From the NCBI GenBank assembly GCA_003695675.1, contig RFIA01000175.1, positions 1 through 61,106 on the forward strand: a stretch of DNA of 61,106 nt, given 5' to 3'. Position 1 is the first letter of the stretch, and each line of letters starts with the position of its first letter. The stretch comes from Chloroflexota bacterium (GTDB lineage Bacteria; Chloroflexota; Anaerolineae; Aggregatilineales; Phototrophicaceae). Positions 1 through 61,106 of the stretch are shown piece after piece. The notes under the pieces were generated by a model. The model had not been told where the DNA came from. It made no database searches and worked only from the letters and a program-made list of their open reading frames with translations. The position numbers and the translations under genes are program-made.

Positions 1-350
1 CGTCGGGGCGCCGTATGCGTCGCCCCTACCATACGGCAACATGATAACGGCGGGCGCGGCATACCGTGCCCCGACCATGCGGCGGTATGACAACGGCGGA
101 CGGGTGCGGCATATCGTGCGGTTGTCGTCGGGGCGCCGTATGCGTCGCCCCTACCACGCGGCGATATGACAACGGCGGACGCGGCATATCATGCGGTTTT
201 CGTCGGGGCGCCGTATGCGTCGCCCCGACCATGCGGCAACATGATAACGGCGGGCGCGGCATACCGTGCCCCGACCATGCGGTGGTATGACAACGGCGGA
301 CGGATGCGGCATATCGTGCGGTTGTCGTCGGGGCGCAGCGCAGCGGACGC
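1..350. repeat. Nested GC-rich tandem repeat
   Basis: The decamer CGTCGGGGCG recurs at 1, 126, 201 and 326, giving spacings of 125, 75 and 125 bp. Positions 1-125 and 201-325 are nearly identical, so the higher-order period is 200 bp. Sub-blocks share GGGGCGCCGTATGCGTCGCC, an imperfect palindrome, and a GACAACGGCGGACG segment. Short reading frames through it are low-complexity and mutually shadowing, so I see no gene. It continues beyond the left edge. After 350 the tail (GTGTCCCTACGG) resembles the flanks of the dispersed palindromes elsewhere in the window. Nothing recognisable lies in 351-481 apart from the leader of the next gene. Confidence 0.85.
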
Positions 351-481
351 GCAATAGCGTGTCCCTACGGGTCGTCCGTCAGGCGGACTGTCCACCGTTT
401 CTGTCGCGGATAGGTGAATAGTTAGTTGCGTTTTTCAAATTAATTTCGGACTCTGCCAAAACAATGGGTTCATCATAATCA

Positions 482-1798
482 ATGCCGGGAAAAACAAGAA
501 CGGGCATCATCGGCGCGGGTGTCGCCGGGTTATCAGCCGCGTGGGATTTAGCCCGCGCCGGTCATGAAGTCGTCATTTACGAAGCGCAACCCACACTCGG
601 CGGTCTTGCTGCCGGTTTCCGCGATGCGCATTGGGATTGGGCGCTGGAAAAATTTTATCACCACTGGTTCGAAACCGACAGCGATGTGCTCGGCCTCATC
701 GAAGAAATTGGCCAGAGCGACAAGGTGCTCTTCCCACGTCCAAAGACGAGTTATTGGATTGATGGCAAGATTTATCGCTCAGAGATTTCGCTCTCCGCAT
801 TGTTGCTGCCCCTTTCGCCACTGGCGAAACTGCGCTTAGCATTGGCCGGTGTATACATCAAATTCACGAGCAATTGGCAAGCGCTGGAAAAACACACCGC
901 CCACGATTGGTTACGACGCTACATGGGCGAGGAAGCCTATCGCAAATTATGGGCACCGTTGCTCATCGGCAAATTCGGCGAAGCGTATCAATCGGTCAAT
1001 ATGGCGTGGTTTTGGGCGCGGGTTTATAAGCGCAGTCTGCGTCTTGGCACATACAAAGGCGGCTTTCAAGCATTTTTGGATGCACTCGGCGCGGCGGTTG
1101 AGCAACAAGGCGTTGCTATTCACCTCAACACCCCTGTCGAAAAGATTGAGCAACAAGATGAACATCTCGTATTGTCGGTCAATGGACGACGAGAGCTATT
1201 CGACAAAGTGATTAGCACCGTCTCGCCCCATCTGACATTGCGATTAGCGCCACAACTTGCGCATACAGAATACGGTCAAACGATGTCCGAACTCAAGAGT
1301 ATTGGTGCGGTGTGTGTGGTCGTCGCTCTCAAGCATTCATTGCTGACAGATGGGACATATTGGCTCAATTTACCGGCAACGAGCGCAGACAAACAGCAAT
1401 CGGAATTTCCATTTTTGGCGCTCGTCGAACACACCAATTGGATGGAACGTTCACATTATGGCGATGACCACTTGATTTATTGTGGCGACTACATCCCGGC
1501 TGACCATGAATATTTTCAACTGAGCGAAGATGAATTGGCCGAGCGCTTTATCGCGCAATTATCGCGCTTCAATCCTGAATTTTCACGCGATTGGGTGCGC
1601 AAATATTGGGTATGGCGTGCGCCTTATGCGCAGCCTGTGCCGGGTGTCAACCACAGCGAAAAAATACTCCCTCTCAAGACACCGCTTTCCGGGCTATACT
1701 GGGCGAGCATGAGTCAAGTCTACCCATGGGATAGAGGAACAAATTACGCCGTCGAAATCGGACGGCGTGCTGCAAAATTGATTATTGAGGATGCGTAA
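482..1798 (+). CDS. FAD-dependent amine-oxidase-like oxidoreductase
   Basis: A 438-residue flavoprotein. The N-terminus carries the dinucleotide-binding GAGVAGLSAA at residues 11-20, followed by an acidic end of strand 2 (YEAQPTLGG), as in the protoporphyrinogen-oxidase/amine-oxidase family. There is no signal peptide, so it should be cytoplasmic. The substrate cannot be read from sequence. The family includes protoporphyrinogen oxidases, desaturases and sugar mutases, and it commonly sits near polysaccharide genes. Here UDP-glucose dehydrogenase follows 60 bp downstream, which fits a role in sugar or lipid-linked glycan metabolism (inference). The ATG start has no clear Shine-Dalgarno sequence, but the fold begins at once, so it is probably right. 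Confidence 0.85.
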   Translation: MPGKTRTGIIGAGVAGLSAAWDLARAGHEVVIYEAQPTLGGLAAGFRDAHWDWALEKFYHHWFETDSDVLGLIEEIGQSDKVLFPRPKTSYWIDGKIYRSEISLSALLLPLSPLAKLRLALAGVYIKFTSNWQALEKHTAHDWLRRYMGEEAYRKLWAPLLIGKFGEAYQSVNMAWFWARVYKRSLRLGTYKGGFQAFLDALGAAVEQQGVAIHLNTPVEKIEQQDEHLVLSVNGRRELFDKVISTVSPHLTLRLAPQLAHTEYGQTMSELKSIGAVCVVVALKHSLLTDGTYWLNLPATSADKQQSEFPFLALVEHTNWMERSHYGDDHLIYCGDYIPADHEYFQLSEDELAERFIAQLSRFNPEFSRDWVRKYWVWRAPYAQPVPGVNHSEKILPLKTPLSGLYWASMSQVYPWDRGTNYAVEIGRRAAKLIIEDA

Positions 1799-1858
1799 TG
1801 CAATTGCGTTAATCGTCATATCAACACACCTGAGAATACGTTAAGGGGATCATTTTTC

Positions 1859-3187
1859 ATGAAAAACATTTGCGTCATTGGCACGGGCTATGTCGGTCTG
1901 GTGACGGGCACCTGTTTTGCCGATCTTGGCAATCGTGTGATTGCGGTTGATTATGATGAAGCCAAGGTCGAACGGCTCAAGCAGGGCGAGATGCCCATCT
2001 ATGAACCGGGCCTCAAAGAAATGGTTGAGCGCAATACACATGCTGGTCGCCTGAGCTTCACCACATCGTATGACGAAGGGCTTGAAGATGCCGAGTATGT
2101 TTTCATCTGCGTCGGCACACCCGAGGGAGTCGATGGTGAGGCGGATTTGCAATATGTGCGCTCGGCAGCCGAAAGCATCGCGAAGACGATGAAGCACCCG
2201 CTCATCATCATCAACAAATCGACTGTGCCGGTCGGCACTGGGGATTGGGTCGCCGATATTGTTCGCAATACTCAACCGTCGCCGATTGCATTTTCGGTCG
2301 TCAGCTGTCCGGAATTTTTGCGCGAGGGGTCTGCCGTTCGCGACTTCATGAATCCTGACCGCACCGTGCTCGGCTCAACCGACAAAAGCGCCGCCGAAGC
2401 TGTTGCGCAACTTTATCTCTCGCTGCGTGCGCCGATTGTGATGACCGATTTGCGCACGGCGGAGATGATTAAATATGCGTCGAATGCGTTCTTGGCGACG
2501 CGCATCAGCTTCATCAACGAGATCAGCATCATCTGTGAAAAACTCGGTGCTGATGTGATGGAAGTCGCGCAAGGTATGGGCTTCGACCAACGCATCGGGC
2601 ATCATTTCTTGCAGGCTGGTGTCGGGTATGGCGGCAGTTGCTTCCCAAAAGATGTGAAAGCGTTGGCATATATGGCCGACACACACGGGATGCACCCGCA
2701 ATTATTACGCGCTGTGATGGACATCAATTCGTTTCAGCGAAAGCATATTATGTTGAAGGTGCAAGATATGGTCGGTGACCTCGAAAACAAAGTGATTGCG
2801 TTGCTCGGTCTCGCATTCAAAGAAAACACCGACGATATTCGTGAGTCCCCAGCGCTTACTGTTGCCGAATATCTACTCAACGAAGGCGCGATTGTCCGCG
2901 CTTACGACCCGGTCGCCATGCCGAATACGACGCGAGTCATGCCCAAAATTGATATGTGCAACAATCCCTATGACTTGGCGAAGGGGGCTGATGCGCTCGT
3001 CGTTCTCACGCCATGGAATGAATTCAAACAACTCGATATGGGAAAAATTTGCCAGAGCATGAAGCAGCCTATTCTGGTTGATGGGCGCAACATGTATGAA
3101 CCGGCGGTGATGCGTGAAATCGGATTCGCGTATCGCGGTGTGGGGCGCGGTTACGATGGTGTCGGCCACACGACTGTAGAAATTTAA
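1859..3187 (+). CDS. ugd: UDP-glucose 6-dehydrogenase
   Basis: Oxidises UDP-glucose to UDP-glucuronate with two NAD+, supplying uronic acid for surface polysaccharides. The 442 residues match the usual length. The N-terminal Rossmann motif [10 protein letters not shown] starts at residue 8. The middle-domain lysine lies in [10 protein letters not shown] (K205), and the catalytic cysteine in [10 protein letters not shown] (C261). The C-terminal domain has the usual [16 protein letters not shown]. An AAGGGG SD at 1843-1848 precedes the ATG. It is cytoplasmic and follows the FAD oxidoreductase in the same orientation. The family assignment is firm. Confidence 0.96.
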
Positions 3188-3210
3188 TTGTAGCGATCTG
3201 GAGAAGTGTA

Positions 3211-4506
3211 TTGAGTAACGTTACCCGGCATCAACTGGACAACGGTTTGACCGTTCTCCTAAAAGAAGTTCACCATACCCCGATTATCAGTTGGTGGGTG
3301 CTGTATCGTGTTGGCAGCCGAAACGAACGGACGGGGCAAACGGGTGTCTCGCATTGGGTTGAGCACATGCTGTTCAAAGGCACAGAAGCATTCCCAGCGG
3401 GGTATCTCGACCGGGCAATTGACCGCGCCGGTGGCTTGTGGAACGCGCAAACATCAAGCGATTACACGGCCTACTACGAAACACTCCCCGCCGATAAAAT
3501 CGATTTGGCATTGCGGGCAGAAGCCGACCGCATGGTCAACGCGGTCTTCGACCCAGAAGAAGTTGAATCGGAACGCACGGTCATCATCTCCGAACGACAA
3601 GGGGCGGAAAACTCGCCCACCTTCTGGTTACGTGAGCAAGTCAACGCCACGGCTTTTCATGTGCATGGTTATCATCACGAGATTATCGGCGATATGATTG
3701 ACTTGAAAACGATGACTCGCGATGATCTTTACGCGCATTACAAACGACATTATATGCCGAATAACGCGATAGCCGTTGCTGTCGGCGATTTCGATACCGA
3801 TGAAATGCTCGCAAATATCAAAGCGATTTATGGCGAGATACCCGCCGGTGAAACGCCCAATCTTTTTGTACGGCCGGAGCCGGAACAAAGTGGCGAACGG
3901 CGTGTCAAGGTAGAGCGACCGGGCAATAATGCTTTCGTTCATGTGGCCTATCGTGCGCCCGCAGCCACTGATGAGGATTGGTTCAAACTCGCCATTCTCG
4001 ATAGTGTCATGAGCGGGCCGAGTGGTATGGGCGGTGGCGGGGTCGGCAACAAGACGAGTCGGCTCTACAAAGCATTGGTTGAAACCGAACTTGCCGCCGG
4101 GTTGGGTGGCGGGCTACTGCCATCAATTGACCCGTATCTGTATAACATCGTCGTCACCGTCCGGCATGGCAGTTCGATTGAAGCGGTCGAAGCAGCGCTC
4201 GACGAACAAATTGACCGCATCTGCAACGACAACATCACCGACGCCGAACTCGTCAAAGCGAAGAAACAAGCGCGTGCCTTGTTCGCTTATGCGACCGAGA
4301 GTGTTACCGGGCAGGCTTTCTGGTTGGCTTTTGCCGAGAATTTCGACAGCTACACTTGGTTCGAGGATTATGTTGACCATCTCGAAACCGTCACTATCGC
4401 TGATGTGCGCGATGTGGCGCAAAAGTATCTGCGGCCACAAAACCGCACGGTCGGTTGGTTCGTGCCAATCAACGGCAACAATGGACATACAGGTGAAACT
4501 TCATGA
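3211..4506 (+). CDS. M16 family zinc metallopeptidase, catalytic subunit
   Basis: A 431-residue M16B (pitrilysin/processing-peptidase type) protease. The inverted zinc site is present as HWVEH (H48, E51, H52), with the third ligand E128 exactly 76 residues after H52. The C-terminal substrate-binding segment SRLYKALVE is also present. The TTG start is supported by GGAGAAG just upstream. There is no signal peptide, so it is presumably cytoplasmic. The next gene, a homologue lacking the zinc site, overlaps it by ATGA. Bacterial and mitochondrial M16B enzymes work as such active/inactive pairs, so the two products probably form a heterodimer that degrades or processes peptides. Confidence 0.93.
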   Translation: MSNVTRHQLDNGLTVLLKEVHHTPIISWWVLYRVGSRNERTGQTGVSHWVEHMLFKGTEAFPAGYLDRAIDRAGGLWNAQTSSDYTAYYETLPADKIDLALRAEADRMVNAVFDPEEVESERTVIISERQGAENSPTFWLREQVNATAFHVHGYHHEIIGDMIDLKTMTRDDLYAHYKRHYMPNNAIAVAVGDFDTDEMLANIKAIYGEIPAGETPNLFVRPEPEQSGERRVKVERPGNNAFVHVAYRAPAATDEDWFKLAILDSVMSGPSGMGGGGVGNKTSRLYKALVETELAAGLGGGLLPSIDPYLYNIVVTVRHGSSIEAVEAALDEQIDRICNDNITDAELVKAKKQARALFAYATESVTGQAFWLAFAENFDSYTWFEDYVDHLETVTIADVRDVAQKYLRPQNRTVGWFVPINGNNGHTGETS

Positions 4507-5780
4507 CAACAACATCGACACTCCCCGGCCCCGATACGATCACCCGTGTGACACTCGACAATGGGATCACGATACTCGTCTACGAAAATCACACATCGCA
4601 ATCCGTTGTGATTGATGGCACAGTACGCGCTGGCAGTTTGTATGAATCGCCTGCGAAAAATGGCCTCGCCGCTTTGACGGCGCGTTCGTTGATGCGCGGC
4701 ACAACACAGCGCGACTTCAACGCGATTTTCGCTGGTCTCGAAAATATCGGTGCTGATCTCGGTATCAACGGCGGCGTTCATCGTGCCGGGTTTTCCGGCA
4801 AAGCATTGGCCGAGGATTTGCCGGTATTGATTGAGCTGCTCGGCGATGTGCTGCGCAATCCGTCATTTCCCGAAGAGCAAGTTGAACGCCTCAAAGGCGA
4901 AATCTTCACTGGGTTGCAATACCGACAGCAAGACACACGCTACCGGGCGAACCGTGCTTTTCGTGAAGGTCTTTACCCCGCATCGCATCCGTTGCACTAT
5001 AGCACATCGGGCACGTTAGAGACTGTTCCCATGCTGACGGTGGACGACATCAAGCAATTTCATCAGACGCATTACGGCCCCGCCGATATGATTATCGTGA
5101 TTGTCGGCGATGTGCAAACGGATGCAGCTATCGATGTAGTTCACAATCATCTCGGCGATTGGAAAAACCCCAATCAAGCCGATGTGCCCGATATACCCGA
5201 AGCGCCACAAGCCACTCAAATCCAAAAAACAGTGATCGGTTTGCCGGGCAAAACACAATCCGATATTATGCTGGGCGTCGTCGGGCCGTCGCGCACGGCA
5301 GAGGATTATCTGGCGGCAGCCCTCGCCAACAGTGTGCTCGGTGTATTTGGGATGATGGGGCGCATCGGGCAAGAAGTCCGCGAAAAGCAAGGACTCGCGT
5401 ATTATGCTTACAGCCGGGTTGACGGCGGCCTCACACCGGGACCGTGGTACGTCAGCGCTGGCGTAGACCCCAACGATGTCGATAAGGCAATTGACAGCAT
5501 CCTTCACGAAATTCGCCGGATGGTTACCGAACCGGTGAGCGCGGAAGACTTGAGCGATAATCAGTCCTACTTTATTGGTCACTTGCCGCTTCAACTTGAA
5601 AATAATGACGGCGTCGCCGATGCGTTGTTGCGAATCGAGACTTACAATCTCGGCCTCGATTATTTGATACAATATCGCGACACAGTTGAAAGGCTGACAG
5701 TTGACGATTTGCTCGCAGCCGCACAACATTACCTGAACCCTGATGCGTATGTGTCGGCTGTCGCCGGGCCAGAAGATTGA
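4503..5780 (+). CDS. M16 family peptidase-like protein, non-catalytic partner
   Basis: A 425-residue M16 homologue without HxxEH. The equivalent segment reads GLAALTARSLMRGT, so it cannot bind zinc. The R/Y substrate-positioning region survives as REKQGLAYYAYS, with a following glycine-rich stretch. This is the classic signature of the non-catalytic alpha-type subunit of heterodimeric M16B peptidases. The ATGA overlap with the catalytic gene indicates translational coupling and 1:1 synthesis. A GC-rich palindrome at 5813-5837 lies just after the stop and may end transcription. Confidence 0.92.
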   Translation: MTTTSTLPGPDTITRVTLDNGITILVYENHTSQSVVIDGTVRAGSLYESPAKNGLAALTARSLMRGTTQRDFNAIFAGLENIGADLGINGGVHRAGFSGKALAEDLPVLIELLGDVLRNPSFPEEQVERLKGEIFTGLQYRQQDTRYRANRAFREGLYPASHPLHYSTSGTLETVPMLTVDDIKQFHQTHYGPADMIIVIVGDVQTDAAIDVVHNHLGDWKNPNQADVPDIPEAPQATQIQKTVIGLPGKTQSDIMLGVVGPSRTAEDYLAAALANSVLGVFGMMGRIGQEVREKQGLAYYAYSRVDGGLTPGPWYVSAGVDPNDVDKAIDSILHEIRRMVTEPVSAEDLSDNQSYFIGHLPLQLENNDGVADALLRIETYNLGLDYLIQYRDTVERLTVDDLLAAAQHYLNPDAYVSAVAGPED

Positions 5781-5812
5781 TGCACACCGGGCAGAGGGTA
5801 TTCTTTCCATAA

Positions 5813-5837
5813 GGGGGCGACCCGGCGCGTCGCCCCC
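5813..5837. terminator. GC-rich palindrome, likely terminator
   Basis: Perfect 8-bp arms GGGGGCGA and TCGCCCCC with a 9-base loop, 33 bp after the M16 operon stop. There is no T-tract. It belongs to the dispersed intergenic palindromes of this window and could stop transcription or stabilise the 3' end. Confidence 0.55.
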
Positions 5838-5845
5838 ACAATCTG

Positions 5846-5894
5846 TGTTGAATGTTTGCTTCTCGTGGCGTTCTTTGCGCCTTTTTGCGGTTTA
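5846..5894 (-). repeat. CGCAAAG-type dispersed intergenic repeat
   Basis: Read on the minus strand it begins AAACCGCAAAAAGGCGCAAA and ends in a TTC/GAA-rich tail. Related copies lie near 7235, 30356, 48954, 50263, 51001 and 58447. It is non-coding and sits between the M16 operon and the sugar dehydrogenase. Confidence 0.6.
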
Positions 5895-5925
5895 ATATCG
5901 CTTTATTTTCGATGGAGGAAGCCAA

Positions 5926-7122
5926 TTGAGAAAACCAATACTGCAAATTGTTCTCTTATTCATATTACTGGCATTGAGTGTTGGATACGGTTTCGCGCAG
6001 GACGAACCCATCATCACGCGCAGCACCCCGCCTGACCCAACGCAGTATCAATTGACCGAAGTTGTGAGCGGTCTGTCGAAGCCGTTGTATCTCACACATG
6101 CCGGTGATGGTTCTGGCCGTTTGTTCATTGTCGAGCAAACTGGCGCTATCTGGGTGATGCAAGACGGCGTCGTGTTGTCGCCTCCATTTCTCGATCTCTC
6201 GAACATCATCAATCAAGATATTTTCAACCGCCCGTTTTCAGAACGGGGATTGCTTGGGCTGGCCTTTCATCCAAATTACGCTGAGAATGGACAATTCTTC
6301 GTGCATTACAACGACGCGAGTGGCACAACGATTATCGCGCGTTATCACGTCTCGGCAGACAATCCCAACATCGCCGACCCACAAAGTGCGCAACTCGTGC
6401 TGATGCAATCGCAGCCCTTCGCCAATCATAATGGCGGGCAAATCGCCTTCGGGCCGGACGGCTTCCTCTACATTGGTCTCGGCGATGGCGGCGCGGCAGG
6501 AGACCCGCAGAACAATGGGCAAAATCCAAGCACATTGCTGGGAACAATTTTGCGCATCGATGTCGATAATGGAGAGCGTTACGCTGTCCCGGCGGACAAT
6601 CCATTCGTCGGCGACACGACTGCGGCGGATGAAGTCTGGGCGTGGGGGCTGCGCAACCCGTGGCGCTTCAGTTTCGACCGCGCAACTGGCGATCTCTACA
6701 TCGCCGACGTCGGGCAAAATCAATGGGAAGAGATCAACTTCCAAGCGGCGAACAGTCTTGGCGGCGAAAATTATGGCTGGAATATTCTTGAAGGCACTCA
6801 CAATTTCTCCGGCGGCACACCGCCTTCGAATGCAGTCGCGCCGATTCTCGAATACAATCACAGTTCGGGTATTTCGGTGACGGGCGGTTATGTTTATCGA
6901 GGCAGCGCTTTGCCGGATTTAGATGGCGTGTATTTCTACGGCGATTGGGGGTCGGGCGTTATCTGGGCCGCCTATCGCGACCAAGACAACCGATGGCAGA
7001 CGAATGTTTTCATGAACACGAACATTCAAATCAGTTCATTCGGCGAAGATGAGAATGGCGAATTGTTTGTGCTGGACTATGGCGGTCGTGTCTTCCAACT
7101 GACTGCTGCATCAGGAGCATAA
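5926..7122 (+). CDS. Secreted PQQ-type glucose/sorbosone dehydrogenase-like protein
   Basis: A 398-residue soluble aldose-sugar dehydrogenase-type beta-propeller. Residues 1-24 form a signal peptide (hydrophobic core ILQIVLLFILLALSV, cleavage near FA/QD). The propeller shows LSKPLYLTHAGDGSGRLFIV, GLLGLAFHP, the histidine-containing NHNGGQIAFGPDG and GLRNPWRFSFD, all characteristic of the GSDH family. The TTG start is decided by a strong SD (GGAGGA, 5914-5919). In the family these enzymes use PQQ and Ca2+ to oxidise sugar aldehydes on the outer side of the membrane. No PQQ biosynthesis gene is in the window. No obvious partner is adjacent. Confidence 0.9.
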   Translation: MRKPILQIVLLFILLALSVGYGFAQDEPIITRSTPPDPTQYQLTEVVSGLSKPLYLTHAGDGSGRLFIVEQTGAIWVMQDGVVLSPPFLDLSNIINQDIFNRPFSERGLLGLAFHPNYAENGQFFVHYNDASGTTIIARYHVSADNPNIADPQSAQLVLMQSQPFANHNGGQIAFGPDGFLYIGLGDGGAAGDPQNNGQNPSTLLGTILRIDVDNGERYAVPADNPFVGDTTAADEVWAWGLRNPWRFSFDRATGDLYIADVGQNQWEEINFQAANSLGGENYGWNILEGTHNFSGGTPPSNAVAPILEYNHSSGISVTGGYVYRGSALPDLDGVYFYGDWGSGVIWAAYRDQDNRWQTNVFMNTNIQISSFGEDENGELFVLDYGGRVFQLTAASGA

Positions 7123-7158
7123 ACATAGATTTATCTCCAAAGCGATGAAAATGTTGGC

Positions 7159-7180
7159 GGGGCATTGCGTGCAATGCCCC
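7159..7180. terminator. Palindrome after sugar dehydrogenase gene
   Basis: Perfect arms GGGGCATTGC and GCAATGCCCC around GT, flanked by GTTG/CAAC that extend the pairing. It lies 36 bp past the stop codon. It probably acts as a terminator or mRNA 3' end, though no U-run follows directly. Confidence 0.5.
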
Positions 7181-7200
7181 AACGGGTTGCTTTTCGCAAA

Positions 7201-7223
7201 GGTACGACGCGGCGCATCGTACC
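7201..7223. repeat. Second hairpin in the 7.1-7.5 kb gap
   Basis: Perfect 7-bp arms GGTACGA and TCGTACC around a 9-base loop. Like the palindrome at 5813 it is followed by a CGCAAAG-type element, so the two repeat families travel together in both gaps. Confidence 0.45.
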
Positions 7224-7234
7224 CGGCAATCTGC

Positions 7235-7284
7235 GTTGAATCGTTTCGCTTTTGCTTGGCGGCTTGGCCGCTTGGCGCTTGAAT
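7235..7284 (-). repeat. CGCAAAG-type dispersed repeat, degenerate copy
   Basis: Contains TTGAATCGTTTCG, also seen at 30381-30392, followed by a degenerate GGCGG/TTGGC stretch in place of the TTTGCG units. Confidence 0.4.
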
Positions 7285-7441
7285 GTCGTTTGTTTTCAAG
7301 GGAATGACGCGCGAGCTGTTTATAGAACGGCTATAGACAATCAACTTATGTCGATGTAAGAGCCAGCCCAGTCATTCCGTCCTTTGTTTTAAGCGCACAC
7401 TACTTTCTGAAGAAGACGCATCGTATAATAGAGATGGTGGT

Positions 7442-7487
7442 TTTTGACAAATGTGAAATTGTAGTCAATAATTGGATGTTGTCAAAA
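7442..7487 (+). promoter_or_regulatory. Sigma70-type promoter flanked by an inverted repeat
   Basis: TTGACA (7444-7449), exactly 17 bp, then AATAAT (7467-7472): a near-consensus housekeeping promoter for the gene starting at 7542. The -35 box lies inside a 9-bp perfect inverted repeat, TTTTGACAA (7442-7450) and TTGTCAAAA (7479-7487), 28 bp apart and bracketing the -10. That geometry would suit a dimeric repressor (inference). Confidence 0.5.
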
Positions 7488-7541
7488 TCCTAAAACGTTT
7501 CACGTAAATTGATCAATCAGATACAACAGGGGCAAATTCGG

Positions 7542-9185
7542 ATGACCGACACATCAGCCGCCACGCTAGATGATTGTACCAACCTGACGATTTATAAAGG
7601 GAATTCTGTGCTAGTTTCTGACCGGCGCAATGTTGACTTGCAACCGGGCGCGAATTTGATCGAGTTTCCTAATATTTTGGCCGACGTGGTGCGCCAATCG
7701 ATCAATGTCAGCATCCGCGATCAATCCTTCAATGCCGTTGTGACTGAACATCGCTTCTTATATGATCTCGCCGACAACACTATGATTCTCAAGCGCTATC
7801 TCGGTGAAATGATTGAGGTGCGGACACAAGATGGGCAGGTTTATGCGGGGCAATACGTCCGCGTCACGAAAGGGCTACGCAACACAGCATTCAGCAATGC
7901 AGCAAGCGATGACTTGTTGCTCTGCAATACGGACGGACAACTCATCTTAATCGCCGCTAACAACATTAGTGAAATTCACTTGCCCGAAAATCGTGAGCTA
8001 ATTCAACAACCCTTGCTTCAAATCATGATTGAAAGTCAAGAAGCGGGCACTTGCCCTATCGAAGTGACGTATATTGCAAGCGGTATCGATTGGGCAGTTG
8101 ATTATAATGTGATTGTATCGGAAAACGACCAACTCGTGACCTTCAATGGTTGGGCGACACTCACCAACAAAACCGACGTGTCCTTCAACGATGTTTATGT
8201 CAAGCTCGTTCAAGAGAGTGCTTCACCACTGACACAGCCACAGCCAACGAACCCACCGCAACCACCGGCAGCGAACAGGTCGCTTCGTCCTTCTCCGTTC
8301 TCGCGACAAAATCCGCCGAAGCCACTGCGGCCACCCCAACCGCCACGCCCACCGTTAACACGTCCCGGTTCGCGTCTTGGTAGATTGAATCAGCGACCGC
8401 CGGTTGACGATGGCGGGCGTTTCGGCGATCCATCGCATCCATCAAACGACCCGCCGCACAGACCCTTATCGAGCCGCTTTCCAACCCGAATACCCCCCCC
8501 GGCACCTGCACCGTTGCCGCCTCTCAAGCGCGTGTCTCAATACCGTTATCCAATAGAGCGTCCTGTTGACCTCGAAAACGATGAAACACGACACATCAAA
8601 CTCGTTGACCTCGCCCCCCCAACTGCGCAATTAGCGTATATCTACGATGCTAGTCCACCGGTTTCCAAATATCCACGCAATCCCAATACAGACCGCAATC
8701 AGGGCGACACACAAGTGACGGAGGTCAACGCCTTCATCACATTCAATGCCAACGAGCAGACCGCGACAATGGTCAACCTACCAGCCGGTGAACTGCGCAT
8801 ATATCAACAAGATCATCGCGGCGCTTCGACACTTGTCGGCAACCGGAAAATCAAACATCTCTCCGGCGATGACCGCCTCGAAATTTCGCTCGGCGCCTTG
8901 CCAGATGTAGACGGGAAGCGAACACAAAAAGATTTCCGCAGGTTAGAAAATTCGTTACTCGAAGAAACCTACCGCATTCGTTTGCGCAATCAACGGCAAG
9001 ACCGTCCCGTGCGCGTGACTGTGCTCGAACGTTTATTTCGCTGGGGAAATTGGCGCATCGTCAACACCTCGCATAGCTATACCAAACAAGATGCCACAAG
9101 CATCACCTTCGATGTGACGATCCCACCGCGCGAGAAAATGGCTATCTTGTATACCGTGCGCTATTTCCTGACAGGAATGGATTGA
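7542..9185 (+). CDS. DUF4139-like protein with a proline-rich insert
   Basis: Of unknown function; 547 residues from the ATG at 7542, chosen because AGGGG lies 9 bases upstream. A TTG at 7509 would add 11 residues but has no SD. The first ~230 residues (opening LTIYKGNSVLVSDRR, later ITYIASGIDWAVDYN-like) and the last ~180 (from VNAFITFNANEQTATMVNLP) resemble the two halves of DUF4139/mucoidy-inhibitor-type proteins. Between them lie roughly 120 residues very rich in Pro, Arg and Ser, with runs such as PQPPRPPLTRPGSRLGRL, probably disordered. There is no signal peptide or membrane segment. It stands alone, convergent with the response regulator 3 bp away. Confidence 0.7.
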   Translation: MTDTSAATLDDCTNLTIYKGNSVLVSDRRNVDLQPGANLIEFPNILADVVRQSINVSIRDQSFNAVVTEHRFLYDLADNTMILKRYLGEMIEVRTQDGQVYAGQYVRVTKGLRNTAFSNAASDDLLLCNTDGQLILIAANNISEIHLPENRELIQQPLLQIMIESQEAGTCPIEVTYIASGIDWAVDYNVIVSENDQLVTFNGWATLTNKTDVSFNDVYVKLVQESASPLTQPQPTNPPQPPAANRSLRPSPFSRQNPPKPLRPPQPPRPPLTRPGSRLGRLNQRPPVDDGGRFGDPSHPSNDPPHRPLSSRFPTRIPPPAPAPLPPLKRVSQYRYPIERPVDLENDETRHIKLVDLAPPTAQLAYIYDASPPVSKYPRNPNTDRNQGDTQVTEVNAFITFNANEQTATMVNLPAGELRIYQQDHRGASTLVGNRKIKHLSGDDRLEISLGALPDVDGKRTQKDFRRLENSLLEETYRIRLRNQRQDRPVRVTVLERLFRWGNWRIVNTSHSYTKQDATSITFDVTIPPREKMAILYTVRYFLTGMD

Positions 9186-9188
9186 ACG

Positions 9189-9887
9189 TTAGTGCTGCAC
9201 CCATAGGTCAAAAATGTATCCAGAATGACGTTGCGTGCGGATATACTTCGGATTTTTCGCATCTTTCTCGATTTTTTGGCGCAACCGGAAAATATGAACA
9301 CGCAACGTTTCGGTGTTGACGTGTTGTGATGGCCACACGTATGCGATCAATCTTTCATTTTCAACAACACGTCCGGCATTGTCGATGAGCAATCGCAATA
9401 AATGGGCTTGCGTGGGGGTCAGCTTGTGGGAGGTGCCGCCCGCATAAATGGTATGATGGCGGAAATCGATTTGGAGATAATCATCGACATGTATCCGTTG
9501 TTGATGTCCCTGTGTCCATGTTGGGACACGGCTCAAAACGTATTTTACCCGCACGGCAAGCTCCGCAGCATCAAGCGGTTTAGTGATAAAGTCGTCGGCA
9601 TAGATTCGCAAAGCATCAAAAACCACGTTCACATCAATATGATTGACGAGCAAAAGAAATGGGAAGGTTGTAATCGCTCGTGCTTGCCGACAAAATTCGA
9701 TATAAGACATATCGGCGAGGTCGATTGAGACAATAATCAAAGCAGGGTTGATTTTTTCGATGAGCGACAAGGTGTCGCCAGCCGACTCGCTGATAATCAT
9801 TTCATACATTTGGTCTTCCAATTGCGCGGCAATTTGTCGAAGATCACTTGCATCGCTGTCCACGCCGACCACCATACGCTTCGCCAT
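9189..9887 (-). CDS. OmpR-family response regulator with degenerate receiver
   Basis: 232 residues: receiver domain (about 5-120) plus a winged-helix DNA-binding domain (about 130-230, with LTPTQAHLLRLLIDNAGRVV and the wing RTQRHSGYIF). The receiver is atypical. The phospho-acceptor Asp of strand 3 is replaced by Ser54 in IIVSIDLADM, although D56 is two residues away. The conserved Thr/Ser of strand 4 is Asn (LLLVNH). The acidic pair is D10/D12, and the Lys of strand 5 (FITKPLD) is kept. It may act without phosphorylation. No histidine kinase is nearby. GGGGGTGG upstream of the ATG is a good SD. The target is unknown. Confidence 0.88.
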   Translation of the reverse strand: MAKRMVVGVDSDASDLRQIAAQLEDQMYEMIISESAGDTLSLIEKINPALIIVSIDLADMSYIEFCRQARAITTFPFLLLVNHIDVNVVFDALRIYADDFITKPLDAAELAVRVKYVLSRVPTWTQGHQQRIHVDDYLQIDFRHHTIYAGGTSHKLTPTQAHLLRLLIDNAGRVVENERLIAYVWPSQHVNTETLRVHIFRLRQKIEKDAKNPKYIRTQRHSGYIFDLWVQH

Positions 9888-10048
9888 AAACCACCCCCTT
9901 TGACGGGAAATTTACTTTTAGATCAGTAATAAATATACAACGAGAATCATAGAGAGTCTACCGATATATCAAAAGTTTGAATAATGTATATTTTGCATAT
10001 TAGTATGAATTGCGTTGGGGGCTTACACAATTGGAAAACGTAGACAGG

Positions 10049-10078
10049 CCGACGTGCAAGCGTGCGTCCCTACCGACT
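10049..10078. repeat. Imperfect palindromic element
   Basis: GACGTGCAAGCGTGCGTC is an imperfect palindrome followed by CCTACC, the same tail as the GTCGCCCCTACC units at the left edge of the window. It lies 3' of the following minus-strand dehydrogenase gene and may mark its transcript end. Confidence 0.35.
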
Positions 10079-10133
10079 GTCCGATGTGATTTGAGCGTCC
10101 GAATGGTGACGCATCCTTGTTGTTCGACGCAGC

Positions 10134-11153
10134 CTATCGCCCGTAACGCTCACGAATCGCGGGGATGAGATAATCATCGAAGGCGCGGTCAACATCGTAA
10201 TCGGGGCACCAATCCCAATCACGCCGCGCATTCTCGTCGTCAAGCAGCGCCGGCCATGTATCGACGATGCCTTGTCGCTTATCGTCCGGGTTGAATGTAA
10301 TTTCGGCTTGGGGGAAGGCTTGCCTAGCAATCGCGGCGATTTCACCGGCGGAGAGTGTAAAGCTGGTCACATTGTAAACGCGGCGCGTCAATTGTTCGCG
10401 GGGCGCATCGCCGAGCATCATCAACGCCTTAACCGCGTCCGGCATCACCATGAAGGGGATGCGCGTGTTTTCGCGGACGAAGCTGGCATAGGGCTGCCCT
10501 TGTGCAGCCGCGTGGAGCATCTCCGGGCCGAAGTCGCTCGTGCCGCCGCTCGGAATCGTGACGGCGCTAATCAAACCGGGAAAACGCACCGCCCGAAAAT
10601 CGACGCCGTGCGGTTCGGGAGTCGCCGCGAGTTGGCGATAATTGAGCGCGTAATAACGCCCGATGTGCTCGCAATACAATTTATTGCAGCCATACATCGT
10701 GGTCGGCATATTGTAGAGGTCTTCATGCACCGGCGGCGCACCGTGCTTAACAACGAGACTCGGCATCCCATAAACAGCGATTGAACTGGGGAAAATAAAT
10801 TTCACCGGGCGGCCAAGCCAACGCGATTGCTCAATCGCGAGTTGCAGCAGATTAATTGTCCCTTGCACATTGACGCGATGAGCGGCTTCCGGCGTGAATT
10901 CGGCGCGGGTTGAAAGCAGCGCGGCTAGATGATAAATCATATCGATTTCGTACTCACTCATCACCCGCGACAGCAATTCTTGGTCGAGAATATCGCCGAC
11001 GACGGCGTCGCGCACGAGCGGCTGCAAATTGTCGTCAAGTGAATTGAGGTCAAGCGCGAGGATGTCGGTGTCGTGCCCGGCGAGATGGCCGATGAGGCCA
11101 TGACCGACTTCACCATTCGCGCCGGTGATGAGAATCGCTCGTTTCCGAATCAA
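10134..11153 (-). CDS. SDR-type L-threonine 3-dehydrogenase-like NAD-dependent epimerase
   Basis: 339-residue extended SDR. NAD-binding TGANGEVGHG begins at residue 10; the catalytic set is S123/S124, Y154 and K158 (YGCNK). The segments GVDFRAVRFPGLIS and VDTWPALLDDENARRDWDW match the SDR-type threonine 3-dehydrogenases of animals and some bacteria rather than sugar epimerases. Those enzymes convert L-threonine to 2-amino-3-ketobutyrate. It starts at TTG with AAAGGAAA about 8 bases upstream. No kbl (glycine C-acetyltransferase) is in the window, so the pathway step is not confirmed by context. It is divergent from the indoleamine dioxygenase, and both would be amino-acid catabolic. Confidence 0.85.
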   Translation of the reverse strand: MIRKRAILITGANGEVGHGLIGHLAGHDTDILALDLNSLDDNLQPLVRDAVVGDILDQELLSRVMSEYEIDMIYHLAALLSTRAEFTPEAAHRVNVQGTINLLQLAIEQSRWLGRPVKFIFPSSIAVYGMPSLVVKHGAPPVHEDLYNMPTTMYGCNKLYCEHIGRYYALNYRQLAATPEPHGVDFRAVRFPGLISAVTIPSGGTSDFGPEMLHAAAQGQPYASFVRENTRIPFMVMPDAVKALMMLGDAPREQLTRRVYNVTSFTLSAGEIAAIARQAFPQAEITFNPDDKRQGIVDTWPALLDDENARRDWDWCPDYDVDRAFDDYLIPAIRERYGR

Positions 11154-11391
11154 CGGTATTTCCTTTTGTTATTGCGCAGGCGACGTGTGCAAAGCATAAA
11201 AGCGTTAATGATGAAATGTTGTATCACGCTTCAAAACGGTGATTATACGAGGGATGTTGTGCATTCGCCTCTCGCATAGCGGGCATTTTGCACAAAAGAT
11301 GCCTTGTCATAGGACAAATTACTCTCTGCGATTGCTTAATTACCGCATATACTGTTAGGAAAGCTACCTACGCAATAGGAATGCAACACGC

Positions 11392-12543
11392 ATGGTACAT
11401 CAACCGAATATATACGACGTTTCGTTGGAGCGCGGCTTTTTGCCCGAAGAAGACCCATTATCCCATCTCGCAGATGTCGAAAGCGAACTCGATGCGGCGA
11501 CAATTGCATACATTGAAGATGTCGCCGCAGAATTGCCCGCTTTGATTGAAGGAGCGCCGCAAAAATTGCACGATGTGTTGCGCGATATGCCCGTGTTCGA
11601 CCTCAGCGCCGTCACTAATGCGCGAGTGTGCGAACGGCTTTTCATGATTTATGCCTATTTCGCGAGCGGTTACGTCTATGCAATACCGGACGAACCGGCA
11701 GATCATATCCCACCGGGTGTAGCGATCCCGTTTCATCAAATTGCGTCGCTGCTCGAACGCCCGCCGATACTTTCATATCCGGCGATGGTGCTCAACAATT
11801 GGCGACGACGCGATGTGAATGCCCCGATTGAACTCGGCAATCTCGATGTGTTCATGTCATTTCGCCCGACACCGGACGAGCATTGGTTTAGTCTCGTGCA
11901 TGTCTTTGTCGAGGCCAAAGCGACGCTCGCGCTTGACGGGCTTCAGATGGCGTTGCAGGCAGCACAACACGATGATATGACGGGTGTGTGTGACGGGCTG
12001 AATAATCTCGCACAAGGGATGCGCAATATGTTGGCCGCCTTTCATCGAATGCCCGAAGGCTGTGACCCGGATGTGTATGCGACGATTATCCGTCCTTATA
12101 TGTTCGGCTTCAATGGCGTCGTGTATCAAGGTGTGGCTGCATACAACAACGAACCACAAACGATGACCGGTGGCTCTGGCGCACAGAGTTCGACGGTGCC
12201 GGCTTTTGTCGGCGTGTTGGGTATTCAACATGAGCAAACCGGCCTGATGCGCCATCTCAATGGGATGCGCCATCACATGCCGGTCGCACATCGTCAATTC
12301 ATCGACCAAGTGACGACGCCGGATGTGCGCAATTATGTGCTTGCGCATCGGCACAATGGCGAACTCAAAGATGCTTACAATCAGTGCATCAAGCAATTGA
12401 TTGTCTTCCGGCGAGCACATTTTCATTATGCGCGGGAATATATCTTCAAACGCTCCCCGAATCCGACCGGGACAGGTGGTACGCCATTTATGGATTGGTT
12501 GACGCAATTGATTGAAGAAACCGAGGCGCATCTGGTTTCGTGA
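11392..12543 (+). CDS. Indoleamine 2,3-dioxygenase family haem protein
   Basis: 383 residues of the IDO family, which opens the indole ring of tryptophan with O2 to give N-formylkynurenine. Family hallmarks are GGSGAQSSTVPAF in the middle, the likely haem-ligand region FRRAHFHYAREYI around residue 343, and GTGGTPFMDWL near residue 360. There is no signal peptide. An AGGA lies 11 bases upstream of the ATG. No kynureninase or formamidase is adjacent, so it may serve NAD synthesis or tryptophan degradation with genes elsewhere. Convergent with the kinase gene, 25 bp away. Confidence 0.92.
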   Translation: MVHQPNIYDVSLERGFLPEEDPLSHLADVESELDAATIAYIEDVAAELPALIEGAPQKLHDVLRDMPVFDLSAVTNARVCERLFMIYAYFASGYVYAIPDEPADHIPPGVAIPFHQIASLLERPPILSYPAMVLNNWRRRDVNAPIELGNLDVFMSFRPTPDEHWFSLVHVFVEAKATLALDGLQMALQAAQHDDMTGVCDGLNNLAQGMRNMLAAFHRMPEGCDPDVYATIIRPYMFGFNGVVYQGVAAYNNEPQTMTGGSGAQSSTVPAFVGVLGIQHEQTGLMRHLNGMRHHMPVAHRQFIDQVTTPDVRNYVLAHRHNGELKDAYNQCIKQLIVFRRAHFHYAREYIFKRSPNPTGTGGTPFMDWLTQLIEETEAHLVS

Positions 12544-12568
12544 GGACAACCGAGAAAGTTGAATCGTT

Positions 12569-14431
12569 TTACAAATTAACTGGGCATTCACCCTCATTGA
12601 CCGGGCAGACTGCCAAAACTTCATCGCCGCGCCGCACCTCGAATACATCGGCGTCGTTATCGCTCAGCCAAAACCATCGTGTGAACGCTACTTGACGCCA
12701 TGCGTGGCGAGTACCACAATAGTCCGGCACATCCAATAAAACGAAATCGGTCGTCCACAATTGGAAACAATCGCCGCTGGGCAAACGCGACGGTGGGCGA
12801 GAACTGGCATCGTTGTTGGCCCAATCGTCCGAATTAAAAAGCAGATTTGCGCCATCATCGACAACGCGCACAAACGTCAATCCACTGGCATCGACTTGGC
12901 TGTCGGAACGGTTGAATAAAACAATACTATTCTCATCATAGATGAGAACGACCGGCGCATTCTCTGCAATGAATGCCTCAGCAGTTGCAGTTAAGTTGGC
13001 AGTTGGCATTGGCGTGTTTGATGGACGCGGTGTGTTCGACGGACGCGGCGTATTCGATGGACGCGGTGTGATCGATGGGCGAGTCGTGTTCGTTGCAGTC
13101 GCTTCGTCGACATTTTCAACAATTGCTTCCGAAGTAGCAGACTCAAAATCTGTTGCTTCCGGTGTAACGGTCTTGCCATCTCCGGCAGCGGCAGCCGAGT
13201 TGTCGGCAGTAGGTTCAGGCGTATCGGTATCGCTAGGCTGCTCGGTATCTGTCGCGGTGACCGCCGCCGTTTCGGTATCGTTGGCGGCTACCTGCGCGAT
13301 GACTGTCTGTGTTTGCGAGTCGCCTTCGTCGTTGCCACCACCACTCGCGAGAACAACAGCGAGAATAATGACGATGAGCACCGCCACAACAACCCCACCG
13401 ACAATCAACGGGGTTCGGTTGTTGCGCCCCGCACCGATTTGTGGACGTGCGCCTGCGGAAGGTACGCTGGGATCAGTGATGGTGGGCGAATCGTCGGATG
13501 TCGCGACCGCAGCAGGTGCGGATGATGATGGCGGGCGTGTGGCCGAAGAGCTTTCAGTCTGTTGGGCAATTTCTTCATCGGTGATGCCGAAGGCTGCTTG
13601 CAAAGCGCGTGCCAACTCAAAACCGGACTCGTAACGTTTCTCCGGTTCTTTTTCCAACAAGCGCATGACAACTTTTTCAACTTCTTCTGAAACATCGGGA
13701 TTGATGAGACGTATCGGCGGTGGTGGCTCTTGCATGTGTTTGAGCGCGACACTCATCACCGACTGGTCATCAAACGGCACTTGACCGGTCAACATTTCAT
13801 ACAACACGACACCGAGCGAATACAAGTCGCTTTGCGGTTTGACATTGGCCGAAGAAACAGCTTGTTCCGGCGCGATGTAATGCACGCTGCCGAAGATGTT
13901 GCCCGCCGTGCCTTCAGAAATGCTCAACGCGAGACCGAAGTCGGTCAAAACCGCGTGGCCGTCCGCCATAACCATGATATTCGATGGTTTGATGTCGCGA
14001 TGGATGACTTGGTTTTGATGGGCGTGGTCGAGCGCGAGCGCAACATCGCGGATGATGGTGAAGATACGTTTATTCGGTAGGCGACGATTGCGGTCAGCAA
14101 ATTCTTTGAGCACGAAGCGCAAATCTTTGCCTTCGATGAAGGCCTGCGCCATGTAATAACTGTCTGCATCGACCTGACCGAATTGATACACATTGACAAT
14201 GCGCGGATGACGTAAACGGGCGATAGACCGCGCCTCGCGTTGAAAACGTTCGCGATACTCGTCGGCATCATTCCCTGAAACGAGGTGAGCATCAATCACT
14301 TTGACGGCAGCATAGCGATCAAGATTCGGGTCATAACCACGATAGACGCGCGCCATGCCGCCGTGCCCCAATAAATCTTGAATGACGTAATCACCTAGTT
14401 TGCGTCCAATTAAAGGATCATTTTGACTCAT
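12569..14431 (-). CDS. Membrane-anchored serine/threonine protein kinase
   Basis: 620 residues from the ATG at 14431 (TGAGTGAG upstream; a GTG three codons earlier is possible). The kinase domain spans about 10-275: glycine loop GHGGMARVY, VIHRDIKPSN, DFGLALS and the APE segment IAPEQ. All catalytic residues are present, so it should be active (PknB/Hanks type). A Ser/Pro-rich linker leads to one transmembrane helix at about 341-363. Outside, a Thr/Pro linker with RPSNTP repeats precedes a ~110-residue C-terminal domain with four or more cysteines (GDCFQLW, YCGTRHAW, CPVNEGEC), probably a disulfide-bonded sensor. The ligand is unknown. It stands alone. Confidence 0.93.
   Translation of the reverse strand: MSQNDPLIGRKLGDYVIQDLLGHGGMARVYRGYDPNLDRYAAVKVIDAHLVSGNDADEYRERFQREARSIARLRHPRIVNVYQFGQVDADSYYMAQAFIEGKDLRFVLKEFADRNRRLPNKRIFTIIRDVALALDHAHQNQVIHRDIKPSNIMVMADGHAVLTDFGLALSISEGTAGNIFGSVHYIAPEQAVSSANVKPQSDLYSLGVVLYEMLTGQVPFDDQSVMSVALKHMQEPPPPIRLINPDVSEEVEKVVMRLLEKEPEKRYESGFELARALQAAFGITDEEIAQQTESSSATRPPSSSAPAAVATSDDSPTITDPSVPSAGARPQIGAGRNNRTPLIVGGVVVAVLIVIILAVVLASGGGNDEGDSQTQTVIAQVAANDTETAAVTATDTEQPSDTDTPEPTADNSAAAAGDGKTVTPEATDFESATSEAIVENVDEATATNTTRPSITPRPSNTPRPSNTPRPSNTPMPTANLTATAEAFIAENAPVVLIYDENSIVLFNRSDSQVDASGLTFVRVVDDGANLLFNSDDWANNDASSRPPSRLPSGDCFQLWTTDFVLLDVPDYCGTRHAWRQVAFTRWFWLSDNDADVFEVRRGDEVLAVCPVNEGECPVNL
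13012..13083 (-). repeat. 18-bp in-gene repeat encoding RPSNTP
   Basis: Four units of about 18 bp encode RPSITP/RPSNTP in the kinase's extracytoplasmic linker. Units differ only at a few third positions and at the ends, so this is a recent and possibly length-variable microduplication. Confidence 0.7.
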
Positions 14432-14618
14432 AAAACTCACTCATTTTTCAATGCAGGTTCTTAATATTTGACAGCTCGTTAGCTGTTCAGGATGTCAACT
14501 TATCAGGAAAATTGTCCGTCGTCGGCGTTTCGCGTATTTTCAATATTGCTCAATGCGCAATCAACGTTCTTAATACTACTTTACGCGCTTCTAGCGCTTT
14601 CAAGTATAGAGATTGTGT

Positions 14619-16367
14619 TTATTCTAACGCAAGATGTTGATAACGGCATTCAGGACGCGGCCCGGTGAGTACAGCAGCATTGTCAATACCGAGTCGCTGT
14701 TGGTCGCGTGGCGTCAAACACACCCACAGCATATCATATACCTCATCTGAATTATCACCCCTTGTGCGTGATGCAGCAACGTCATTATAGAGCACTTTAT
14801 TGAAAACGTAATGATTGGTCGCCGACCCGATGTAACTGTCTGGGAAAAATCCGGCATCTTCGAGCAGTGGCATGTCGGCATCAAAATAATGATTGAAGAT
14901 GGCGCGATAAACATTGACATGCGTGATTGACGGATAAAAAGCCGCGCCGCCCCCATCCGGCAGATAAAATGCGCTCAATGTCGGCGTGAAGAAATCATAA
15001 AACCACGATTGTGACTCACAACGTAAATCCACGCAAATATGGCGCAAACCATGATCGCCATGAATGATGATAATCGGTGGGGTATCCGAATTTTCGAGGA
15101 TGGCATCAATGGCATTGGTCACAGCGCGATTGGCGAATATAATTTGATCGATATAACCGGGCTGCCGCGCCGCTTTTTCTTGATCGATGATTTCGCCGTC
15201 AACGTTTACGCCTACGGGCGCAGGCGCATCGTCTGCCGAGAGATAATAGGGCGCGTGCGGCGCAATGATGTGCATTAACGTATACGTCGGTTCGGGATTG
15301 TCGGCGATTGCTGGCAAATGCGCAAAATTATATTGTGCGGTGATATGCCTGCTATATTGAAAGGGCGATGTGAATTGTTTGAGCCATGTCGATTCGATCA
15401 ATAACAGATGAATCACACTGAGGTTGATGTTGAAGTCGAACCCGGCGATTGTCACCGGTTCATCGGTCAAGCGATTGATGTTGCGGTCTACATGGTCGTT
15501 GTATTCTGTCGGCCCCCACCCAGACGAAAATTGAATCGTTTGATACCCCAACTGTTCGAGCAAATTGATGACGAGATTGTCATCGAGTAGTTGAAAAGCG
15601 AGCGATTGGTCGCTAGGGGCAGTGCCTTCAAGGAAATCGACATACTGCATATTGAGCATTGAAGCCAACGACAAAAATGTGGCGATATAATTCGAGCGGG
15701 CGTTGTCGGCGACGAAAAAATCTCGATCCCGCAAGGCATTGATGAAGGCGCTGTTGTCATAACCGAGATAATCGCGCAAAATATCTTCGCGGGTATAGGC
15801 ATCGAGGACAATGTGGTAGATGTCCGGCAACGATGTGTCAATTTGTGTGGGGTCGATGCCATAATCGTCAAGGGCATACGAGATTTGTGTTACACCCCCG
15901 GCTTGTGCGCGATTGATTTGCGCGGTCAACAACATGATGCCTTGCATGATTAGCAAGAACATCGCCACAAGTGTCAGATAATGGTTGGCGCTTTCGAGTT
16001 TGTTTTCCCATTTGAATGCGGCATAAACAGCCGTGAGCAGCAACATCAGCCACAACATAGACATCAGCGTGGTATTATGAAGCGGCACGGGCAAGCGTGT
16101 TTCAAATGTTGCGCCGAGTTGTACGACATGTCCATACGTGTAGAACAGCAAAACAAAGATTGATGTCATGAAGATGGCACGCTGCTGCTGTTTGAAGATG
16201 AGCCGCACAACGCCGAAGACAAGACCCGTCATCAACAATGTGACGACGAGTGCTAAGGGGAGGCCGCGCGGTTCTGCACGATGGAGATTGCGCGAATACA
16301 GAAAGACGACCGGGTACACTGTTAGCAAAAATGGCGTAAAAAAGTGCTGTTTTATCAGAAAAAGCAT
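14619..16367 (-). CDS. Membrane sulfatase / alkaline-phosphatase-fold hydrolase
   Basis: 582 residues. About five transmembrane helices fill residues 1-155. An extracytoplasmic domain follows, starting DIYHIVLDAYTRED and containing IIIIHGDHGLRH, both typical metal-binding segments of the sulfatase/LTA-synthase superfamily. The family transfers or hydrolyses phosphate, sulfate or phosphoglycerol groups on surface polymers. The exact reaction is unknown. Its ATG overlaps the stop of the upstream methyltransferase (TGATG). It is the last gene of a three-gene operon with the methyltransferase and the small DPGSGS protein, so it probably modifies an envelope glycan. Confidence 0.82.
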   Translation of the reverse strand: MLFLIKQHFFTPFLLTVYPVVFLYSRNLHRAEPRGLPLALVVTLLMTGLVFGVVRLIFKQQQRAIFMTSIFVLLFYTYGHVVQLGATFETRLPVPLHNTTLMSMLWLMLLLTAVYAAFKWENKLESANHYLTLVAMFLLIMQGIMLLTAQINRAQAGGVTQISYALDDYGIDPTQIDTSLPDIYHIVLDAYTREDILRDYLGYDNSAFINALRDRDFFVADNARSNYIATFLSLASMLNMQYVDFLEGTAPSDQSLAFQLLDDNLVINLLEQLGYQTIQFSSGWGPTEYNDHVDRNINRLTDEPVTIAGFDFNINLSVIHLLLIESTWLKQFTSPFQYSRHITAQYNFAHLPAIADNPEPTYTLMHIIAPHAPYYLSADDAPAPVGVNVDGEIIDQEKAARQPGYIDQIIFANRAVTNAIDAILENSDTPPIIIIHGDHGLRHICVDLRCESQSWFYDFFTPTLSAFYLPDGGGAAFYPSITHVNVYRAIFNHYFDADMPLLEDAGFFPDSYIGSATNHYVFNKVLYNDVAASRTRGDNSDEVYDMLWVCLTPRDQQRLGIDNAAVLTGPRPECRYQHLALE

Positions 16368-17752
16368 CAGGATTTACATTTCATCAAATATAAATAACGT
16401 TGTGATTGTTCGATCTCAACAGCTTCGATAATGGTATAATATTCTGCGAAGGCATGTTCAAATCCTTCTTTTGTATAATCGGCGAAGATGTCCGCCCGAT
16501 TCATCAGCAGGTGTTGGACTTTCACATCTTCTTTGGGGACGAATTCGATGATGAGATACGGACTCAACGTTGCGAAGAACGCGGCGACATCGCACAAAGG
16601 GACGTTGTTGCCAATTGCCAGATGATGAATCAGCGCGAGTGCGAGTATACAATCGGCATTGCTGCGCCCGATGAGCGATTGACGCTCTTGATGCGACCAA
16701 CCGAGCGCTGGGCTGGGATTCGTGAGATCGATGATGAGCGGTAACACATTGTATTCGGCGTTTGCTTTCACTTGTTGATAATTCAATTCGACTGCGCCGG
16801 GATCGCTGTCCCATGAGATGACCGTACAGCCTTTGGTCGCAGCGATACGACTGAAAACGCCGGTGTTCGCGCCCATATCCCAAATGATACGTGGTTGCAC
16901 GCGGTCGATGAATTGTTCGACGAGACGTTGTTTATCGACAAATCCGGCATTTTTGTAACTGTCGCCTTGATAATAATCTGCCCAAGGGGTGGCATCCGGA
17001 TTCCATTTGAGCGCACGAATCGTCGATTCGAGATTGGCAATCAAGCCAATCATCGAATTGCGGCTGATTTTGCGTTCGCTAAGCCGTGTATTCGTGGGGC
17101 GGTTGGCATAGCGTTTTTGGCTACGGGCGTGCAGATGTAAATGAGTCAGCAGGCCGAAGCGCAGGCGAGTACGCGCCGGTAGTAACGACGACACCATATC
17201 CAACGGCAGGCCATCGATATAGACACGCAGCAATTGTTGCAAGCGTATGTCGCGATAGGCGGCCAATGCAAGCGGCGCTAAAAAATGCTGGCAAAACTGC
17301 CGATAGGCAACCCATGGCCGGCCTTCTTCGTAGAGTTCAAGCGAGAGTGTGTCGATGAGTGTCGGCTTACCGGCAATAAATTGTATATTATATGCACTGG
17401 CATCTTTGAGCGTCATGCCTTTGGCGAATGCCTGTTGTTGCAGCGCGAGAGTCAACAAGGCTGCATCTTTGAGTTGACCAAATGTCCATTCATAGGGATA
17501 CGAAATAAAGGGAACGTGTTGTGGCTGAATGATACAATATGCGGTGTCCGGTTGTGGCGCGGGGATGTCGACAACGTCGTGTGGGATGAGTTGGCCGTTG
17601 CGTGTCAATTGTTGATACAAGCCAGAGTCGACGAGCGCATCAAAATGTGCTTGATAAACACGGTTGACCTGCCGGTAGACGATGCCATCACGCTGGAAAA
17701 TAAACCCGGCAGGATCGCGAAAAGACGCTACCTCGCGTTGTGGCTCAGACAT
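16367..17752 (-). CDS. Class I SAM-dependent methyltransferase with kinase-like N-terminal region
   Basis: 461 residues. The C-terminal half has SAM-binding DMGANTGVFSRIAATKG around residue 290, followed by the acidic strand-2 end (SWDSDPGAV), typical of class I methyltransferases. The N-terminal half has KDASAYNIQF (about 113-122) and then PTLIDTLSLE. This resembles the D-x(4)-N catalytic loop and ID metal-binding motif of aminoglycoside/lipopolysaccharide-type kinases, but no phosphate-binding loop was seen, so any kinase relation is tentative. It overlaps the small protein upstream by 8 bp and the sulfatase-like gene downstream by 1 bp. The acceptor is unknown, perhaps an envelope glycan. 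Confidence 0.85.
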   Translation of the reverse strand: MSEPQREVASFRDPAGFIFQRDGIVYRQVNRVYQAHFDALVDSGLYQQLTRNGQLIPHDVVDIPAPQPDTAYCIIQPQHVPFISYPYEWTFGQLKDAALLTLALQQQAFAKGMTLKDASAYNIQFIAGKPTLIDTLSLELYEEGRPWVAYRQFCQHFLAPLALAAYRDIRLQQLLRVYIDGLPLDMVSSLLPARTRLRFGLLTHLHLHARSQKRYANRPTNTRLSERKISRNSMIGLIANLESTIRALKWNPDATPWADYYQGDSYKNAGFVDKQRLVEQFIDRVQPRIIWDMGANTGVFSRIAATKGCTVISWDSDPGAVELNYQQVKANAEYNVLPLIIDLTNPSPALGWSHQERQSLIGRSNADCILALALIHHLAIGNNVPLCDVAAFFATLSPYLIIEFVPKEDVKVQHLLMNRADIFADYTKEGFEHAFAEYYTIIEAVEIEQSQRYLYLMKCKS

Positions 17753-17999
17753 TGTCGCTAGGATTCTGTGTTTCGCTATCTACTGTACCATCGGAGGGAG
17801 TCGTCCGTGTGAGAAAATAGAATATACGACGCCCGAAAATGCGCAGCGAAACCAGCAACCCCAATATACTCGCTACCAAGACCTGAATGATAAAACTACC
17901 GGAGCCGGGATCAAGATACGCTTGGGTATACGCAGATGGACTCGCGACAATAATCATAACAAAGATGAAAAGCCATAGGACAGACAAGTTGGATAGCAA
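17745..17999 (-). CDS. Small membrane protein with YLDPGSGS motif
   Basis: 84 residues. A hydrophobic N-terminus (about 5-24) is followed by AYLDPGSGSFIIQ, a second hydrophobic helix, a basic stretch (FGRRIF) and a polar tail. Small proteins with this DPGSGS core recur beside sulfatase/phosphatase-fold membrane enzymes, as here; their function is not known. The TTG start is supported by a near-perfect SD (AGGAGGTG, 18006-18013). It is the first gene of the operon and overlaps the methyltransferase start by 8 bp. Confidence 0.8.
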   Translation of the reverse strand: MLSNLSVLWLFIFVMIIVASPSAYTQAYLDPGSGSFIIQVLVASILGLLVSLRIFGRRIFYFLTRTTPSDGTVDSETQNPSDNV

Positions 18000-18019
18000 A
18001 ATGCACCTCCTTGCAGATG

Positions 18020-18047
18020 GGCGACGGAACAGCGCCGATGCGTCGCC
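18020..18047 (-). promoter_or_regulatory. Hairpin just 5' of the small-protein SD
   Basis: Perfect arms GGCGACG and CGTCGCC enclose a 14-base loop. It lies six bases upstream of the AGGAGGTG SD on the minus strand, inside the probable leader. The loop resembles the palindromic unit at 1-350 (GCGCCGATGCGTCGCC), so it may simply be an inserted repeat. An effect on translation is conjecture. Confidence 0.4.
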
Positions 18048-18211
18048 TGCTCAAATGTATGACCTCGTTTTCATTATAGTTAATCGACGCACAGTACGAA
18101 AGTCCATAACCGGAAGGCATATATTTTGTAGCAACCTTGTTTCTTTGCGGTATACTTAACAACGCATCAACAAGAGTGGCTAACTCATATCCGTGTAAAT
18201 GAGGGAAAATC

Positions 18212-20743
18212 TTGTCATCGAATCCAAATATCCCCGAAAAAGAAATTCGTAAACGTTGTGCGACATTATTAGCCGGTGCTGCTGCCGAAGCACAACGCTT
18301 ATTTCAAAATTATGTCGGCACCGAGCATTTGTTCATTGCGATGACACAAAACGAAAATGGACCGACGAGTATTTTATTGAGACGCGCTGGGTTTAAGCCG
18401 CGTGATGTGCGCAATGCGATTCGGCGTGAAATCGGCACCGGAGACGACCAACTTGAAGAGGTCTTGCCACTGACGCCGCGCAGCGAGATCGTTCTTGCGT
18501 TGGCGATTTTTCTCGCCGACCAAGACGATATTGATAAAGATGAAGAAATCGAAGAAATTCATTTGTTGTTGGCCATGCTGCAAGAGGGCGAAGGTGTCCC
18601 GATTCGCAAATTGATCGATATGGGGTTCGACCTCAATCGTTGGTTGCAACGTCTGTTGGAAGAGGCACACGAGAAAAACTTCTCAAGTTTGTTGAAAGAT
18701 GATGTGTCCGACAGCGATTTATTCGATGATTTCGACTTTGACGACGAAAGCCTGCAATTCGACAGCGATGAATTGTTTGGATTGTCGTCATCGGCGGAAA
18801 AACGGGCCGAGTCGCAGCGTGTTCCCACGCCATTGTTGGACAAATATGGCCGCGACCTAACGGCGCAGGCCAACGAAGGTCGGATCAAACCGGCGATTGG
18901 CCGTGACCGCGAAATTCGTCAGTTGGCACGAACACTCGCCCGCAGCACGAAGAACAATGCTGTATTGCTCGGCGATGCGGGGGTCGGCAAGACGGCTGTT
19001 GTTGAAGGACTGGCTTATGCGATCTATGAAGGGACGGCGCCGGTTTCGTTGCGCGACAAACGGATTGTGCAAATCGAAATTGGGGCGCTCGTCGCTGGGA
19101 CGAGTTTGCGCGGTCAATTTGAGGAACGATTAATCGGCATTGTTGACGAAACCAAACAAGCCGAAAATGTCATTTTGTTCATCGATGAGATTCACACGAT
19201 TGTCGGGGCGGGCGACACGATTGACAGCAATCTTGACGCGGCCAATATTTTGAAACCGGCGTTGGCGCGGGGCGACATCATGTGCATCGGCGCGACGACC
19301 CACGAAGAGTATCGCCGTGCTATCGCGCAAGACCCGGCGCTCGACCGCCGCTTCCGCACGATTGATATTGAAGAACCATCCTTTGATGCGGCGTTACAAA
19401 TCCTTGAGGGGCAAAGCCCGCGTTTTGAAGCGCATCATGGTGTTAATATCAAGCAGGAAGCGTTGGAGGCTGCTATTCGGCTATCGATCCGTTATTTGCC
19501 GGATCGTCGCTTGCCGGACAAAGCGCTCGATTTGTTGGACGAGGCTTGCGCCCGGATGATTATTCGGACACACGCGCCCGACGATGATGACCCGAATTAC
19601 GTCCCCGACGTTGGCGTGGACACAATCGCCGATGTGCTTTCGGAGTGGACGGGGATACCCGTCAGCGATTTGACCAAAGGCGAGAAACGCCGTTTAGCAG
19701 AATTGGACGATGCGCTGCTCAGACGTGTCGCCGGGCAAGACCATGCCATCAAATTGGTGGCCGATGCGATTCGCATGGCGCGTGCTGGACTCAGCGACCC
19801 GAACCGCCCAATTGGTGTCTTTCTCTTTTTGGGGCCATCGGGTGTTGGCAAAACTGAATTGGCGCGAGCGATGGCTGAATTTTTATTCGGCAGCGATGAA
19901 GCGCTCTTGCGTCTTGACATGTCCGAATTTCACGACTCGCACACCGTTGCCCGCTTGATCGGCGCGCCCCCGGGTTATCGGGACACCCAACGCGGCGGTC
20001 AACTCACCGATGCGTTGCGCCGACGCCCTTACAGCGTCGTGTTGCTCGACGAGGTGGAAAAAGCCGCCCCCGAAGTGTTCGACATCTTCTTGCAGGTTTT
20101 CGATGAAGGTCGCATCAGCGATGCGCATGGACGCAAAGTCGATGCCCGTCACGCGATTTTCATCATGACGAGCAACATCGGGACAGAGGAAACCAGCAAG
20201 CAATTGGGCTTTTCTGGTGGGGACGCGGCCATACGCCAACGCGATTACTCGGATTATCTCGGTCGCTTCTTCAGACCCGAATTCTTAAATCGCTTGGACG
20301 AGGTGATTACATTTAATGCGTTGGACAAAGAAGCGCTCTTGAGAATTCTCGACATTCAACTGACTGAATTGCGTGAGCGCTTGCGCGAGCAACATCTCAA
20401 ACTCAAGTTGGCCGACGATGCTCGTGATCTCATTTTGGACGCGGGTTACGATCCCAATTTGGGGGCGAGGCCGTTGCGCCGCGCCATCGAACGGCTCGTC
20501 ACACGACCGCTCAGCAATCAGATTATGCACGACACATTTCCGCCCGGCAGCACAATCATCGCCTATGATAATGGTGATGAAACCTTGCGTTTTGAAAGTG
20601 CGCCCTCCTCACAAGATGACGAAAAAGAAGGCCAGCACGATTTAGCAATCGAAGCGGTAAATGGGGATATGCCTGATGAGAAATCAATCGGTGAACCGGT
20701 GATTGACAAATCCGAAAATGAATCGAGCAAAGATGACGAATGA
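18212..20743 (+). CDS. Clp-family AAA+ unfoldase (ClpC/ClpA-like)
   Basis: 843 residues: Clp N-domain repeats (about 1-150), an acidic linker (DDVSDSDLFDDFDFDDE), AAA1 with GDAGVGKT near 254, AAA2 with GPSGVGKTE near 540, and a D2-small domain. Both Walker B motifs are intact (LFIDEIHT, VVLLDEVEK). The coiled-coil middle domain of ClpB/ClpC is nearly absent: only about 20 residues separate LLDEAC from the next AAA element. An LGF tripeptide near 665 (KQLGFSGG) sits where ClpP-docking loops occur, so it probably feeds ClpP. The acidic C-terminal tail is unusual. TTG start with GAGGGA upstream. It overlaps the kinase gene by ATGA. Confidence 0.9.
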   Translation: MSSNPNIPEKEIRKRCATLLAGAAAEAQRLFQNYVGTEHLFIAMTQNENGPTSILLRRAGFKPRDVRNAIRREIGTGDDQLEEVLPLTPRSEIVLALAIFLADQDDIDKDEEIEEIHLLLAMLQEGEGVPIRKLIDMGFDLNRWLQRLLEEAHEKNFSSLLKDDVSDSDLFDDFDFDDESLQFDSDELFGLSSSAEKRAESQRVPTPLLDKYGRDLTAQANEGRIKPAIGRDREIRQLARTLARSTKNNAVLLGDAGVGKTAVVEGLAYAIYEGTAPVSLRDKRIVQIEIGALVAGTSLRGQFEERLIGIVDETKQAENVILFIDEIHTIVGAGDTIDSNLDAANILKPALARGDIMCIGATTHEEYRRAIAQDPALDRRFRTIDIEEPSFDAALQILEGQSPRFEAHHGVNIKQEALEAAIRLSIRYLPDRRLPDKALDLLDEACARMIIRTHAPDDDDPNYVPDVGVDTIADVLSEWTGIPVSDLTKGEKRRLAELDDALLRRVAGQDHAIKLVADAIRMARAGLSDPNRPIGVFLFLGPSGVGKTELARAMAEFLFGSDEALLRLDMSEFHDSHTVARLIGAPPGYRDTQRGGQLTDALRRRPYSVVLLDEVEKAAPEVFDIFLQVFDEGRISDAHGRKVDARHAIFIMTSNIGTEETSKQLGFSGGDAAIRQRDYSDYLGRFFRPEFLNRLDEVITFNALDKEALLRILDIQLTELRERLREQHLKLKLADDARDLILDAGYDPNLGARPLRRAIERLVTRPLSNQIMHDTFPPGSTIIAYDNGDETLRFESAPSSQDDEKEGQHDLAIEAVNGDMPDEKSIGEPVIDKSENESSKDDE

Positions 20744-23700
20744 TGAATGCGCCACAAACTGGACAGCAGCCTGTCAAGCTGTCCGATGAAAAGATCAAGT
20801 CCATCTTGGCGGACGAACATCCCGATGACAATCGAGATTATTTCGCGCTCGACGCGGTTGAAGAGATTCGCACGTTAGGCAAGTTGGCGCTGCGCCGTGA
20901 CGACATCAATGATTACTTTGCACTCGGCGATTTATGTGCAGCGCGAACATTGAATGATAACAACCGTTTGCGCGTTCTGTATGCGGGCAAGACGTTGATT
21001 GCCTATCGCCGTGCGCTCGAAATGGCCGAAGCACACGACCGTAAGCATGACTTAGAACGCGCGGTTGCGGCAATACGCAATTACGTCAACTGGGTATTAC
21101 AAGTCGCGCAGCAACATCCAACACGCCGGAATATCGCAGTCGCGTTGTGGGTACTGTCGGACGACAGCGTCGACGACAGTTTCGACAACATCGGTATTAT
21201 TGAGCCATTATTGACAGAATACGGCCAGCAAATTGGCGCGACACGCATGGATTTGGATATGACGCGGACAGCTGTTGAACTCGGCAAGTCGCAATTGTCG
21301 TTAGACGATGTGACACCAATACCGTCCGACACGCTCGATACAATGACCGATTTTCAATTTGATGAATCCGCTTATGCCCTTGATTCTGATGAGACAGAAT
21401 TTCGTGCCAGCGAAGCACGAACAGATGAACGGGCTGCCAGCTCGCTGAAGCATTTTAAGCGACAAAATGGCGATGTCTTGGGGGCATCGCCTCGGCATGA
21501 ATTACGCCCGGCGATTAGTGAGGGCGAGTTTGAACTCGGCACACTGATTGGTGGGCGTTATGAAGTCTCCGAGATTCGGCGCGGTGGTATGGGGGTCGTT
21601 TATTTGTGTTATGACCACGACGAAGGGTTACCCGTCGCGATTAAGAGCTTCCAAAGGCGTTTTTTGAATAATGAGCGGGCGATGATGCGTTTTCGTTATG
21701 AAGCGTGGACGTGGATTCAATTGGACAAACATCGTCACATCGTCCAAGCGAAATTGGTAGACAATTTCGACAACCAACCGCATTTGATTCTCGAACAAGT
21801 GCGTGGGCCAGAAGGTCTCGGCCCTGATTTGCGCAGTTGGATCGACCGCAAATGGTTGGACACGCAACAAACGATTCGTTATGCGTTACACATCGCATTG
21901 GGGATGCAACACGCCACGACGAAATTCCCCGGTTTGGTACACCGTGACCTCAAACCGGCCAATATTCTCGTCACTCACGACAACATCGCCAAAGTGACAG
22001 ATTTTGGCTTGGTGCGGTCGTTGAATTTCGAGGACATCCCCCCGGCGAGTATTCAATTGCTCGACAATGATTTGCATGCTTTGCAACGTTTGACACGCGA
22101 CGATGCGGTAATCGGCACGGCGCCATATATGTCGCCGGAACAATGCCTGTCGCAAGATGTGGACGAACGGGCGGACATCTATGCGTTCGGTTGTTTGGTA
22201 TACGAAATGCTGACCGGGAAGTATTTATTCGATGTACGCAAATTTGAGGAATGGCGCGACGCACACGTCAAACAAGTCCCGACTTTTGATGATGATATTG
22301 TCGACCAACTGCCGTCACAATTGTGTGACTTCATCCTCAATTGTCTTGAGAAAGACCCCAATGACCGACCGGATACGTGGACGGCAATTGTCGATGAGTT
22401 GATTAACATTTACGAGCAAGAAATCGGCGAACTTGACCCGGATGAACTCGTCGGCGAAGAGCTTGAAGCTCGCGAATTGATGGATAAAGGGTACTCGTTG
22501 ACGGAGCTTGGCCGCCCAGAAGAAGCGCTTCAGGCTTATGATCGCGCCATTGAGCTTCAGCCCGATTATGCGTGGGCATGGGCCCGCAAAGGACGCACCC
22601 TGCGCTTGCAAGAGCGTTACCAAGAGGCGATAGATTGTTATGATCGTGCGCTCGAACTTGAGCCGCGTTATGCGTGGGCATGGAATGGCAAAGGCATCGC
22701 GCTTGAACGCATTGGCCGCTTAGAAGAGGCGCTGCACTGTTATCAACAAGCAGCACTCTTTAATCCCAAAGATGTGCTCTATTTGTGTAATCAGGCCGAT
22801 GTTCTCGATGGGCTTGAACGAACCGATGAGGCGGTTCGTTTGTTGGAGCGTGCCATACAAATTGATCCACAATTGCCGAATAGCTGGGCACGTTTGGGGC
22901 AAATTCAACGCAATAGTGGCAACTTCGCGGCCTCAATCGCGTCGTACAAGCGTGCTATCGAATTGGATCCGAGTTATGCTTGGGCTTATAATGGGTATGG
23001 CTTGGCACTAAAAGCTGTCGGGCGATTGAAAGAGGCGTTGTTGGCATTCAAGAATGCGGTACGCTATCAACCTGATACGGTGTGGCATTGGTACAATTGT
23101 GCCGAAATCTTGATCGAAATGGAACAGTATGAAGAAGCGCTGTTATATGCACAAGAAGCCACTCGCACGGATAAGAATCATCCCGAGAGTTGGGCCAAAT
23201 TTGGGCAGGTGCTGCGCTATGTCCATCGTTATGATGAAGCATTGGACGCCTACAATCGGGCCTTAGAACTCAAGCCGGATTATGCGTGGGCGATTAATGG
23301 CAAAGGTATCGTGCTAGAGCGCATGGGGCGTTATGAAGAAGCGCTCGCTTGTTACCAAAGCGCCAGCGCGGAGTCCGACGATGACATTTGGCATTGGTAC
23401 AATCAGGGCAATGTGCTGGCGATGTTGAAGCGTTATGAAGAGGCGTTGCCGTTTTTAGAACGTGCGATTGCATTGCGGCCAGACCATGCACGAAGTTGGG
23501 CGCGGCTTGGCAATACCTTGCGTTTGCTTGAGCGTTATGATGAAGCACTCAAGGCGTATGAAGAGGCTACGACGATTGATCCCAATTATACATGGGCGTG
23601 GAGCGAACGTGGTGCGCTGTTGGAACAGATGGGGCGATACGACGAGGCGCTTTCGGCCTATCGTCGGGCCGCAATGACCGACCCTGCCGATCCAATTCAT

Positions 23701-24780
23701 CTTGTGCGCCAAGCCGATATTTTTGTGCATCGCGATCAATATGTCGAGGCTCTGCGCTTGGTTGACCAAGCGCTGCGTATGGACAAAAGCAATTCGCGAA
23801 CATGGGCCAAACACGGGCAAATTTTGCGGCGGCTTGGTCGCTTTGAAGACTCGTTGACAAGTTATAATCATGCTGTTGAACTCGATCAAACGTATGCTTG
23901 GGCGTGGAACGGGCGCGGCTTGACGTTGAGTGCGTTGGGGCGTCATGAAGAGGCGTTAGTTGACTTCCGCAAAGCTGCTGAGTATGAAAGTGACGACGTT
24001 TGGTATTGGTATAATCAAGGTGATGAACTCATCATTCTCGGACGGCTAGAAGAGGCGTTGGAAATTCTTGATAAAGCGCTCGAAATTGATGAAACGCATG
24101 TCGAAAGTTGGGCGAAGCGTGGGCAGGCATTGCGCCGCCTCAAGCAATATGAATTGGCGTTAGAGGCTTATGACAAAGCTCTCAGTCTCAATCCTGAATT
24201 TGGATGGGCATGGAACGGACGCGGTTTGGCGCTGGAAGGTTTGAAGCGTCTTGAACAGGCGCTGGCCAGTTATGAGCGGGCGATTGAACTCGAACCGAAT
24301 GTGATCTGGTATTACACCAATAAGGTCGATGTGCTGTTGGAAATGCAGCGCAAAGAAGCTGCGCTTGAAACGGTCGATGATGTGCTCAAAATGACCTCCG
24401 AACATCCGGTGATCTGGGCGCGTCGTGGTCAATTGTTGCGGCGCATGGCACAATTTGAAGCGGCGATTGAGAGTTATGACAAAGCGCTAGCACTCGACCC
24501 CTGTTATGCGTGGGCTTTGAATGGGAAAGGATTGGCGCTGGCTGCGCTTGGTCGTTGGCAAGAGGCGTGTGACTGTTACGCATTCGCCGTCAAATACAAT
24601 GACCAAGATGTCTGGTTTTGGCACAATTACGGCGAAGCATTGCTCAAGCTGCGGCGTTGTCAAGAAGCCTTAGAAGCCTTTTCGCGAGCGTTGGAAATTT
24701 ATTCTGAGCACGAACCGTCACAACAAGGCTTGGATGAGGCGCAAAATTGCCTACGGCAGGAAGAAACCGAAGATGAATAA
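20740..24780 (+). CDS. Ser/Thr protein kinase with 22 tetratricopeptide repeats
   Basis: 1346 residues. Residues 1-260 are helical and unassigned. The kinase domain is at about 274-553: the glycine loop IRRGGMGVVY has Arg in place of the first Gly, with VAIK at 299-302, HRDLKPANIL at 401, DFGL at 421 and MSPEQ at 464. It should be active. From about 577 to 1325 lie 22 TPRs of 34 residues. After the first, they fall into seven super-repeats of three TPRs. There is no transmembrane segment, so it is cytoplasmic. ATGA overlap with the Clp gene and an 8-bp overlap with the FHA gene make an operon. It plausibly phosphorylates threonines read by the FHA protein. Confidence 0.95.
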   Translation: MMNAPQTGQQPVKLSDEKIKSILADEHPDDNRDYFALDAVEEIRTLGKLALRRDDINDYFALGDLCAARTLNDNNRLRVLYAGKTLIAYRRALEMAEAHDRKHDLERAVAAIRNYVNWVLQVAQQHPTRRNIAVALWVLSDDSVDDSFDNIGIIEPLLTEYGQQIGATRMDLDMTRTAVELGKSQLSLDDVTPIPSDTLDTMTDFQFDESAYALDSDETEFRASEARTDERAASSLKHFKRQNGDVLGASPRHELRPAISEGEFELGTLIGGRYEVSEIRRGGMGVVYLCYDHDEGLPVAIKSFQRRFLNNERAMMRFRYEAWTWIQLDKHRHIVQAKLVDNFDNQPHLILEQVRGPEGLGPDLRSWIDRKWLDTQQTIRYALHIALGMQHATTKFPGLVHRDLKPANILVTHDNIAKVTDFGLVRSLNFEDIPPASIQLLDNDLHALQRLTRDDAVIGTAPYMSPEQCLSQDVDERADIYAFGCLVYEMLTGKYLFDVRKFEEWRDAHVKQVPTFDDDIVDQLPSQLCDFILNCLEKDPNDRPDTWTAIVDELINIYEQEIGELDPDELVGEELEARELMDKGYSLTELGRPEEALQAYDRAIELQPDYAWAWARKGRTLRLQERYQEAIDCYDRALELEPRYAWAWNGKGIALERIGRLEEALHCYQQAALFNPKDVLYLCNQADVLDGLERTDEAVRLLERAIQIDPQLPNSWARLGQIQRNSGNFAASIASYKRAIELDPSYAWAYNGYGLALKAVGRLKEALLAFKNAVRYQPDTVWHWYNCAEILIEMEQYEEALLYAQEATRTDKNHPESWAKFGQVLRYVHRYDEALDAYNRALELKPDYAWAINGKGIVLERMGRYEEALACYQSASAESDDDIWHWYNQGNVLAMLKRYEEALPFLERAIALRPDHARSWARLGNTLRLLERYDEALKAYEEATTIDPNYTWAWSERGALLEQMGRYDEALSAYRRAAMTDPADPIHLVRQADIFVHRDQYVEALRLVDQALRMDKSNSRTWAKHGQILRRLGRFEDSLTSYNHAVELDQTYAWAWNGRGLTLSALGRHEEALVDFRKAAEYESDDVWYWYNQGDELIILGRLEEALEILDKALEIDETHVESWAKRGQALRRLKQYELALEAYDKALSLNPEFGWAWNGRGLALEGLKRLEQALASYERAIELEPNVIWYYTNKVDVLLEMQRKEAALETVDDVLKMTSEHPVIWARRGQLLRRMAQFEAAIESYDKALALDPCYAWALNGKGLALAALGRWQEACDCYAFAVKYNDQDVWFWHNYGEALLKLRRCQEALEAFSRALEIYSEHEPSQQGLDEAQNCLRQEETEDE

Positions 24781-25204
24781 ACTCAATAAAGCGATTTCGA
24801 TTACTTTTATGAGCGGCCCGTATGATGGCAAAACACTCAATTTTGACCAACCGGAAGTGGGCGATGAACTAGTCTTGAAAATCGGTCGGCGCGATGATTG
24901 CGAGATTCACCTACCGTATGACAGTCAGGTGTCGCGTTTGCACGCAGCGCTTGGTTGCAAAGCGCTACCTGCCAGTGCGACCGACTCCGCCCCCGACGCG
25001 ATGGCGCTTTCATTTTGGTTGGAAGATAGCGGCAGCCGCAACGGGACGTTTATCGATAAATTGTCGATTACCGAACGCAGAGATATTCGTCCGGGCACTT
25101 TATTCCGAGTCGGGCGGACGTGGATGCGGCTTGATGTACCATTGTCGTATGGCATTTTTGGTGACAACGATGATGATGCCGACGATTCGACCGATGACTT
25201 CTAA
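24773..25204 (+). CDS. FHA-domain phosphothreonine-binding protein
   Basis: 143 residues from the ATG at 24773, with AGGA 11 bases upstream; an ATG at 24734 would add 13 residues and overlap the kinase gene by 47 bp. FHA signature: IGRRDDCEIHLP, SRLHAAL and DSGSRNGTFI, the residues that hold phosphothreonine. An acidic tail (DNDDDADDSTDDF) follows. It is the third gene of the Clp-kinase-FHA operon and is expected to bind the kinase or its substrates. Convergent with the FmdB-type gene. Confidence 0.93.
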   Translation: MNKLNKAISITFMSGPYDGKTLNFDQPEVGDELVLKIGRRDDCEIHLPYDSQVSRLHAALGCKALPASATDSAPDAMALSFWLEDSGSRNGTFIDKLSITERRDIRPGTLFRVGRTWMRLDVPLSYGIFGDNDDDADDSTDDF

Positions 25205-25235
25205 CGGCGCTGCGCACATCAGCAGCTTTCAAATA

Positions 25236-25613
25236 TTATGGTGTCGTACTGTCCGCCTTGGATGACGCCGCGAGGTCGCGTTCGACCTTTTCCATGCTCT
25301 CGCCTTTCCGCAGACGTTCCGCCGCTTCGTGATATTCCGCGCCAAGCGACGGGTCATTGCCTGTGATCTGCTGCATCATCTCGCCGACAGCTCGCGAGTC
25401 GCCGGACTCAAAGACTGAAAGCATCTCGTCAGACGACATCTTGCTATAATCTCGCGACGGTTTGCTGATTGCCACGCGGCTGATGAGGCGCGTCAAGTCG
25501 GTACTTTGGCAATGCGGGCAGGTATGGGTCGCGCTATCATAGTCGCTGTATGTTTTGTAGAATAAGCTCACGTTGCGGCCACAATTGTTGCATCGATACT
25601 CATACGCTGGCAT
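25236..25613 (-). CDS. FmdB-type zinc-ribbon protein
   Basis: 125 residues. It opens MPAYEYRCNNCG and has a second pair CPHC about 20 residues on, giving the single zinc ribbon of the FmdB/CxxC regulatory family. The rest is charged and helical with no known domain. The family name comes from a putative formamidase regulator, but the role of most members is unknown. SD GAGGTG precedes the ATG. It stands alone between convergent and divergent neighbours. Confidence 0.88.
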   Translation of the reverse strand: MPAYEYRCNNCGRNVSLFYKTYSDYDSATHTCPHCQSTDLTRLISRVAISKPSRDYSKMSSDEMLSVFESGDSRAVGEMMQQITGNDPSLGAEYHEAAERLRKGESMEKVERDLAASSKADSTTP

Positions 25614-25688
25614 GAATTCACACCTCGTTTACTCGCTAAGATAGGTTAGAATAACTATTATAGCATAACCGGATTATAGGAATGTTTG

Positions 25689-26579
25689 ATGGAAAATGAA
25701 CCGTCAAAGCCCGAAAAACTGCATCCACTTGATCCACGCGCGCGGCAACAACAAATCGTCGCACAACAGGAAAAACGCCAACAACAACCCCAAATACGTT
25801 TGCACTTCCGCACAGTGCAACCCACAGTGACACACGCCCTAATTGCGATTAATGTCGCCATCTTTTTGCTGCGTGCCCTCTCGCCAGAGATTGACCGCAC
25901 GATTCTTGAATTCGGCATCAATCGCCCGGCGGCGATTTTGCGCGACAACGAATATTATCGCCTGCTGACCTCGATGTTTCTCCACGCTGGGGTATTCGAC
26001 ATCTTCGGCAATTATGATTTTAGAGGAAGCTTTCATATCGTCTTCAATATGTGGATGCTGTATATCTTCGGCAGAAATCTTGAGGCGTTGTTCGGACACA
26101 AGCGCTTTTTCATCATTTATCTGCTCGGTGGATTAGGTGGGTCGGTGTTGAGTGCTGCTCTCAATGGAATTGACGAGTTTGGGTCGATTGGGGCGTCTGG
26201 CGCAGTATTCGCCATCATCGGTGCGGAGGGCGTCTATTTGTACCATCATCGTCGCTTATTTGGCGAGCGTGGGCGGGCGCGGTTGCGTGCTTTGATGATG
26301 TGGGGGGCGATTAACTTTGTCTTCGGTTTCGCCGCGAGCGCTGGTTTAGGCAACATTCGCATCGACAATTTTGGTCATCTTGGCGGACTCATCGGCGGGG
26401 TGGTGTTGACGTGGTTTCTCGCGCCGATTTTCGTCCCACGACCCGACCCCGACCGGGAAGGGATTTACATTGCCGAAGATACCAATCCGTATGTTGGGAA
26501 ATATCCGATATTGTCGGCTTATAGTGCGGCGTTACTCGCGATTTTGTTCGTCGCTGTGCTGATGGTCGGGCATGGTTGA
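25689..26579 (+). CDS. Rhomboid-family intramembrane serine protease
   Basis: 296 residues. A ~40-residue polar, Gln-rich N-terminus is followed by six or seven transmembrane helices. The catalytic Ser lies in GASGAVFAI (near 170) and the His in NFGHLGGLIGG (near 228); HIVFNMWMLYIFG matches the loop-1 region. It should cleave transmembrane helices of membrane proteins; no substrate is evident. The ATG at 25689 is favoured over an adjacent TTG by AGGAA 7 bases upstream. Its 3' end overlaps the convergent DUF2304 gene by 48 bp. Confidence 0.94.
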   Translation: MENEPSKPEKLHPLDPRARQQQIVAQQEKRQQQPQIRLHFRTVQPTVTHALIAINVAIFLLRALSPEIDRTILEFGINRPAAILRDNEYYRLLTSMFLHAGVFDIFGNYDFRGSFHIVFNMWMLYIFGRNLEALFGHKRFFIIYLLGGLGGSVLSAALNGIDEFGSIGASGAVFAIIGAEGVYLYHHRRLFGERGRARLRALMMWGAINFVFGFAASAGLGNIRIDNFGHLGGLIGGVVLTWFLAPIFVPRPDPDREGIYIAEDTNPYVGKYPILSAYSAALLAILFVAVLMVGHG

Positions 26580-26927
26580 GGCGTCGCGTAACAACTGCAA
26601 TTCGTAGCGCAAGATTGCCATTTGTTGTGCCATCTCTTTGTTTTCGCGAGACAGGCGCGACAACACCGCCGAAAATTGCAGCAGAATGAACAAGATAAAC
26701 ACAACCGCCACCAAGAATAACGCACTCGGCGGATAGGCGATGCCGACGGCGCTGGCCAATACATCAAGCAATGGGCGCGACAAACTCAATACGAGTAACA
26801 CAAGCCCGGTCGCGAGCCACAACAACGAATACTCTTCTTTCAAACGCCGCTGCCGCACAAGCTCAAGCACTAGCACGAGTGTCGTCACTGACGCGGCGAG
26901 TCCGAAAATTAGGGCGCGGTCAATCAT
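26532..26927 (-). CDS. DUF2304-like small membrane protein
   Basis: 131 residues with three hydrophobic helices (about 5-22, 35-52, 65-90) and then a coiled, charged helix (SRLSRENKEMAQQMAILRY). This matches the DUF2304 pattern. Members often sit beside glycosyltransferases and are thought to act in envelope glycan assembly, but none is adjacent here. It overlaps the convergent rhomboid gene by 48 bp, which is rare in this otherwise spaced region. Function unknown. Confidence 0.8.
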   Translation of the reverse strand: MIDRALIFGLAASVTTLVLVLELVRQRRLKEEYSLLWLATGLVLLVLSLSRPLLDVLASAVGIAYPPSALFLVAVVFILFILLQFSAVLSRLSRENKEMAQQMAILRYELQLLRDASTMPDHQHSDEQNRE

Positions 26928-27060
26928 TCAAATAACCTTTCATCATCTCCATGTTGAAAGGTTATTGTAAAGCGTGTTTTCATCAGAATCACGCCTGAAT
27001 CCAATTTGCTGCTGATCATAACGTCTGTAATGAATTTCTGATAAAATCTCTCGCGTGTTC

Positions 27061-27099
27061 CGACGAGACAGGACTCCGATTTTCGGATTTGTCTCGTCG
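27061..27099 (+). promoter_or_regulatory. Strong stem-loop at the start of the permease gene
   Basis: Perfect 10-bp arms CGACGAGACA (27061-27070) and TGTCTCGTCG (27090-27099), with an inner TCCGA/TCGGA stem. The proposed TTG start (27089) lies at the right arm, so the hairpin would block or attenuate its translation unless the true start is further on. It could also be a terminator of the region before it. Confidence 0.5.
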
Positions 27100-28060
27100 G
27101 CGTCTTTCATTTTGCATACGGGCGGTAACGAATATCTTATCTCTATCTAAATGGCAACGTCGTCTCCTGCTGATTGTGCTCATCACATTCTCCGCCGGTG
27201 TGACACCAAATGCGATTCGGGTGACGCAGAATCTCGGCGTACCGTCGTTAGCAATAATCGCGATGCGTCTCATCGTCGTCACATTAACGATGACGGTATA
27301 TGTCTTCCGGCGTCAAAATGATGCCGTGCATAAGCTCACACGCAGCGATGTGATGTGGAGTGCGGCGGCGGGTTTTTGGCTGGCGATGAATTTGCTGGCG
27401 CTATTCTTCGCCTTGGAATATACGAGTATCCTCGTCACGGGTGTCTTACGCCGGACGACGCCGATATGGGTCGTCGGGCCGGAGGTGCTTTTGCTCGGCG
27501 CGATTTTCTCGTGGCGTATATGGGGCGCGAGTCTATTGGCTGTCGTCGGCGTGATTGCCATCACTGTCGGGACATCTGGCGGTGTCAATCCCGGTACGAA
27601 GCCGCTACTAGGCGCATTGATTGCGCTCGGCGGTTCGATGTGCTTCGGGATTTATTTGCTCATCGGGCGCTTTGTCTCGACACGGATGCCGTCGTTGGTG
27701 TATAGCTGGTTGGTCTTCGCCTTCGCCGGTCTCGTGACACTCATCGCCGTCGCCATCACACAAACGCCATTAACCGGTTACAGCGCGAATGCCTATTTAT
27801 GGGTCGTGATTGTCACTGTGCTGGCACAGTATCTCGGTCATATCGTGCTCAATATCGGCCTGCATTATTTCAGCGCGACAGCCATCGCCATCATCTTGGA
27901 AATGTCGGTTGTCGTCAGTGGGGTGACGGCCTTCATTCAATTTGGCGAAGTGCCCAGCACACTACAAATCATCGGCAGCGGCGTGATTATCGTCGGTGTC
28001 ATCCTCGCGAGTCGTGAGCGCAGCAATCCGCCTTCTGTGAAAATAAAAGGTTCAACATAA
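27089..28060 (+). CDS. EamA/DMT-family transporter
   Basis: Up to 323 residues with ten transmembrane helices in two EamA halves (about 25-150 and 170-310), the drug/metabolite transporter pattern. The substrate is unknown; relatives export amino acids or metabolites. The start is uncertain. The TTG at 27089 has AGGA 15 bases upstream and lies within a hairpin, and no better in-frame start precedes the first helix, so the N-terminus may be about 15 residues shorter. No operon partner. Confidence 0.85.
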   Translation: MSRRRLSFCIRAVTNILSLSKWQRRLLLIVLITFSAGVTPNAIRVTQNLGVPSLAIIAMRLIVVTLTMTVYVFRRQNDAVHKLTRSDVMWSAAAGFWLAMNLLALFFALEYTSILVTGVLRRTTPIWVVGPEVLLLGAIFSWRIWGASLLAVVGVIAITVGTSGGVNPGTKPLLGALIALGGSMCFGIYLLIGRFVSTRMPSLVYSWLVFAFAGLVTLIAVAITQTPLTGYSANAYLWVVIVTVLAQYLGHIVLNIGLHYFSATAIAIILEMSVVVSGVTAFIQFGEVPSTLQIIGSGVIIVGVILASRERSNPPSVKIKGST

Positions 28061-28221
28061 AGTCGCAAAACGACAAGGCCGCATTGGACGTATCGCCGGT
28101 GAAATATCCGTCCACACATTCGTCGCATCGTTTTCCTCCTGTTATGTGATTACACCATCATCATACAATTGCTGTATCGTATCGGCAAAATCTTGCGGAA
28201 GTCTTATGAGAAAAGTTGCGT

Positions 28222-28227
28222 TATAAT
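28222..28227 (+). promoter_or_regulatory. TATAAT -10 box before B3/B4 gene
   Basis: A perfect TATAAT lies 28 bp before the ATG at 28256. No convincing -35 was found at 16-18 bp. Confidence 0.35.
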
Positions 28228-28255
28228 TATCGGGTGTATCAAACGGAGATTATCG

Positions 28256-28957
28256 ATGATTACTTTTCAATACGATGCAGATGTGTTGGAACAATTCCCG
28301 AATACCGTCGGCGGCGTGATTCGTGCGACGAATATCCGCAATCGCGAAACACCGGAACAATTGCGCGAGGCCTATCAAACAGAGCAACAAATGGCTGTGC
28401 TGCGCAATGAAGAAGTCCCCTTCAGTAAGATGCCGCAAATCAAAGCATGGCGGCAGACTTTTCGCGGCTTCAATGTTGACCCGACAAAATATCGCAGCGC
28501 GCCCGAATCATTGCTGCGTCGCCTGATGAAAGAGGGCGACATCCCCATCATCAATACGCTCGTAGACATCGGTAATCTCATCAGCATTCGCTATGCGCTG
28601 CCGGTCGCTGTCTTCGACACTCGCGCTCTGCACGGCGGCATCACCGTGCATTTCGCCGATGGCAGCGAGCGTTATACGCCATTGTTTCAAAACGGCTTTG
28701 AACATCCCGAACCGGGCGAGGTGATCTTCAGCGATGACAACAAACTCGTCGTGGCGCGGCGCTGGTGTTGGCGGCAGAGCAATCAAAGCGCGGCGAATCT
28801 CGAAACCGAGAATGTCATCATCGTCATCGAAGCGCAGCACGACAACGGGCACGATGATGTTGAAGTTGCCCTCAACGATATGCTCCATCTGCTGCGCGTT
28901 CACATCCATGGCAATTTTGCGTCGAAGATTTTAGACCGCGATGTCGCTGGTTTTTAA
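28256..28957 (+). CDS. B3/B4 tRNA-binding-domain protein
   Basis: 233 residues from the ATG at 28256, chosen for GGAG 7 bases upstream. It resembles the B3/B4 editing domain of the phenylalanyl-tRNA synthetase beta chain: FRGFNVDPTKYRSAPESLLRR, then LVDIGNLISIRYALPVAVFD and GEVIFSDDNKLVVARRWCWR. Free-standing B3/B4 proteins are thought to act on mischarged tRNA or as unassigned ligase-like factors; activity is not proven. Cytoplasmic. Convergent with the HtrA-like gene, 2 bp away. Confidence 0.88.
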   Translation: MITFQYDADVLEQFPNTVGGVIRATNIRNRETPEQLREAYQTEQQMAVLRNEEVPFSKMPQIKAWRQTFRGFNVDPTKYRSAPESLLRRLMKEGDIPIINTLVDIGNLISIRYALPVAVFDTRALHGGITVHFADGSERYTPLFQNGFEHPEPGEVIFSDDNKLVVARRWCWRQSNQSAANLETENVIIVIEAQHDNGHDDVEVALNDMLHLLRVHIHGNFASKILDRDVAGF

Positions 28958-28959
28958 GA

Positions 28960-30237
28960 TCATCCACTTTCGCCGCAGGGCGGTGGTGGGGCGACCCCAC
29001 GTGCCGGTCGTGCGGTGAGCGTCACCGGGATTTCGAGTGTGTCTTCGCCGCGCACGATAAGCATATTGACGGTGTCGCCCGGTTTGGTGTTCAGATTCAG
29101 ATAATTGAGCAATTCGTCTATACCGCGCACAAAAAAATCATCAACCGCGACGATGATGTCCCCACCCGTGCAAACTTCGCGGTCGCGTATCATTGTGATT
29201 GTGTCGCCACCTTGCAAGCCCGCGTTAGCTGCCGGGGAGAGCGGTATCACCGCATTGATGAGGACGCCTTCCGTCACCGAAAGATTCAATTGCTCGGCGA
29301 GCGCGGGGACACCGAAGCCATTCTCCGCCGGGAGGGTCGTCACACCGAGCCACGCATATTGCATCTCGCCGTTGTCGATGAGTTCCGGCACGACACGCTC
29401 AATCGTTGTCGCCGGCACGGCGAATCCGAAACCGGATAGACGATCATCCGGCGTCTGAATCGAGAGCACCATGCCGGTCACCTCGCCCTGTGAATTGAGC
29501 AACGGCCCGCCATTTTGACCGGGATTGATGTCGCCGCTGATTTGAATGATCGACGGATTTTGAAAACCGCCGCCGATATTGCTGTCGATGAGCTGAGCCG
29601 ATGGCAATTGCCCCCCGATTCCACCGATGATGCCGACCGCCATCGTGCTGCCGAGACCGAATGGATTGCCAAGCATGAGCGCCCGGTCGCCGACTTGTAT
29701 CGCGTCCGAGTCCCCGATAGGCGGGACGATGATGTCTGCCGTGCCGCCGCTGACTTGCAACACGGCGAGGTCGCTGAAAATATCGACACCGACCGGCAAC
29801 GCGACTTTCCAATCGCCGTCGTTGAATATGACGAAAATATCGTCGGCGGCGTTGACGAGGCTTGCACTTGTGATGATGCGTCCATCGTTGTCATAGACAA
29901 AGCCCGACCCGCGCATCTCTGTCCGCACACCATTGGGCGATGACACCGCAACAATCCCAACGACAGCCGGCGACACACGCTCGAAAATATTGCGCATTAA
30001 TATATGTTCAGCATCGGCTTCGTCAATCAATGTTCGCGCGACAGGTGTAGGCAGACCGAGCGCGTCAAGCGTCGGGTCGAAGGTCGGTTGCGGTGTGGAT
30101 GTGGTTGGCTCCGATTGTGAGACAACATTACACGCCGCGAGGATGAATAATGCGAGTATCACCATCATGGGGACAAGATGTCTTTCGCTGCGATCTTTGC
30201 TGTTTTGCACTGTTGTGTTGAATCTTTCGCTTTTCAT
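28960..30237 (-). CDS. HtrA/DegP-like lipoprotein with lost catalytic residues (pseudoprotease)
   Basis: 425 residues from the ATG at 30237. The frame stays open for 66 more codons, but those cross a dispersed repeat. A lipobox (LFILAAC) puts Cys36 as the lipid anchor. A trypsin-like domain (about 85-285) and one PDZ domain (about 295-410) follow. The protease core is clear, yet the His of TNAHVV is Ser126 (IITSASLVN) and the Ser of GNSGGP is Asn242 (INPGQNGGPL). Only the Asp (SDLAVL) remains. Both substitutions were checked in the DNA. It should not cleave, and may be a membrane-tethered chaperone or scaffold. Confidence 0.88.
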   Translation of the reverse strand: MKSERFNTTVQNSKDRSERHLVPMMVILALFILAACNVVSQSEPTTSTPQPTFDPTLDALGLPTPVARTLIDEADAEHILMRNIFERVSPAVVGIVAVSSPNGVRTEMRGSGFVYDNDGRIITSASLVNAADDIFVIFNDGDWKVALPVGVDIFSDLAVLQVSGGTADIIVPPIGDSDAIQVGDRALMLGNPFGLGSTMAVGIIGGIGGQLPSAQLIDSNIGGGFQNPSIIQISGDINPGQNGGPLLNSQGEVTGMVLSIQTPDDRLSGFGFAVPATTIERVVPELIDNGEMQYAWLGVTTLPAENGFGVPALAEQLNLSVTEGVLINAVIPLSPAANAGLQGGDTITMIRDREVCTGGDIIVAVDDFFVRGIDELLNYLNLNTKPGDTVNMLIVRGEDTLEIPVTLTARPARGVAPPPPCGESG

Positions 30238-30355
30238 CCGGCCATCATGAAATAACGTCAGTTTTGAAGAACGGATGCCATGTGGCGTGTGGCATATTGA
30301 AAGCAAAAATAAAAATGATTCAACCGTCAAGATGCCAAGAAAATGGCTCGATTCG

Positions 30356-30392
30356 CCCTGCGTCCTTTGCGTCTTTGGGTTGAATCGTTTCG
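30356..30392 (-). repeat. CGCAAAG-type dispersed repeat
   Basis: The minus strand reads CAACCCAAAGACGCAAAGGA followed by CGC, the least degenerate copy in the window, with the CGAAACGATTCAA tail also found at 7236. It lies in the 5' leader of the HtrA-like gene. Confidence 0.65.
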
Positions 30393-30462
30393 TGTTTATT
30401 TTGCAAAATGGGGTCATTACCTTAAACAAATTCACGTTAAATATGTATTTATGGGGTAATTT

Positions 30463-30993
30463 TCACACGAGATCGTTCCACAATTTAATCGCCGCAGCGA
30501 CGACTTCGTCTTCGCTCAAGTAAGTGGTGTCGATGTGATACAGGCCGTCCATATTGCGGACAACCCACTCGCGCTTGATCTGCCCGACGAGGCGGGCGCG
30601 TTCATTCGGGTCATGAAAGCGAGCACCTGCCGCTAGATGCAAGCGTTGTAAAACGGCGTCGAGGGTTGCGATGAGGCAGACAACCGGGCCGGTTTGTGCC
30701 AATCGTTCCAGATGGTCGCTGTGGGCGAGCATTTGCCCGTTGACACGAATCACCGTACCCCGTCGCAATACCGCCTCATTAATGACTTCGCTCTCGATCA
30801 TTTTGAGGCGTTGCTCACCAAAGCGAGTCCGAATATTTTCCATCGACATTTCGGCAATTTCTTCGAGACGCACTTCGAGATTGACGAATGGCACCCCCAC
30901 CTGCTGCGCCACGCGCTGGCCGATGACCGGTTGATTGCGCCCGGTGAACCCGGTCAATATCAAATTGGTTTGATGAATGGGAAGTAAGACCAT
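30463..30993 (-). CDS. Shikimate-kinase-like protein without a Walker A motif
   Basis: 176 residues with the outline of shikimate kinases: a first strand NLILTGFTG, FVNLE, FGEQRLKMIESEV (family pattern GExxFRxxE), GQML, PVVCLIATLDAVLQRL and a lid region. The P-loop is broken: GFTGRNQPVIG replaces GxMGxGKS/TxxG, so the phosphate-binding Lys and the Ser/Thr are missing (checked in DNA). It is probably not a nucleotide phosphotransferase as written. Its ATG overlaps the HAD hydrolase stop (TGATG), so the two are coupled. The HtrA-like gene follows on the same strand after 225 bp. Confidence 0.78.
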   Translation of the reverse strand: MVLLPIHQTNLILTGFTGRNQPVIGQRVAQQVGVPFVNLEVRLEEIAEMSMENIRTRFGEQRLKMIESEVINEAVLRRGTVIRVNGQMLAHSDHLERLAQTGPVVCLIATLDAVLQRLHLAAGARFHDPNERARLVGQIKREWVVRNMDGLYHIDTTYLSEDEVVAAAIKLWNDLV

Positions 30994-31769
30994 CAGTCAC
31001 GCCATCCTGGAAACCAGTCGTCGAGCACAGCCGGTAATTCATGCAAAGTATTGATCGCGCTGTCCGGTACAATCAAGCCGCTTATCATCGGTTGTGTGCG
31101 TTTGACGACGCGCAGGATCGATTTCATCCCGGCAGCTTGGGCGCCGGCGATGTCGGTGTCCGGGCTGTCCCCGACGAAAACGGCTTCGTGCGGTTCGATG
31201 CCGATACACTCAAGCACTTTGTGAAACGCATCCGGATGTGGCTTGAGCAAGCCTATGTCCGCCGCCGAAAAACGACACATCGGGAAGAAGTCGATCAAAC
31301 CATGCGCCCGCATCTCAATATCGCGCATCCACATCGGTTGATAGGCATTGGTCAAAAGAGCGAGTTTGATCTTGTGTGCGCGCAATTTCGTGAGTATGTC
31401 GGTCACATCGGCAAAAACCGTTGTCCCTTCGACGGGACTCCAATGATGAAGGTGCAACAATTTTTTGCGGAATTCGTCGCGGGGCATCCCGTTGAGTGTT
31501 TCGGGTACGCCACAAGCAAATGCCGTGTTGACGAGCAATTCGCCGAGATGCGGCGCATTCAAAGTCGCTTGCCCCTGCGACCACGCTGCGCGAGTCTGCG
31601 TATAAAATGTATTGCAAAATTCGGCAAAATCTTTGAGTGGATCATGCTTGCTTCTCAGGTAATCATATACCGGACGCAAATGTTTTGTCTCAATTTGTGT
31701 CCAATCGCCCGTGAAGCCGCTCCAATCAATGAGCGTATCGTCTAAGTCAAATATGATCGCTTTTAACAT
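30993..31769 (-). CDS. HAD-superfamily hydrolase
   Basis: 258 residues from the ATG at 31769. Motif I is IIFDLDDTL (nucleophile D8, acid D10), motif II is LLTNAYQP, and motif IV is GDSPDTDIAGAQAAGM. The ~100-residue helical cap after motif I makes it a C1-cap phosphatase-type HAD. The substrate is probably a small phosphorylated metabolite, not identifiable here. It is translationally coupled by TGATG to the shikimate-kinase-like gene. Confidence 0.92.
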   Translation of the reverse strand: MLKAIIFDLDDTLIDWSGFTGDWTQIETKHLRPVYDYLRSKHDPLKDFAEFCNTFYTQTRAAWSQGQATLNAPHLGELLVNTAFACGVPETLNGMPRDEFRKKLLHLHHWSPVEGTTVFADVTDILTKLRAHKIKLALLTNAYQPMWMRDIEMRAHGLIDFFPMCRFSAADIGLLKPHPDAFHKVLECIGIEPHEAVFVGDSPDTDIAGAQAAGMKSILRVVKRTQPMISGLIVPDSAINTLHELPAVLDDWFPGWRD

Positions 31770-31914
31770 GACGCCATCATCTCTCATCATCACAATTTGT
31801 TCGACTTTAGCACAGCTATATCACCTGAACAAGTCGTAGCCCCTTCGTCCTCTTGACACCGAACACTTGTTCAATATAATGAAAGACCTGCTCAATAAAG
31901 TTACGAGGCCAGCG

Positions 31915-33729
31915 ATGTCCCATCACAGCGAGTTCACTGTCGCCGACGCCTATCAGTACAATTACAAGAGCACCTTGCGCTGGATTATGTCGCATGTGTG
32001 GCGTTACAAGCGATTGTTTCTGATTGCGCTCACCGGTTATTCGATTGCATGGACAGCATTCGGTTTTGGGCGCGGTTTGCTAATCGGCGATGCAGCCAAC
32101 GAAATTCTCACACCAACTGACGACAATGCGCTGATCAAAATCGCGCTGACGATACTCGGTGTATTACTGCTGGACAGTCTCTTTTCGTTGGCGGGCAGCC
32201 TCTCGATTGAGACGATTGCGCAACGTTTCGCCCGCGATGCTCGTGAAGAATTGTACGTCAGCCTGTTGGGGAAGAGTCAAACCTTTCATGACCAACAACG
32301 CACCGGCGACATCATGGCGCGGGCGACCGACGATACCAATCAACTCAATCTGATGATTAATCCCGGTGTGTTGTTCATTTCAGAAATTGTTCTGGGATTT
32401 GCAGTGCCGATATTGTTCATTTTGACCATCAAAGCGGAATTGGTCTTGGTGCCGTTGCTGTTCGTCGCGACGTATATCGTCACCGTGCGCCGTTATGCAA
32501 AGCATTTGGAGCCGGTCATGTGGCAGCAACGCGAATCGTTCGGCACGATGAATGCCGCGCTTGAAGAAACGATTTCCGGCATTGAGGTCGTCAAGGCGAC
32601 CGCACGCGAAGGCTTTGAACGCCGCAAATTTGAACGCAATGCCCGCCGCTTTCGCGACAACTTCGTCGAGCAAGGGCATGTCGAAGCGCGTTATCTGCCG
32701 ATGATGTTCTTCGCTTTCGCGCTTGGCTTCACATTTTTACACGGCGTGTTTTTGTTTCAAAACGGACGCATCGATATTGGCGATCTCATCGCGGCGACAG
32801 GACTCGTCAGCGTGATGCGCTTCCCGGTTTTCGTCTCAATCTTTGCCTTTTCGTTGGTGCAACTCGGTGTCGCAAGCGCCAATCGCATTCTCGACATTAT
32901 CAACGCGCACACCGACCTCGACGAGAATCTCGGCGGGTATGAGGCAACGATTGACGGCGAGATTGTCTTCGAGCATGTTAGCTTCAGCTTTGATGACGAC
33001 ACATTGCTGCAAAATTTGTCATTTCGTGTTAAACCGGGCGAAACCATCGCTATCGTCGGGCAGACCGGCTCCGGCAAAAGTACGCTGACCGAACTCATCA
33101 ATCGCACGTATGATGTGACAGAAGGCCGCGTCTTGATTGATGGCGTCGATGTCCGCGAGTGGAATTTGACGGCATTACGTTCACAAATTTCGCGCATCGA
33201 GCAAGACGTATTTTTGTTCTCGCGCACCGTCGCCGAGAACATCGCTTTCGGTGTGCCGGGCGCGACGCAAGAAGCGATTGAACAAGCTGCCCGCGAAGCA
33301 CAAGCGCACGACTTCATCATGAAGTTCAACGATGGTTACGAGACAAAAATCGGCGACCGCGGCGTGACGCTTTCCGGCGGGCAACGACAACGCATCGCGC
33401 TCGCCCGCGCCTTCTTGAGCAATCCGCGCATTCTGATCCTCGACGACTCGACGAGTGCCATCGACAGCGCGACAGAAGACGAAATACAGAAAGCCATCCG
33501 CCGCGCCCAACAAGGTCGCACGACGATTCTCATCACACATCGCTTATCACAGATTCGCTGGGCGGATCATATTCTGTTGATCGATCATGGCAAAATCATC
33601 GGTTATGGCACACACGACGACCTGCTGCGAACATCGGCGCATTACCGGCGCATCTTCGCTCGTTATGACCTCGCGCTGCCGCCGCTTGAAGACGCGCAAT
33701 CGGTCAATCTCGCCGCGCCGGGGGATTAA
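31915..33729 (+). CDS. ABC exporter half, degenerate-site subunit
   Basis: 604 residues from the ATG at 31915 (GAGG at 31905). Six transmembrane helices (about 25-310) precede a nucleotide-binding domain with GQTGSGKST, LSGGQRQRIAL and ILILDDSTSAID. The catalytic Glu after Walker B is Asp (LDD), typical of the degenerate half of heterodimeric exporters such as TM287/288 or BmrCD. The next gene, co-directional, supplies the canonical Glu. The substrate is unknown; lipids or drugs are usual for the family. Between the genes are two palindromes and no other gene. Confidence 0.92.
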   Translation: MSHHSEFTVADAYQYNYKSTLRWIMSHVWRYKRLFLIALTGYSIAWTAFGFGRGLLIGDAANEILTPTDDNALIKIALTILGVLLLDSLFSLAGSLSIETIAQRFARDAREELYVSLLGKSQTFHDQQRTGDIMARATDDTNQLNLMINPGVLFISEIVLGFAVPILFILTIKAELVLVPLLFVATYIVTVRRYAKHLEPVMWQQRESFGTMNAALEETISGIEVVKATAREGFERRKFERNARRFRDNFVEQGHVEARYLPMMFFAFALGFTFLHGVFLFQNGRIDIGDLIAATGLVSVMRFPVFVSIFAFSLVQLGVASANRILDIINAHTDLDENLGGYEATIDGEIVFEHVSFSFDDDTLLQNLSFRVKPGETIAIVGQTGSGKSTLTELINRTYDVTEGRVLIDGVDVREWNLTALRSQISRIEQDVFLFSRTVAENIAFGVPGATQEAIEQAAREAQAHDFIMKFNDGYETKIGDRGVTLSGGQRQRIALARAFLSNPRILILDDSTSAIDSATEDEIQKAIRRAQQGRTTILITHRLSQIRWADHILLIDHGKIIGYGTHDDLLRTSAHYRRIFARYDLALPPLEDAQSVNLAAPGD

Positions 33730-33748
33730 TAGCCGCCCTTGTAGGGAA

Positions 33749-33768
33749 GGATGGTTCGCGAACTATCC
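33749..33768. repeat. TTCGCGAA-core palindrome
   Basis: GGATGGTTCG pairs with CGAACTATCC (one mismatch). It is one of four window elements centred on TTCGCGAA (also 50317, 51500 and 55548). It lies 20 bp after the first ABC gene and may be a partial terminator inside the operon. Confidence 0.55.
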
Positions 33769-33795
33769 CGCAATCGTCGTCATCAAACATTGAAA

Positions 33796-33813
33796 GGCAC
33801 GGCGTGCCGTGCC
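33796..33813. repeat. GGCACGGC palindrome before second ABC gene
   Basis: Perfect 8-bp arms GGCACGGC and GCCGTGCC around GT. It lies 40 bp upstream of the second ABC gene's ATG, between the two exporter genes. Confidence 0.5.
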
Positions 33814-33853
33814 CCCATCACACACGATACAACAATCGAAAGGACTCACATCA

Positions 33854-35668
33854 ATGGGTTTCTTGATGGATGGCCTCGACGCCGAAGAATATGATCGTCA
33901 ATATCGCGACTGGGAACTTGTGCGCCGCATTCTTGGTTACTTCAAACCACAGGCGGCGCGGATGGGCGTCGCCGTCGGCGCGATTGTGCTCATATCGTTG
34001 ACATCGACTGCCTTGCCAATCGTCATCTCAGAGGGCGTTGATCGTATTCAAGAGGACTCGTCGTTGTCGAATGTCTTGTTGATTGTGGCCGGAATCATTT
34101 TGTTCAGTCTGCTGGGATGGTTGTTCAATGCGATTCGACAATGGATTACGGCCACGGCCGTCGGCAATGTGACGTTACAATTGCGCGAAGATGCTGTCGC
34201 AGCTGTGCTCAAGCGCGATCTGTCGTTTTATGATCGCTTTCCGTCCGGCAAAATCGTCAGCCGTGTCACATCGGACACACAAGCATTTTCGGCAGTCGTC
34301 ACCCTGACGAACGATCTGATGAGTCAGCTTTTGTTCATTTTCTTGCTCATCGGGTATCTGTTCACCGTCAGCACACGCTTGACATTGATTACACTCGCGC
34401 TGTCGCCGTTCATCATCTTGACAGCACTTGCCTTTCGACATATCGCCCGCCGGACAATTACCCAATCGCGGCGTGTCAACGCGGAGGTCAGCAAGCACAT
34501 TCAAGAGACAGTCAGCGGGATTCGCATCGCCAAAACATTTCGCCAAGAACACACCGTCTTGGATGAATTTCTCGATGTTAATCAACGTTCGTATGGCATC
34601 AATTTGCGCACCGGGTACACCTTCAGTAGCATCTTCCCGATTTTGAATATTCTCGCCGGCGCCGGGACAGCAGCGTTGGTCTTCTTCGGTGGTCGCATCG
34701 CACGCGGTGGAACGCTTTCGGCAGGAGAATGGTTCTTGTTCATTCAAGGACTCAATTTGTTCTGGTTTCCGTTGACGAGCATTGCCTCATTCTGGAGTCA
34801 ATTTCAACTCGGTCTCGCCGCCGGTGAACGAGTCTTTGCGCTGATTGATGCAGAACCGGCGGTCGTGCAAACCGATGATAAAAAAATGGATAAAATTGAC
34901 GGCGAGATTCGGTTTGAGCGCGTCAATTTTCATTACAAAGAAGATGAGCCGGTGTTGACGGACTTCTCGCTAACGATTAACGCCGGGGAAACGCTGGCGC
35001 TTGTCGGGCACACTGGGTCGGGCAAGTCGAGCATCGGCAAGCTCATCGCCCGCTTTTATGAATTTCAGGGCGGCAGAATTTTGATCGACGGGCAAGACAT
35101 CCGCCATCTCGATCTTGAGCATTATCACGGGCAACTCGGCATCGTCACACAGACGCCGTTCTTATTCGACGGCACCGTGCGCGAGAATATCCGTTATGGC
35201 AATCCCGACGCGAGTGATGAAGACGTGCATGAAGCAGCGCAAATCGTCGCGCACGGCGATTGGATTCGCACATTGCAAGACGGCCTCGAAACACAAGTCG
35301 GGGAGCGCGGCAGCAATCTGTCGATGGGGCAACGGCAACTCGTCGCCCTTGCGCGAACGCTGCTGCAAAATCCGTCGATCTTCATTCTCGATGAAGCCAC
35401 GGCGAGTGTTGACCCATTGACCGAAGCCTTGATTCAAGAGGGACTCGATGTCGTGCTTGAGGGACGCACATCCATCGTGATCGCGCACCGACTTTCGACG
35501 ATTAAGAACGCCGACCGCATCATCGTCTTGCGCGAAGGCGAAATCATCGAAGAAGGGACACACGACGGCTTACTCGAACAGGGTGGGCATTACGCTGAGT
35601 TGTATAATACGTACTTCCGTCATCAAAGCCTTGAGTATATCGAGAGCGCAGGCGCATTGCTGAATTAA
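33854..35668 (+). CDS. ABC exporter half, catalytic-site subunit
   Basis: 604 residues from the ATG at 33854 (AAAGGA about 10 bases upstream). It has six transmembrane helices and a nucleotide-binding domain: GHTGSGKSS, the off-consensus signature LSMGQRQ, and Walker B IFILDEATASVD with the catalytic Glu. In heterodimeric exporters the canonical Walker B of one subunit pairs with the good signature of the other, exactly as seen here. The two subunits should form one transporter with a single hydrolysing site. Confidence 0.93.
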   Translation: MGFLMDGLDAEEYDRQYRDWELVRRILGYFKPQAARMGVAVGAIVLISLTSTALPIVISEGVDRIQEDSSLSNVLLIVAGIILFSLLGWLFNAIRQWITATAVGNVTLQLREDAVAAVLKRDLSFYDRFPSGKIVSRVTSDTQAFSAVVTLTNDLMSQLLFIFLLIGYLFTVSTRLTLITLALSPFIILTALAFRHIARRTITQSRRVNAEVSKHIQETVSGIRIAKTFRQEHTVLDEFLDVNQRSYGINLRTGYTFSSIFPILNILAGAGTAALVFFGGRIARGGTLSAGEWFLFIQGLNLFWFPLTSIASFWSQFQLGLAAGERVFALIDAEPAVVQTDDKKMDKIDGEIRFERVNFHYKEDEPVLTDFSLTINAGETLALVGHTGSGKSSIGKLIARFYEFQGGRILIDGQDIRHLDLEHYHGQLGIVTQTPFLFDGTVRENIRYGNPDASDEDVHEAAQIVAHGDWIRTLQDGLETQVGERGSNLSMGQRQLVALARTLLQNPSIFILDEATASVDPLTEALIQEGLDVVLEGRTSIVIAHRLSTIKNADRIIVLREGEIIEEGTHDGLLEQGGHYAELYNTYFRHQSLEYIESAGALLN

Positions 35669-35673
35669 TCGTC

Positions 35674-35706
35674 GTAACTGCCCAGCCTAAATGACCGGGC
35701 AGTTAC
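35674..35706. terminator. Bidirectional terminator hairpin
   Basis: Perfect 10-bp arms GTAACTGCCC and GGGCAGTTAC with a 13-base loop, filling the 44-bp space between two convergent stops (ABC exporter and SDR). It is the clearest terminator in the window. Confidence 0.75.
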
Positions 35707-35712
35707 GGTTGA

Positions 35713-36495
35713 TTATAGGGCGCTCATCCCGCCGCCATCAACGACGAGCGTGGCACCGGTGATGTAACTCGCCGCCGGAGAAAGTAGAAATGCGCCCGCC
35801 GCGCCGAATTCCTCAATTGTGCCGAGCCGTTTGAACGGAATGTTCTGAACGGAGCGCTCTCGTACAGCCTCAAATGAAATACCTTCTCGCGCGGCGACTC
35901 CTTCGTCGAGTTCGCGCACGCGGTCGGTATCAATACGACCGGGAACGAGATTGTTGACACGGATTCCATCGTCGGCCAATTCACGCGAAAATGTTTTGAG
36001 CACACCCGCCACGGCCAAACGCATTGCCGTCGAAACACCGAGATTGGGAATCGGTTGCCGCACCGACGACGACGTAACCGCGAGAATCGCGCCCCCCCTA
36101 TTAAAATATGGTAAACTGCCGCGAATCATGCGAACGGTGCTCATCAATGTCAATTCAAAGGCGGCTTGCCAACGCTCATCCGTTTCCGTTTTGAGCGGGC
36201 CGGCGGGCGGCCCACCAGCATTGATAGCCAGCGCATCAATATTGCCCCATGTTTGCACAGTGCGCTCAATCCACGCTTGAATCGCCGCCGCGTCGCGGAC
36301 ATCACACGCTGTCGCGAGGGTTTCGGCGCCGGTCTCGTCGTGTAAGCGCTGTGCAGCCGCCGTGATTGCCCCTTCATCGCGGCTGCATATCGACACTTTC
36401 GCGCCTTCCGCAGCGAGGGCGTGTGCAATCCCATAACCGAGTCCCTTGCTCGCCGCAGCGACCAAGGCAACTTTACCTTGCAATCCCAAATCCAT
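35713..36495 (-). CDS. SDR-family oxidoreductase with atypical active site
   Basis: 260-residue classical SDR: NAD(P)-binding SKGLGYGIA near 16, NAGGPPAGP and VTSSSV. The usual YxxxK is STAMR, so Tyr is Ser and Lys is Arg. The same substitution occurs in a known FabG-like subgroup, so catalysis, if any, differs from typical reductases. The C-terminus (FLLSPAASYITGATLVVDGG) is standard. AAGGAG lies 8 bases before the ATG. Substrate unknown, no operon partner. Confidence 0.88.
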   Translation of the reverse strand: MDLGLQGKVALVAAASKGLGYGIAHALAAEGAKVSICSRDEGAITAAAQRLHDETGAETLATACDVRDAAAIQAWIERTVQTWGNIDALAINAGGPPAGPLKTETDERWQAAFELTLMSTVRMIRGSLPYFNRGGAILAVTSSSVRQPIPNLGVSTAMRLAVAGVLKTFSRELADDGIRVNNLVPGRIDTDRVRELDEGVAAREGISFEAVRERSVQNIPFKRLGTIEEFGAAGAFLLSPAASYITGATLVVDGGGMSAL

Positions 36496-36701
36496 CAGAC
36501 GTTCTCCTTGTTGAGCGATGTGAGTAAAAACATGCCCATTGTCGCCCGAAGACCGATTGATTACAAGAATAGTATCGCTCAGTCAAAAATAAAACACGCC
36601 TCAATGGGCGCGTTATCGTTTAGTGTTGAAAGGCGAATGACTTAACCGAATGCTATGATGCAGGTCAACATTCGCTCTTCAAAGCCGGTCATCAATCCAA
36701 C

Positions 36702-37025
36702 TTACTCGACATAATACTTGGTTCGCTTCTTTGTCCGCGCTTCAAGATTGCTCAACACGCGACGCCGTTCCACTTCGATACGAGTCGAATCCCGCATCTC
36801 GCCGACACTATCGGCAATCACGAGGTCGCCGGGCATACATTCTAAAACAGCGCAAATTTTATCGAGCTTTTGCATATCCAACGATGTGGGGTTACCGGCT
36901 ATCAGCCGTTTGAGCGACGCTAAGCGAATACCGGCCTGCTTCGCCAATTCTTCGAGCGTCATCTCCTTTTGATACTTCGCTTCCCACCGTGCCAGCGCAT
37001 CTAGGATATTCACATTTTGTGTCAT
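36702..37025 (-). CDS. XRE/Cro-type HTH transcriptional regulator
   Basis: 107 residues. A helix-turn-helix spans about 20-75 (MTLEELAKQAGIRLASLKRL then IAGNPTSLDMQKLDKI, ending CMPGDLV), as in Cro/C1-type DNA-binding proteins. A basic C-terminal helix (ERRRVLSNLEARTKKRTKYY) follows. There is no cognate toxin or partner gene alongside. SD GGAG lies 6 bases before the ATG. Target unknown. Confidence 0.85.
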   Translation of the reverse strand: MTQNVNILDALARWEAKYQKEMTLEELAKQAGIRLASLKRLIAGNPTSLDMQKLDKICAVLECMPGDLVIADSVGEMRDSTRIEVERRRVLSNLEARTKKRTKYYVE

Positions 37026-37200
37026 TCGTCACTCCGTAAAAAAAATATGAGACCGGACGACTGAATAAATCAAATGACAATGTGACACGAATAATATGGT
37101 CATGAAGTATCGTTAAAAGCATAACATAATGGCGAGAAAGTGAAATAGCCCAATTGGACTATAAATCAAACATTTTCGCAACATTTTTAGGATTCAAACA

Positions 37201-37222
37201 GGACGGTTGCCGATAACCGCCC
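37201..37222 (-). terminator. Hairpin after the LPNTG gene
   Basis: On the minus strand GGGCGGTT pairs with AACCGTCC (one G-U) around a 6-base loop, then TGTTT. It lies 28 bp after the last gene of the eight-gene cassette, a likely transcript end. Confidence 0.6.
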
Positions 37223-37249
37223 TGCTATGAGACATTCTTGGAGCAGCGC

Positions 37250-38665
37250 TTATGATTTGTTAATGTTGGTTCGCAAGCGGCGCGAGACCACAATCACACC
37301 GACGAGTCCCAGCCCAAGCAACAGAATCGACATGACGCTTGACGAGTCGGCGCCGACATCATCGAAGATACCCGTGTTCGGCAGCGTTGCTGGTGTTGGC
37401 GTTGCGAACCCGCCTCCTTGACCAGGGAACAGCAGTTCAAACAACGCGGTTGATGTTGCTTGAACGCCCTGCGCGCTCAACCCCTCTGGGAACTGTTCAA
37501 AAATTTCGACATAGGCTGTGGCCGTTTGCGCGACGGCTTCCGGGTCAACGGGACCTTGAGCGACCGCAGTACCTTGCGCGATAGGCGCGTCTTCTTGATT
37601 GTTGTCCTCAAATTCATCGGCGTTAAATGAAATCGATTGGAACGAAGGCGCACTGCTTTGCTGATTTTGATTTGCCAGTGCTGTAGCTGTCAGAGATGAA
37701 CGCTCCACCTCTTGATAGAGAGCGGTCGCTGTTTCTTGAACTTCTAAGAAATTCTCCGGAGGATTACCGGAAAAGGCGGTCGCAGTGGCAAGATTCTGAA
37801 ATTCTAGGTTTTGATATAGTGCCGTTGCCGTTCCTTGGACATGCTCACGAGCAATTTGCACACCGCCAAATTGGTCGACAATATCTCTAAAGCGTGTCGC
37901 CGTGGCGATAATCTGTTGGCGGCTCAATTGGCCGCTTGTATCGGTACTGCCGCCGCTATCCCCTCCCAGAATTTGCGCCAGCGCGGTTGCCGTTTGCGCG
38001 ACTGCTTGTGGGCCAAGATTGCTGACCACCTCCGGCGCTTCGGGTGTTGGTGTGACTTCTTTGGTCGGTTGTGCTAGTGCAGTTAGTGCAAGAGAGGTCG
38101 GGTCAATCGTTGGCGAAGGAGATGGCGTGAAGGTCGGCGTGCGTGTCGGCGGGACTGTGGCGGTCGGCGGTGCCATTGCGGTTTCTGTCATGGAACGCTC
38201 AAGAGTCTGCGCTTGGACAGCTGTCTGCGAAGCCTGTGCAAAGGTCGTCGCATTAGCATCAGCAATAGCCGTGCGCGTCATATCAAGCTCCGCGTCGCCA
38301 TCATCGCTGAGGGCGAGAACAACAACCGCAGCGATGCCGATGATGAAGACGAAAATCAATAAGGCAGCGAGAATAACAAAGGTGCGATTGCCGGCTCCCT
38401 CGTCACCTTCATCATCAATGACTAAATCCGGCAGGTCACCTTCTTCGAAGTCGCCCAAACCGGCGTCATCAAAATCACTTAAATCGCCGAAGTCATCATC
38501 GTCAAAGAGGAATGTATCACCGGCGTCGTCACCAAAATCGTCGCCGAGATCGCCACCAAGATCGCCGAGATCGTCGTCGAGATCGCCAAAATCGTCGCCG
38601 AAGTCACCGAAATCGTCATCGAAATCGTCATCATCGAATGTGAAATCATCGAAATCATCGGCCAT
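37250..38665 (-). CDS. Asp-rich membrane protein with LPNTG cell-wall-type tail
   Basis: 471 residues, no family recognised. Residues 1-80 are extraordinarily acidic (about 36 Asp), in DDFGD-like units. A transmembrane helix spans 94-119. The outer part (120-427) is Thr/Ala/Gln-rich, with recurrent QTATALAQ and GTATALYQ helices and Thr/Pro runs. The end reads LPNTG (428-432), a helix (444-460) and SRRLR, resembling a sortase sorting signal, although the 11-residue gap before the helix is longer than usual. It has an internal membrane helix and no signal peptide, so both ends may be membrane-held. It is the last gene of the cassette. SD GGAGAG precedes the ATG. Confidence 0.82.
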   Translation of the reverse strand: MADDFDDFTFDDDDFDDDFGDFGDDFGDLDDDLGDLGGDLGDDFGDDAGDTFLFDDDDFGDLSDFDDAGLGDFEEGDLPDLVIDDEGDEGAGNRTFVILAALLIFVFIIGIAAVVVLALSDDGDAELDMTRTAIADANATTFAQASQTAVQAQTLERSMTETAMAPPTATVPPTRTPTFTPSPSPTIDPTSLALTALAQPTKEVTPTPEAPEVVSNLGPQAVAQTATALAQILGGDSGGSTDTSGQLSRQQIIATATRFRDIVDQFGGVQIAREHVQGTATALYQNLEFQNLATATAFSGNPPENFLEVQETATALYQEVERSSLTATALANQNQQSSAPSFQSISFNADEFEDNNQEDAPIAQGTAVAQGPVDPEAVAQTATAYVEIFEQFPEGLSAQGVQATSTALFELLFPGQGGGFATPTPATLPNTGIFDDVGADSSSVMSILLLGLGLVGVIVVSRRLRTNINKS

Positions 38666-38709
38666 AAGTTCTCTCCTTCGCTGCGCGGCAGTGAATGTGC
38701 CTCAATTAA

Positions 38710-39783
38710 TTATTGACCAAAAACCTCAAGATTCGCAAATGGTACAAGAACCGTTTCTCCCGAGATCAGTTCGACCCGCGCACATGGGACTCGTAATCCA
38801 TTGTCTAACATACATGGGGTTTTTGGCAAGTCAACAACGTGACCGAGTTGACCGGCATAAGGATGCCGCGTCAAACGGACTTCCATTTCCGGCTCTAGTC
38901 CTCGATGCAATTGTGGGCGTGGTGGCCGGTCATGTGTGTATGACCGATTAATAATCAGTTCCGGTCGGTCGGTTTCCATCCGGTCGGGCAGAACAGCATC
39001 AAGCGTCGCTTGTTCGCCATCATTATCTCGCAAGAGATTATATACGGCAATATTCATACGCATATCCCCAAAACCTTCTGTGAGCATAATCGTCCCACGA
39101 GACTCAATCGCCTGTTGGCGCAAAGCGGGGGACATACTCGGCGCGATGACACCGGCAAAGGCTTGCGTCGCCATCACATCGAGGGCGATAGACGTGAGCG
39201 GGTCTCGTGTGACAATCATCGTACCACGAAAGCGCATTTCGAGTTCATCACTGACTAAGGATGCCAGCCCGCCTCGCGGCTCCATCCGCAACAGGCCAAT
39301 CATACGACGACCATTGCCCCACACGCCTTGAACAAGCGTGCCCGATGCTTCGATAATGACACCACGCCCGGCCAACTCTTCCAAAACTTGCCCGTTCAAA
39401 CCGGCTTCAAGTTCGTTGACTTCGGGCGTCTCTTGCAAAATAATACGACCTTGATCGATTTGCGCCACGATTCCGGTGACGGGGGAGACGAGTCGTCGCC
39501 CTTTCGTGGCCGACTTCCCGGCGATAGGTTGCCGAATATCGACCACATCATTTTGTTCGACGAACAGCAAATCTTCCAACTCATCTGGATTTTTGAGACG
39601 GAAGTATTTTTGTGCATCGAGAATGATGTAACGTGTCGGCACGGTGCCACGAGCAACAACTGTGCCCACATCGACACGTTCATTGGCTTTCACCGTGACG
39701 GTGCCGATAGCGTTGTCCGGCAATAATCGTTCACGACGGATTGTCGTCTCCGCTATGACATGTCGTTGTTCAGGAAAGTTCAT
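38710..39783 (-). CDS. Conserved protein with sandwich-hybrid-like and KOW-like segments
   Basis: 357 residues from the second ATG; an ATG four codons upstream (39795) is equally possible. Function unknown. RLVSPVTGIVAQIDQGRIIL resembles the turn of a barrel-sandwich hybrid domain, and the C-terminal PYAGQLGHVVDLPKTPC followed by VLVPFANLEVFG looks like a small KOW/SH3-type barrel. No membrane helix or signal is seen. The gene overlaps the 3' end of the ASKHA ATPase gene by 14 bp, so the two products are probably made together and may interact. Its cassette position suggests a cytoplasmic partner of the ATPase. Confidence 0.72.
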   Translation of the reverse strand: MNFPEQRHVIAETTIRRERLLPDNAIGTVTVKANERVDVGTVVARGTVPTRYIILDAQKYFRLKNPDELEDLLFVEQNDVVDIRQPIAGKSATKGRRLVSPVTGIVAQIDQGRIILQETPEVNELEAGLNGQVLEELAGRGVIIEASGTLVQGVWGNGRRMIGLLRMEPRGGLASLVSDELEMRFRGTMIVTRDPLTSIALDVMATQAFAGVIAPSMSPALRQQAIESRGTIMLTEGFGDMRMNIAVYNLLRDNDGEQATLDAVLPDRMETDRPELIINRSYTHDRPPRPQLHRGLEPEMEVRLTRHPYAGQLGHVVDLPKTPCMLDNGLRVPCARVELISGETVLVPFANLEVFGQ

Positions 39784-41749
39784 CGCGCAAAGCATTCAAC
39801 TCATCGAACGGATTATCATCTTCAGCAAAAATATCGTCATCGTCAAAGTCAAACGCGCCGAAGTCTGATTCGGGTTGTGGTTCTTCCTCGCCGAGTTGTT
39901 TCAAACGACGACGTGGTTGCCCACCGGCGACTTCAAGTTGTTCGAGAATGTCGGGGGCAGAAATGACTGTAACTTCTTCATCGACAGGAGTCAGCAATTC
40001 TTCAGGAATCGGACGCATCTCATCGCCAGTGATTTGTGAAATCCACAACGGCAGCAATTCGGCGCGGCGAGCAATGTCGTTCGGTAACACCAATGGACGC
40101 CCGCGGGCGTCAAATATCAAGCCAACCGTGCCGCCTTCCATGCGTTGTTTGACACGCCCTTTGTCGCCAATTGTCAGGCCGCGCCCCGATCGCACTTCGA
40201 CCTCGGCGCTTTGACCGATACCGAGTGGATATACCCAGATTGAACCGCCGGGCACATCGTGTTTGATTTCTTCACCATCGTCGAGTTTGATTTTGACGCG
40301 CAACGCGGTGCGGCCACGTTTTGGTCGCCCCGAAGCGCTGATACACGTCCCCATTTGCTCTAAGTTTGCGCCATCAAGGATTTGCACAACGGCTTCGGGA
40401 TATAAACGCACGACGGCACCCAGCGCCGGTATCAAACCGTAGGGGTCAACAAATAAAGCAGAAACACCGACGGGTTGCAACCCATCGAGCAAAACGAGCG
40501 CGTCGTAGCCATCGCGCCCGGACTGAGTCAACGCGGCACCCGCACCAATGACCATCCCGAAGGAGGGGGTCTTCTCTGCGTTTTTTCCCGGCCAACGTGG
40601 ACGCGACAAGGCGATCATCTTTTCGACACCGGCGCGGACAAAACCATATTCAAGATACAAGTCCTGCACGCTCTGTGGTATCGAAGCCGGGCGCAACATT
40701 TTGTTGAGCGCATAACTTTCGAGATCATCTTGGGTGATATAAAACGGCAACCACCGCCGCACCGCTTCGGTGCCGACAATTTCTAACAGGCTATGGGCGC
40801 TATGCCCGCTGCCGATGTCGGTGCGAATCGTCGTTGAGGTTTCGCCCTGAATCGAGACGGACATCGTCGTCACTGCGCTGCCAACATCAATCGCGACGAC
40901 ATTTTCTTTCGGGCGTGTTTGCCCCAAATATTCGACAATGAGATCATAACTTTGGCCGGTCGGCAAAATCCCGAGTCGGCTCTGCTTGACCACACTGTCT
41001 AATCCTCGACCGAACAAGGCACCCTGTTTGTTGAAAGCCAGCGCGAGTTGTAGTTGCGCTTTTTCGAGTTGTTCATTTTCAAGTGTCGGGCGTACATTCG
41101 GCGCGATGAATAGATTGACCCCATCAAGATTGCCGAACAGCAGGCGCATTTGCCGGACGAGGGCGCTGTTCCCGGCGTAAATCACACTCGGTTTTTGCCG
41201 ACGCGAAATGAGTGACAACGCCATCCGCACAACTCGCGCCATGTCGAGCAGGGGGTCTTCAGCGCCGCCTTCCGTCCCCCCGACGATGAAAATCAAATCC
41301 GGTCGGCTGATGAGAATCGCATTCAGCAATTCCTCGTCGCTCAAATCATCTTCAAGGCTGATGGTGCGCACTACCTCGACATACGTGCCATCGGTTGCAC
41401 GCAGGCCACTCTCAATGCTCACATCGGGCACAAGGCCGATGAGCACGGTTCGCATCGCCCGCCCGACACTCGCCGTCATCACAATCTGATCGACACCCGA
41501 GCGGTCTATCTGTTCCGGCTTGATGATGTCGCCATGCTCGTTCATCAAGCGTCGTCCGGTCAACTCGCTGAGTTCGGCGACAGCGCGTTTCAAACCGATA
41601 GTGATGTCTTTGTACGGTTCTTCGAGTGTTGTCCGTGCCATGCTGCGGGCGACCAACCGATAATTACCGTCTACGAGGTCGAGTAGCACGACCCGAGTAT
41701 AGACATTGCCGAAATCGATCCCCAGAATTGAGCCAAAACGAGTTGCCAT
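39770..41749 (-). CDS. GlmL/MutL-like ASKHA-superfamily ATPase
   Basis: 659 residues. Phosphate-1 motif GIDFGNVYT (D12), phosphate-2 motif AIDVGSAVTT (D288) and adenosine motif GAGAALT (403-409): an actin/Hsp70-fold nucleotide-binding protein. Overall it matches the glutamate-mutase L family, which is thought to service B12 mutases. No mutase or B12 gene is nearby and the cassette is otherwise membrane/envelope, so another role is likely. A C-terminal beta-rich part (475-560) and an acidic tail (GAFDFDDDDIFAEDDNPF) resembling the N-terminus of the LPNTG protein suggest a shared binding site. It overlaps the next gene by 14 bp. Confidence 0.85.
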   Translation of the reverse strand: MATRFGSILGIDFGNVYTRVVLLDLVDGNYRLVARSMARTTLEEPYKDITIGLKRAVAELSELTGRRLMNEHGDIIKPEQIDRSGVDQIVMTASVGRAMRTVLIGLVPDVSIESGLRATDGTYVEVVRTISLEDDLSDEELLNAILISRPDLIFIVGGTEGGAEDPLLDMARVVRMALSLISRRQKPSVIYAGNSALVRQMRLLFGNLDGVNLFIAPNVRPTLENEQLEKAQLQLALAFNKQGALFGRGLDSVVKQSRLGILPTGQSYDLIVEYLGQTRPKENVVAIDVGSAVTTMSVSIQGETSTTIRTDIGSGHSAHSLLEIVGTEAVRRWLPFYITQDDLESYALNKMLRPASIPQSVQDLYLEYGFVRAGVEKMIALSRPRWPGKNAEKTPSFGMVIGAGAALTQSGRDGYDALVLLDGLQPVGVSALFVDPYGLIPALGAVVRLYPEAVVQILDGANLEQMGTCISASGRPKRGRTALRVKIKLDDGEEIKHDVPGGSIWVYPLGIGQSAEVEVRSGRGLTIGDKGRVKQRMEGGTVGLIFDARGRPLVLPNDIARRAELLPLWISQITGDEMRPIPEELLTPVDEEVTVISAPDILEQLEVAGGQPRRRLKQLGEEEPQPESDFGAFDFDDDDIFAEDDNPFDELNALRDELS

Positions 41750-41756
41750 AGTCGTA

Positions 41757-42401
41757 TCAGCTTCCGTTTATCCGCATGAAAATAAATCCAAGTCGCTCGC
41801 TGACAATCGTCAGGCTCGTCAAGATTGCAGCGGCGTACAATGCACCGAGCGTCACCACGATCACGCCCTGACCAATGGTGCCGATGACCAGCGACACCGG
41901 CCCGCGACGAATTTGTCCATCGGCGCGGCGCTTCGCGAGAAATTGAAAATAAACGAGCGAGCTAATCACCCCCGCGACGACGAGATAACTGTTGACCGTG
42001 TTCGCATTCACCCCTTCGGCGGTTGTGTCTGCCAATGGGATGATGACGCCCGCAACTGCCCCCACCAACGCGACCGCCGTCCCAACGCCGATGATGAAGG
42101 CAATCGAGATATTGCCGACCGGGCCGAGACGTGGTGATGTCTTCAACAGCAACAGGACGCCCAATGCAAATGGTATCAGGCCGAGAATAACGTTGCTCGT
42201 CGGGGCATTATCGGCGACAATCGTCGCATCTATCCACGGCAGGATGACACTTTCAACCGTCACCACAGCGATGAATCCTGCCGTCAGCCCGACAAAAACA
42301 TAGACCGCCAGCCGGTATAAAAAATTATCACCCAAAATGTAACTGAATACCATCAAGGTTAGGACAAAGCCCGCCCATAGCCCGACTTGCTCCGCACTCA
42401 C
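41757..42401 (-). CDS. Integral membrane protein of unknown function
   Basis: 214 residues with about six hydrophobic helices (starting near 8, 32, 70, 92, 125, 165) and few charged loops. No family recognised. Start is GTG at 42401, overlapping the end of the 1508-residue gene (GTGA), with AGGAG 7 bases upstream; the ASKHA ATPase follows 7 bp later. It is therefore translationally coupled into the cassette. It could be the membrane base of the complex (inference). Confidence 0.75.
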   Translation of the reverse strand: MSAEQVGLWAGFVLTLMVFSYILGDNFLYRLAVYVFVGLTAGFIAVVTVESVILPWIDATIVADNAPTSNVILGLIPFALGVLLLLKTSPRLGPVGNISIAFIIGVGTAVALVGAVAGVIIPLADTTAEGVNANTVNSYLVVAGVISSLVYFQFLAKRRADGQIRRGPVSLVIGTIGQGVIVVTLGALYAAAILTSLTIVSERLGFIFMRINGS

Positions 42402-45400
42402 GAGCGACTCCTTCTCGAAATGCTACGAATAATATTCACTAATGCTCCCAGTCCGATAATCACAGTGGCTGCGATGATGCCGAGTGTCATGGCATTCCAA
42501 CGTTCATTGCTGAACGAGGATAACGACGGCTCAATCTCCGGCGTCGGGGTCAACGTCGGCCCCGATGGAGTCTCGGTGGGGGTCGGTGTTGCTGACGCTG
42601 ACACTGTTGCCGTCGGCGAGTCTTTGACTTCCGCTTGTGTCGGCGTCGGCGAGTCTTCAGCTTCTGCTTGTGTCGGCGTCGGTGAGTCCTGCGCTTCGAC
42701 GGCTTGCGTCGCTGTCGCTGTTGCTTTTGCAGCACCGCCACCCGCCTGCGCAGTGGCCGTTTGTGCGAGATTGGCAATCGCCGTATTCGTGACCGCAACG
42801 GCAGTCAATGTGCCGAGCGCCGGGTCAACTTCATCTTTCGTCGGCGGCGGTGGCGTTGGTGTAGCGCTCGGTTTTTGAGCGCCGCTATCGACTCCACCGG
42901 CGGTCGCCGTGAGGGCGTCACCAATAGCTGCATTCGTCGCAGCAATTTGTGTCAATGTCTCTTCAACCGGCACATCGGTCGGTTGAAGTTTAACATCATG
43001 ACCCGGCAACACACGCCCAAAGCGTATCGTCAGGTTGCTACTGCTTTGCGGGTCGATGACCGGCAAGTCGCCATCGGCATCGACATTCACCAAGCTGGCC
43101 GACACCCAACCTTCAATATCATTCGGCGTGATGACATTCAGCCACGTGCCCGCCGCATTTTGACCGAGTATCTGAAGTTCAGTGCCCGGCGGCGCGAGGT
43201 CAACAACTGGGAATTGTGTGCTCGGCCCATTGCGAATGTTGACCGTTTGATTCGAGCTAATCACGCCCGTCGCCACCACACCCGAACGGGCTTCGGCTTC
43301 GGCGGTAGCCGTCTGCGCGAGATCGGCAATCGCTGTATTCGTCACGGCGACGGCGGTCAATGTCGGCGCGAATGGGTCATCAGTCGGTTGCGCCGGTTGT
43401 GGTGTATTCGTCGCTGTCGGCATCGGCGTATTCGTTGGGCGTGGTGTATTGGTCGGCTGCGGTGTATTCGTCGCCACATTTTGTGCGTCGGCAGTTGCGG
43501 TCAACGCTTCGCCAACCGCTTCGTTTGTGACGGCGATGACCGTCAATGTCATCTCAGCTACCGACGTATCTGTAACAACAGGTGGGCTACTAGGCGCTGC
43601 GCCCTGAATATCGAGCGCGGTCGTGATCATCCAACCTTCAACACCCTTCGGTGTGACGACATTAACCCACGCCCCATCATCGCTCTCACCAAGAACCGTG
43701 ACTTGTGTGCCTGCCGAAACAATATCGACAACCGGCGAATTTGTCGTCGGGTTTTGCCGCACATTGACATCCTGTGTACCTGTGACAACGCCCGTGATGA
43801 CCGGAATCGGCGATGGCGTCGCTGTCGGCGGCACCGGTGTCCTCGTCGGCGTGGCTTCGGTCGGTGTCGGCGTCATTGTCGGTGTTGCTGTCTCTTCATC
43901 GACAGCTTGTTGGTTTGCCGGCTCTTGAGTCGGTGGGACTCGAGTCGGGCGCGGTGTGAGTTGTGTACTCGGATCAGCAATGAGCGCATCAAGCATCAGG
44001 CTGTAAGTATACGCATCGCGAAAGCCGACCAGCATCCCTTGAATGCGATGTTCGCCTTCGGCCATGAACGGCTCAGTCAACGGTGCGGCGGCGGCGCTTG
44101 TGGCGGCCAAAACGGTTGTATTCGTCAACGGCACAATCTGCTCAGCCCATGCACGCACATCTTCGCCGCGCTCGGCAATAACAATAATCAGGCTGAAGTC
44201 GTCGAGCGAATCAACATCGAGCGGTAGTGCATCGCCGCGAATGTCGGTTTCCAAACTTGTGCGCACATCTTCACCAAAAGCGCGTAGACCGATGGCGCTA
44301 GCGGCCAGATAACGCGACACAAAGTAATCGGCGTTTTGTATCAACGGTCGCTCATCGAGCACCATCTCGTTGAAGGTTTCATCGTCGCCAATTTCGTGGA
44401 CGACATTGTTGACGTGCAGCAAACCGACCGGATTCGTGCTGACATAAAGTGGACGCGCACCACGTAGGAAAATATGCTGCGAGAGCACCCGCGTCAAGTC
44501 GTCGAGTTCACCGGCGCCCGTCGGGCCATATTCCGCCGCGACCAACACAAGATCATCGCTATTGAGGGCGTCGATGCGCTCAAAGACATCGGCTTGACGG
44601 CTGTCGGCTTCAAAAGCTGCCGGTGGCAAATCCCCCACATCAATATCATCGAAGATAAATGGCAGCACGACAACAATAGCTAAAATGAGACCAATCGCGA
44701 CACGCTCCCAACGCACCCCAGTGAAAATACCGCGCCGTCGTTTTAGCGCGGCGGTCTCCGCCTCAGCCTCAAGCTCGTCGAAAACCTCATCGAGCGAAAA
44801 AGCCTCATCATCGTCAAGATACACATAAGTATCATCAATCGCCGCCGGTTGTGAATCCTCAGCACCCCCGCCAAGTTTCTTCAACAAATCGGCTTTTTGT
44901 TGTTGCTCCGGCGTAAGAATAATCGGCGAGTCAATCTCAACCCGACTTGTGCGAACCCCTTCGAGTAAAATGGCATCATCAATACCGGCGAAGGGGTCGT
45001 CCGGAACTTCAATCAGTTCGCTTGTGTCCAGCGGTTGGGTGACGTCGGCGCTGCGCTCACGCAAACGTTGTAGGCGGTCGTCCAATTCGGTGACATCGCG
45101 GTCTTGTTGCTGCCGCAAAATCGCCGTTGCCGAAACTTCATCGACACTGACGCCAAGTTCGGTCAGTATATCGAGGGCGGGGCGTTCATCAACACCTTCC
45201 GGCATTTCAAAAGAGGTATCTTCGGGTTCGATGTCGCCAAAAGCTGGGTCATCGAACAAATCGTCAAAATCAATATCGTCGCCCGTTGTCGCCAACATCC
45301 CCGACTGCGGTAGCGCTACATCTTCGCCCATCGATTCAATCAATGTGTCGAGGTCGGCTTGTTCACCCGCCTGTGCTGTGAAGAAATCGTCTTCGAGAAT

Positions 45401-46924
45401 TTCATCTTCTTCAGTAGCAGCATCATAATCGCTGCTGTCGATGTTTTCCAACCAATCCATGGATTCGGTTTCGGCAACAGGAATATCTGTTTCCGCAAAC
45501 CAGTCGAAGTCATCGTCCACGTCGTCCGCTTCGGTGAAGAATTCCCCCATCGTGATTTCTTCTTCAACGGGGGCAGCTGCTTCCTCGAAAAAGGTTTCCG
45601 CCGAGGGTTGCTCAAACGCTTCATCGACTGGTAGTTCGCCCGGCATCTCTTGCTCGTCGCTCAGGCCGAGTGAACTGAGGAACTCATCTGTATCGCCACC
45701 GCTAACGGGTGAAGGTTGTTCTGCTTCCGCCGACGGCTCGCCAAAATCATCGAGTCCCAACTCACCCAGCAATTCGCCGGTATTAATATCGCTCGCGCCA
45801 GGAATCGCTTCGGTGAACGCGGTGGACGTGTCGGCGGGCGCAGCATCTTCGTCAGTCAAACCGAGTTGGTCGAGAAAATCGCTGGTGTGTTGAATCGGCG
45901 GCCCAGTATATTCTTCAGCAGTTTCACCTGTGCCTTCAAGACCGAGATTGCTCAGAAAATCGTCGGTGTCCACATGCTCAAAGGATTCATCGACTTCATC
46001 AACCGCCTCAAGCCCAAGATCGCTCAAAAATTCATCGGTGTCAACACGCGCTACGCCTTCGTCTTCAGGTGGCGTATCTGCCTCGCCAAAACCCAGAACG
46101 CTCAAAAATTCGCCGGTGTCCATAGGCGACACATCTTCGGCTTCGGCATTCGCCGGGGCAGCATCCGCCAGATTATCGAAGAAATCTTGCAAATCAGGTT
46201 CAGGAGATTCGTCGCCAATATCGGAGAAAAAGTCCCCTCCCCCTGTGCCACCAAAATCGAATGTAGGCAATTCGACATCCTCAGGCGGCGTGGGAGGCGG
46301 TGCGGGTTCATCAACACCCGCGAGTATATCACCGAGCGAACCGGTTGTATCGCCGGATACCCCGACTTGCTCTAGCCATTCCGGGGCTTCGTCATCGTCA
46401 GAGTCTTCCAATCCTAGATACCAGTCGGGTAACACGCCGCTATCCGGCAAATCATCGGCTGCGGCTGCGCCGATGTCATCGAACAAATCATCGGGAATGA
46501 GTTCTTCGGGGTCGCGCTCACGGGTGACTTCTTCCTGAATTGCCGCCCATTCATCATACGTCAGGTCGGATGAGACACTCTCCGGCAGGGCGTCGGCCTG
46601 AGAAAGAAAATCTTCAGACAATCCCCCCGTTTCATCGACGACAGGTTGTTCCTCATCTGGTACAGACGCCCCTTGCAACCACGGCGGCAAATCGGATGCG
46701 TCGTCGCCTGCGTCGGATGCCACATCATCGCGCATCCACTCCGGCAAATCATCATCGCTGGGCACACCCCCCGCTGCGCTATCGTCATCACCTTGTAGCC
46801 ATGGTAATTCGCCGGTGAATCCAAATCCTTCGGGACGTTGTGGCTGGGCGCTACTGTCGTCCGTTTGTTCGTCGGAATCGTCTTCGTTATCTAACCAATC
46901 CGGCATATCGAAATCGTCACTCAT
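42398..46924 (-). CDS. Giant acidic/SH3-type membrane tether protein
   Basis: 1508 residues, no named family. Residues 1-720 are acidic and probably disordered, with two repeated short motifs: LPxW(L) at 7, 40, 60, 79, 165 and 180, and DTxEFLxxLGL at 269, 295, 319, 346, 381 and 411. A helix at 742-760 crosses the membrane. A folded extracytoplasmic domain (about 770-985) is unassigned. Two bacterial SH3 domains (about 1045-1106, 1219-1281) alternate with Thr/Pro linkers and four TLTAVAVTNTAIA-type helices. A second transmembrane helix (1480-1499) and basic tail RRSRS end it. The N-terminal motif arrays look like multivalent docking sites. Its GTGA overlap couples the next gene. Confidence 0.85.
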   Translation of the reverse strand: MSDDFDMPDWLDNEDDSDEQTDDSSAQPQRPEGFGFTGELPWLQGDDDSAAGGVPSDDDLPEWMRDDVASDAGDDASDLPPWLQGASVPDEEQPVVDETGGLSEDFLSQADALPESVSSDLTYDEWAAIQEEVTRERDPEELIPDDLFDDIGAAAADDLPDSGVLPDWYLGLEDSDDDEAPEWLEQVGVSGDTTGSLGDILAGVDEPAPPPTPPEDVELPTFDFGGTGGGDFFSDIGDESPEPDLQDFFDNLADAAPANAEAEDVSPMDTGEFLSVLGFGEADTPPEDEGVARVDTDEFLSDLGLEAVDEVDESFEHVDTDDFLSNLGLEGTGETAEEYTGPPIQHTSDFLDQLGLTDEDAAPADTSTAFTEAIPGASDINTGELLGELGLDDFGEPSAEAEQPSPVSGGDTDEFLSSLGLSDEQEMPGELPVDEAFEQPSAETFFEEAAAPVEEEITMGEFFTEADDVDDDFDWFAETDIPVAETESMDWLENIDSSDYDAATEEDEILEDDFFTAQAGEQADLDTLIESMGEDVALPQSGMLATTGDDIDFDDLFDDPAFGDIEPEDTSFEMPEGVDERPALDILTELGVSVDEVSATAILRQQQDRDVTELDDRLQRLRERSADVTQPLDTSELIEVPDDPFAGIDDAILLEGVRTSRVEIDSPIILTPEQQQKADLLKKLGGGAEDSQPAAIDDTYVYLDDDEAFSLDEVFDELEAEAETAALKRRRGIFTGVRWERVAIGLILAIVVVLPFIFDDIDVGDLPPAAFEADSRQADVFERIDALNSDDLVLVAAEYGPTGAGELDDLTRVLSQHIFLRGARPLYVSTNPVGLLHVNNVVHEIGDDETFNEMVLDERPLIQNADYFVSRYLAASAIGLRAFGEDVRTSLETDIRGDALPLDVDSLDDFSLIIVIAERGEDVRAWAEQIVPLTNTTVLAATSAAAAPLTEPFMAEGEHRIQGMLVGFRDAYTYSLMLDALIADPSTQLTPRPTRVPPTQEPANQQAVDEETATPTMTPTPTEATPTRTPVPPTATPSPIPVITGVVTGTQDVNVRQNPTTNSPVVDIVSAGTQVTVLGESDDGAWVNVVTPKGVEGWMITTALDIQGAAPSSPPVVTDTSVAEMTLTVIAVTNEAVGEALTATADAQNVATNTPQPTNTPRPTNTPMPTATNTPQPAQPTDDPFAPTLTAVAVTNTAIADLAQTATAEAEARSGVVATGVISSNQTVNIRNGPSTQFPVVDLAPPGTELQILGQNAAGTWLNVITPNDIEGWVSASLVNVDADGDLPVIDPQSSSNLTIRFGRVLPGHDVKLQPTDVPVEETLTQIAATNAAIGDALTATAGGVDSGAQKPSATPTPPPPTKDEVDPALGTLTAVAVTNTAIANLAQTATAQAGGGAAKATATATQAVEAQDSPTPTQAEAEDSPTPTQAEVKDSPTATVSASATPTPTETPSGPTLTPTPEIEPSLSSFSNERWNAMTLGIIAATVIIGLGALVNIIRSISRRSRS

Positions 46925-46930
46925 GTCACT

Positions 46931-47572
46931 TTATTCCCGGTATGAACGGTCTTGACCAATGAGGACACGCGCCCCAGTCACGACCGTACCCAAGGCAATA
47001 CCCAGTAAAATTCCTCGTGAACCGGCACTCACCGGCACTTCCAGCAGCCAATCGCGCACATCAAGCAGTCGACTCAGCCCCGACACCGGCAAGGCGCCAA
47101 TCAACACAATCATGAGTACCGCCGTGAACAAAATACCCCACCACGTCACTCGGCGGCGCATCAAGCGTGCCGCGCCATAAACCAACGCGAAAAATACCAA
47201 ACCGCCCAACGCCGACTCAATCGAAACCTGCACACTTTCGAGCAGAATCGCGCTCGGTGCCCGTTCGCCAACATCCGGCTCAATCACATCAGTGCGTTCG
47301 AGAATCGTCAGCACGATGACGAGGCCAGCGCTGATGAGCATCACGAGACTATATACCCAGCCACCTTGCGTCTTGAAGATGCGCCCCAGATGCACCGTCA
47401 ACAAATTCAAAAGACCGATAAGTACCGTAATCGCAATCGTGACGACGACGAGTTGCAGCAGCAAGTCCGAAATCACGGAAACATCATCGCTGACCAGCAA
47501 ACCTGCCAGCGTGATAACGCCGAAGCCAATCGCCACGGCAGAGGTTAATGCAGCCCCCGGACGGATTCTCAC
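46931..47572 (-). CDS. Integral membrane protein of unknown function
   Basis: 213 residues with about five or six transmembrane helices and basic inter-helix loops (GRIFKTQGG, RLMRRRVTW). No family recognised. GTG start at 47572, with GGGGGC 6 bases upstream. The upstream DUF6754-like gene stops 3 bp before it, and the 1508-residue gene starts 6 bp after it. Similar in size and hydrophobicity to the 214-residue membrane protein at 41757, but no convincing alignment was seen by eye. Confidence 0.75.
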   Translation of the reverse strand: MRIRPGAALTSAVAIGFGVITLAGLLVSDDVSVISDLLLQLVVVTIAITVLIGLLNLLTVHLGRIFKTQGGWVYSLVMLISAGLVIVLTILERTDVIEPDVGERAPSAILLESVQVSIESALGGLVFFALVYGAARLMRRRVTWWGILFTAVLMIVLIGALPVSGLSRLLDVRDWLLEVPVSAGSRGILLGIALGTVVTGARVLIGQDRSYRE

Positions 47573-47575
47573 AAA

Positions 47576-48373
47576 TTAGCCCCCCAGAAAAACATCGAGT
47601 ATATCGCCAACTTCTTCGTCCGCGACATTCAAAATGACCAGTATAATGATCGTGATAATCAACAACCAACGCAACACATCTTGTGTGACAGCCGCCGCCA
47701 GCAACGCGCGTCTGTCGTTGAAGTAGGCCCCGGCGACAAAAATTTCTTCGCCAATGAGGGGTTCGTCGGACATCGCCAGCGCGACAGCTTGCCCGTCTAA
47801 TTGGTCACTCGTCACAATAAGTGATTGATTGCGGCGGCCTGCCTGCGAACCAATCAACGCGACCTCTGCGCCAAAACTGCCTGAAAGGACATTGGCCTGC
47901 ACATCGTCGTCAGCCATCATACCCGTCAGCGCGGCAGCCAATACCAATGAACGCGGCCCGGACGGATACCAGCGCACGCTGCTTGCGCGGTAACGGTCGA
48001 GCATATCACGAGATTGATAGGCTTTGCGCAATGTATCTTGTGCAAGGGGGATAGCAGCCGCATCGCTCATCGTGATAATCGGCGGATTGGGACTAATCGC
48101 TGCTCGCTCAATGACATTGAACATCAATTCAGCACTTGCCAGCGCCAGAAGCGTGTTTTCATTGCCGATGCCCGCGCTGCCAAAGGACAGATGTACCGGT
48201 CGATTGGCTTCAATCGCTGCGCCAATCATACCCGGTATGACGGCGTAAGCAGGAATATTGCGCAGTGCATAAGGCGTCTTTTTGCGCCGTGTGAACTGCG
48301 TTATGAGTGTTGTCAAGACGACGCCGATTAAAATAATGAGAATCGTGAAGACTTGGGTCGTTGAATCCACCAT
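47576..48373 (-). CDS. DUF6754-like membrane protein
   Basis: 265 residues. One N-terminal transmembrane helix (8-25) and one near the C-terminus (about 237-254) flank a soluble domain with HLSFGSAGIGNENTLLALAS, SDAAAIPLAQDTLR and GSFGAEVALIGSQAGRRNQS. It resembles the DUF6754 family, known from Chloroflexi and relatives; this is recalled, not searched. Function unknown. AAGGGGGA abuts the ATG. It is the second gene of the cassette, and its soluble domain probably faces the side opposite the small N-terminal tip. Confidence 0.75.
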   Translation of the reverse strand: MVDSTTQVFTILIILIGVVLTTLITQFTRRKKTPYALRNIPAYAVIPGMIGAAIEANRPVHLSFGSAGIGNENTLLALASAELMFNVIERAAISPNPPIITMSDAAAIPLAQDTLRKAYQSRDMLDRYRASSVRWYPSGPRSLVLAAALTGMMADDDVQANVLSGSFGAEVALIGSQAGRRNQSLIVTSDQLDGQAVALAMSDEPLIGEEIFVAGAYFNDRRALLAAAVTQDVLRWLLIITIIILVILNVADEEVGDILDVFLGG

Positions 48374-48409
48374 TCCCCCTTATCTACAAGTGTGCCAGTC
48401 GATGATGTC

Positions 48410-48685
48410 TTATGCGTCATCTTCCGGCAAAGTTTCGTTTTCTAGTTGTGCCCGTAACCATGCGATACCGTCCGGTGTTTCAAGGATACGAGCCAATTCA
48501 TCCACAGTATCTCGCCGGATGAATACCCCCAATGCCGGTTGTGCAACCCACAAGAATTGCGCCCCCAGCGGCCCTAATGGTTCAAGAGCATCCAACACGG
48601 TGCCGAACGTATCCCCCCAACCACGCGCCTTGATGACTGCAAGCCACGCATATTCTGTGTGATGTGAATTATGCTTCCATGTCAT
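48410..48685 (-). CDS. Small conserved-looking cytoplasmic protein, first gene of cassette
   Basis: 91 residues, no recognised family: TWKHNSHHTEYAWLAVIKAR, then a helix and an acidic end (ENETLPEDDA). Codon usage and spacing (37 bp to the next gene, same strand) fit a real gene at the head of the cassette. A TATACT lies about 8 bp before the ATG, so the transcript may be nearly leaderless. Less certain than its neighbours. Confidence 0.6.
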   Translation of the reverse strand: MTWKHNSHHTEYAWLAVIKARGWGDTFGTVLDALEPLGPLGAQFLWVAQPALGVFIRRDTVDELARILETPDGIAWLRAQLENETLPEDDA

Positions 48686-48692
48686 AGCCCAA

Positions 48693-48698
48693 AGTATA
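48693..48698 (-). promoter_or_regulatory. Possible -10 box of the cassette promoter
   Basis: The minus strand reads TATACT, which would start RNA near the ATG at 48685. The -35 position is only TTTCGC, so the call is weak. Confidence 0.3.
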
Positions 48699-48953
48699 TC
48701 ACAGCCCTGCCGTGTGCGAAACTCAATGACAATTGATATTCAGGGGGACTTTTGGTTGATTAAGAGGTCAACTCAAATTATTGTGGCAGAATGCACTCTA
48801 TAAATAACATTTATAACTGCTCCAAGCATTATCTGCAATGTCATTTCGTATGCTGCGGTACACTCGGCTATAGGTTTCTGGGTCTAAATGTGCAAAATAG
48901 AACATTCGGAATAACACATCACAGACGAGGCGTGAGTGTTGCATGAAAATTGT

Positions 48954-48989
48954 AATCGCAAAGACACAAAAGACGTAGAGAGACGCTGA
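48954..48989 (+). repeat. CGCAAAG-type dispersed repeat, degenerate
   Basis: AATCGCAAAGACACAAAAGA and a following GACGTAGAGAGACGC. It forms the immediate 5' leader of the MFS gene. Confidence 0.5.
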
Positions 48990-48994
48990 ACCTT

Positions 48995-50239
48995 ATGCTC
49001 AACAGTCGCTTTGAACGTATGCGAAACAATCCATTGACGCTGCCATTTTATTTGCCGTCGCTGTTGTTGGCCTTCAGCGATGGCATGTTGGCGTTGATTT
49101 TGCCGTTATATGTTGCCGATTTCGAGATTTCGTATGGGACAATTGGGCTTGTGTTGGCCGCGTCGGGGGCCGGGCAACTCATCGGCGACTTGCCTGCTGG
49201 TCGCGTCATCTCGCGCATGAACGCCCGCACGATGATGATTCAAGGGCTGGTCGTCATCATTCTCTCGACACTCGTCTTATTTTTGCTGCCATCAATTGCA
49301 GCGATTTTGGTGTCGCGTTTCATCACCGGACTCGGCATGGCGTGGTTCAATGTCTCGCGACAGGCTTACGCGACCGAGAAGATGATTCTCGTCAAACGGG
49401 GACGGGCGATGTCGATATTCGGCGGCGTCAACCGCATTGGCAAAATCCCTGCCGCGCAATTGAGCGGGATGATTGCGGGCACATTCAATATTCGTGCGCC
49501 GTTTCTTCTCTATTGCATCGTCGCCAGCATCGCCTTGTATTTCATCTGGCGGTACGCAGAGGATTCAACTTCTATCGCGGCGGCTTCCACACCTGATCAA
49601 CCGCGCACATCATATCGGGAGGCATTGAGGGCCAATCGACAAACGATTTTCGCCGCCGGGATCGGGCAGGTCTTCATTCAGATGATTCGCAAAGGACGCG
49701 AGGACATCATTCCATTGTATGCGTCGGATGTTCTCGGACTCGATGTGGAGACGATTGGGACAATTGGCAGCATCTCGTCGGCGATTGAGACGACATTGTT
49801 TTATCCGTCGGGGATTGTGATGGATCGATTCGGGCGCAAATATTCGATTGTGCCGCAATTTCTCGTCTTCGCCGTCGGTATGATGTTGATTCCGTTGACG
49901 ACGAATTTCACAACTTTGTTGATTGTTGCCAGTGCCATCGGCGCGGCCAATGGGCTAACTTCCGGCACAATGAAGACAATGGGCGCAGATTTGGCGACGC
50001 ATCTCAATCATCACGAATTTCTCGGCTTGTGGCAACTCATCGGCGACGGGGGTATCACCCTCAGCCCGATTGTCGCGGGCGCGGTGGCACAGGCGACGGT
50101 ACTCGGCAATGCTTCATTCATCATGGCGAGTTTCGGTGTCGCGGCGGCGCTCATCTTCGCCTTCTACGTGCCGGAGACGTTGCGCAAACCCGACACTGAG
50201 TCTGCGGCGATTGTGTCGAAAGCCCCGTCAAAAGTGTAA
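48995..50239 (+). CDS. MFS permease
   Basis: 414 residues with twelve transmembrane helices and the MFS signature between helices 2 and 3 (GDLPAGRVISRMNARTM, the D-x-x-G-R-x-x-R type motif). The central loop carries FMDRFGRKYS-like (IVMDRFGRKYS), the second-half equivalent. Substrate unknown; relatives are multidrug or sugar exporters. The start lacks a strong SD because a repeat lies directly upstream; another ATG eight codons on is possible. Convergent with the acetyltransferase gene. Confidence 0.9.
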   Translation: MLNSRFERMRNNPLTLPFYLPSLLLAFSDGMLALILPLYVADFEISYGTIGLVLAASGAGQLIGDLPAGRVISRMNARTMMIQGLVVIILSTLVLFLLPSIAAILVSRFITGLGMAWFNVSRQAYATEKMILVKRGRAMSIFGGVNRIGKIPAAQLSGMIAGTFNIRAPFLLYCIVASIALYFIWRYAEDSTSIAAASTPDQPRTSYREALRANRQTIFAAGIGQVFIQMIRKGREDIIPLYASDVLGLDVETIGTIGSISSAIETTLFYPSGIVMDRFGRKYSIVPQFLVFAVGMMLIPLTTNFTTLLIVASAIGAANGLTSGTMKTMGADLATHLNHHEFLGLWQLIGDGGITLSPIVAGAVAQATVLGNASFIMASFGVAAALIFAFYVPETLRKPDTESAAIVSKAPSKV

Positions 50240-50262
50240 GATTATCACATCAAAACTTCATG

Positions 50263-50285
50263 ATTCGCAAAGCCGCAAAATTTTA
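50263..50285 (+). repeat. CGCAAAG-type dispersed repeat, short
   Basis: GATTCGCAAAGCCGCAAAAT, 24 bp after the MFS stop and directly before the TTCGCGAA palindrome. Confidence 0.45.
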
Positions 50286-50316
50286 GCTGTTGTGAACCCA
50301 TTGCGCGTTTTTCGCA

Positions 50317-50337
50317 GGGGCGCTTCGCGAAGTACCC
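50317..50337. terminator. TTCGCGAA-core palindrome between convergent genes
   Basis: GGGGCGCTTCG pairs imperfectly with CGAAGTACCC. It lies between the MFS and acetyltransferase stops, so it could end both transcripts. Confidence 0.5.
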
Positions 50338-50379
50338 ACATACGCACAAAACGAGATTTTTTATAGTATCTATACGGTG

Positions 50380-50970
50380 TTATCTTTCAAGCGTTGGATT
50401 TTCCAGAATACCGATGACTTGGAAGTAGGCCGGTTCATCATCGGGATTGCGTTCGACCGTCATGCCGAGTCGCTTCATAACGGCAATCGACGCCGCATTG
50501 TCATACTCCGTCGTGGCAACGATGCGCTTGAGGCCGAAATCATTGAACATGAAATCAATCATCTTTTGCGCCGCTTCAGTCGCATACCCCTGTCCGCGAT
50601 GTGATTCACCCAACACCCAGAATAATCCCATCTCTGGCCTCGCCAACTCGGATGACGGTTCGGTCGAACGCGCTCGAAAATAGGGCAATTTGTCGAACGG
50701 GCCATAACTCGGCACCCAACCCACTGAACCGATGAGTTCACCCGTCGCTTTGAGGATGAGCGCCCGGTCGCCATACGGCGGCTGATACAACGCCGACAAC
50801 GCCGTATAACTCATGATTTGCCACTCTAACCAAAAACGCCGTTCGTCAAGCGGGCTTTCCCCGAAACCGGCATTGAGAATCGGGTGAATCGTGGGCAGAT
50901 CATCGATCACATAAGGCCGGATGATGAGGCGTTCTGTTTCGAGGATGAGTTTGTCGTGGCCAAGACTCAT
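50380..50970 (-). CDS. GNAT-family N-acetyltransferase (RimJ/RimL type)
   Basis: 196 residues from the ATG at 50970, chosen for AAGGAT 8 bases upstream; the frame is open further, but that part crosses a dispersed repeat. ETERLIIRPYVIDDLPTI at the start, GSVGWVPSYG, then the acetyl-CoA loop SHRGQGYATEAAQKMIDF and LKRIVATTEYDNAASIAVMKR, all typical GNAT. Probable substrates are protein N-termini or small amines; unassigned. The hairpin at 50317 follows its stop. Confidence 0.92.
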   Translation of the reverse strand: MSLGHDKLILETERLIIRPYVIDDLPTIHPILNAGFGESPLDERRFWLEWQIMSYTALSALYQPPYGDRALILKATGELIGSVGWVPSYGPFDKLPYFRARSTEPSSELARPEMGLFWVLGESHRGQGYATEAAQKMIDFMFNDFGLKRIVATTEYDNAASIAVMKRLGMTVERNPDDEPAYFQVIGILENPTLER

Positions 50971-51000
50971 GAGTTTATCCTTAATTGTAGAAAAAATATT

Positions 51001-51035
51001 AAACCGCAAAGGTGCAAAGTTCGCAAAGAAAGTTA
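51001..51035 (+). repeat. CGCAAAG-type dispersed repeat
   Basis: TTAAACCGCAAAGGTGCAAA and a further GTTCGCAAAGAAAG, one of the better copies. It overlaps a spurious N-terminal extension of the acetyltransferase frame. Confidence 0.6.
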
Positions 51036-51104
51036 TCTTCCTATGCAGTCTCCACACCTCTGCGGTTCAGTTAAAATCAAACGATGCGCAATCGTATTGA
51101 CAAT

Positions 51105-51467
51105 CTATTCTTCCGCGAATTGTGCGTGCTGCTTACCGACACGGTTCAACATGCGTTCAGCTTCGCGGACATTCATCTTTGGCGCGACATCAGCATAAAA
51201 TCGCGCTGCCATCGACTCGACACGTTGCTGTCCTTCAGCCGACGTATCGCTCAAATCAAAATCGTAATTGGCTTCGTCGAGGCCATCTATCGGCTCCAGT
51301 TTGATTTCGGTCACATTCTCGCGCCGGACACGTTCGAGTTTACTGCGATTCTTATCCGCAATTTTTGCCCGGTCAAGGTTGCCCGCTTGGTGATAATAAT
51401 TGTGCAGCCGTGCTTCGAGTTCAATTGCATAGGTCATAATCGACCCAAATGTATTGAGTGATGCCAT
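51105..51467 (-). CDS. Small helical protein of unknown function
   Basis: 120 residues, no named family. N-terminal helix with a patch of Tyr, Glu and His (MTYAIELEARLHNYYHQAG), then a Lys/Arg-rich stretch, an acidic middle and a helix NVREAERMLNRVGKQHAQF. The E-x(3-6)-H pattern hints at a ferritin-like helix but does not prove it. AGGA lies 7 bases before the ATG. It follows the dehydrogenase gene on the same strand after a palindrome. Confidence 0.65.
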   Translation of the reverse strand: MASLNTFGSIMTYAIELEARLHNYYHQAGNLDRAKIADKNRSKLERVRRENVTEIKLEPIDGLDEANYDFDLSDTSAEGQQRVESMAARFYADVAPKMNVREAERMLNRVGKQHAQFAEE

Positions 51468-51499
51468 CGGAATTCCTGCTGTGTGGATTAATCAACAGC

Positions 51500-51523
51500 A
51501 AGGGCGCTTCGCGAAGCGCCCTT
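51500..51523. terminator. TTCGCGAA-core palindrome
   Basis: Perfect 11-bp arms AAGGGCGCTTC and GAAGCGCCCTT around GC, 20 bp after the methylmalonate-semialdehyde dehydrogenase stop. Probably a terminator, or a partial one for readthrough into the small gene at 51105. Confidence 0.6.
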
Positions 51524-51542
51524 ACGAGTATCGTATGCAAAA

Positions 51543-52994
51543 TTAATACCAGCGCTCAATCAACACTTTGCGGTCGGTATAGAAATCAATCGAGTCTGGC
51601 CCTTGCCCATGCAAGTCGCCGAAGAACGAATCTTTTTGCCCGCCGAAGGGGAAAGACGCTTGAGCCGCCGCGACGCCGATGTTGATGCCGATATTCCCAG
51701 CTTGTACACGATATTTGAATTCGCGAGCATAGCGCCCATTGCTGGTGAAGATGCTCGCGGCGTTACCGTAACGGCTATTGTTGATGACTTCAACCGCTTC
51801 GTCGAAGCTGTCAACCTTAATCATCGACAACACCGGCCCGAAAATCTCTTCTTGTGCAACGGTCATATCTTTCTTGACGCCGCCCAAAATCGTCGGCCCG
51901 ACGAATGACCCTTTTTCAAAGCCTTCGACTTTGACGCCGCGCCCATCAAGCACGAGTTCAGCGCCTTCTTTGAGACCTTCTTCAATCATGCCTTCGATGC
52001 GTTCTCGCGCGGATTCCGAGATGACCGTGCCCATTTGAGTCGTCTCTTCAAGACCCATACCAACTCGTAATTTCGCAGCGCGGTCTTTGAGTTCTTCTTG
52101 CAATTTGTCATACGCATCGCCGACTGCAACGACGACCGACCCCGCAAGGCAACGCTGCCCGGCACAGCCATAAGCCGAACCGAGAATATTGACAATGCTT
52201 GCTTCCATATTTGCATCTGGCATGACGGCGATATAATTCTTCGCGCCGCCTTGCGCTTGGACGCGCTTGCCATGCTTTGCGCAGGTTTCATACACAATTT
52301 TGGCTACGGCGCTCGAACCGACAAACGACACGCCGACGACATCCGGATGTTCCATCACGGCTGTTGATGCTGGAATGCCACCGTGTACAAGATTGACGAC
52401 GCCTTCCGGCAGGTCAAGTTCATCGAGTAATTCATATAATAATTGCATACTCAGCGGCGTTTGCGGCGATGGCTTGACGAGAAAGGTATTGCCGGTGGTG
52501 ATCGCCGTCGGCAAGAACCATAACGGCACCATCATCGGGAAGTTGAACGGCGTAATCGCCGCGAAGACGCCGAGTGGTTGCCGTTCTGCCGTCTCGTCGA
52601 TGCCGGAACTGATGTCTTCGGTTTTATAGCCTTGCATCAATGATGGGACAGCCATCGCAAAATCGACGCTCTCGATGCCGCGTCGCGCTTCGCCGCGGGC
52701 TTCGTCAATAGTCTTGCCGTTTTCTTCGACAATCGTGCGCGAAATTTCTTCAAAACGCTCTTCGAGCAGCGCTTTCAAACGATACATATATTGCGCCCGG
52801 CTGAGCACCGGCGTCGTCCGCCATTCCCAAAAGGCTTCTTTCGCCGCGCTGACCGCCGCGTCCACATCCGCAGCCGGTGAGTCCGGCACTTCGGCAATCA
52901 CTTCACATGTCGCCGGATTGACGACCGGCGTGTATTCCGTGGCGCTTGAGTCCACCCATTCGCCACCGATGTAGTTTTTCAGTTTTTCGACCAT
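51543..52994 (-). CDS. mmsA: CoA-acylating methylmalonate-semialdehyde dehydrogenase
   Basis: 483 residues from the ATG at 52994 (AGGAG 7-8 bases upstream). Aldehyde-dehydrogenase fold: catalytic Cys in GCAGQRCLAG near 282, plus FNFPMMVPLWF and the C-terminal SFPFGGQKDSFFGD. The family uses NAD+ and CoA to turn methylmalonate or malonate semialdehyde into propionyl- or acetyl-CoA, in valine or inositol breakdown. No inositol or valine genes flank it. The loops match MMSDH better than general ALDH, so the assignment is fairly firm. Confidence 0.92.
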   Translation of the reverse strand: MVEKLKNYIGGEWVDSSATEYTPVVNPATCEVIAEVPDSPAADVDAAVSAAKEAFWEWRTTPVLSRAQYMYRLKALLEERFEEISRTIVEENGKTIDEARGEARRGIESVDFAMAVPSLMQGYKTEDISSGIDETAERQPLGVFAAITPFNFPMMVPLWFLPTAITTGNTFLVKPSPQTPLSMQLLYELLDELDLPEGVVNLVHGGIPASTAVMEHPDVVGVSFVGSSAVAKIVYETCAKHGKRVQAQGGAKNYIAVMPDANMEASIVNILGSAYGCAGQRCLAGSVVVAVGDAYDKLQEELKDRAAKLRVGMGLEETTQMGTVISESARERIEGMIEEGLKEGAELVLDGRGVKVEGFEKGSFVGPTILGGVKKDMTVAQEEIFGPVLSMIKVDSFDEAVEVINNSRYGNAASIFTSNGRYAREFKYRVQAGNIGINIGVAAAQASFPFGGQKDSFFGDLHGQGPDSIDFYTDRKVLIERWY

Positions 52995-53165
52995 TTTTGA
53001 CTCCTGATAAAACATCTTTTAAACGAGTTGTTATCTACTAGATGATAACAACCTAAAGCGCAAAAAGCTAGTGGATTGATTGGTCGAGTGGGCATTGACA
53101 AATTTTTAGGCTAATCTAAAATAAAACTAACTTAACACGAAAATTTAGACAGGGGCTGTTCAATT

Positions 53166-54314
53166 ATGAAAGATAAATTGGGACGTTTCGTCTCGCGACG
53201 CAACTTCTTGCAGGCCGGTCTCGGCGCGGCGGCGAGTGTCGTCGGTGCGGGGATGGTGGCCGGGTCGGGGAAAAGCGAACCCGTCCTTGCTGCGCCGTTG
53301 CCTCAGGATGATGGCGAGACGCATCAACATGGGCTGAGTATGCTCGTCGGCGAGGTTGACCATCAGCGCAATGGCTTCGACCCGATGCAGATACTCGTCG
53401 ATTGGGATTACGGTGCAGTCAGCCAATTGCCGAATGGTCAAACATTGCGCGAGTACAATATTGTCGCCAGCGATGTCGAAATCGAAATCGCGCCGGGTAT
53501 CTTCTTCCCGGCATGGACGTATAACGGTCGTGTGCCCGGCCCGACGATTCGAGCGACAGAGGGTGACCGCATCCGCATCAATTTCGTCAATGCCGGGTCG
53601 CATCCACACACGATACATTTTCATGGCATCCATCCGTTTGAAATGGACGGCGTGCCGGGTGCCGGGCCGGGTATGATTGATGTCGGCGAATCGTTTACGT
53701 ATGAATTCGATGCGGAGCCGTTCGGTTGCCATCTGTATCACTGCCACGCCATTCCGTTAAAGCGCCACATTCATAAAGGCTTGTATGGCGCATTCATCGT
53801 AGACCCGCCCGGTGGGCGCCCACCGGCGCGTGAGTTGATGATGATGATGAACGCCTTCGACACCAACTTCGACGGCGACAACGAAATCTATGCCGTCAAC
53901 ACCGTCGGTCATGAATATGCACGCCGTCCGATACCGGCGTTGGTCGGCGAGACAATTCGCGTCTATCTGATCAACATCACCGAATTTGACGCTGTCAATT
54001 CCTTCCACTTGCACGCAGAATTTTTCGATTATTACGATCATGGCACAACGCTTGAACCAACGCTGCGCCGTGTCGATACCATCAGCCAAGTGCAAGCGCA
54101 ACGGGGCATCCTCGAATTCAGTTTCCGTTGGCCGGGCGAGTATATGTTCCACGCTCACATCAGCGAATTTGCTGAACTTGGTTGGATGGGGAATTTCAAC
54201 ATCGTCGAGCCGGAAAATTTTGAAGCGGCACTAGAACGCGCCGGTGTCGATGAAGCATGGAATCGACTCGCGACCGAAGGCAGCACCGTGCCATTTCGAG
54301 AGGAGCCAGTCTGA
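53166..54314 (+). CDS. Tat-exported two-domain multicopper oxidase
   Basis: 382 residues. Twin-arginine signal SRRNFLQAG at 10-18 with cleavage after an Ala-rich stretch. Two cupredoxin domains: HTIHFHGIHPFEMDG and the type-1-like CHLYHCHAIPLKRHIHKG in the first, NSFHLHAEFF and FHAHISEFAELGWMG in the second. The nitrite-reductase-type axial Met is Leu in the first domain (HKGLYG). Probably a trimeric oxidase on the outer face. AGGGG lies 10 bases before the ATG. The downstream ZIP gene overlaps by TGATG, which suggests a role in metal oxidation or handling. Confidence 0.9.
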   Translation: MKDKLGRFVSRRNFLQAGLGAAASVVGAGMVAGSGKSEPVLAAPLPQDDGETHQHGLSMLVGEVDHQRNGFDPMQILVDWDYGAVSQLPNGQTLREYNIVASDVEIEIAPGIFFPAWTYNGRVPGPTIRATEGDRIRINFVNAGSHPHTIHFHGIHPFEMDGVPGAGPGMIDVGESFTYEFDAEPFGCHLYHCHAIPLKRHIHKGLYGAFIVDPPGGRPPARELMMMMNAFDTNFDGDNEIYAVNTVGHEYARRPIPALVGETIRVYLINITEFDAVNSFHLHAEFFDYYDHGTTLEPTLRRVDTISQVQAQRGILEFSFRWPGEYMFHAHISEFAELGWMGNFNIVEPENFEAALERAGVDEAWNRLATEGSTVPFREEPV

Positions 54315-55522
54315 TGAGCACACAACAAATGACGAACGAAACACTCAATAGCAATCAAGGGCTTTCTGGCGCGGCGTGGTTGCTGGCATTGGTGCCGTTG
54401 GTATTGCTCGGTATCGTGTTGGCGTATATGGTTGCGACCGATGCCGGGCTTTCGGATCTCGAAGGGCCACCAGTAGAGCAAGTCGCCATTCAGCAAATCC
54501 GCTTGCCGGAGCCGGGCATCATCGAAGTCGATGTCGTCAATGACGGGCCAGGCGAAGTCACAATACCGCAAGTGTTAGTCGATGAAGCGTATTGGAGTTA
54601 CACCGCCGAACCATCGAATACGATACCGCGATTTGGCAGCGCGACCTTCACGATACCTTATCCGTGGGTGGCTGAAGAGGCCCACGAGATTGTCCTCATC
54701 ACTGAGCTAGGCGCCACTTTCGACGCCGAAATCGGTGTCGCTGTCGAAACGCCGGAAGCATCGGGCAGCTTGTTCGCCCGCTTTGGTCTTGTCGGTTTGT
54801 ATGTCGGCATCGTACCGGTCTTTCTCGGCGTGTTGTGGTATCCGTTCATGCGGCGTCTGAGCACTCGCGCGATGAATTTTGTGCTATCGTTGACGGTCGG
54901 TTTGCTGGTGTTCCTCGCCGTTGGGACGTGGCTCGACGCGCTGGAATTCGCCGAAGAACTCCCGGCATTCTGGCAGGGTGCGCCGATGGTGGCCTTCATC
55001 GCGTTGATTACGCTCGGCGTTTTGTTAGCGGTTGGCAATATGCGCCACAATCAAGAGGTTGACCCACTCGGAATCTCGTATCGCATCGCGTTCGGCATCG
55101 GCTTGCACAATCTCGGCGAAGGCCTCGCGATTGGGGCTGCCTTTGCACTCGGCGAAGCAGCGCTCGGCACATTCTTGATACTCGGCTTCACCTTGCACAA
55201 CATCACAGAAGGTGTCGGTATCGCCGCGCCGATTGTGCGCAAGAATCCGGGTTATGGGCATTTCGCCGCGCTGATTTTGCTGGCCGGTGGCCCGGCAATA
55301 CTCGGCACATGGATTGGCGGCTTTGCCTTCAACGCAGTGCTGGCGACGATCTTCCTCGCCATCGGCATCGGCGCCATTTTGCAAGTCGTGTGGGAAGTCG
55401 GCAAACTCGTCGCCAAAGACAGCACCCGCATCAACGAACCGATTGTCAATTGGGCCAATCTCGGCGGTTTGACCGCCGGCTTGGCGATCATGTACTTCAC
55501 GGCATTTTTGGTGAAATTCTAA
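54314..55522 (+). CDS. ZIP-family metal transporter with extra N-terminal domain
   Basis: 402 residues. A first transmembrane helix (about 22-42) leads to a ~120-residue extracytoplasmic beta-type domain (IRLPEPGIIEVDVVNDGPG), then about eight helices. ZIP metal-site motifs HNLGEGLAIG (near 264) and HNITEGVGIAAP (near 294) carry the His/Glu ligands. ZIP proteins import Zn, Fe or Mn. The extra domain is uncommon and could meet the coupled multicopper oxidase. The start is decided by the TGATG overlap at 54314; an upstream in-frame GTG lies within the oxidase and is unlikely. Confidence 0.9.
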   Translation: MSTQQMTNETLNSNQGLSGAAWLLALVPLVLLGIVLAYMVATDAGLSDLEGPPVEQVAIQQIRLPEPGIIEVDVVNDGPGEVTIPQVLVDEAYWSYTAEPSNTIPRFGSATFTIPYPWVAEEAHEIVLITELGATFDAEIGVAVETPEASGSLFARFGLVGLYVGIVPVFLGVLWYPFMRRLSTRAMNFVLSLTVGLLVFLAVGTWLDALEFAEELPAFWQGAPMVAFIALITLGVLLAVGNMRHNQEVDPLGISYRIAFGIGLHNLGEGLAIGAAFALGEAALGTFLILGFTLHNITEGVGIAAPIVRKNPGYGHFAALILLAGGPAILGTWIGGFAFNAVLATIFLAIGIGAILQVVWEVGKLVAKDSTRINEPIVNWANLGGLTAGLAIMYFTAFLVKF

Positions 55523-55547
55523 GCCGACAATTCGCTATCACATCATC

Positions 55548-55577
55548 AGCAGGGGCGGTTCGCGAACCGTCCCTGCT
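55548..55577. terminator. Long TTCGCGAA-core palindrome between convergent genes
   Basis: 15-bp arms AGCAGGGGCGGTTCG and CGAACCGTCCCTGCT with one mismatch. It lies between the ZIP and PadR genes and covers the PadR stop codon. Likely a bidirectional terminator and the best copy of its family. Confidence 0.65.
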
Positions 55578-56133
55578 ATGTTTCATCTTCCCACTTCGCA
55601 CGGATTCGGGCAATCGCATCCTCTAAGAAATCGCGCTGTAGACGATACCACAGCACACCATATTCCAACGTCAACCGACGCAGAAATTGCGCTTTCGTAA
55701 TCTCAGTGTCTGGGTAATCTTTCACTTCTGCCCACCGTTTTTCAAGTTCTTCACGTTCCGGGTCTTGCCATTTTAATCGCGCTTCCAACACGCCGATGAG
55801 TTCCTCTGCGGTCAGGTCTCCCCCATAAAAAATTTGCGCTAGATAGGGCGACCGCGATGCTTCCGGTTTGAGCGGAGTCGCCAACCATACTCGCAGCGCT
55901 TCATACCCCGATGGCGTGAGATGATAGATTTTCTTGTTCGGGTTTTCTTCCTGCACAACATATTCGATTTCGACCCAGCCGCGTTCGTGCATTTTACTGA
56001 GTGCGCGGTAAATCTGACTTTGGTCTGTCGTCCAAAAAAATTGAGTCGCATATTGAAAGCGTTTATTGAGTTCGTAACCAGTTAATGGTTCGTCTTTGAG
56101 CAATCCCATGAGGATGTACGCTAGTGATGACAT
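55576..56133 (-). CDS. PadR-family transcriptional regulator
   Basis: 185 residues. Winged helix at about 1-85: LLKDEPLTGYELNKRFQY, DQSQIYRALSKMHERGWVE and the wing KKIYHLTPSGYEAL. A C-terminal dimerisation coil (Vir-like) follows from about 95. PadR repressors sense small molecules. A 10-bp inverted repeat at 56214-56239, between this gene and the divergent beta-propeller gene, is the obvious candidate operator. Confidence 0.94.
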   Translation of the reverse strand: MSSLAYILMGLLKDEPLTGYELNKRFQYATQFFWTTDQSQIYRALSKMHERGWVEIEYVVQEENPNKKIYHLTPSGYEALRVWLATPLKPEASRSPYLAQIFYGGDLTAEELIGVLEARLKWQDPEREELEKRWAEVKDYPDTEITKAQFLRRLTLEYGVLWYRLQRDFLEDAIARIRAKWEDET

Positions 56134-56213
56134 GAAGATGTCCCTACTATCGATTGCGTTACTGCTATTCGTCGATTGTACTATGGCGAATCAAAAGAGA
56201 GCAAATATGAACC

Positions 56214-56239
56214 TTTATATATGCAATTACATATATAAA
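56214..56239. promoter_or_regulatory. Candidate PadR operator (10-bp inverted repeat)
   Basis: Perfect arms TTTATATATG (56214-56223) and CATATATAAA (56230-56239) with CAATTA between. It lies between the PadR gene and the divergent beta-propeller gene, 41 bp before the latter's ATG. PadR proteins bind ATGT/ACAT-like dyads, and the inner ATG...CAT fits roughly. Confidence 0.6.
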
Positions 56240-56279
56240 CTAGCACATATACACTCTGTCAACAATGAAAGGATTTTGC

Positions 56280-57341
56280 ATGATGCGTATGACAACATGT
56301 CGTTTCACAGGGATTGTGGTGATGCTGTTGTTACTCATGATTAGCATGGTCAGCAGCAGCTTGGCACAAGATGAGGCGGGGGCTTTGTTCACGACTGTCG
56401 GCGATGGGCCGGTTGTCGAATTCGGGCCGCGTGGCGAGTGGGATGGTCGTTACACCGATCCTGGCGCCGTGACATATCACGATGGACAGTTTTATATGTT
56501 TCGTAATGGATTTCAGAGCTGGCCAGCGTCGGTGCAAGTAGGGTATCTCACCTCTGACGATGGCATCAATTGGACGGAGGTGACCGAAGAACCGGTATTC
56601 ACAACGGATGAGGTCGATTATGCGGGCACGGCGATGTTGGCCTCGAGCGCAGAAGTTCGCGATGATGGGACGTGGGCGTTGTATTTCTATACATGGGAAC
56701 GCCCGGCTTTTCGCGGGGCAGGAGGCGCCATCGGCCTCGCGACGGCGGACGACCCACTAGGGCCGTGGACACCCTTGCCCGAAGCGATCCTCTCGCCCGG
56801 CAGCCGCGGTGAATGGGACGAAACCCAACTCGCTGCGCCATCTGTTGTCCGAACGGACACGGGCTACGTGATGTATTATACCGGATACGATTCACGCAAT
56901 CGGCAATCGATTGGTATGGCGACCAGCGAAGACGGCATCACTTGGACAAAGTATGATGACCCGACGACGACCGAAGCCCCCTTTGCCGAAAGCGACCCGG
57001 TATTGATACCGGCGGAAGAGTGGGAGGCCGAGGCGGTACATCAACCACGTGTCGTAAAAACCGATGACGGTTGGGTCATGATTTACCGTTCGCCGGGACC
57101 GGGACGCGGTATGATGCGGCTTGGTCTCGCCACCAGCGAAGACGGCATCAATTGGACAAAATCTGCGGATAATCCGATTTTTGCCCCCGATGATTTGCCC
57201 AACGGCAATACCATGTGGTTCACTGCATTGACCCACGTTGACGACACATTCTATCTCTATGTCGAAGGGTCGGACACAGCAGGCGTGCCGGATACAAGTA
57301 TTTATGTCGCCACCTACACGGGCGATTTGGTGGGGGACTAA
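56280..57341 (+). CDS. Secreted beta-propeller protein (glycosidase-like repeats)
   Basis: 353 residues from the ATG at 56280 (AAAGGA 6 bases upstream). Signal peptide cut near LA/QDE. The body has repeated blade motifs SDDGINWTEV, SEDGITWTKY and SEDGINWTKS, and NPIF at blade ends, as in five-bladed GH43/GH32-like propellers or sialidase Asp-box relatives. No acidic catalytic set could be assigned, so it may bind or hydrolyse glycans. It is followed 6 bp later by the duplicated-domain protein and probably shares its mRNA. Facing PadR and the operator suggests inducible expression. Confidence 0.82.
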   Translation: MMRMTTCRFTGIVVMLLLLMISMVSSSLAQDEAGALFTTVGDGPVVEFGPRGEWDGRYTDPGAVTYHDGQFYMFRNGFQSWPASVQVGYLTSDDGINWTEVTEEPVFTTDEVDYAGTAMLASSAEVRDDGTWALYFYTWERPAFRGAGGAIGLATADDPLGPWTPLPEAILSPGSRGEWDETQLAAPSVVRTDTGYVMYYTGYDSRNRQSIGMATSEDGITWTKYDDPTTTEAPFAESDPVLIPAEEWEAEAVHQPRVVKTDDGWVMIYRSPGPGRGMMRLGLATSEDGINWTKSADNPIFAPDDLPNGNTMWFTALTHVDDTFYLYVEGSDTAGVPDTSIYVATYTGDLVGD

Positions 57342-57347
57342 TATAAA

Positions 57348-58313
57348 TTGCTGATGAAAATTTTGTCGCCTATAGTCTATGTTCTGCTGTTGCTGGCGGT
57401 GGTGTCGCCCGTTTCGGCGTTGGAAACTGGCCCACCACCGCCCGCAGTAGCGCAATTTGAATCGCTGACCGGAACGTGGGAGGTCTTCTCGCGTTATCGC
57501 CTCGCCGAAGATGAATGGGAAGAGACAACCGCGCTTTCGACGATTGATTGGCATCTCGGCGGGCATGTTTTGCTGGAACGCTGGCTGGGCACACGCGGCG
57601 ATGCGTTGCTCGAAATCACGACACTGCGCGGTTTTAGTACGCGCGAGAATCGCTGGAAAATGGCGTGGGCAGACACACTCACAGCGGGTATACAAGATTT
57701 CTCGCAAGAGATGCTTGATGAAAACAGCCTAACTGTGCGTGGGGCAAATTCGATGCGTCTCACACTTGAGATCATTGACGACGACCATTTTGATGTCACA
57801 ATCAAAGAAGCCGATGACGAGACGCCGATATGGACGATGCAATACACTCGATTGGCTGACGATGTTGATGTGGACGCCATCGCCGACGCGATTCGTGAGC
57901 GTGGTGAGGCTGTCCCGCCACCGCCCGAAACCGAACAATTCGCCTTTTTCATTGGTGATTGGGAAGGGCCATTCCAGCAACATGATTTTGAACCATTCGA
58001 TTCGACGGATACAGTAACATGGGCGCTGGGTGGGCACGCGATTGAAGAGCATGTCGTCACACAACTCAACGGCACACCGACCGAAGCATGGGGATTAAGC
58101 CGTTACAACAGTGAACGCGGCGTATGGGAACAATTGCGTTGGGACACCTTGCTCAGTGGATTCTTTCGTTTTGGTAATGGGCGTTGTGACGAGGTAGGCT
58201 GCACGATTGGCATCTTCACGTATGTCAACATTGATGCGGACAATCTATTGTGGCGCAATGGCAGTGCCTCAAATCCGGCATGGACGATGGAAATGCGTCG
58301 CGTGTCGTCGTAA
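57348..58313 (+). CDS. Secreted protein with two DUF1579-like domains
   Basis: 321 residues. A signal peptide (hydrophobic to about residue 20, cut near VSA/LE) precedes two similar domains (about 32-165 and 195-320), each opening F-x(3)-G-D/T-W-E and containing W-x-LGGH-x-(I/L)-E-(R/E)-W/H. This fits the DUF1579-like calycin fold. A short AVPPPPETEQ linker divides them. The TTG start follows GGGGGA about 11 bases on; ATG at 57354 would lie 17 bases away. Only 6 bp separates it from the propeller gene. Function unknown. Confidence 0.72.
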   Translation: MLMKILSPIVYVLLLLAVVSPVSALETGPPPPAVAQFESLTGTWEVFSRYRLAEDEWEETTALSTIDWHLGGHVLLERWLGTRGDALLEITTLRGFSTRENRWKMAWADTLTAGIQDFSQEMLDENSLTVRGANSMRLTLEIIDDDHFDVTIKEADDETPIWTMQYTRLADDVDVDAIADAIRERGEAVPPPPETEQFAFFIGDWEGPFQQHDFEPFDSTDTVTWALGGHAIEEHVVTQLNGTPTEAWGLSRYNSERGVWEQLRWDTLLSGFFRFGNGRCDEVGCTIGIFTYVNIDADNLLWRNGSASNPAWTMEMRRVSS

Positions 58314-58348
58314 CAGCCACATTTTCTAAAACTGAAAATTTAATGCGA

Positions 58349-58380
58349 GAGCGCGGAGCAGCCATTACAGTTCCGCGCTC
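58349..58380. terminator. Stem-loop after the duplicated-domain gene
   Basis: Perfect 9-bp arms GAGCGCGGA and TCCGCGCTC with a 14-base loop, followed by TTT. It is 35 bp after the stop, a probable terminator of the propeller operon. Confidence 0.7.
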
Positions 58381-58446
58381 TTTGCATTATCGAATTTAAT
58401 CCAAAAAGATCTTTTGTAGTGCCCGGACAGTGCATAAAATCAGCCG

Positions 58447-58470
58447 TGAGGACGCAAAGGACAAGATGCG
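58447..58470 (+). repeat. CGCAAAG-type repeat overlapping a -35 box
   Basis: GTGAGGACGCAAAGGACAAG and following ATGCG. Its AGGACA part serves as the -35 of the promoter below, so the repeat may have carried in the promoter. Confidence 0.45.
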
Positions 58471-58486
58471 ATAAGCGGGGTATAAT
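58458..58486 (+). promoter_or_regulatory. Promoter of the four-paralogue array
   Basis: AGGACA (58458-58463), 17 bp, then TATAAT (58481-58486), 32 bp before the first ATG at 58519. Spacing and -10 are ideal; the -35 matches at four of six positions. Confidence 0.55.
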
Positions 58487-58518
58487 ACACTCTTCAAAAC
58501 GAATTCTGTGCGGAGTAC

Positions 58519-59157
58519 ATGATGCGCCTCATGATGATAAAGCTCGCGTCATTGTACATTGTTGTTTTCGCCCTGCTCATTGGTTTCATCCATGCGCAGC
58601 CTTATGATAGCAATGGCCTGCGCGATTTTTTGTTGTCGCCGGACGGTTGCCCCGCACCGTGCTTCATCGGCATCCGTCCCGGTGTGACGACAGAGGCCGA
58701 AGCCATCGCGATTCTTGAGACACATCCATGGGTTGAGTCGATAGAAATTTTCGACAACAATTTCTTCGGCGGCGCGAATATCGCCTTTGAATGGGGAGAC
58801 TTCAATCTCGCTTTCAACAATGGGTTGATAAGCAGCAGCATCGTCACCGGCGCAGATGGTCGTGTCGTGCAGATTCAAATCCCGCTAACGACACCATTTT
58901 ATCAAGCATTGCTCGAAATGGGCCGCCCCGACCACTTTGAAGTCACAGAGGGAACGATTGCTGGCAACACATTCGACGGCTTTGTGCGCGGCAATCGGGC
59001 GCATTATACTGAAAGCGGCATCCTTTTGACGACGGAACATCTGTGTATCATCACAGCGTATTCGGGTGCGATACCGGGCGCGATGGAATGTCCGGTATCA
59101 CAACAAGTCGTCTGGAAAATGCACACCGAAATCATCATCAGCAAGCCGGAAGAATAA
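58519..59157 (+). CDS. Exported small protein, paralogue 1 of 4
   Basis: 212 residues. A signal peptide or anchor (SLYIVVFALLIGFIHAQPY) is followed by CPAPCFIGIRPGVTTEAEA, a conserved cysteine-containing core, then a beta-rich body and a Lys/Glu-rich end. Its sisters at 59175, 59810 and 60440 share the AQPYD...GL...CPAPCF-GI-PGVT core. No database family is recognised and no function is known. The cysteines suggest a disulfide or metal site outside the cell. It is first in a head-to-tail array. Confidence 0.75.
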   Translation: MMRLMMIKLASLYIVVFALLIGFIHAQPYDSNGLRDFLLSPDGCPAPCFIGIRPGVTTEAEAIAILETHPWVESIEIFDNNFFGGANIAFEWGDFNLAFNNGLISSSIVTGADGRVVQIQIPLTTPFYQALLEMGRPDHFEVTEGTIAGNTFDGFVRGNRAHYTESGILLTTEHLCIITAYSGAIPGAMECPVSQQVVWKMHTEIIISKPEE

Positions 59158-59174
59158 AATATACCAAATTCATC

Positions 59175-59813
59175 ATGTGTAGTGCGATACTCAAGTTGAT
59201 ATTCTTGCCGACGCTGTTGTTTATGGTTGTGATTGGCTTCATCCGCGCACAACCCTATAACGACCACGGTGTACAAGCGTTATTGTCGCCTACCGACGAG
59301 TGTGCTGCGCCGTGTTTTCTCGGCATTGAACCTGGCGTCACCCCCATTGACACCGTATTGGCGCGTCTCGAAGCGAGCGAATGGATCGAAGATGTGGAAA
59401 TCTTTTACGGCAATACACTGACATCAACGGGCAACATCAGAATCCAATGGACGTGGAGTGGGCAGCAACCGGCCTACATCAACGGCGACGTTGGTGGCCG
59501 CATCGCTGTGTCCCCAAATGGCGTTGTTCTGTCGATTGTCGTGTTCACACACACGCAGTTGGCGGACTGGTTTCTCTATCAACGACCGGATATACTGGTT
59601 TCGATGAGTGGGCGTCATGATGTGCTGCACATGGTTGGGTATGGTCAACAACAGGTGTTGCTTTCCGTGAATACGTTGCCATGTTTACCGCCTGTTGAGC
59701 AATTAGAGGCGGGTGTGTGGGTTGAACTTGGTTGGTCGATGCCGCGCAACACGAGACTTGTGCTCAATTTGTTGGAACACCCGACTTTGTATGATTTGGA
59801 ATTTTGCCAATGA
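59175..59813 (+). CDS. Exported small protein, paralogue 2 of 4
   Basis: 212 residues from the ATG at 59175; the frame is open upstream, but the signal peptide (PTLLFMVVIGFIRAQPY) starts here. Core: CAAPCFLGIEPGVTP, then a variable body with several Trp. It diverges most from the other copies in the middle. No SD is obvious before the ATG. It overlaps paralogue 3 by ATGA, so translation is coupled. Confidence 0.72.
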   Translation: MCSAILKLIFLPTLLFMVVIGFIRAQPYNDHGVQALLSPTDECAAPCFLGIEPGVTPIDTVLARLEASEWIEDVEIFYGNTLTSTGNIRIQWTWSGQQPAYINGDVGGRIAVSPNGVVLSIVVFTHTQLADWFLYQRPDILVSMSGRHDVLHMVGYGQQQVLLSVNTLPCLPPVEQLEAGVWVELGWSMPRNTRLVLNLLEHPTLYDLEFCQ

Positions 59814-60439
59814 CTCGTCTTTTGTTGAAGGTCGCATCGGTGGCGCTGGTGCTATTCGCACTCGTGATTGGCGTCATTCGCGCACAACCGTATGATGACC
59901 ACGGCTTGCGCGAATTCTTAGCGCCGCCGGACGGTTGCCCCGCGCCATGTTTCATGGGCATTCGTCCTGGTGTGACAACTGCGGCTGAAGTCGAACAACG
60001 CCTATTAGCAAATCGTCGGGTCGAAAATCTTTTGTATTTGCCCGTAGAATACAATCTGTCTGATAATGCGATGTCGGTCATTTGGAGATGGGCGGATGGT
60101 GAACAATCATTTGTCGATTTAGAAAATCAACGAAACAGCATCATCATCGTGAACAATGTGGTCTCGTTCATCATCATTCAGACGAATATTCGCATGGGCG
60201 ATGTCTTCTTGTCGCTCGGCAACCCAAGAGAGCGCTTTCCTTATGAAAACGAACGTCCTTGCTCTGCATCACCGCGAGCCATCTATCCCGACAGTCATAT
60301 CATCGCCCAAACCACGTTGGAATTTCCATCTTTGCGCCACTTCGAGCAACCTAATGTCGAGATATGGATACACGCGAATCCGGGACAATTTGATACGCGC
60401 CCACCTTGCCTGACGAATGGTCGAGCACTTCTCAATTGA
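59810..60439 (+). CDS. Exported small protein, paralogue 3 of 4
   Basis: 209 residues. Signal peptide (ALVLFALVIGVIRAQPY), core CPAPCFMGIRPGVTTA, and a body with conserved SLGNPR. ATGA overlap with paralogue 2. The stop TGA is followed directly by paralogue 4's ATG. The region around the core is almost the same as in paralogue 4, so the duplication is recent. Confidence 0.75.
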   Translation: MTRLLLKVASVALVLFALVIGVIRAQPYDDHGLREFLAPPDGCPAPCFMGIRPGVTTAAEVEQRLLANRRVENLLYLPVEYNLSDNAMSVIWRWADGEQSFVDLENQRNSIIIVNNVVSFIIIQTNIRMGDVFLSLGNPRERFPYENERPCSASPRAIYPDSHIIAQTTLEFPSLRHFEQPNVEIWIHANPGQFDTRPPCLTNGRALLN

Positions 60440-61106
60440 ATGCGACTTGGATTGATACCGATGGCACAAGTCTGGCTGAAGATGACACTGCCCTTAATAC
60501 TGTTATTCGTGTTTGTGATAGGTATCATCCGCGCACAACCGTATGATGACCACGGCCTGCGCGACTTTCTGACGCCGCCCGATGGCTGTCCTGCGCCGTG
60601 TTTTATGGGCATTCGTCCCGGTGTGACAACAACAAGCGAAGTGATGCGTATTCTGGCGGATGATGAACGAATCGAAAACATCCGAATGATAGAGGCATTT
60701 GAACAAATACGGTGGGATTGGGATGGGCAAGCAACGGTTTTTTTTGACGCGGGCGCAGAGGGCACTATTCAGTTATCTGCAAATCGTGCAGAATGGATGC
60801 ACTTTCAATCTAAAATTACATTCGCTGATTTTCTATTATCGCTCGGCACACCGCCAAGAAATGGATTGGTTTGCGCGGGTAGTCCAGCTGCTCTGTCATT
60901 ATTTGGGCTTGAGGCCGAATATCCGACGAACAATATTCATATTGCCGTCGCTGTGACGCCTGCTTTGTGTCCAAATTCCTTTAGGAAGTGCCCACTTGAG
61001 CATCACGACTTCTGGGAACAACGAGTGAATATCACATTTGGGAACGCACCGCCGGAGTTGTCGGTAGTTCATGATATTGATTATAATGACCTGATGCAGA
61101 ATTTAG
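60440..61106 (+). CDS. Exported small protein, paralogue 4 of 4 (runs off window)
   Basis: At least 222 residues with no stop before the window ends. The ATG follows paralogue 3's stop directly. Translation starts MRLGLIPMAQVWLK, then a hydrophobic helix (LPLILLFVFVIGIIRAQPY) and core CPAPCFMGIRPGVTTTS. The body has further cysteines (VCAGSP, LCPNSFRKCP). It is longer than its sisters, so it may have an extra C-terminal segment. Partial by window edge, not broken. Confidence 0.7.
   Translation, partial: MRLGLIPMAQVWLKMTLPLILLFVFVIGIIRAQPYDDHGLRDFLTPPDGCPAPCFMGIRPGVTTTSEVMRILADDERIENIRMIEAFEQIRWDWDGQATVFFDAGAEGTIQLSANRAEWMHFQSKITFADFLLSLGTPPRNGLVCAGSPAALSLFGLEAEYPTNNIHIAVAVTPALCPNSFRKCPLEHHDFWEQRVNITFGNAPPELSVVHDIDYNDLMQNL

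Follow-up and report, generated by a model that had tools for sequence, protein, structure and literature searches.

The window, that is, the whole stretch of 61,106 nucleotides that was analysed, carries eight minus-strand open reading frames, A to H, running from position 48685 to 37250 (Table 1). The initial annotation had described eight same-strand genes with overlaps or gaps of 3-44 bp, and all eight ORFs were recovered where it had placed them. Gaps of 36, 3, 6, 7 and 44 bp separate A from B, B from C, C from D, E from F and G from H, respectively, and D and E overlap by 4 bp and F and G by 26 bp. Hydropathy analysis assigns two TM segments each to B, D and H and six each to C and E, which makes B, C, D and E membrane proteins by this measure.

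Table 1. Genes and features of the cassette, in window coordinates.
Feature	Description	Position	Strand	Basis
A	Small soluble protein, 91 aa, opens the unit	48410..48685	-	ORF
B	DUF6754 protein, 265 aa; TM, Rossmann-like alpha/beta domain, TM	47576..48373	-	PF20539
C	Six-TM membrane protein, 213 aa	46931..47572	-	hydropathy
D	Two-TM protein, 1508 aa; cytoplasmic motif repeats joined to an extracytoplasmic domain (predicted)	42398..46924	-	
D, cytoplasmic region	Low-complexity, acidic; 4 PxW[LM] motifs and 4 [DE]FLxxLGL repeats	44705..46924	-	shuffling
D core (aa 748-982)	End of TM1 and conserved domain, predicted extracytoplasmic	43979..44683	-	iterated profile
D, SH3_3 pair	Between D core and TM2; outer limits approximate	43055..43783	-	PF08239
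E	Six-TM membrane protein, 214 aa	41757..42401	-	hydropathy
F	MutL-family ASKHA protein, 659 aa, with C-terminal extension (GLIFDARGRP...)	39770..41749	-	PF13941
G	Soluble protein, 361 aa; barrel-sandwich hybrid, swivelling and KOW/SH3 domains (modelled)	38710..39795	-	AlphaFold2
H	471 aa; Asp-rich N-terminus, TM, Thr/Ala/Pro-rich segment, LPNTG, TM, RRLR	37250..38665	-	

A matches no Pfam or NCBIfam family; a small A-like family is conserved at the same position in relatives. C likewise matches no Pfam or NCBIfam family. C and E are both conserved in place among relatives, and neither matches a transporter family. B is a clear member of DUF6754, a family without known function, as the annotation had suggested (87.8 bits; cut-off 27). 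Across 100 homologues of B, K plus R amount to 4.03 after TM1 versus 0.31 before it, and the Rossmann-like domain is predicted to be cytoplasmic. The AlphaFold2 model of B (pLDDT 86.9) matches a wide mixture of Rossmann-like structures that is generic only, with Sir2 as the best match (Z 10.9) and ligand-binding RCK/TrkA regulatory domains at Z 8-9. A Foldseek search with this model gave no E value below 0.001, again with generic Rossmann-like matches only, and a PDB sequence-profile search with B returned nothing significant. Two candidate duplicated pairs, C with E and B with the D core, were unsupported by hhalign (probabilities of 1.4% and 0.3%).

D combines a motif-rich cytoplasmic region with a conserved domain between its TM segments. 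The four PxW[LM] motifs of the cytoplasmic region compare with 0.07 expected, and none of 2000 shuffles reached four. In D, PxWL occurs at 11.7 per 1000 aa, versus 0.18 in unlabelled neighbouring genes, and the motif count rises from four in the window to as many as 63 in relatives. PxWL cannot be the sole contact, since D lacks the motif at loci L040 and L066 and has a single copy at L055, L058, L059 and L063. The D core is present in single copy in the genome; an iterated profile detected it in 27 proteins among the initial 41 loci, counting the window, and later in 94 proteins, and a PDB sequence-profile search with it returned nothing significant. In relatives, only about 240 aa separate the two TM segments, and charge bias places the intervening domain outside. 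The two SH3-type domains of the annotation were confirmed as SH3_3 (92 bits, two stretches), and their position is consistent with this topology. The inter-TM domain is thus predicted to be extracytoplasmic, with the pair of wall-type SH3 domains inserted on that side in this lineage. Charge bias supports the membrane and surface topology proposed earlier, and the SH3 insertion agrees with it.

H is Asp-rich, with an LPNTG motif that precedes the last TM segment and an RRLR tail, which bears out its description as an LPNTG-tailed protein. A strict LPxTG is found in 38 of 63 H homologues, and the window's own genome (G000) contains two sortase matches. With its LPxTG motif, TM segment and basic tail, and with a sortase in the genome, H has the features of a sortase substrate and may be cleaved. 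The charge bias of its TM1 is neutral.

F matches the MutL family at 196.5 bits (cut-off 27) over 447 of 450 positions, but scores only 102.4 bits on the GlmL equivalog NF040745, against a cut-off of 475, whereas two true Chloroflexota GlmL proteins reach 567-600 bits. The MutL part of the former GlmL/MutL-like label therefore stands and the GlmL part does not. F retains most ASKHA nucleotide-binding motifs: the phosphate-1 and adenosine motifs are kept, and in phosphate-2 the Asp of the GlmL DxGGATTD motif, present in all GlmL alignment rows shown, is lost (the window reads DVGSAVTT). F is separate from GlmL in the tree and carries a C-terminal extension (IDARGRP) that GlmL lacks. GlmL, the methylaspartate mutase accessory protein (NF040745, TIGR01319, PF13941), shares its Pfam family with F; it lies in a mutase operon, whereas F lies in a membrane operon. 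It is a distinct gene within the same phylum, genome G176 having both types. Neighbours were scanned at four Chloroflexota GlmL loci, and at three of these methylaspartate mutase S/E lies next to it. A PDB sequence-profile search with F gave nothing significant. Judged by its sequence, F is a member of the MutL family and is not a GlmL.

Membership of PF13941 raises the question of whether F still helps a B12-dependent mutase (methylmalonyl-CoA mutase, for example) as its reactivase or chaperone, with the membrane proteins either incidental or serving to place the enzyme at the membrane. One Anaerolineales clade has the B12 subunit of methylmalonyl-CoA mutase (22 of 89 loci) and MeaB (27 of 89) lying divergently beside the cassette, an adjacency that could mean a persisting B12 role, and PF01642 is present in 43 of 44 genomes with DUF6754. 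However, these neighbours are divergently oriented and absent from Chloroflexia-like and FG-type loci, genome G072, at 99% completeness, carries the cassette without any match to PF01642, and the best mutase match of the window genome lies on a separate contig (C204). As the annotation had observed, no mutase or B12 protein was found by Pfam or NCBIfam among the window genes scanned, which were all but a few smaller ORFs. Its further concern, that the ATPase gene might sit beside mutase genes in most genomes, was not borne out: in the window and in most relatives the cassette has no mutase gene beside it, the Anaerolineales clade being the caveat. The lost Asp and extra C-terminal region of F, and the presence in the phylum of GlmL as a separate gene, also argue against a retained B12 function, which we regard as distinctly unlikely.

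The AlphaFold2 model of G (pLDDT 87) suggests a barrel-sandwich domain followed by a swivelling domain (aa 152-284) and a KOW/SH3 domain (aa 298-361). The sandwich-hybrid-like assignment of the annotation is supported by a weak, sub-threshold Pfam match to RnfC_N/NQRA_N and by a structural match to NqrA (4u9o, Z 8.3 over 63 residues). The middle domain matches PTS enzyme I (2wqd, Z 11.0) and the last domain NusG/Spt5 KOW (Z 8-9); the likeness to PTS enzyme I/RraA swivelling and NusG/Spt5 KOW domains is a fold resemblance only. A PDB profile match of G to a lysozyme entry (5i8l, E 0.0005) was set aside as too short at 22 residues; apart from it, that search gave only KOW-like hints. On the basis of the model, G is likely a three-domain adaptor.

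The RnfC/NqrA resemblance, together with the six-TM proteins C and E, each some 210 aa long, could point to an Rnf/NQR-like redox pump. G shares the N-terminal barrel-sandwich hybrid fold of NqrA/RnfC but differs in its additional swivelling and KOW domains and in membrane partners without redox Cys, and no Rnf/Nqr membrane-subunit family was matched. Since B, C, the D core and E have no conserved Cys (best column 1-4%; C 1%, E 4%), we reject such a pump as highly improbable.

The two six-TM proteins, the cytoplasmic Rossmann-like domain and the extracytoplasmic domain would also suit a transporter or channel, in which C and E would form the permease, B a cytoplasmic gate and D an outer part that binds substrate, while the ATPase F would energise or gate the process. 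The RCK/TrkA domains among the matches of B are in line with such a gate, but all matches of B are generic, C and E resemble no transporter family, and the repeats, KOW and wall-type domains are unusual for transporters. We consider this arrangement rather unlikely.

The genome searches, which centred on Chloroflexota, showed the order A-B-C-D-E-F-G-H to be whole in 55 of 56 untruncated loci fetched, and B-C-D-E-F to be kept in that order in all 27 phylum-sample loci holding B. Of 44 genomes, 43 have DUF6754 together with MutL, and in 35/35 genomes with both on one contig the two are no more than 7.3 kb apart. The cassette is therefore not a chance arrangement. Co-conservation in relatives, named as the check on the initial proposal of one machine, held strongly, and that proposal is supported. 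For the suggested role in surface anchoring or motility, no specific support emerged. The cassette appears to be a characteristic Chloroflexota module spread across several families. Locus L141 of the cultivated relative Anaerolinea thermolimosa IMO-1 also has it. A plasmid tblastn search, queried with a single D core and a single B, gave no match. D-core-like and C-like proteins may co-occur in other phyla, which we treat as a lead and not as evidence.

Chloroflexia-like families keep A to F and encode G outside the operon; G was found elsewhere in all nine genomes whose operon is without it. In Chloroflexia-like genomes, most unlinked G genes are followed by genes for a receiver-type protein and a soluble response-regulator/histidine-kinase hybrid, each of these families being present at 6 of 8 loci, and in several genomes ATP synthase genes come next. 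This would suit a surface or envelope sensing system with two-component signalling fed through G. The conserved cassette neighbours, however, include no kinase or regulator, and we find a sensing system of this kind quite unlikely. Further loci hold F and G alone, usually with a PxWL-repeat protein, and several distant loci consist only of F, G and a soluble PxWL protein, so that the membrane core is dispensable for the role of F and G there, a point against the reading of one complex.

Taken together, we give an even chance to the reading that a single envelope complex, gated by ATP, is the product of the eight genes, F and G lying beneath a membrane core made up of B, C, D and E. B would face the cytoplasm and D the outside, and F with G would dock below the core, perhaps through the repeated PxWL motifs of D. 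The nucleotide cycle of F would gate or drive complex assembly, and H and the outer domain of D would work at the wall or the surface of the cell. Candidate outputs are assembly of the wall or envelope, sensing and transport.

In type IV pili, the ASKHA protein PilM binds a short linear motif of PilN, and the docking of F could be likened to this grip. Both cases would pair an ASKHA protein with a membrane protein carrying a cytoplasmic linear motif, a works-like analogy only: F belongs to the MutL family, and D, with its two TM segments, bears numerous motifs and differs in its outer domain. No PilN/O/P family match was found at E<=0.1 among the eight proteins (Pfam). More tentatively, and at somewhat less than even chance, the cassette may be an undescribed Chloroflexota machine whose MutL-family ATPase, no longer tied to B12 enzymes, grips a multivalent PxWL scaffold via an adaptor and drives or gates the B-C-D-E core, which would act on the wall or surface of the cell. 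In the literature searched, we found no paper on DUF6754 or on the cassette.

A membrane-complex ATPase of this kind would widen the range of the MutL/GlmL family beyond B12-enzyme helpers, and a GlmL label on F-like Chloroflexota proteins can mislead. Chloroflexota envelopes are poorly understood. The cassette was found in none of the genomes that are without a transpeptidase match, a correlation that may reflect one event, as the genomes lacking a wall seem to belong to relatives with small genomes. The rigid gene order across families, together with the absence of the cassette where cell-wall synthesis genes are wanting, suggests an important shared process, and with synteny this strict the partners and the targets for knock-out are clearly laid out.

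The eight open reading frames proposed in the initial annotation are all present on the minus strand with the spacing it described; adjacent genes lie 36, 3, 6, 7 or 44 bp apart or else overlap, by 4 bp in one case and 26 bp in the other.

Cassette genes, window 48685 to 37250, in order of transcription
Gene	Order	Strand	Product
A	first	minus	91 aa, soluble
B	second	minus	DUF6754, two TM
C	third	minus	six TM
D	fourth	minus	1508 aa, two TM, SH3_3 pair
E	fifth	minus	six TM
F	sixth	minus	MutL-family ASKHA
G	seventh	minus	barrel-sandwich plus further domains
H	eighth	minus	Asp-rich, two TM, LPNTG

Scanning the window revealed no RNA families or tRNAs. Outside the cassette lie an indoleamine 2,3-dioxygenase-family gene (11392-12543; PF01231, 262 bits) and two protein-kinase proteins (12569-14440 and 20740-24780), the second bearing a long TPR array and preceded by a ClpB-like AAA gene (18212-20743).

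Neighborhood comparison showed that A-H constitute one unit, as originally claimed. Among 201 sampled Chloroflexota genomes, DUF6754 was found in 44 and a MutL-family match above cut-off in 83; 43 of the 44 have both, the exception (G105) having no MutL match. The two share a contig in 35 genomes, always within 7.3 kb, and occupy separate contigs in eight, all fragmented assemblies. A single scan with an alignment of B gave 407 candidate relatives, 80 of which were kept, all labeled Chloroflexota or Chloroflexota-group. The one-strand order ABCDEFGH occurs in 55 of the 56 with sufficient flanking DNA, a set weighted towards the first query row's close relatives and thus uneven as a sample. A phylum sample of 40 loci comprised ABCDEFGH (12), ABCDEF (9), ABCDEFG (4), BCDEFG (1), BCDEFGH (1), F and G only (11), and F only (2), and nine genomes with ABCDEF-type loci encode G elsewhere. 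In most of the loci with only F and G, D is replaced by an upstream PxWL-repeat protein, which often carries a zinc ribbon and lacks TM segments. Sequences in the F tree cluster largely by family, as expected under long vertical inheritance.

F matches PF13941 along its whole length and is the only MutL-family protein encoded in the window's genome. The "GlmL/MutL-like" designation holds for the family and fails for GlmL, the B12-dependent methylaspartate mutase accessory protein: F scores 102 bits against the GlmL equivalog NF040745 (cut-off 475), far below genuine Chloroflexota GlmL where scanned. All GlmL rows shown carry DxGGATTD at phosphate-2, whereas cassette F keeps DxG, loses that Asp, and has an extra C-terminal region with IDARGRP. 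Methylaspartate mutase S and E adjoin the GlmL genes of three loci (L151-L153); at L154, the two neighbors scanned gave no mutase at the threshold used. In the tree, GlmL proteins cluster apart from cassette proteins, together with a 1264-aa MutL-family protein carrying an N-terminal B12-binding match (L069:4233-8027); two rows on long branches (L065, L066) are placed close to GlmL with weak support.

Adjacency of the ATPase to mutase genes is mostly not seen, except in one Anaerolineales clade, where the methylmalonyl-CoA mutase B12 subunit (22) and MeaB (27) lie divergent from A among 89 loci with sufficient upstream DNA. The subunit-bearing loci are L042, L044, L101-L109, L114, L118, L120, L121, L123, L124, L126, L128-L130 and L137, with MeaB mostly adjacent to the subunit gene. 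These genes run on the other strand from the cassette and appeared beside it in no other clade; other Anaerolineales have GlgC at that position. Methylmalonyl-CoA mutase is encoded in 43 of the 44 DUF6754 genomes, yet also in 154 of all 201 sampled, and one cassette-bearing genome that is 99% complete, G072, lacks it, making a B12 system unlikely.

D is the bridge of the cassette. Within its N-terminal 740 residues, PxW[LM] occurs four times, where shuffled sequence would give 0.07, and [DE]FLxxLGL is also repeated four times. Relatives have from none to 63 PxWL motifs; the density of PxWL is 11.7 per 1000 aa in D proteins versus 0.18 in unlabeled neighboring genes. K+R counts place both D termini inside and its core domain outside, and the B domain inside. 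Compared with relatives, whose inter-TM segments run to roughly 240 aa, the SH3 pair is an insertion; it would face outward, in agreement with this topology and in a position useful for wall-binding domains. In many relatives, though not in the window, D or its PxWL counterpart has CxxC pairs resembling a zinc ribbon at its N-terminal end or close to it (in D: L033, L052, L054, L055, L060, L061).

The predicted structure of B (pLDDT 86.9) has a Rossmann-like domain between TM segments and gave only generic fold matches. G (pLDDT 87) is modeled with three domains and looks like an adaptor, though it might also be catalytic. One is a barrel-sandwich hybrid that matches NqrA (4u9o) at Z 8.3 and rmsd 2.5 over 63 residues, the next a swivelling domain that matches PTS enzyme I (2wqd) at Z 11.0 and rmsd 2.3 over 106 residues, and the last is of KOW type. 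In L161-L168, taken to be Chloroflexia-like from genome size and family grouping, the neighbors of unlinked G are mostly a soluble hybrid that joins receiver and histidine kinase and a second protein of receiver type, so G may also feed signaling; several of these clusters lie just ahead of ATP synthase genes.

Of 201 genomes, 22 have no transpeptidase match and 22 no MraY-type transferase match; the two sets of 20 that were listed coincide. DUF6754 occurs in none of these 20, and the sole above-cut-off MutL among them, in G178, is a genuine GlmL. As these seem to be small-genome relatives, the absence of the cassette may go back to one loss. In the window's genome, sortase gave two matches and transpeptidase eight.

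In the mechanism we propose, B-C-D-E would form a membrane core onto which F and G dock from the cytoplasmic side; the D repeats would make the contact multivalent, and F would control the complex through its nucleotide turnover. It draws on the observed co-conservation, hydropathy, charge bias, motif content and divergence of F. That the products make one machine we consider an even bet. We found no described system with these parts in the open literature, the scope of our search. The cassette ATPase is a recognizable MutL-family protein that has been repurposed; on a stronger reading, the cassette would be a new kind of envelope machine.
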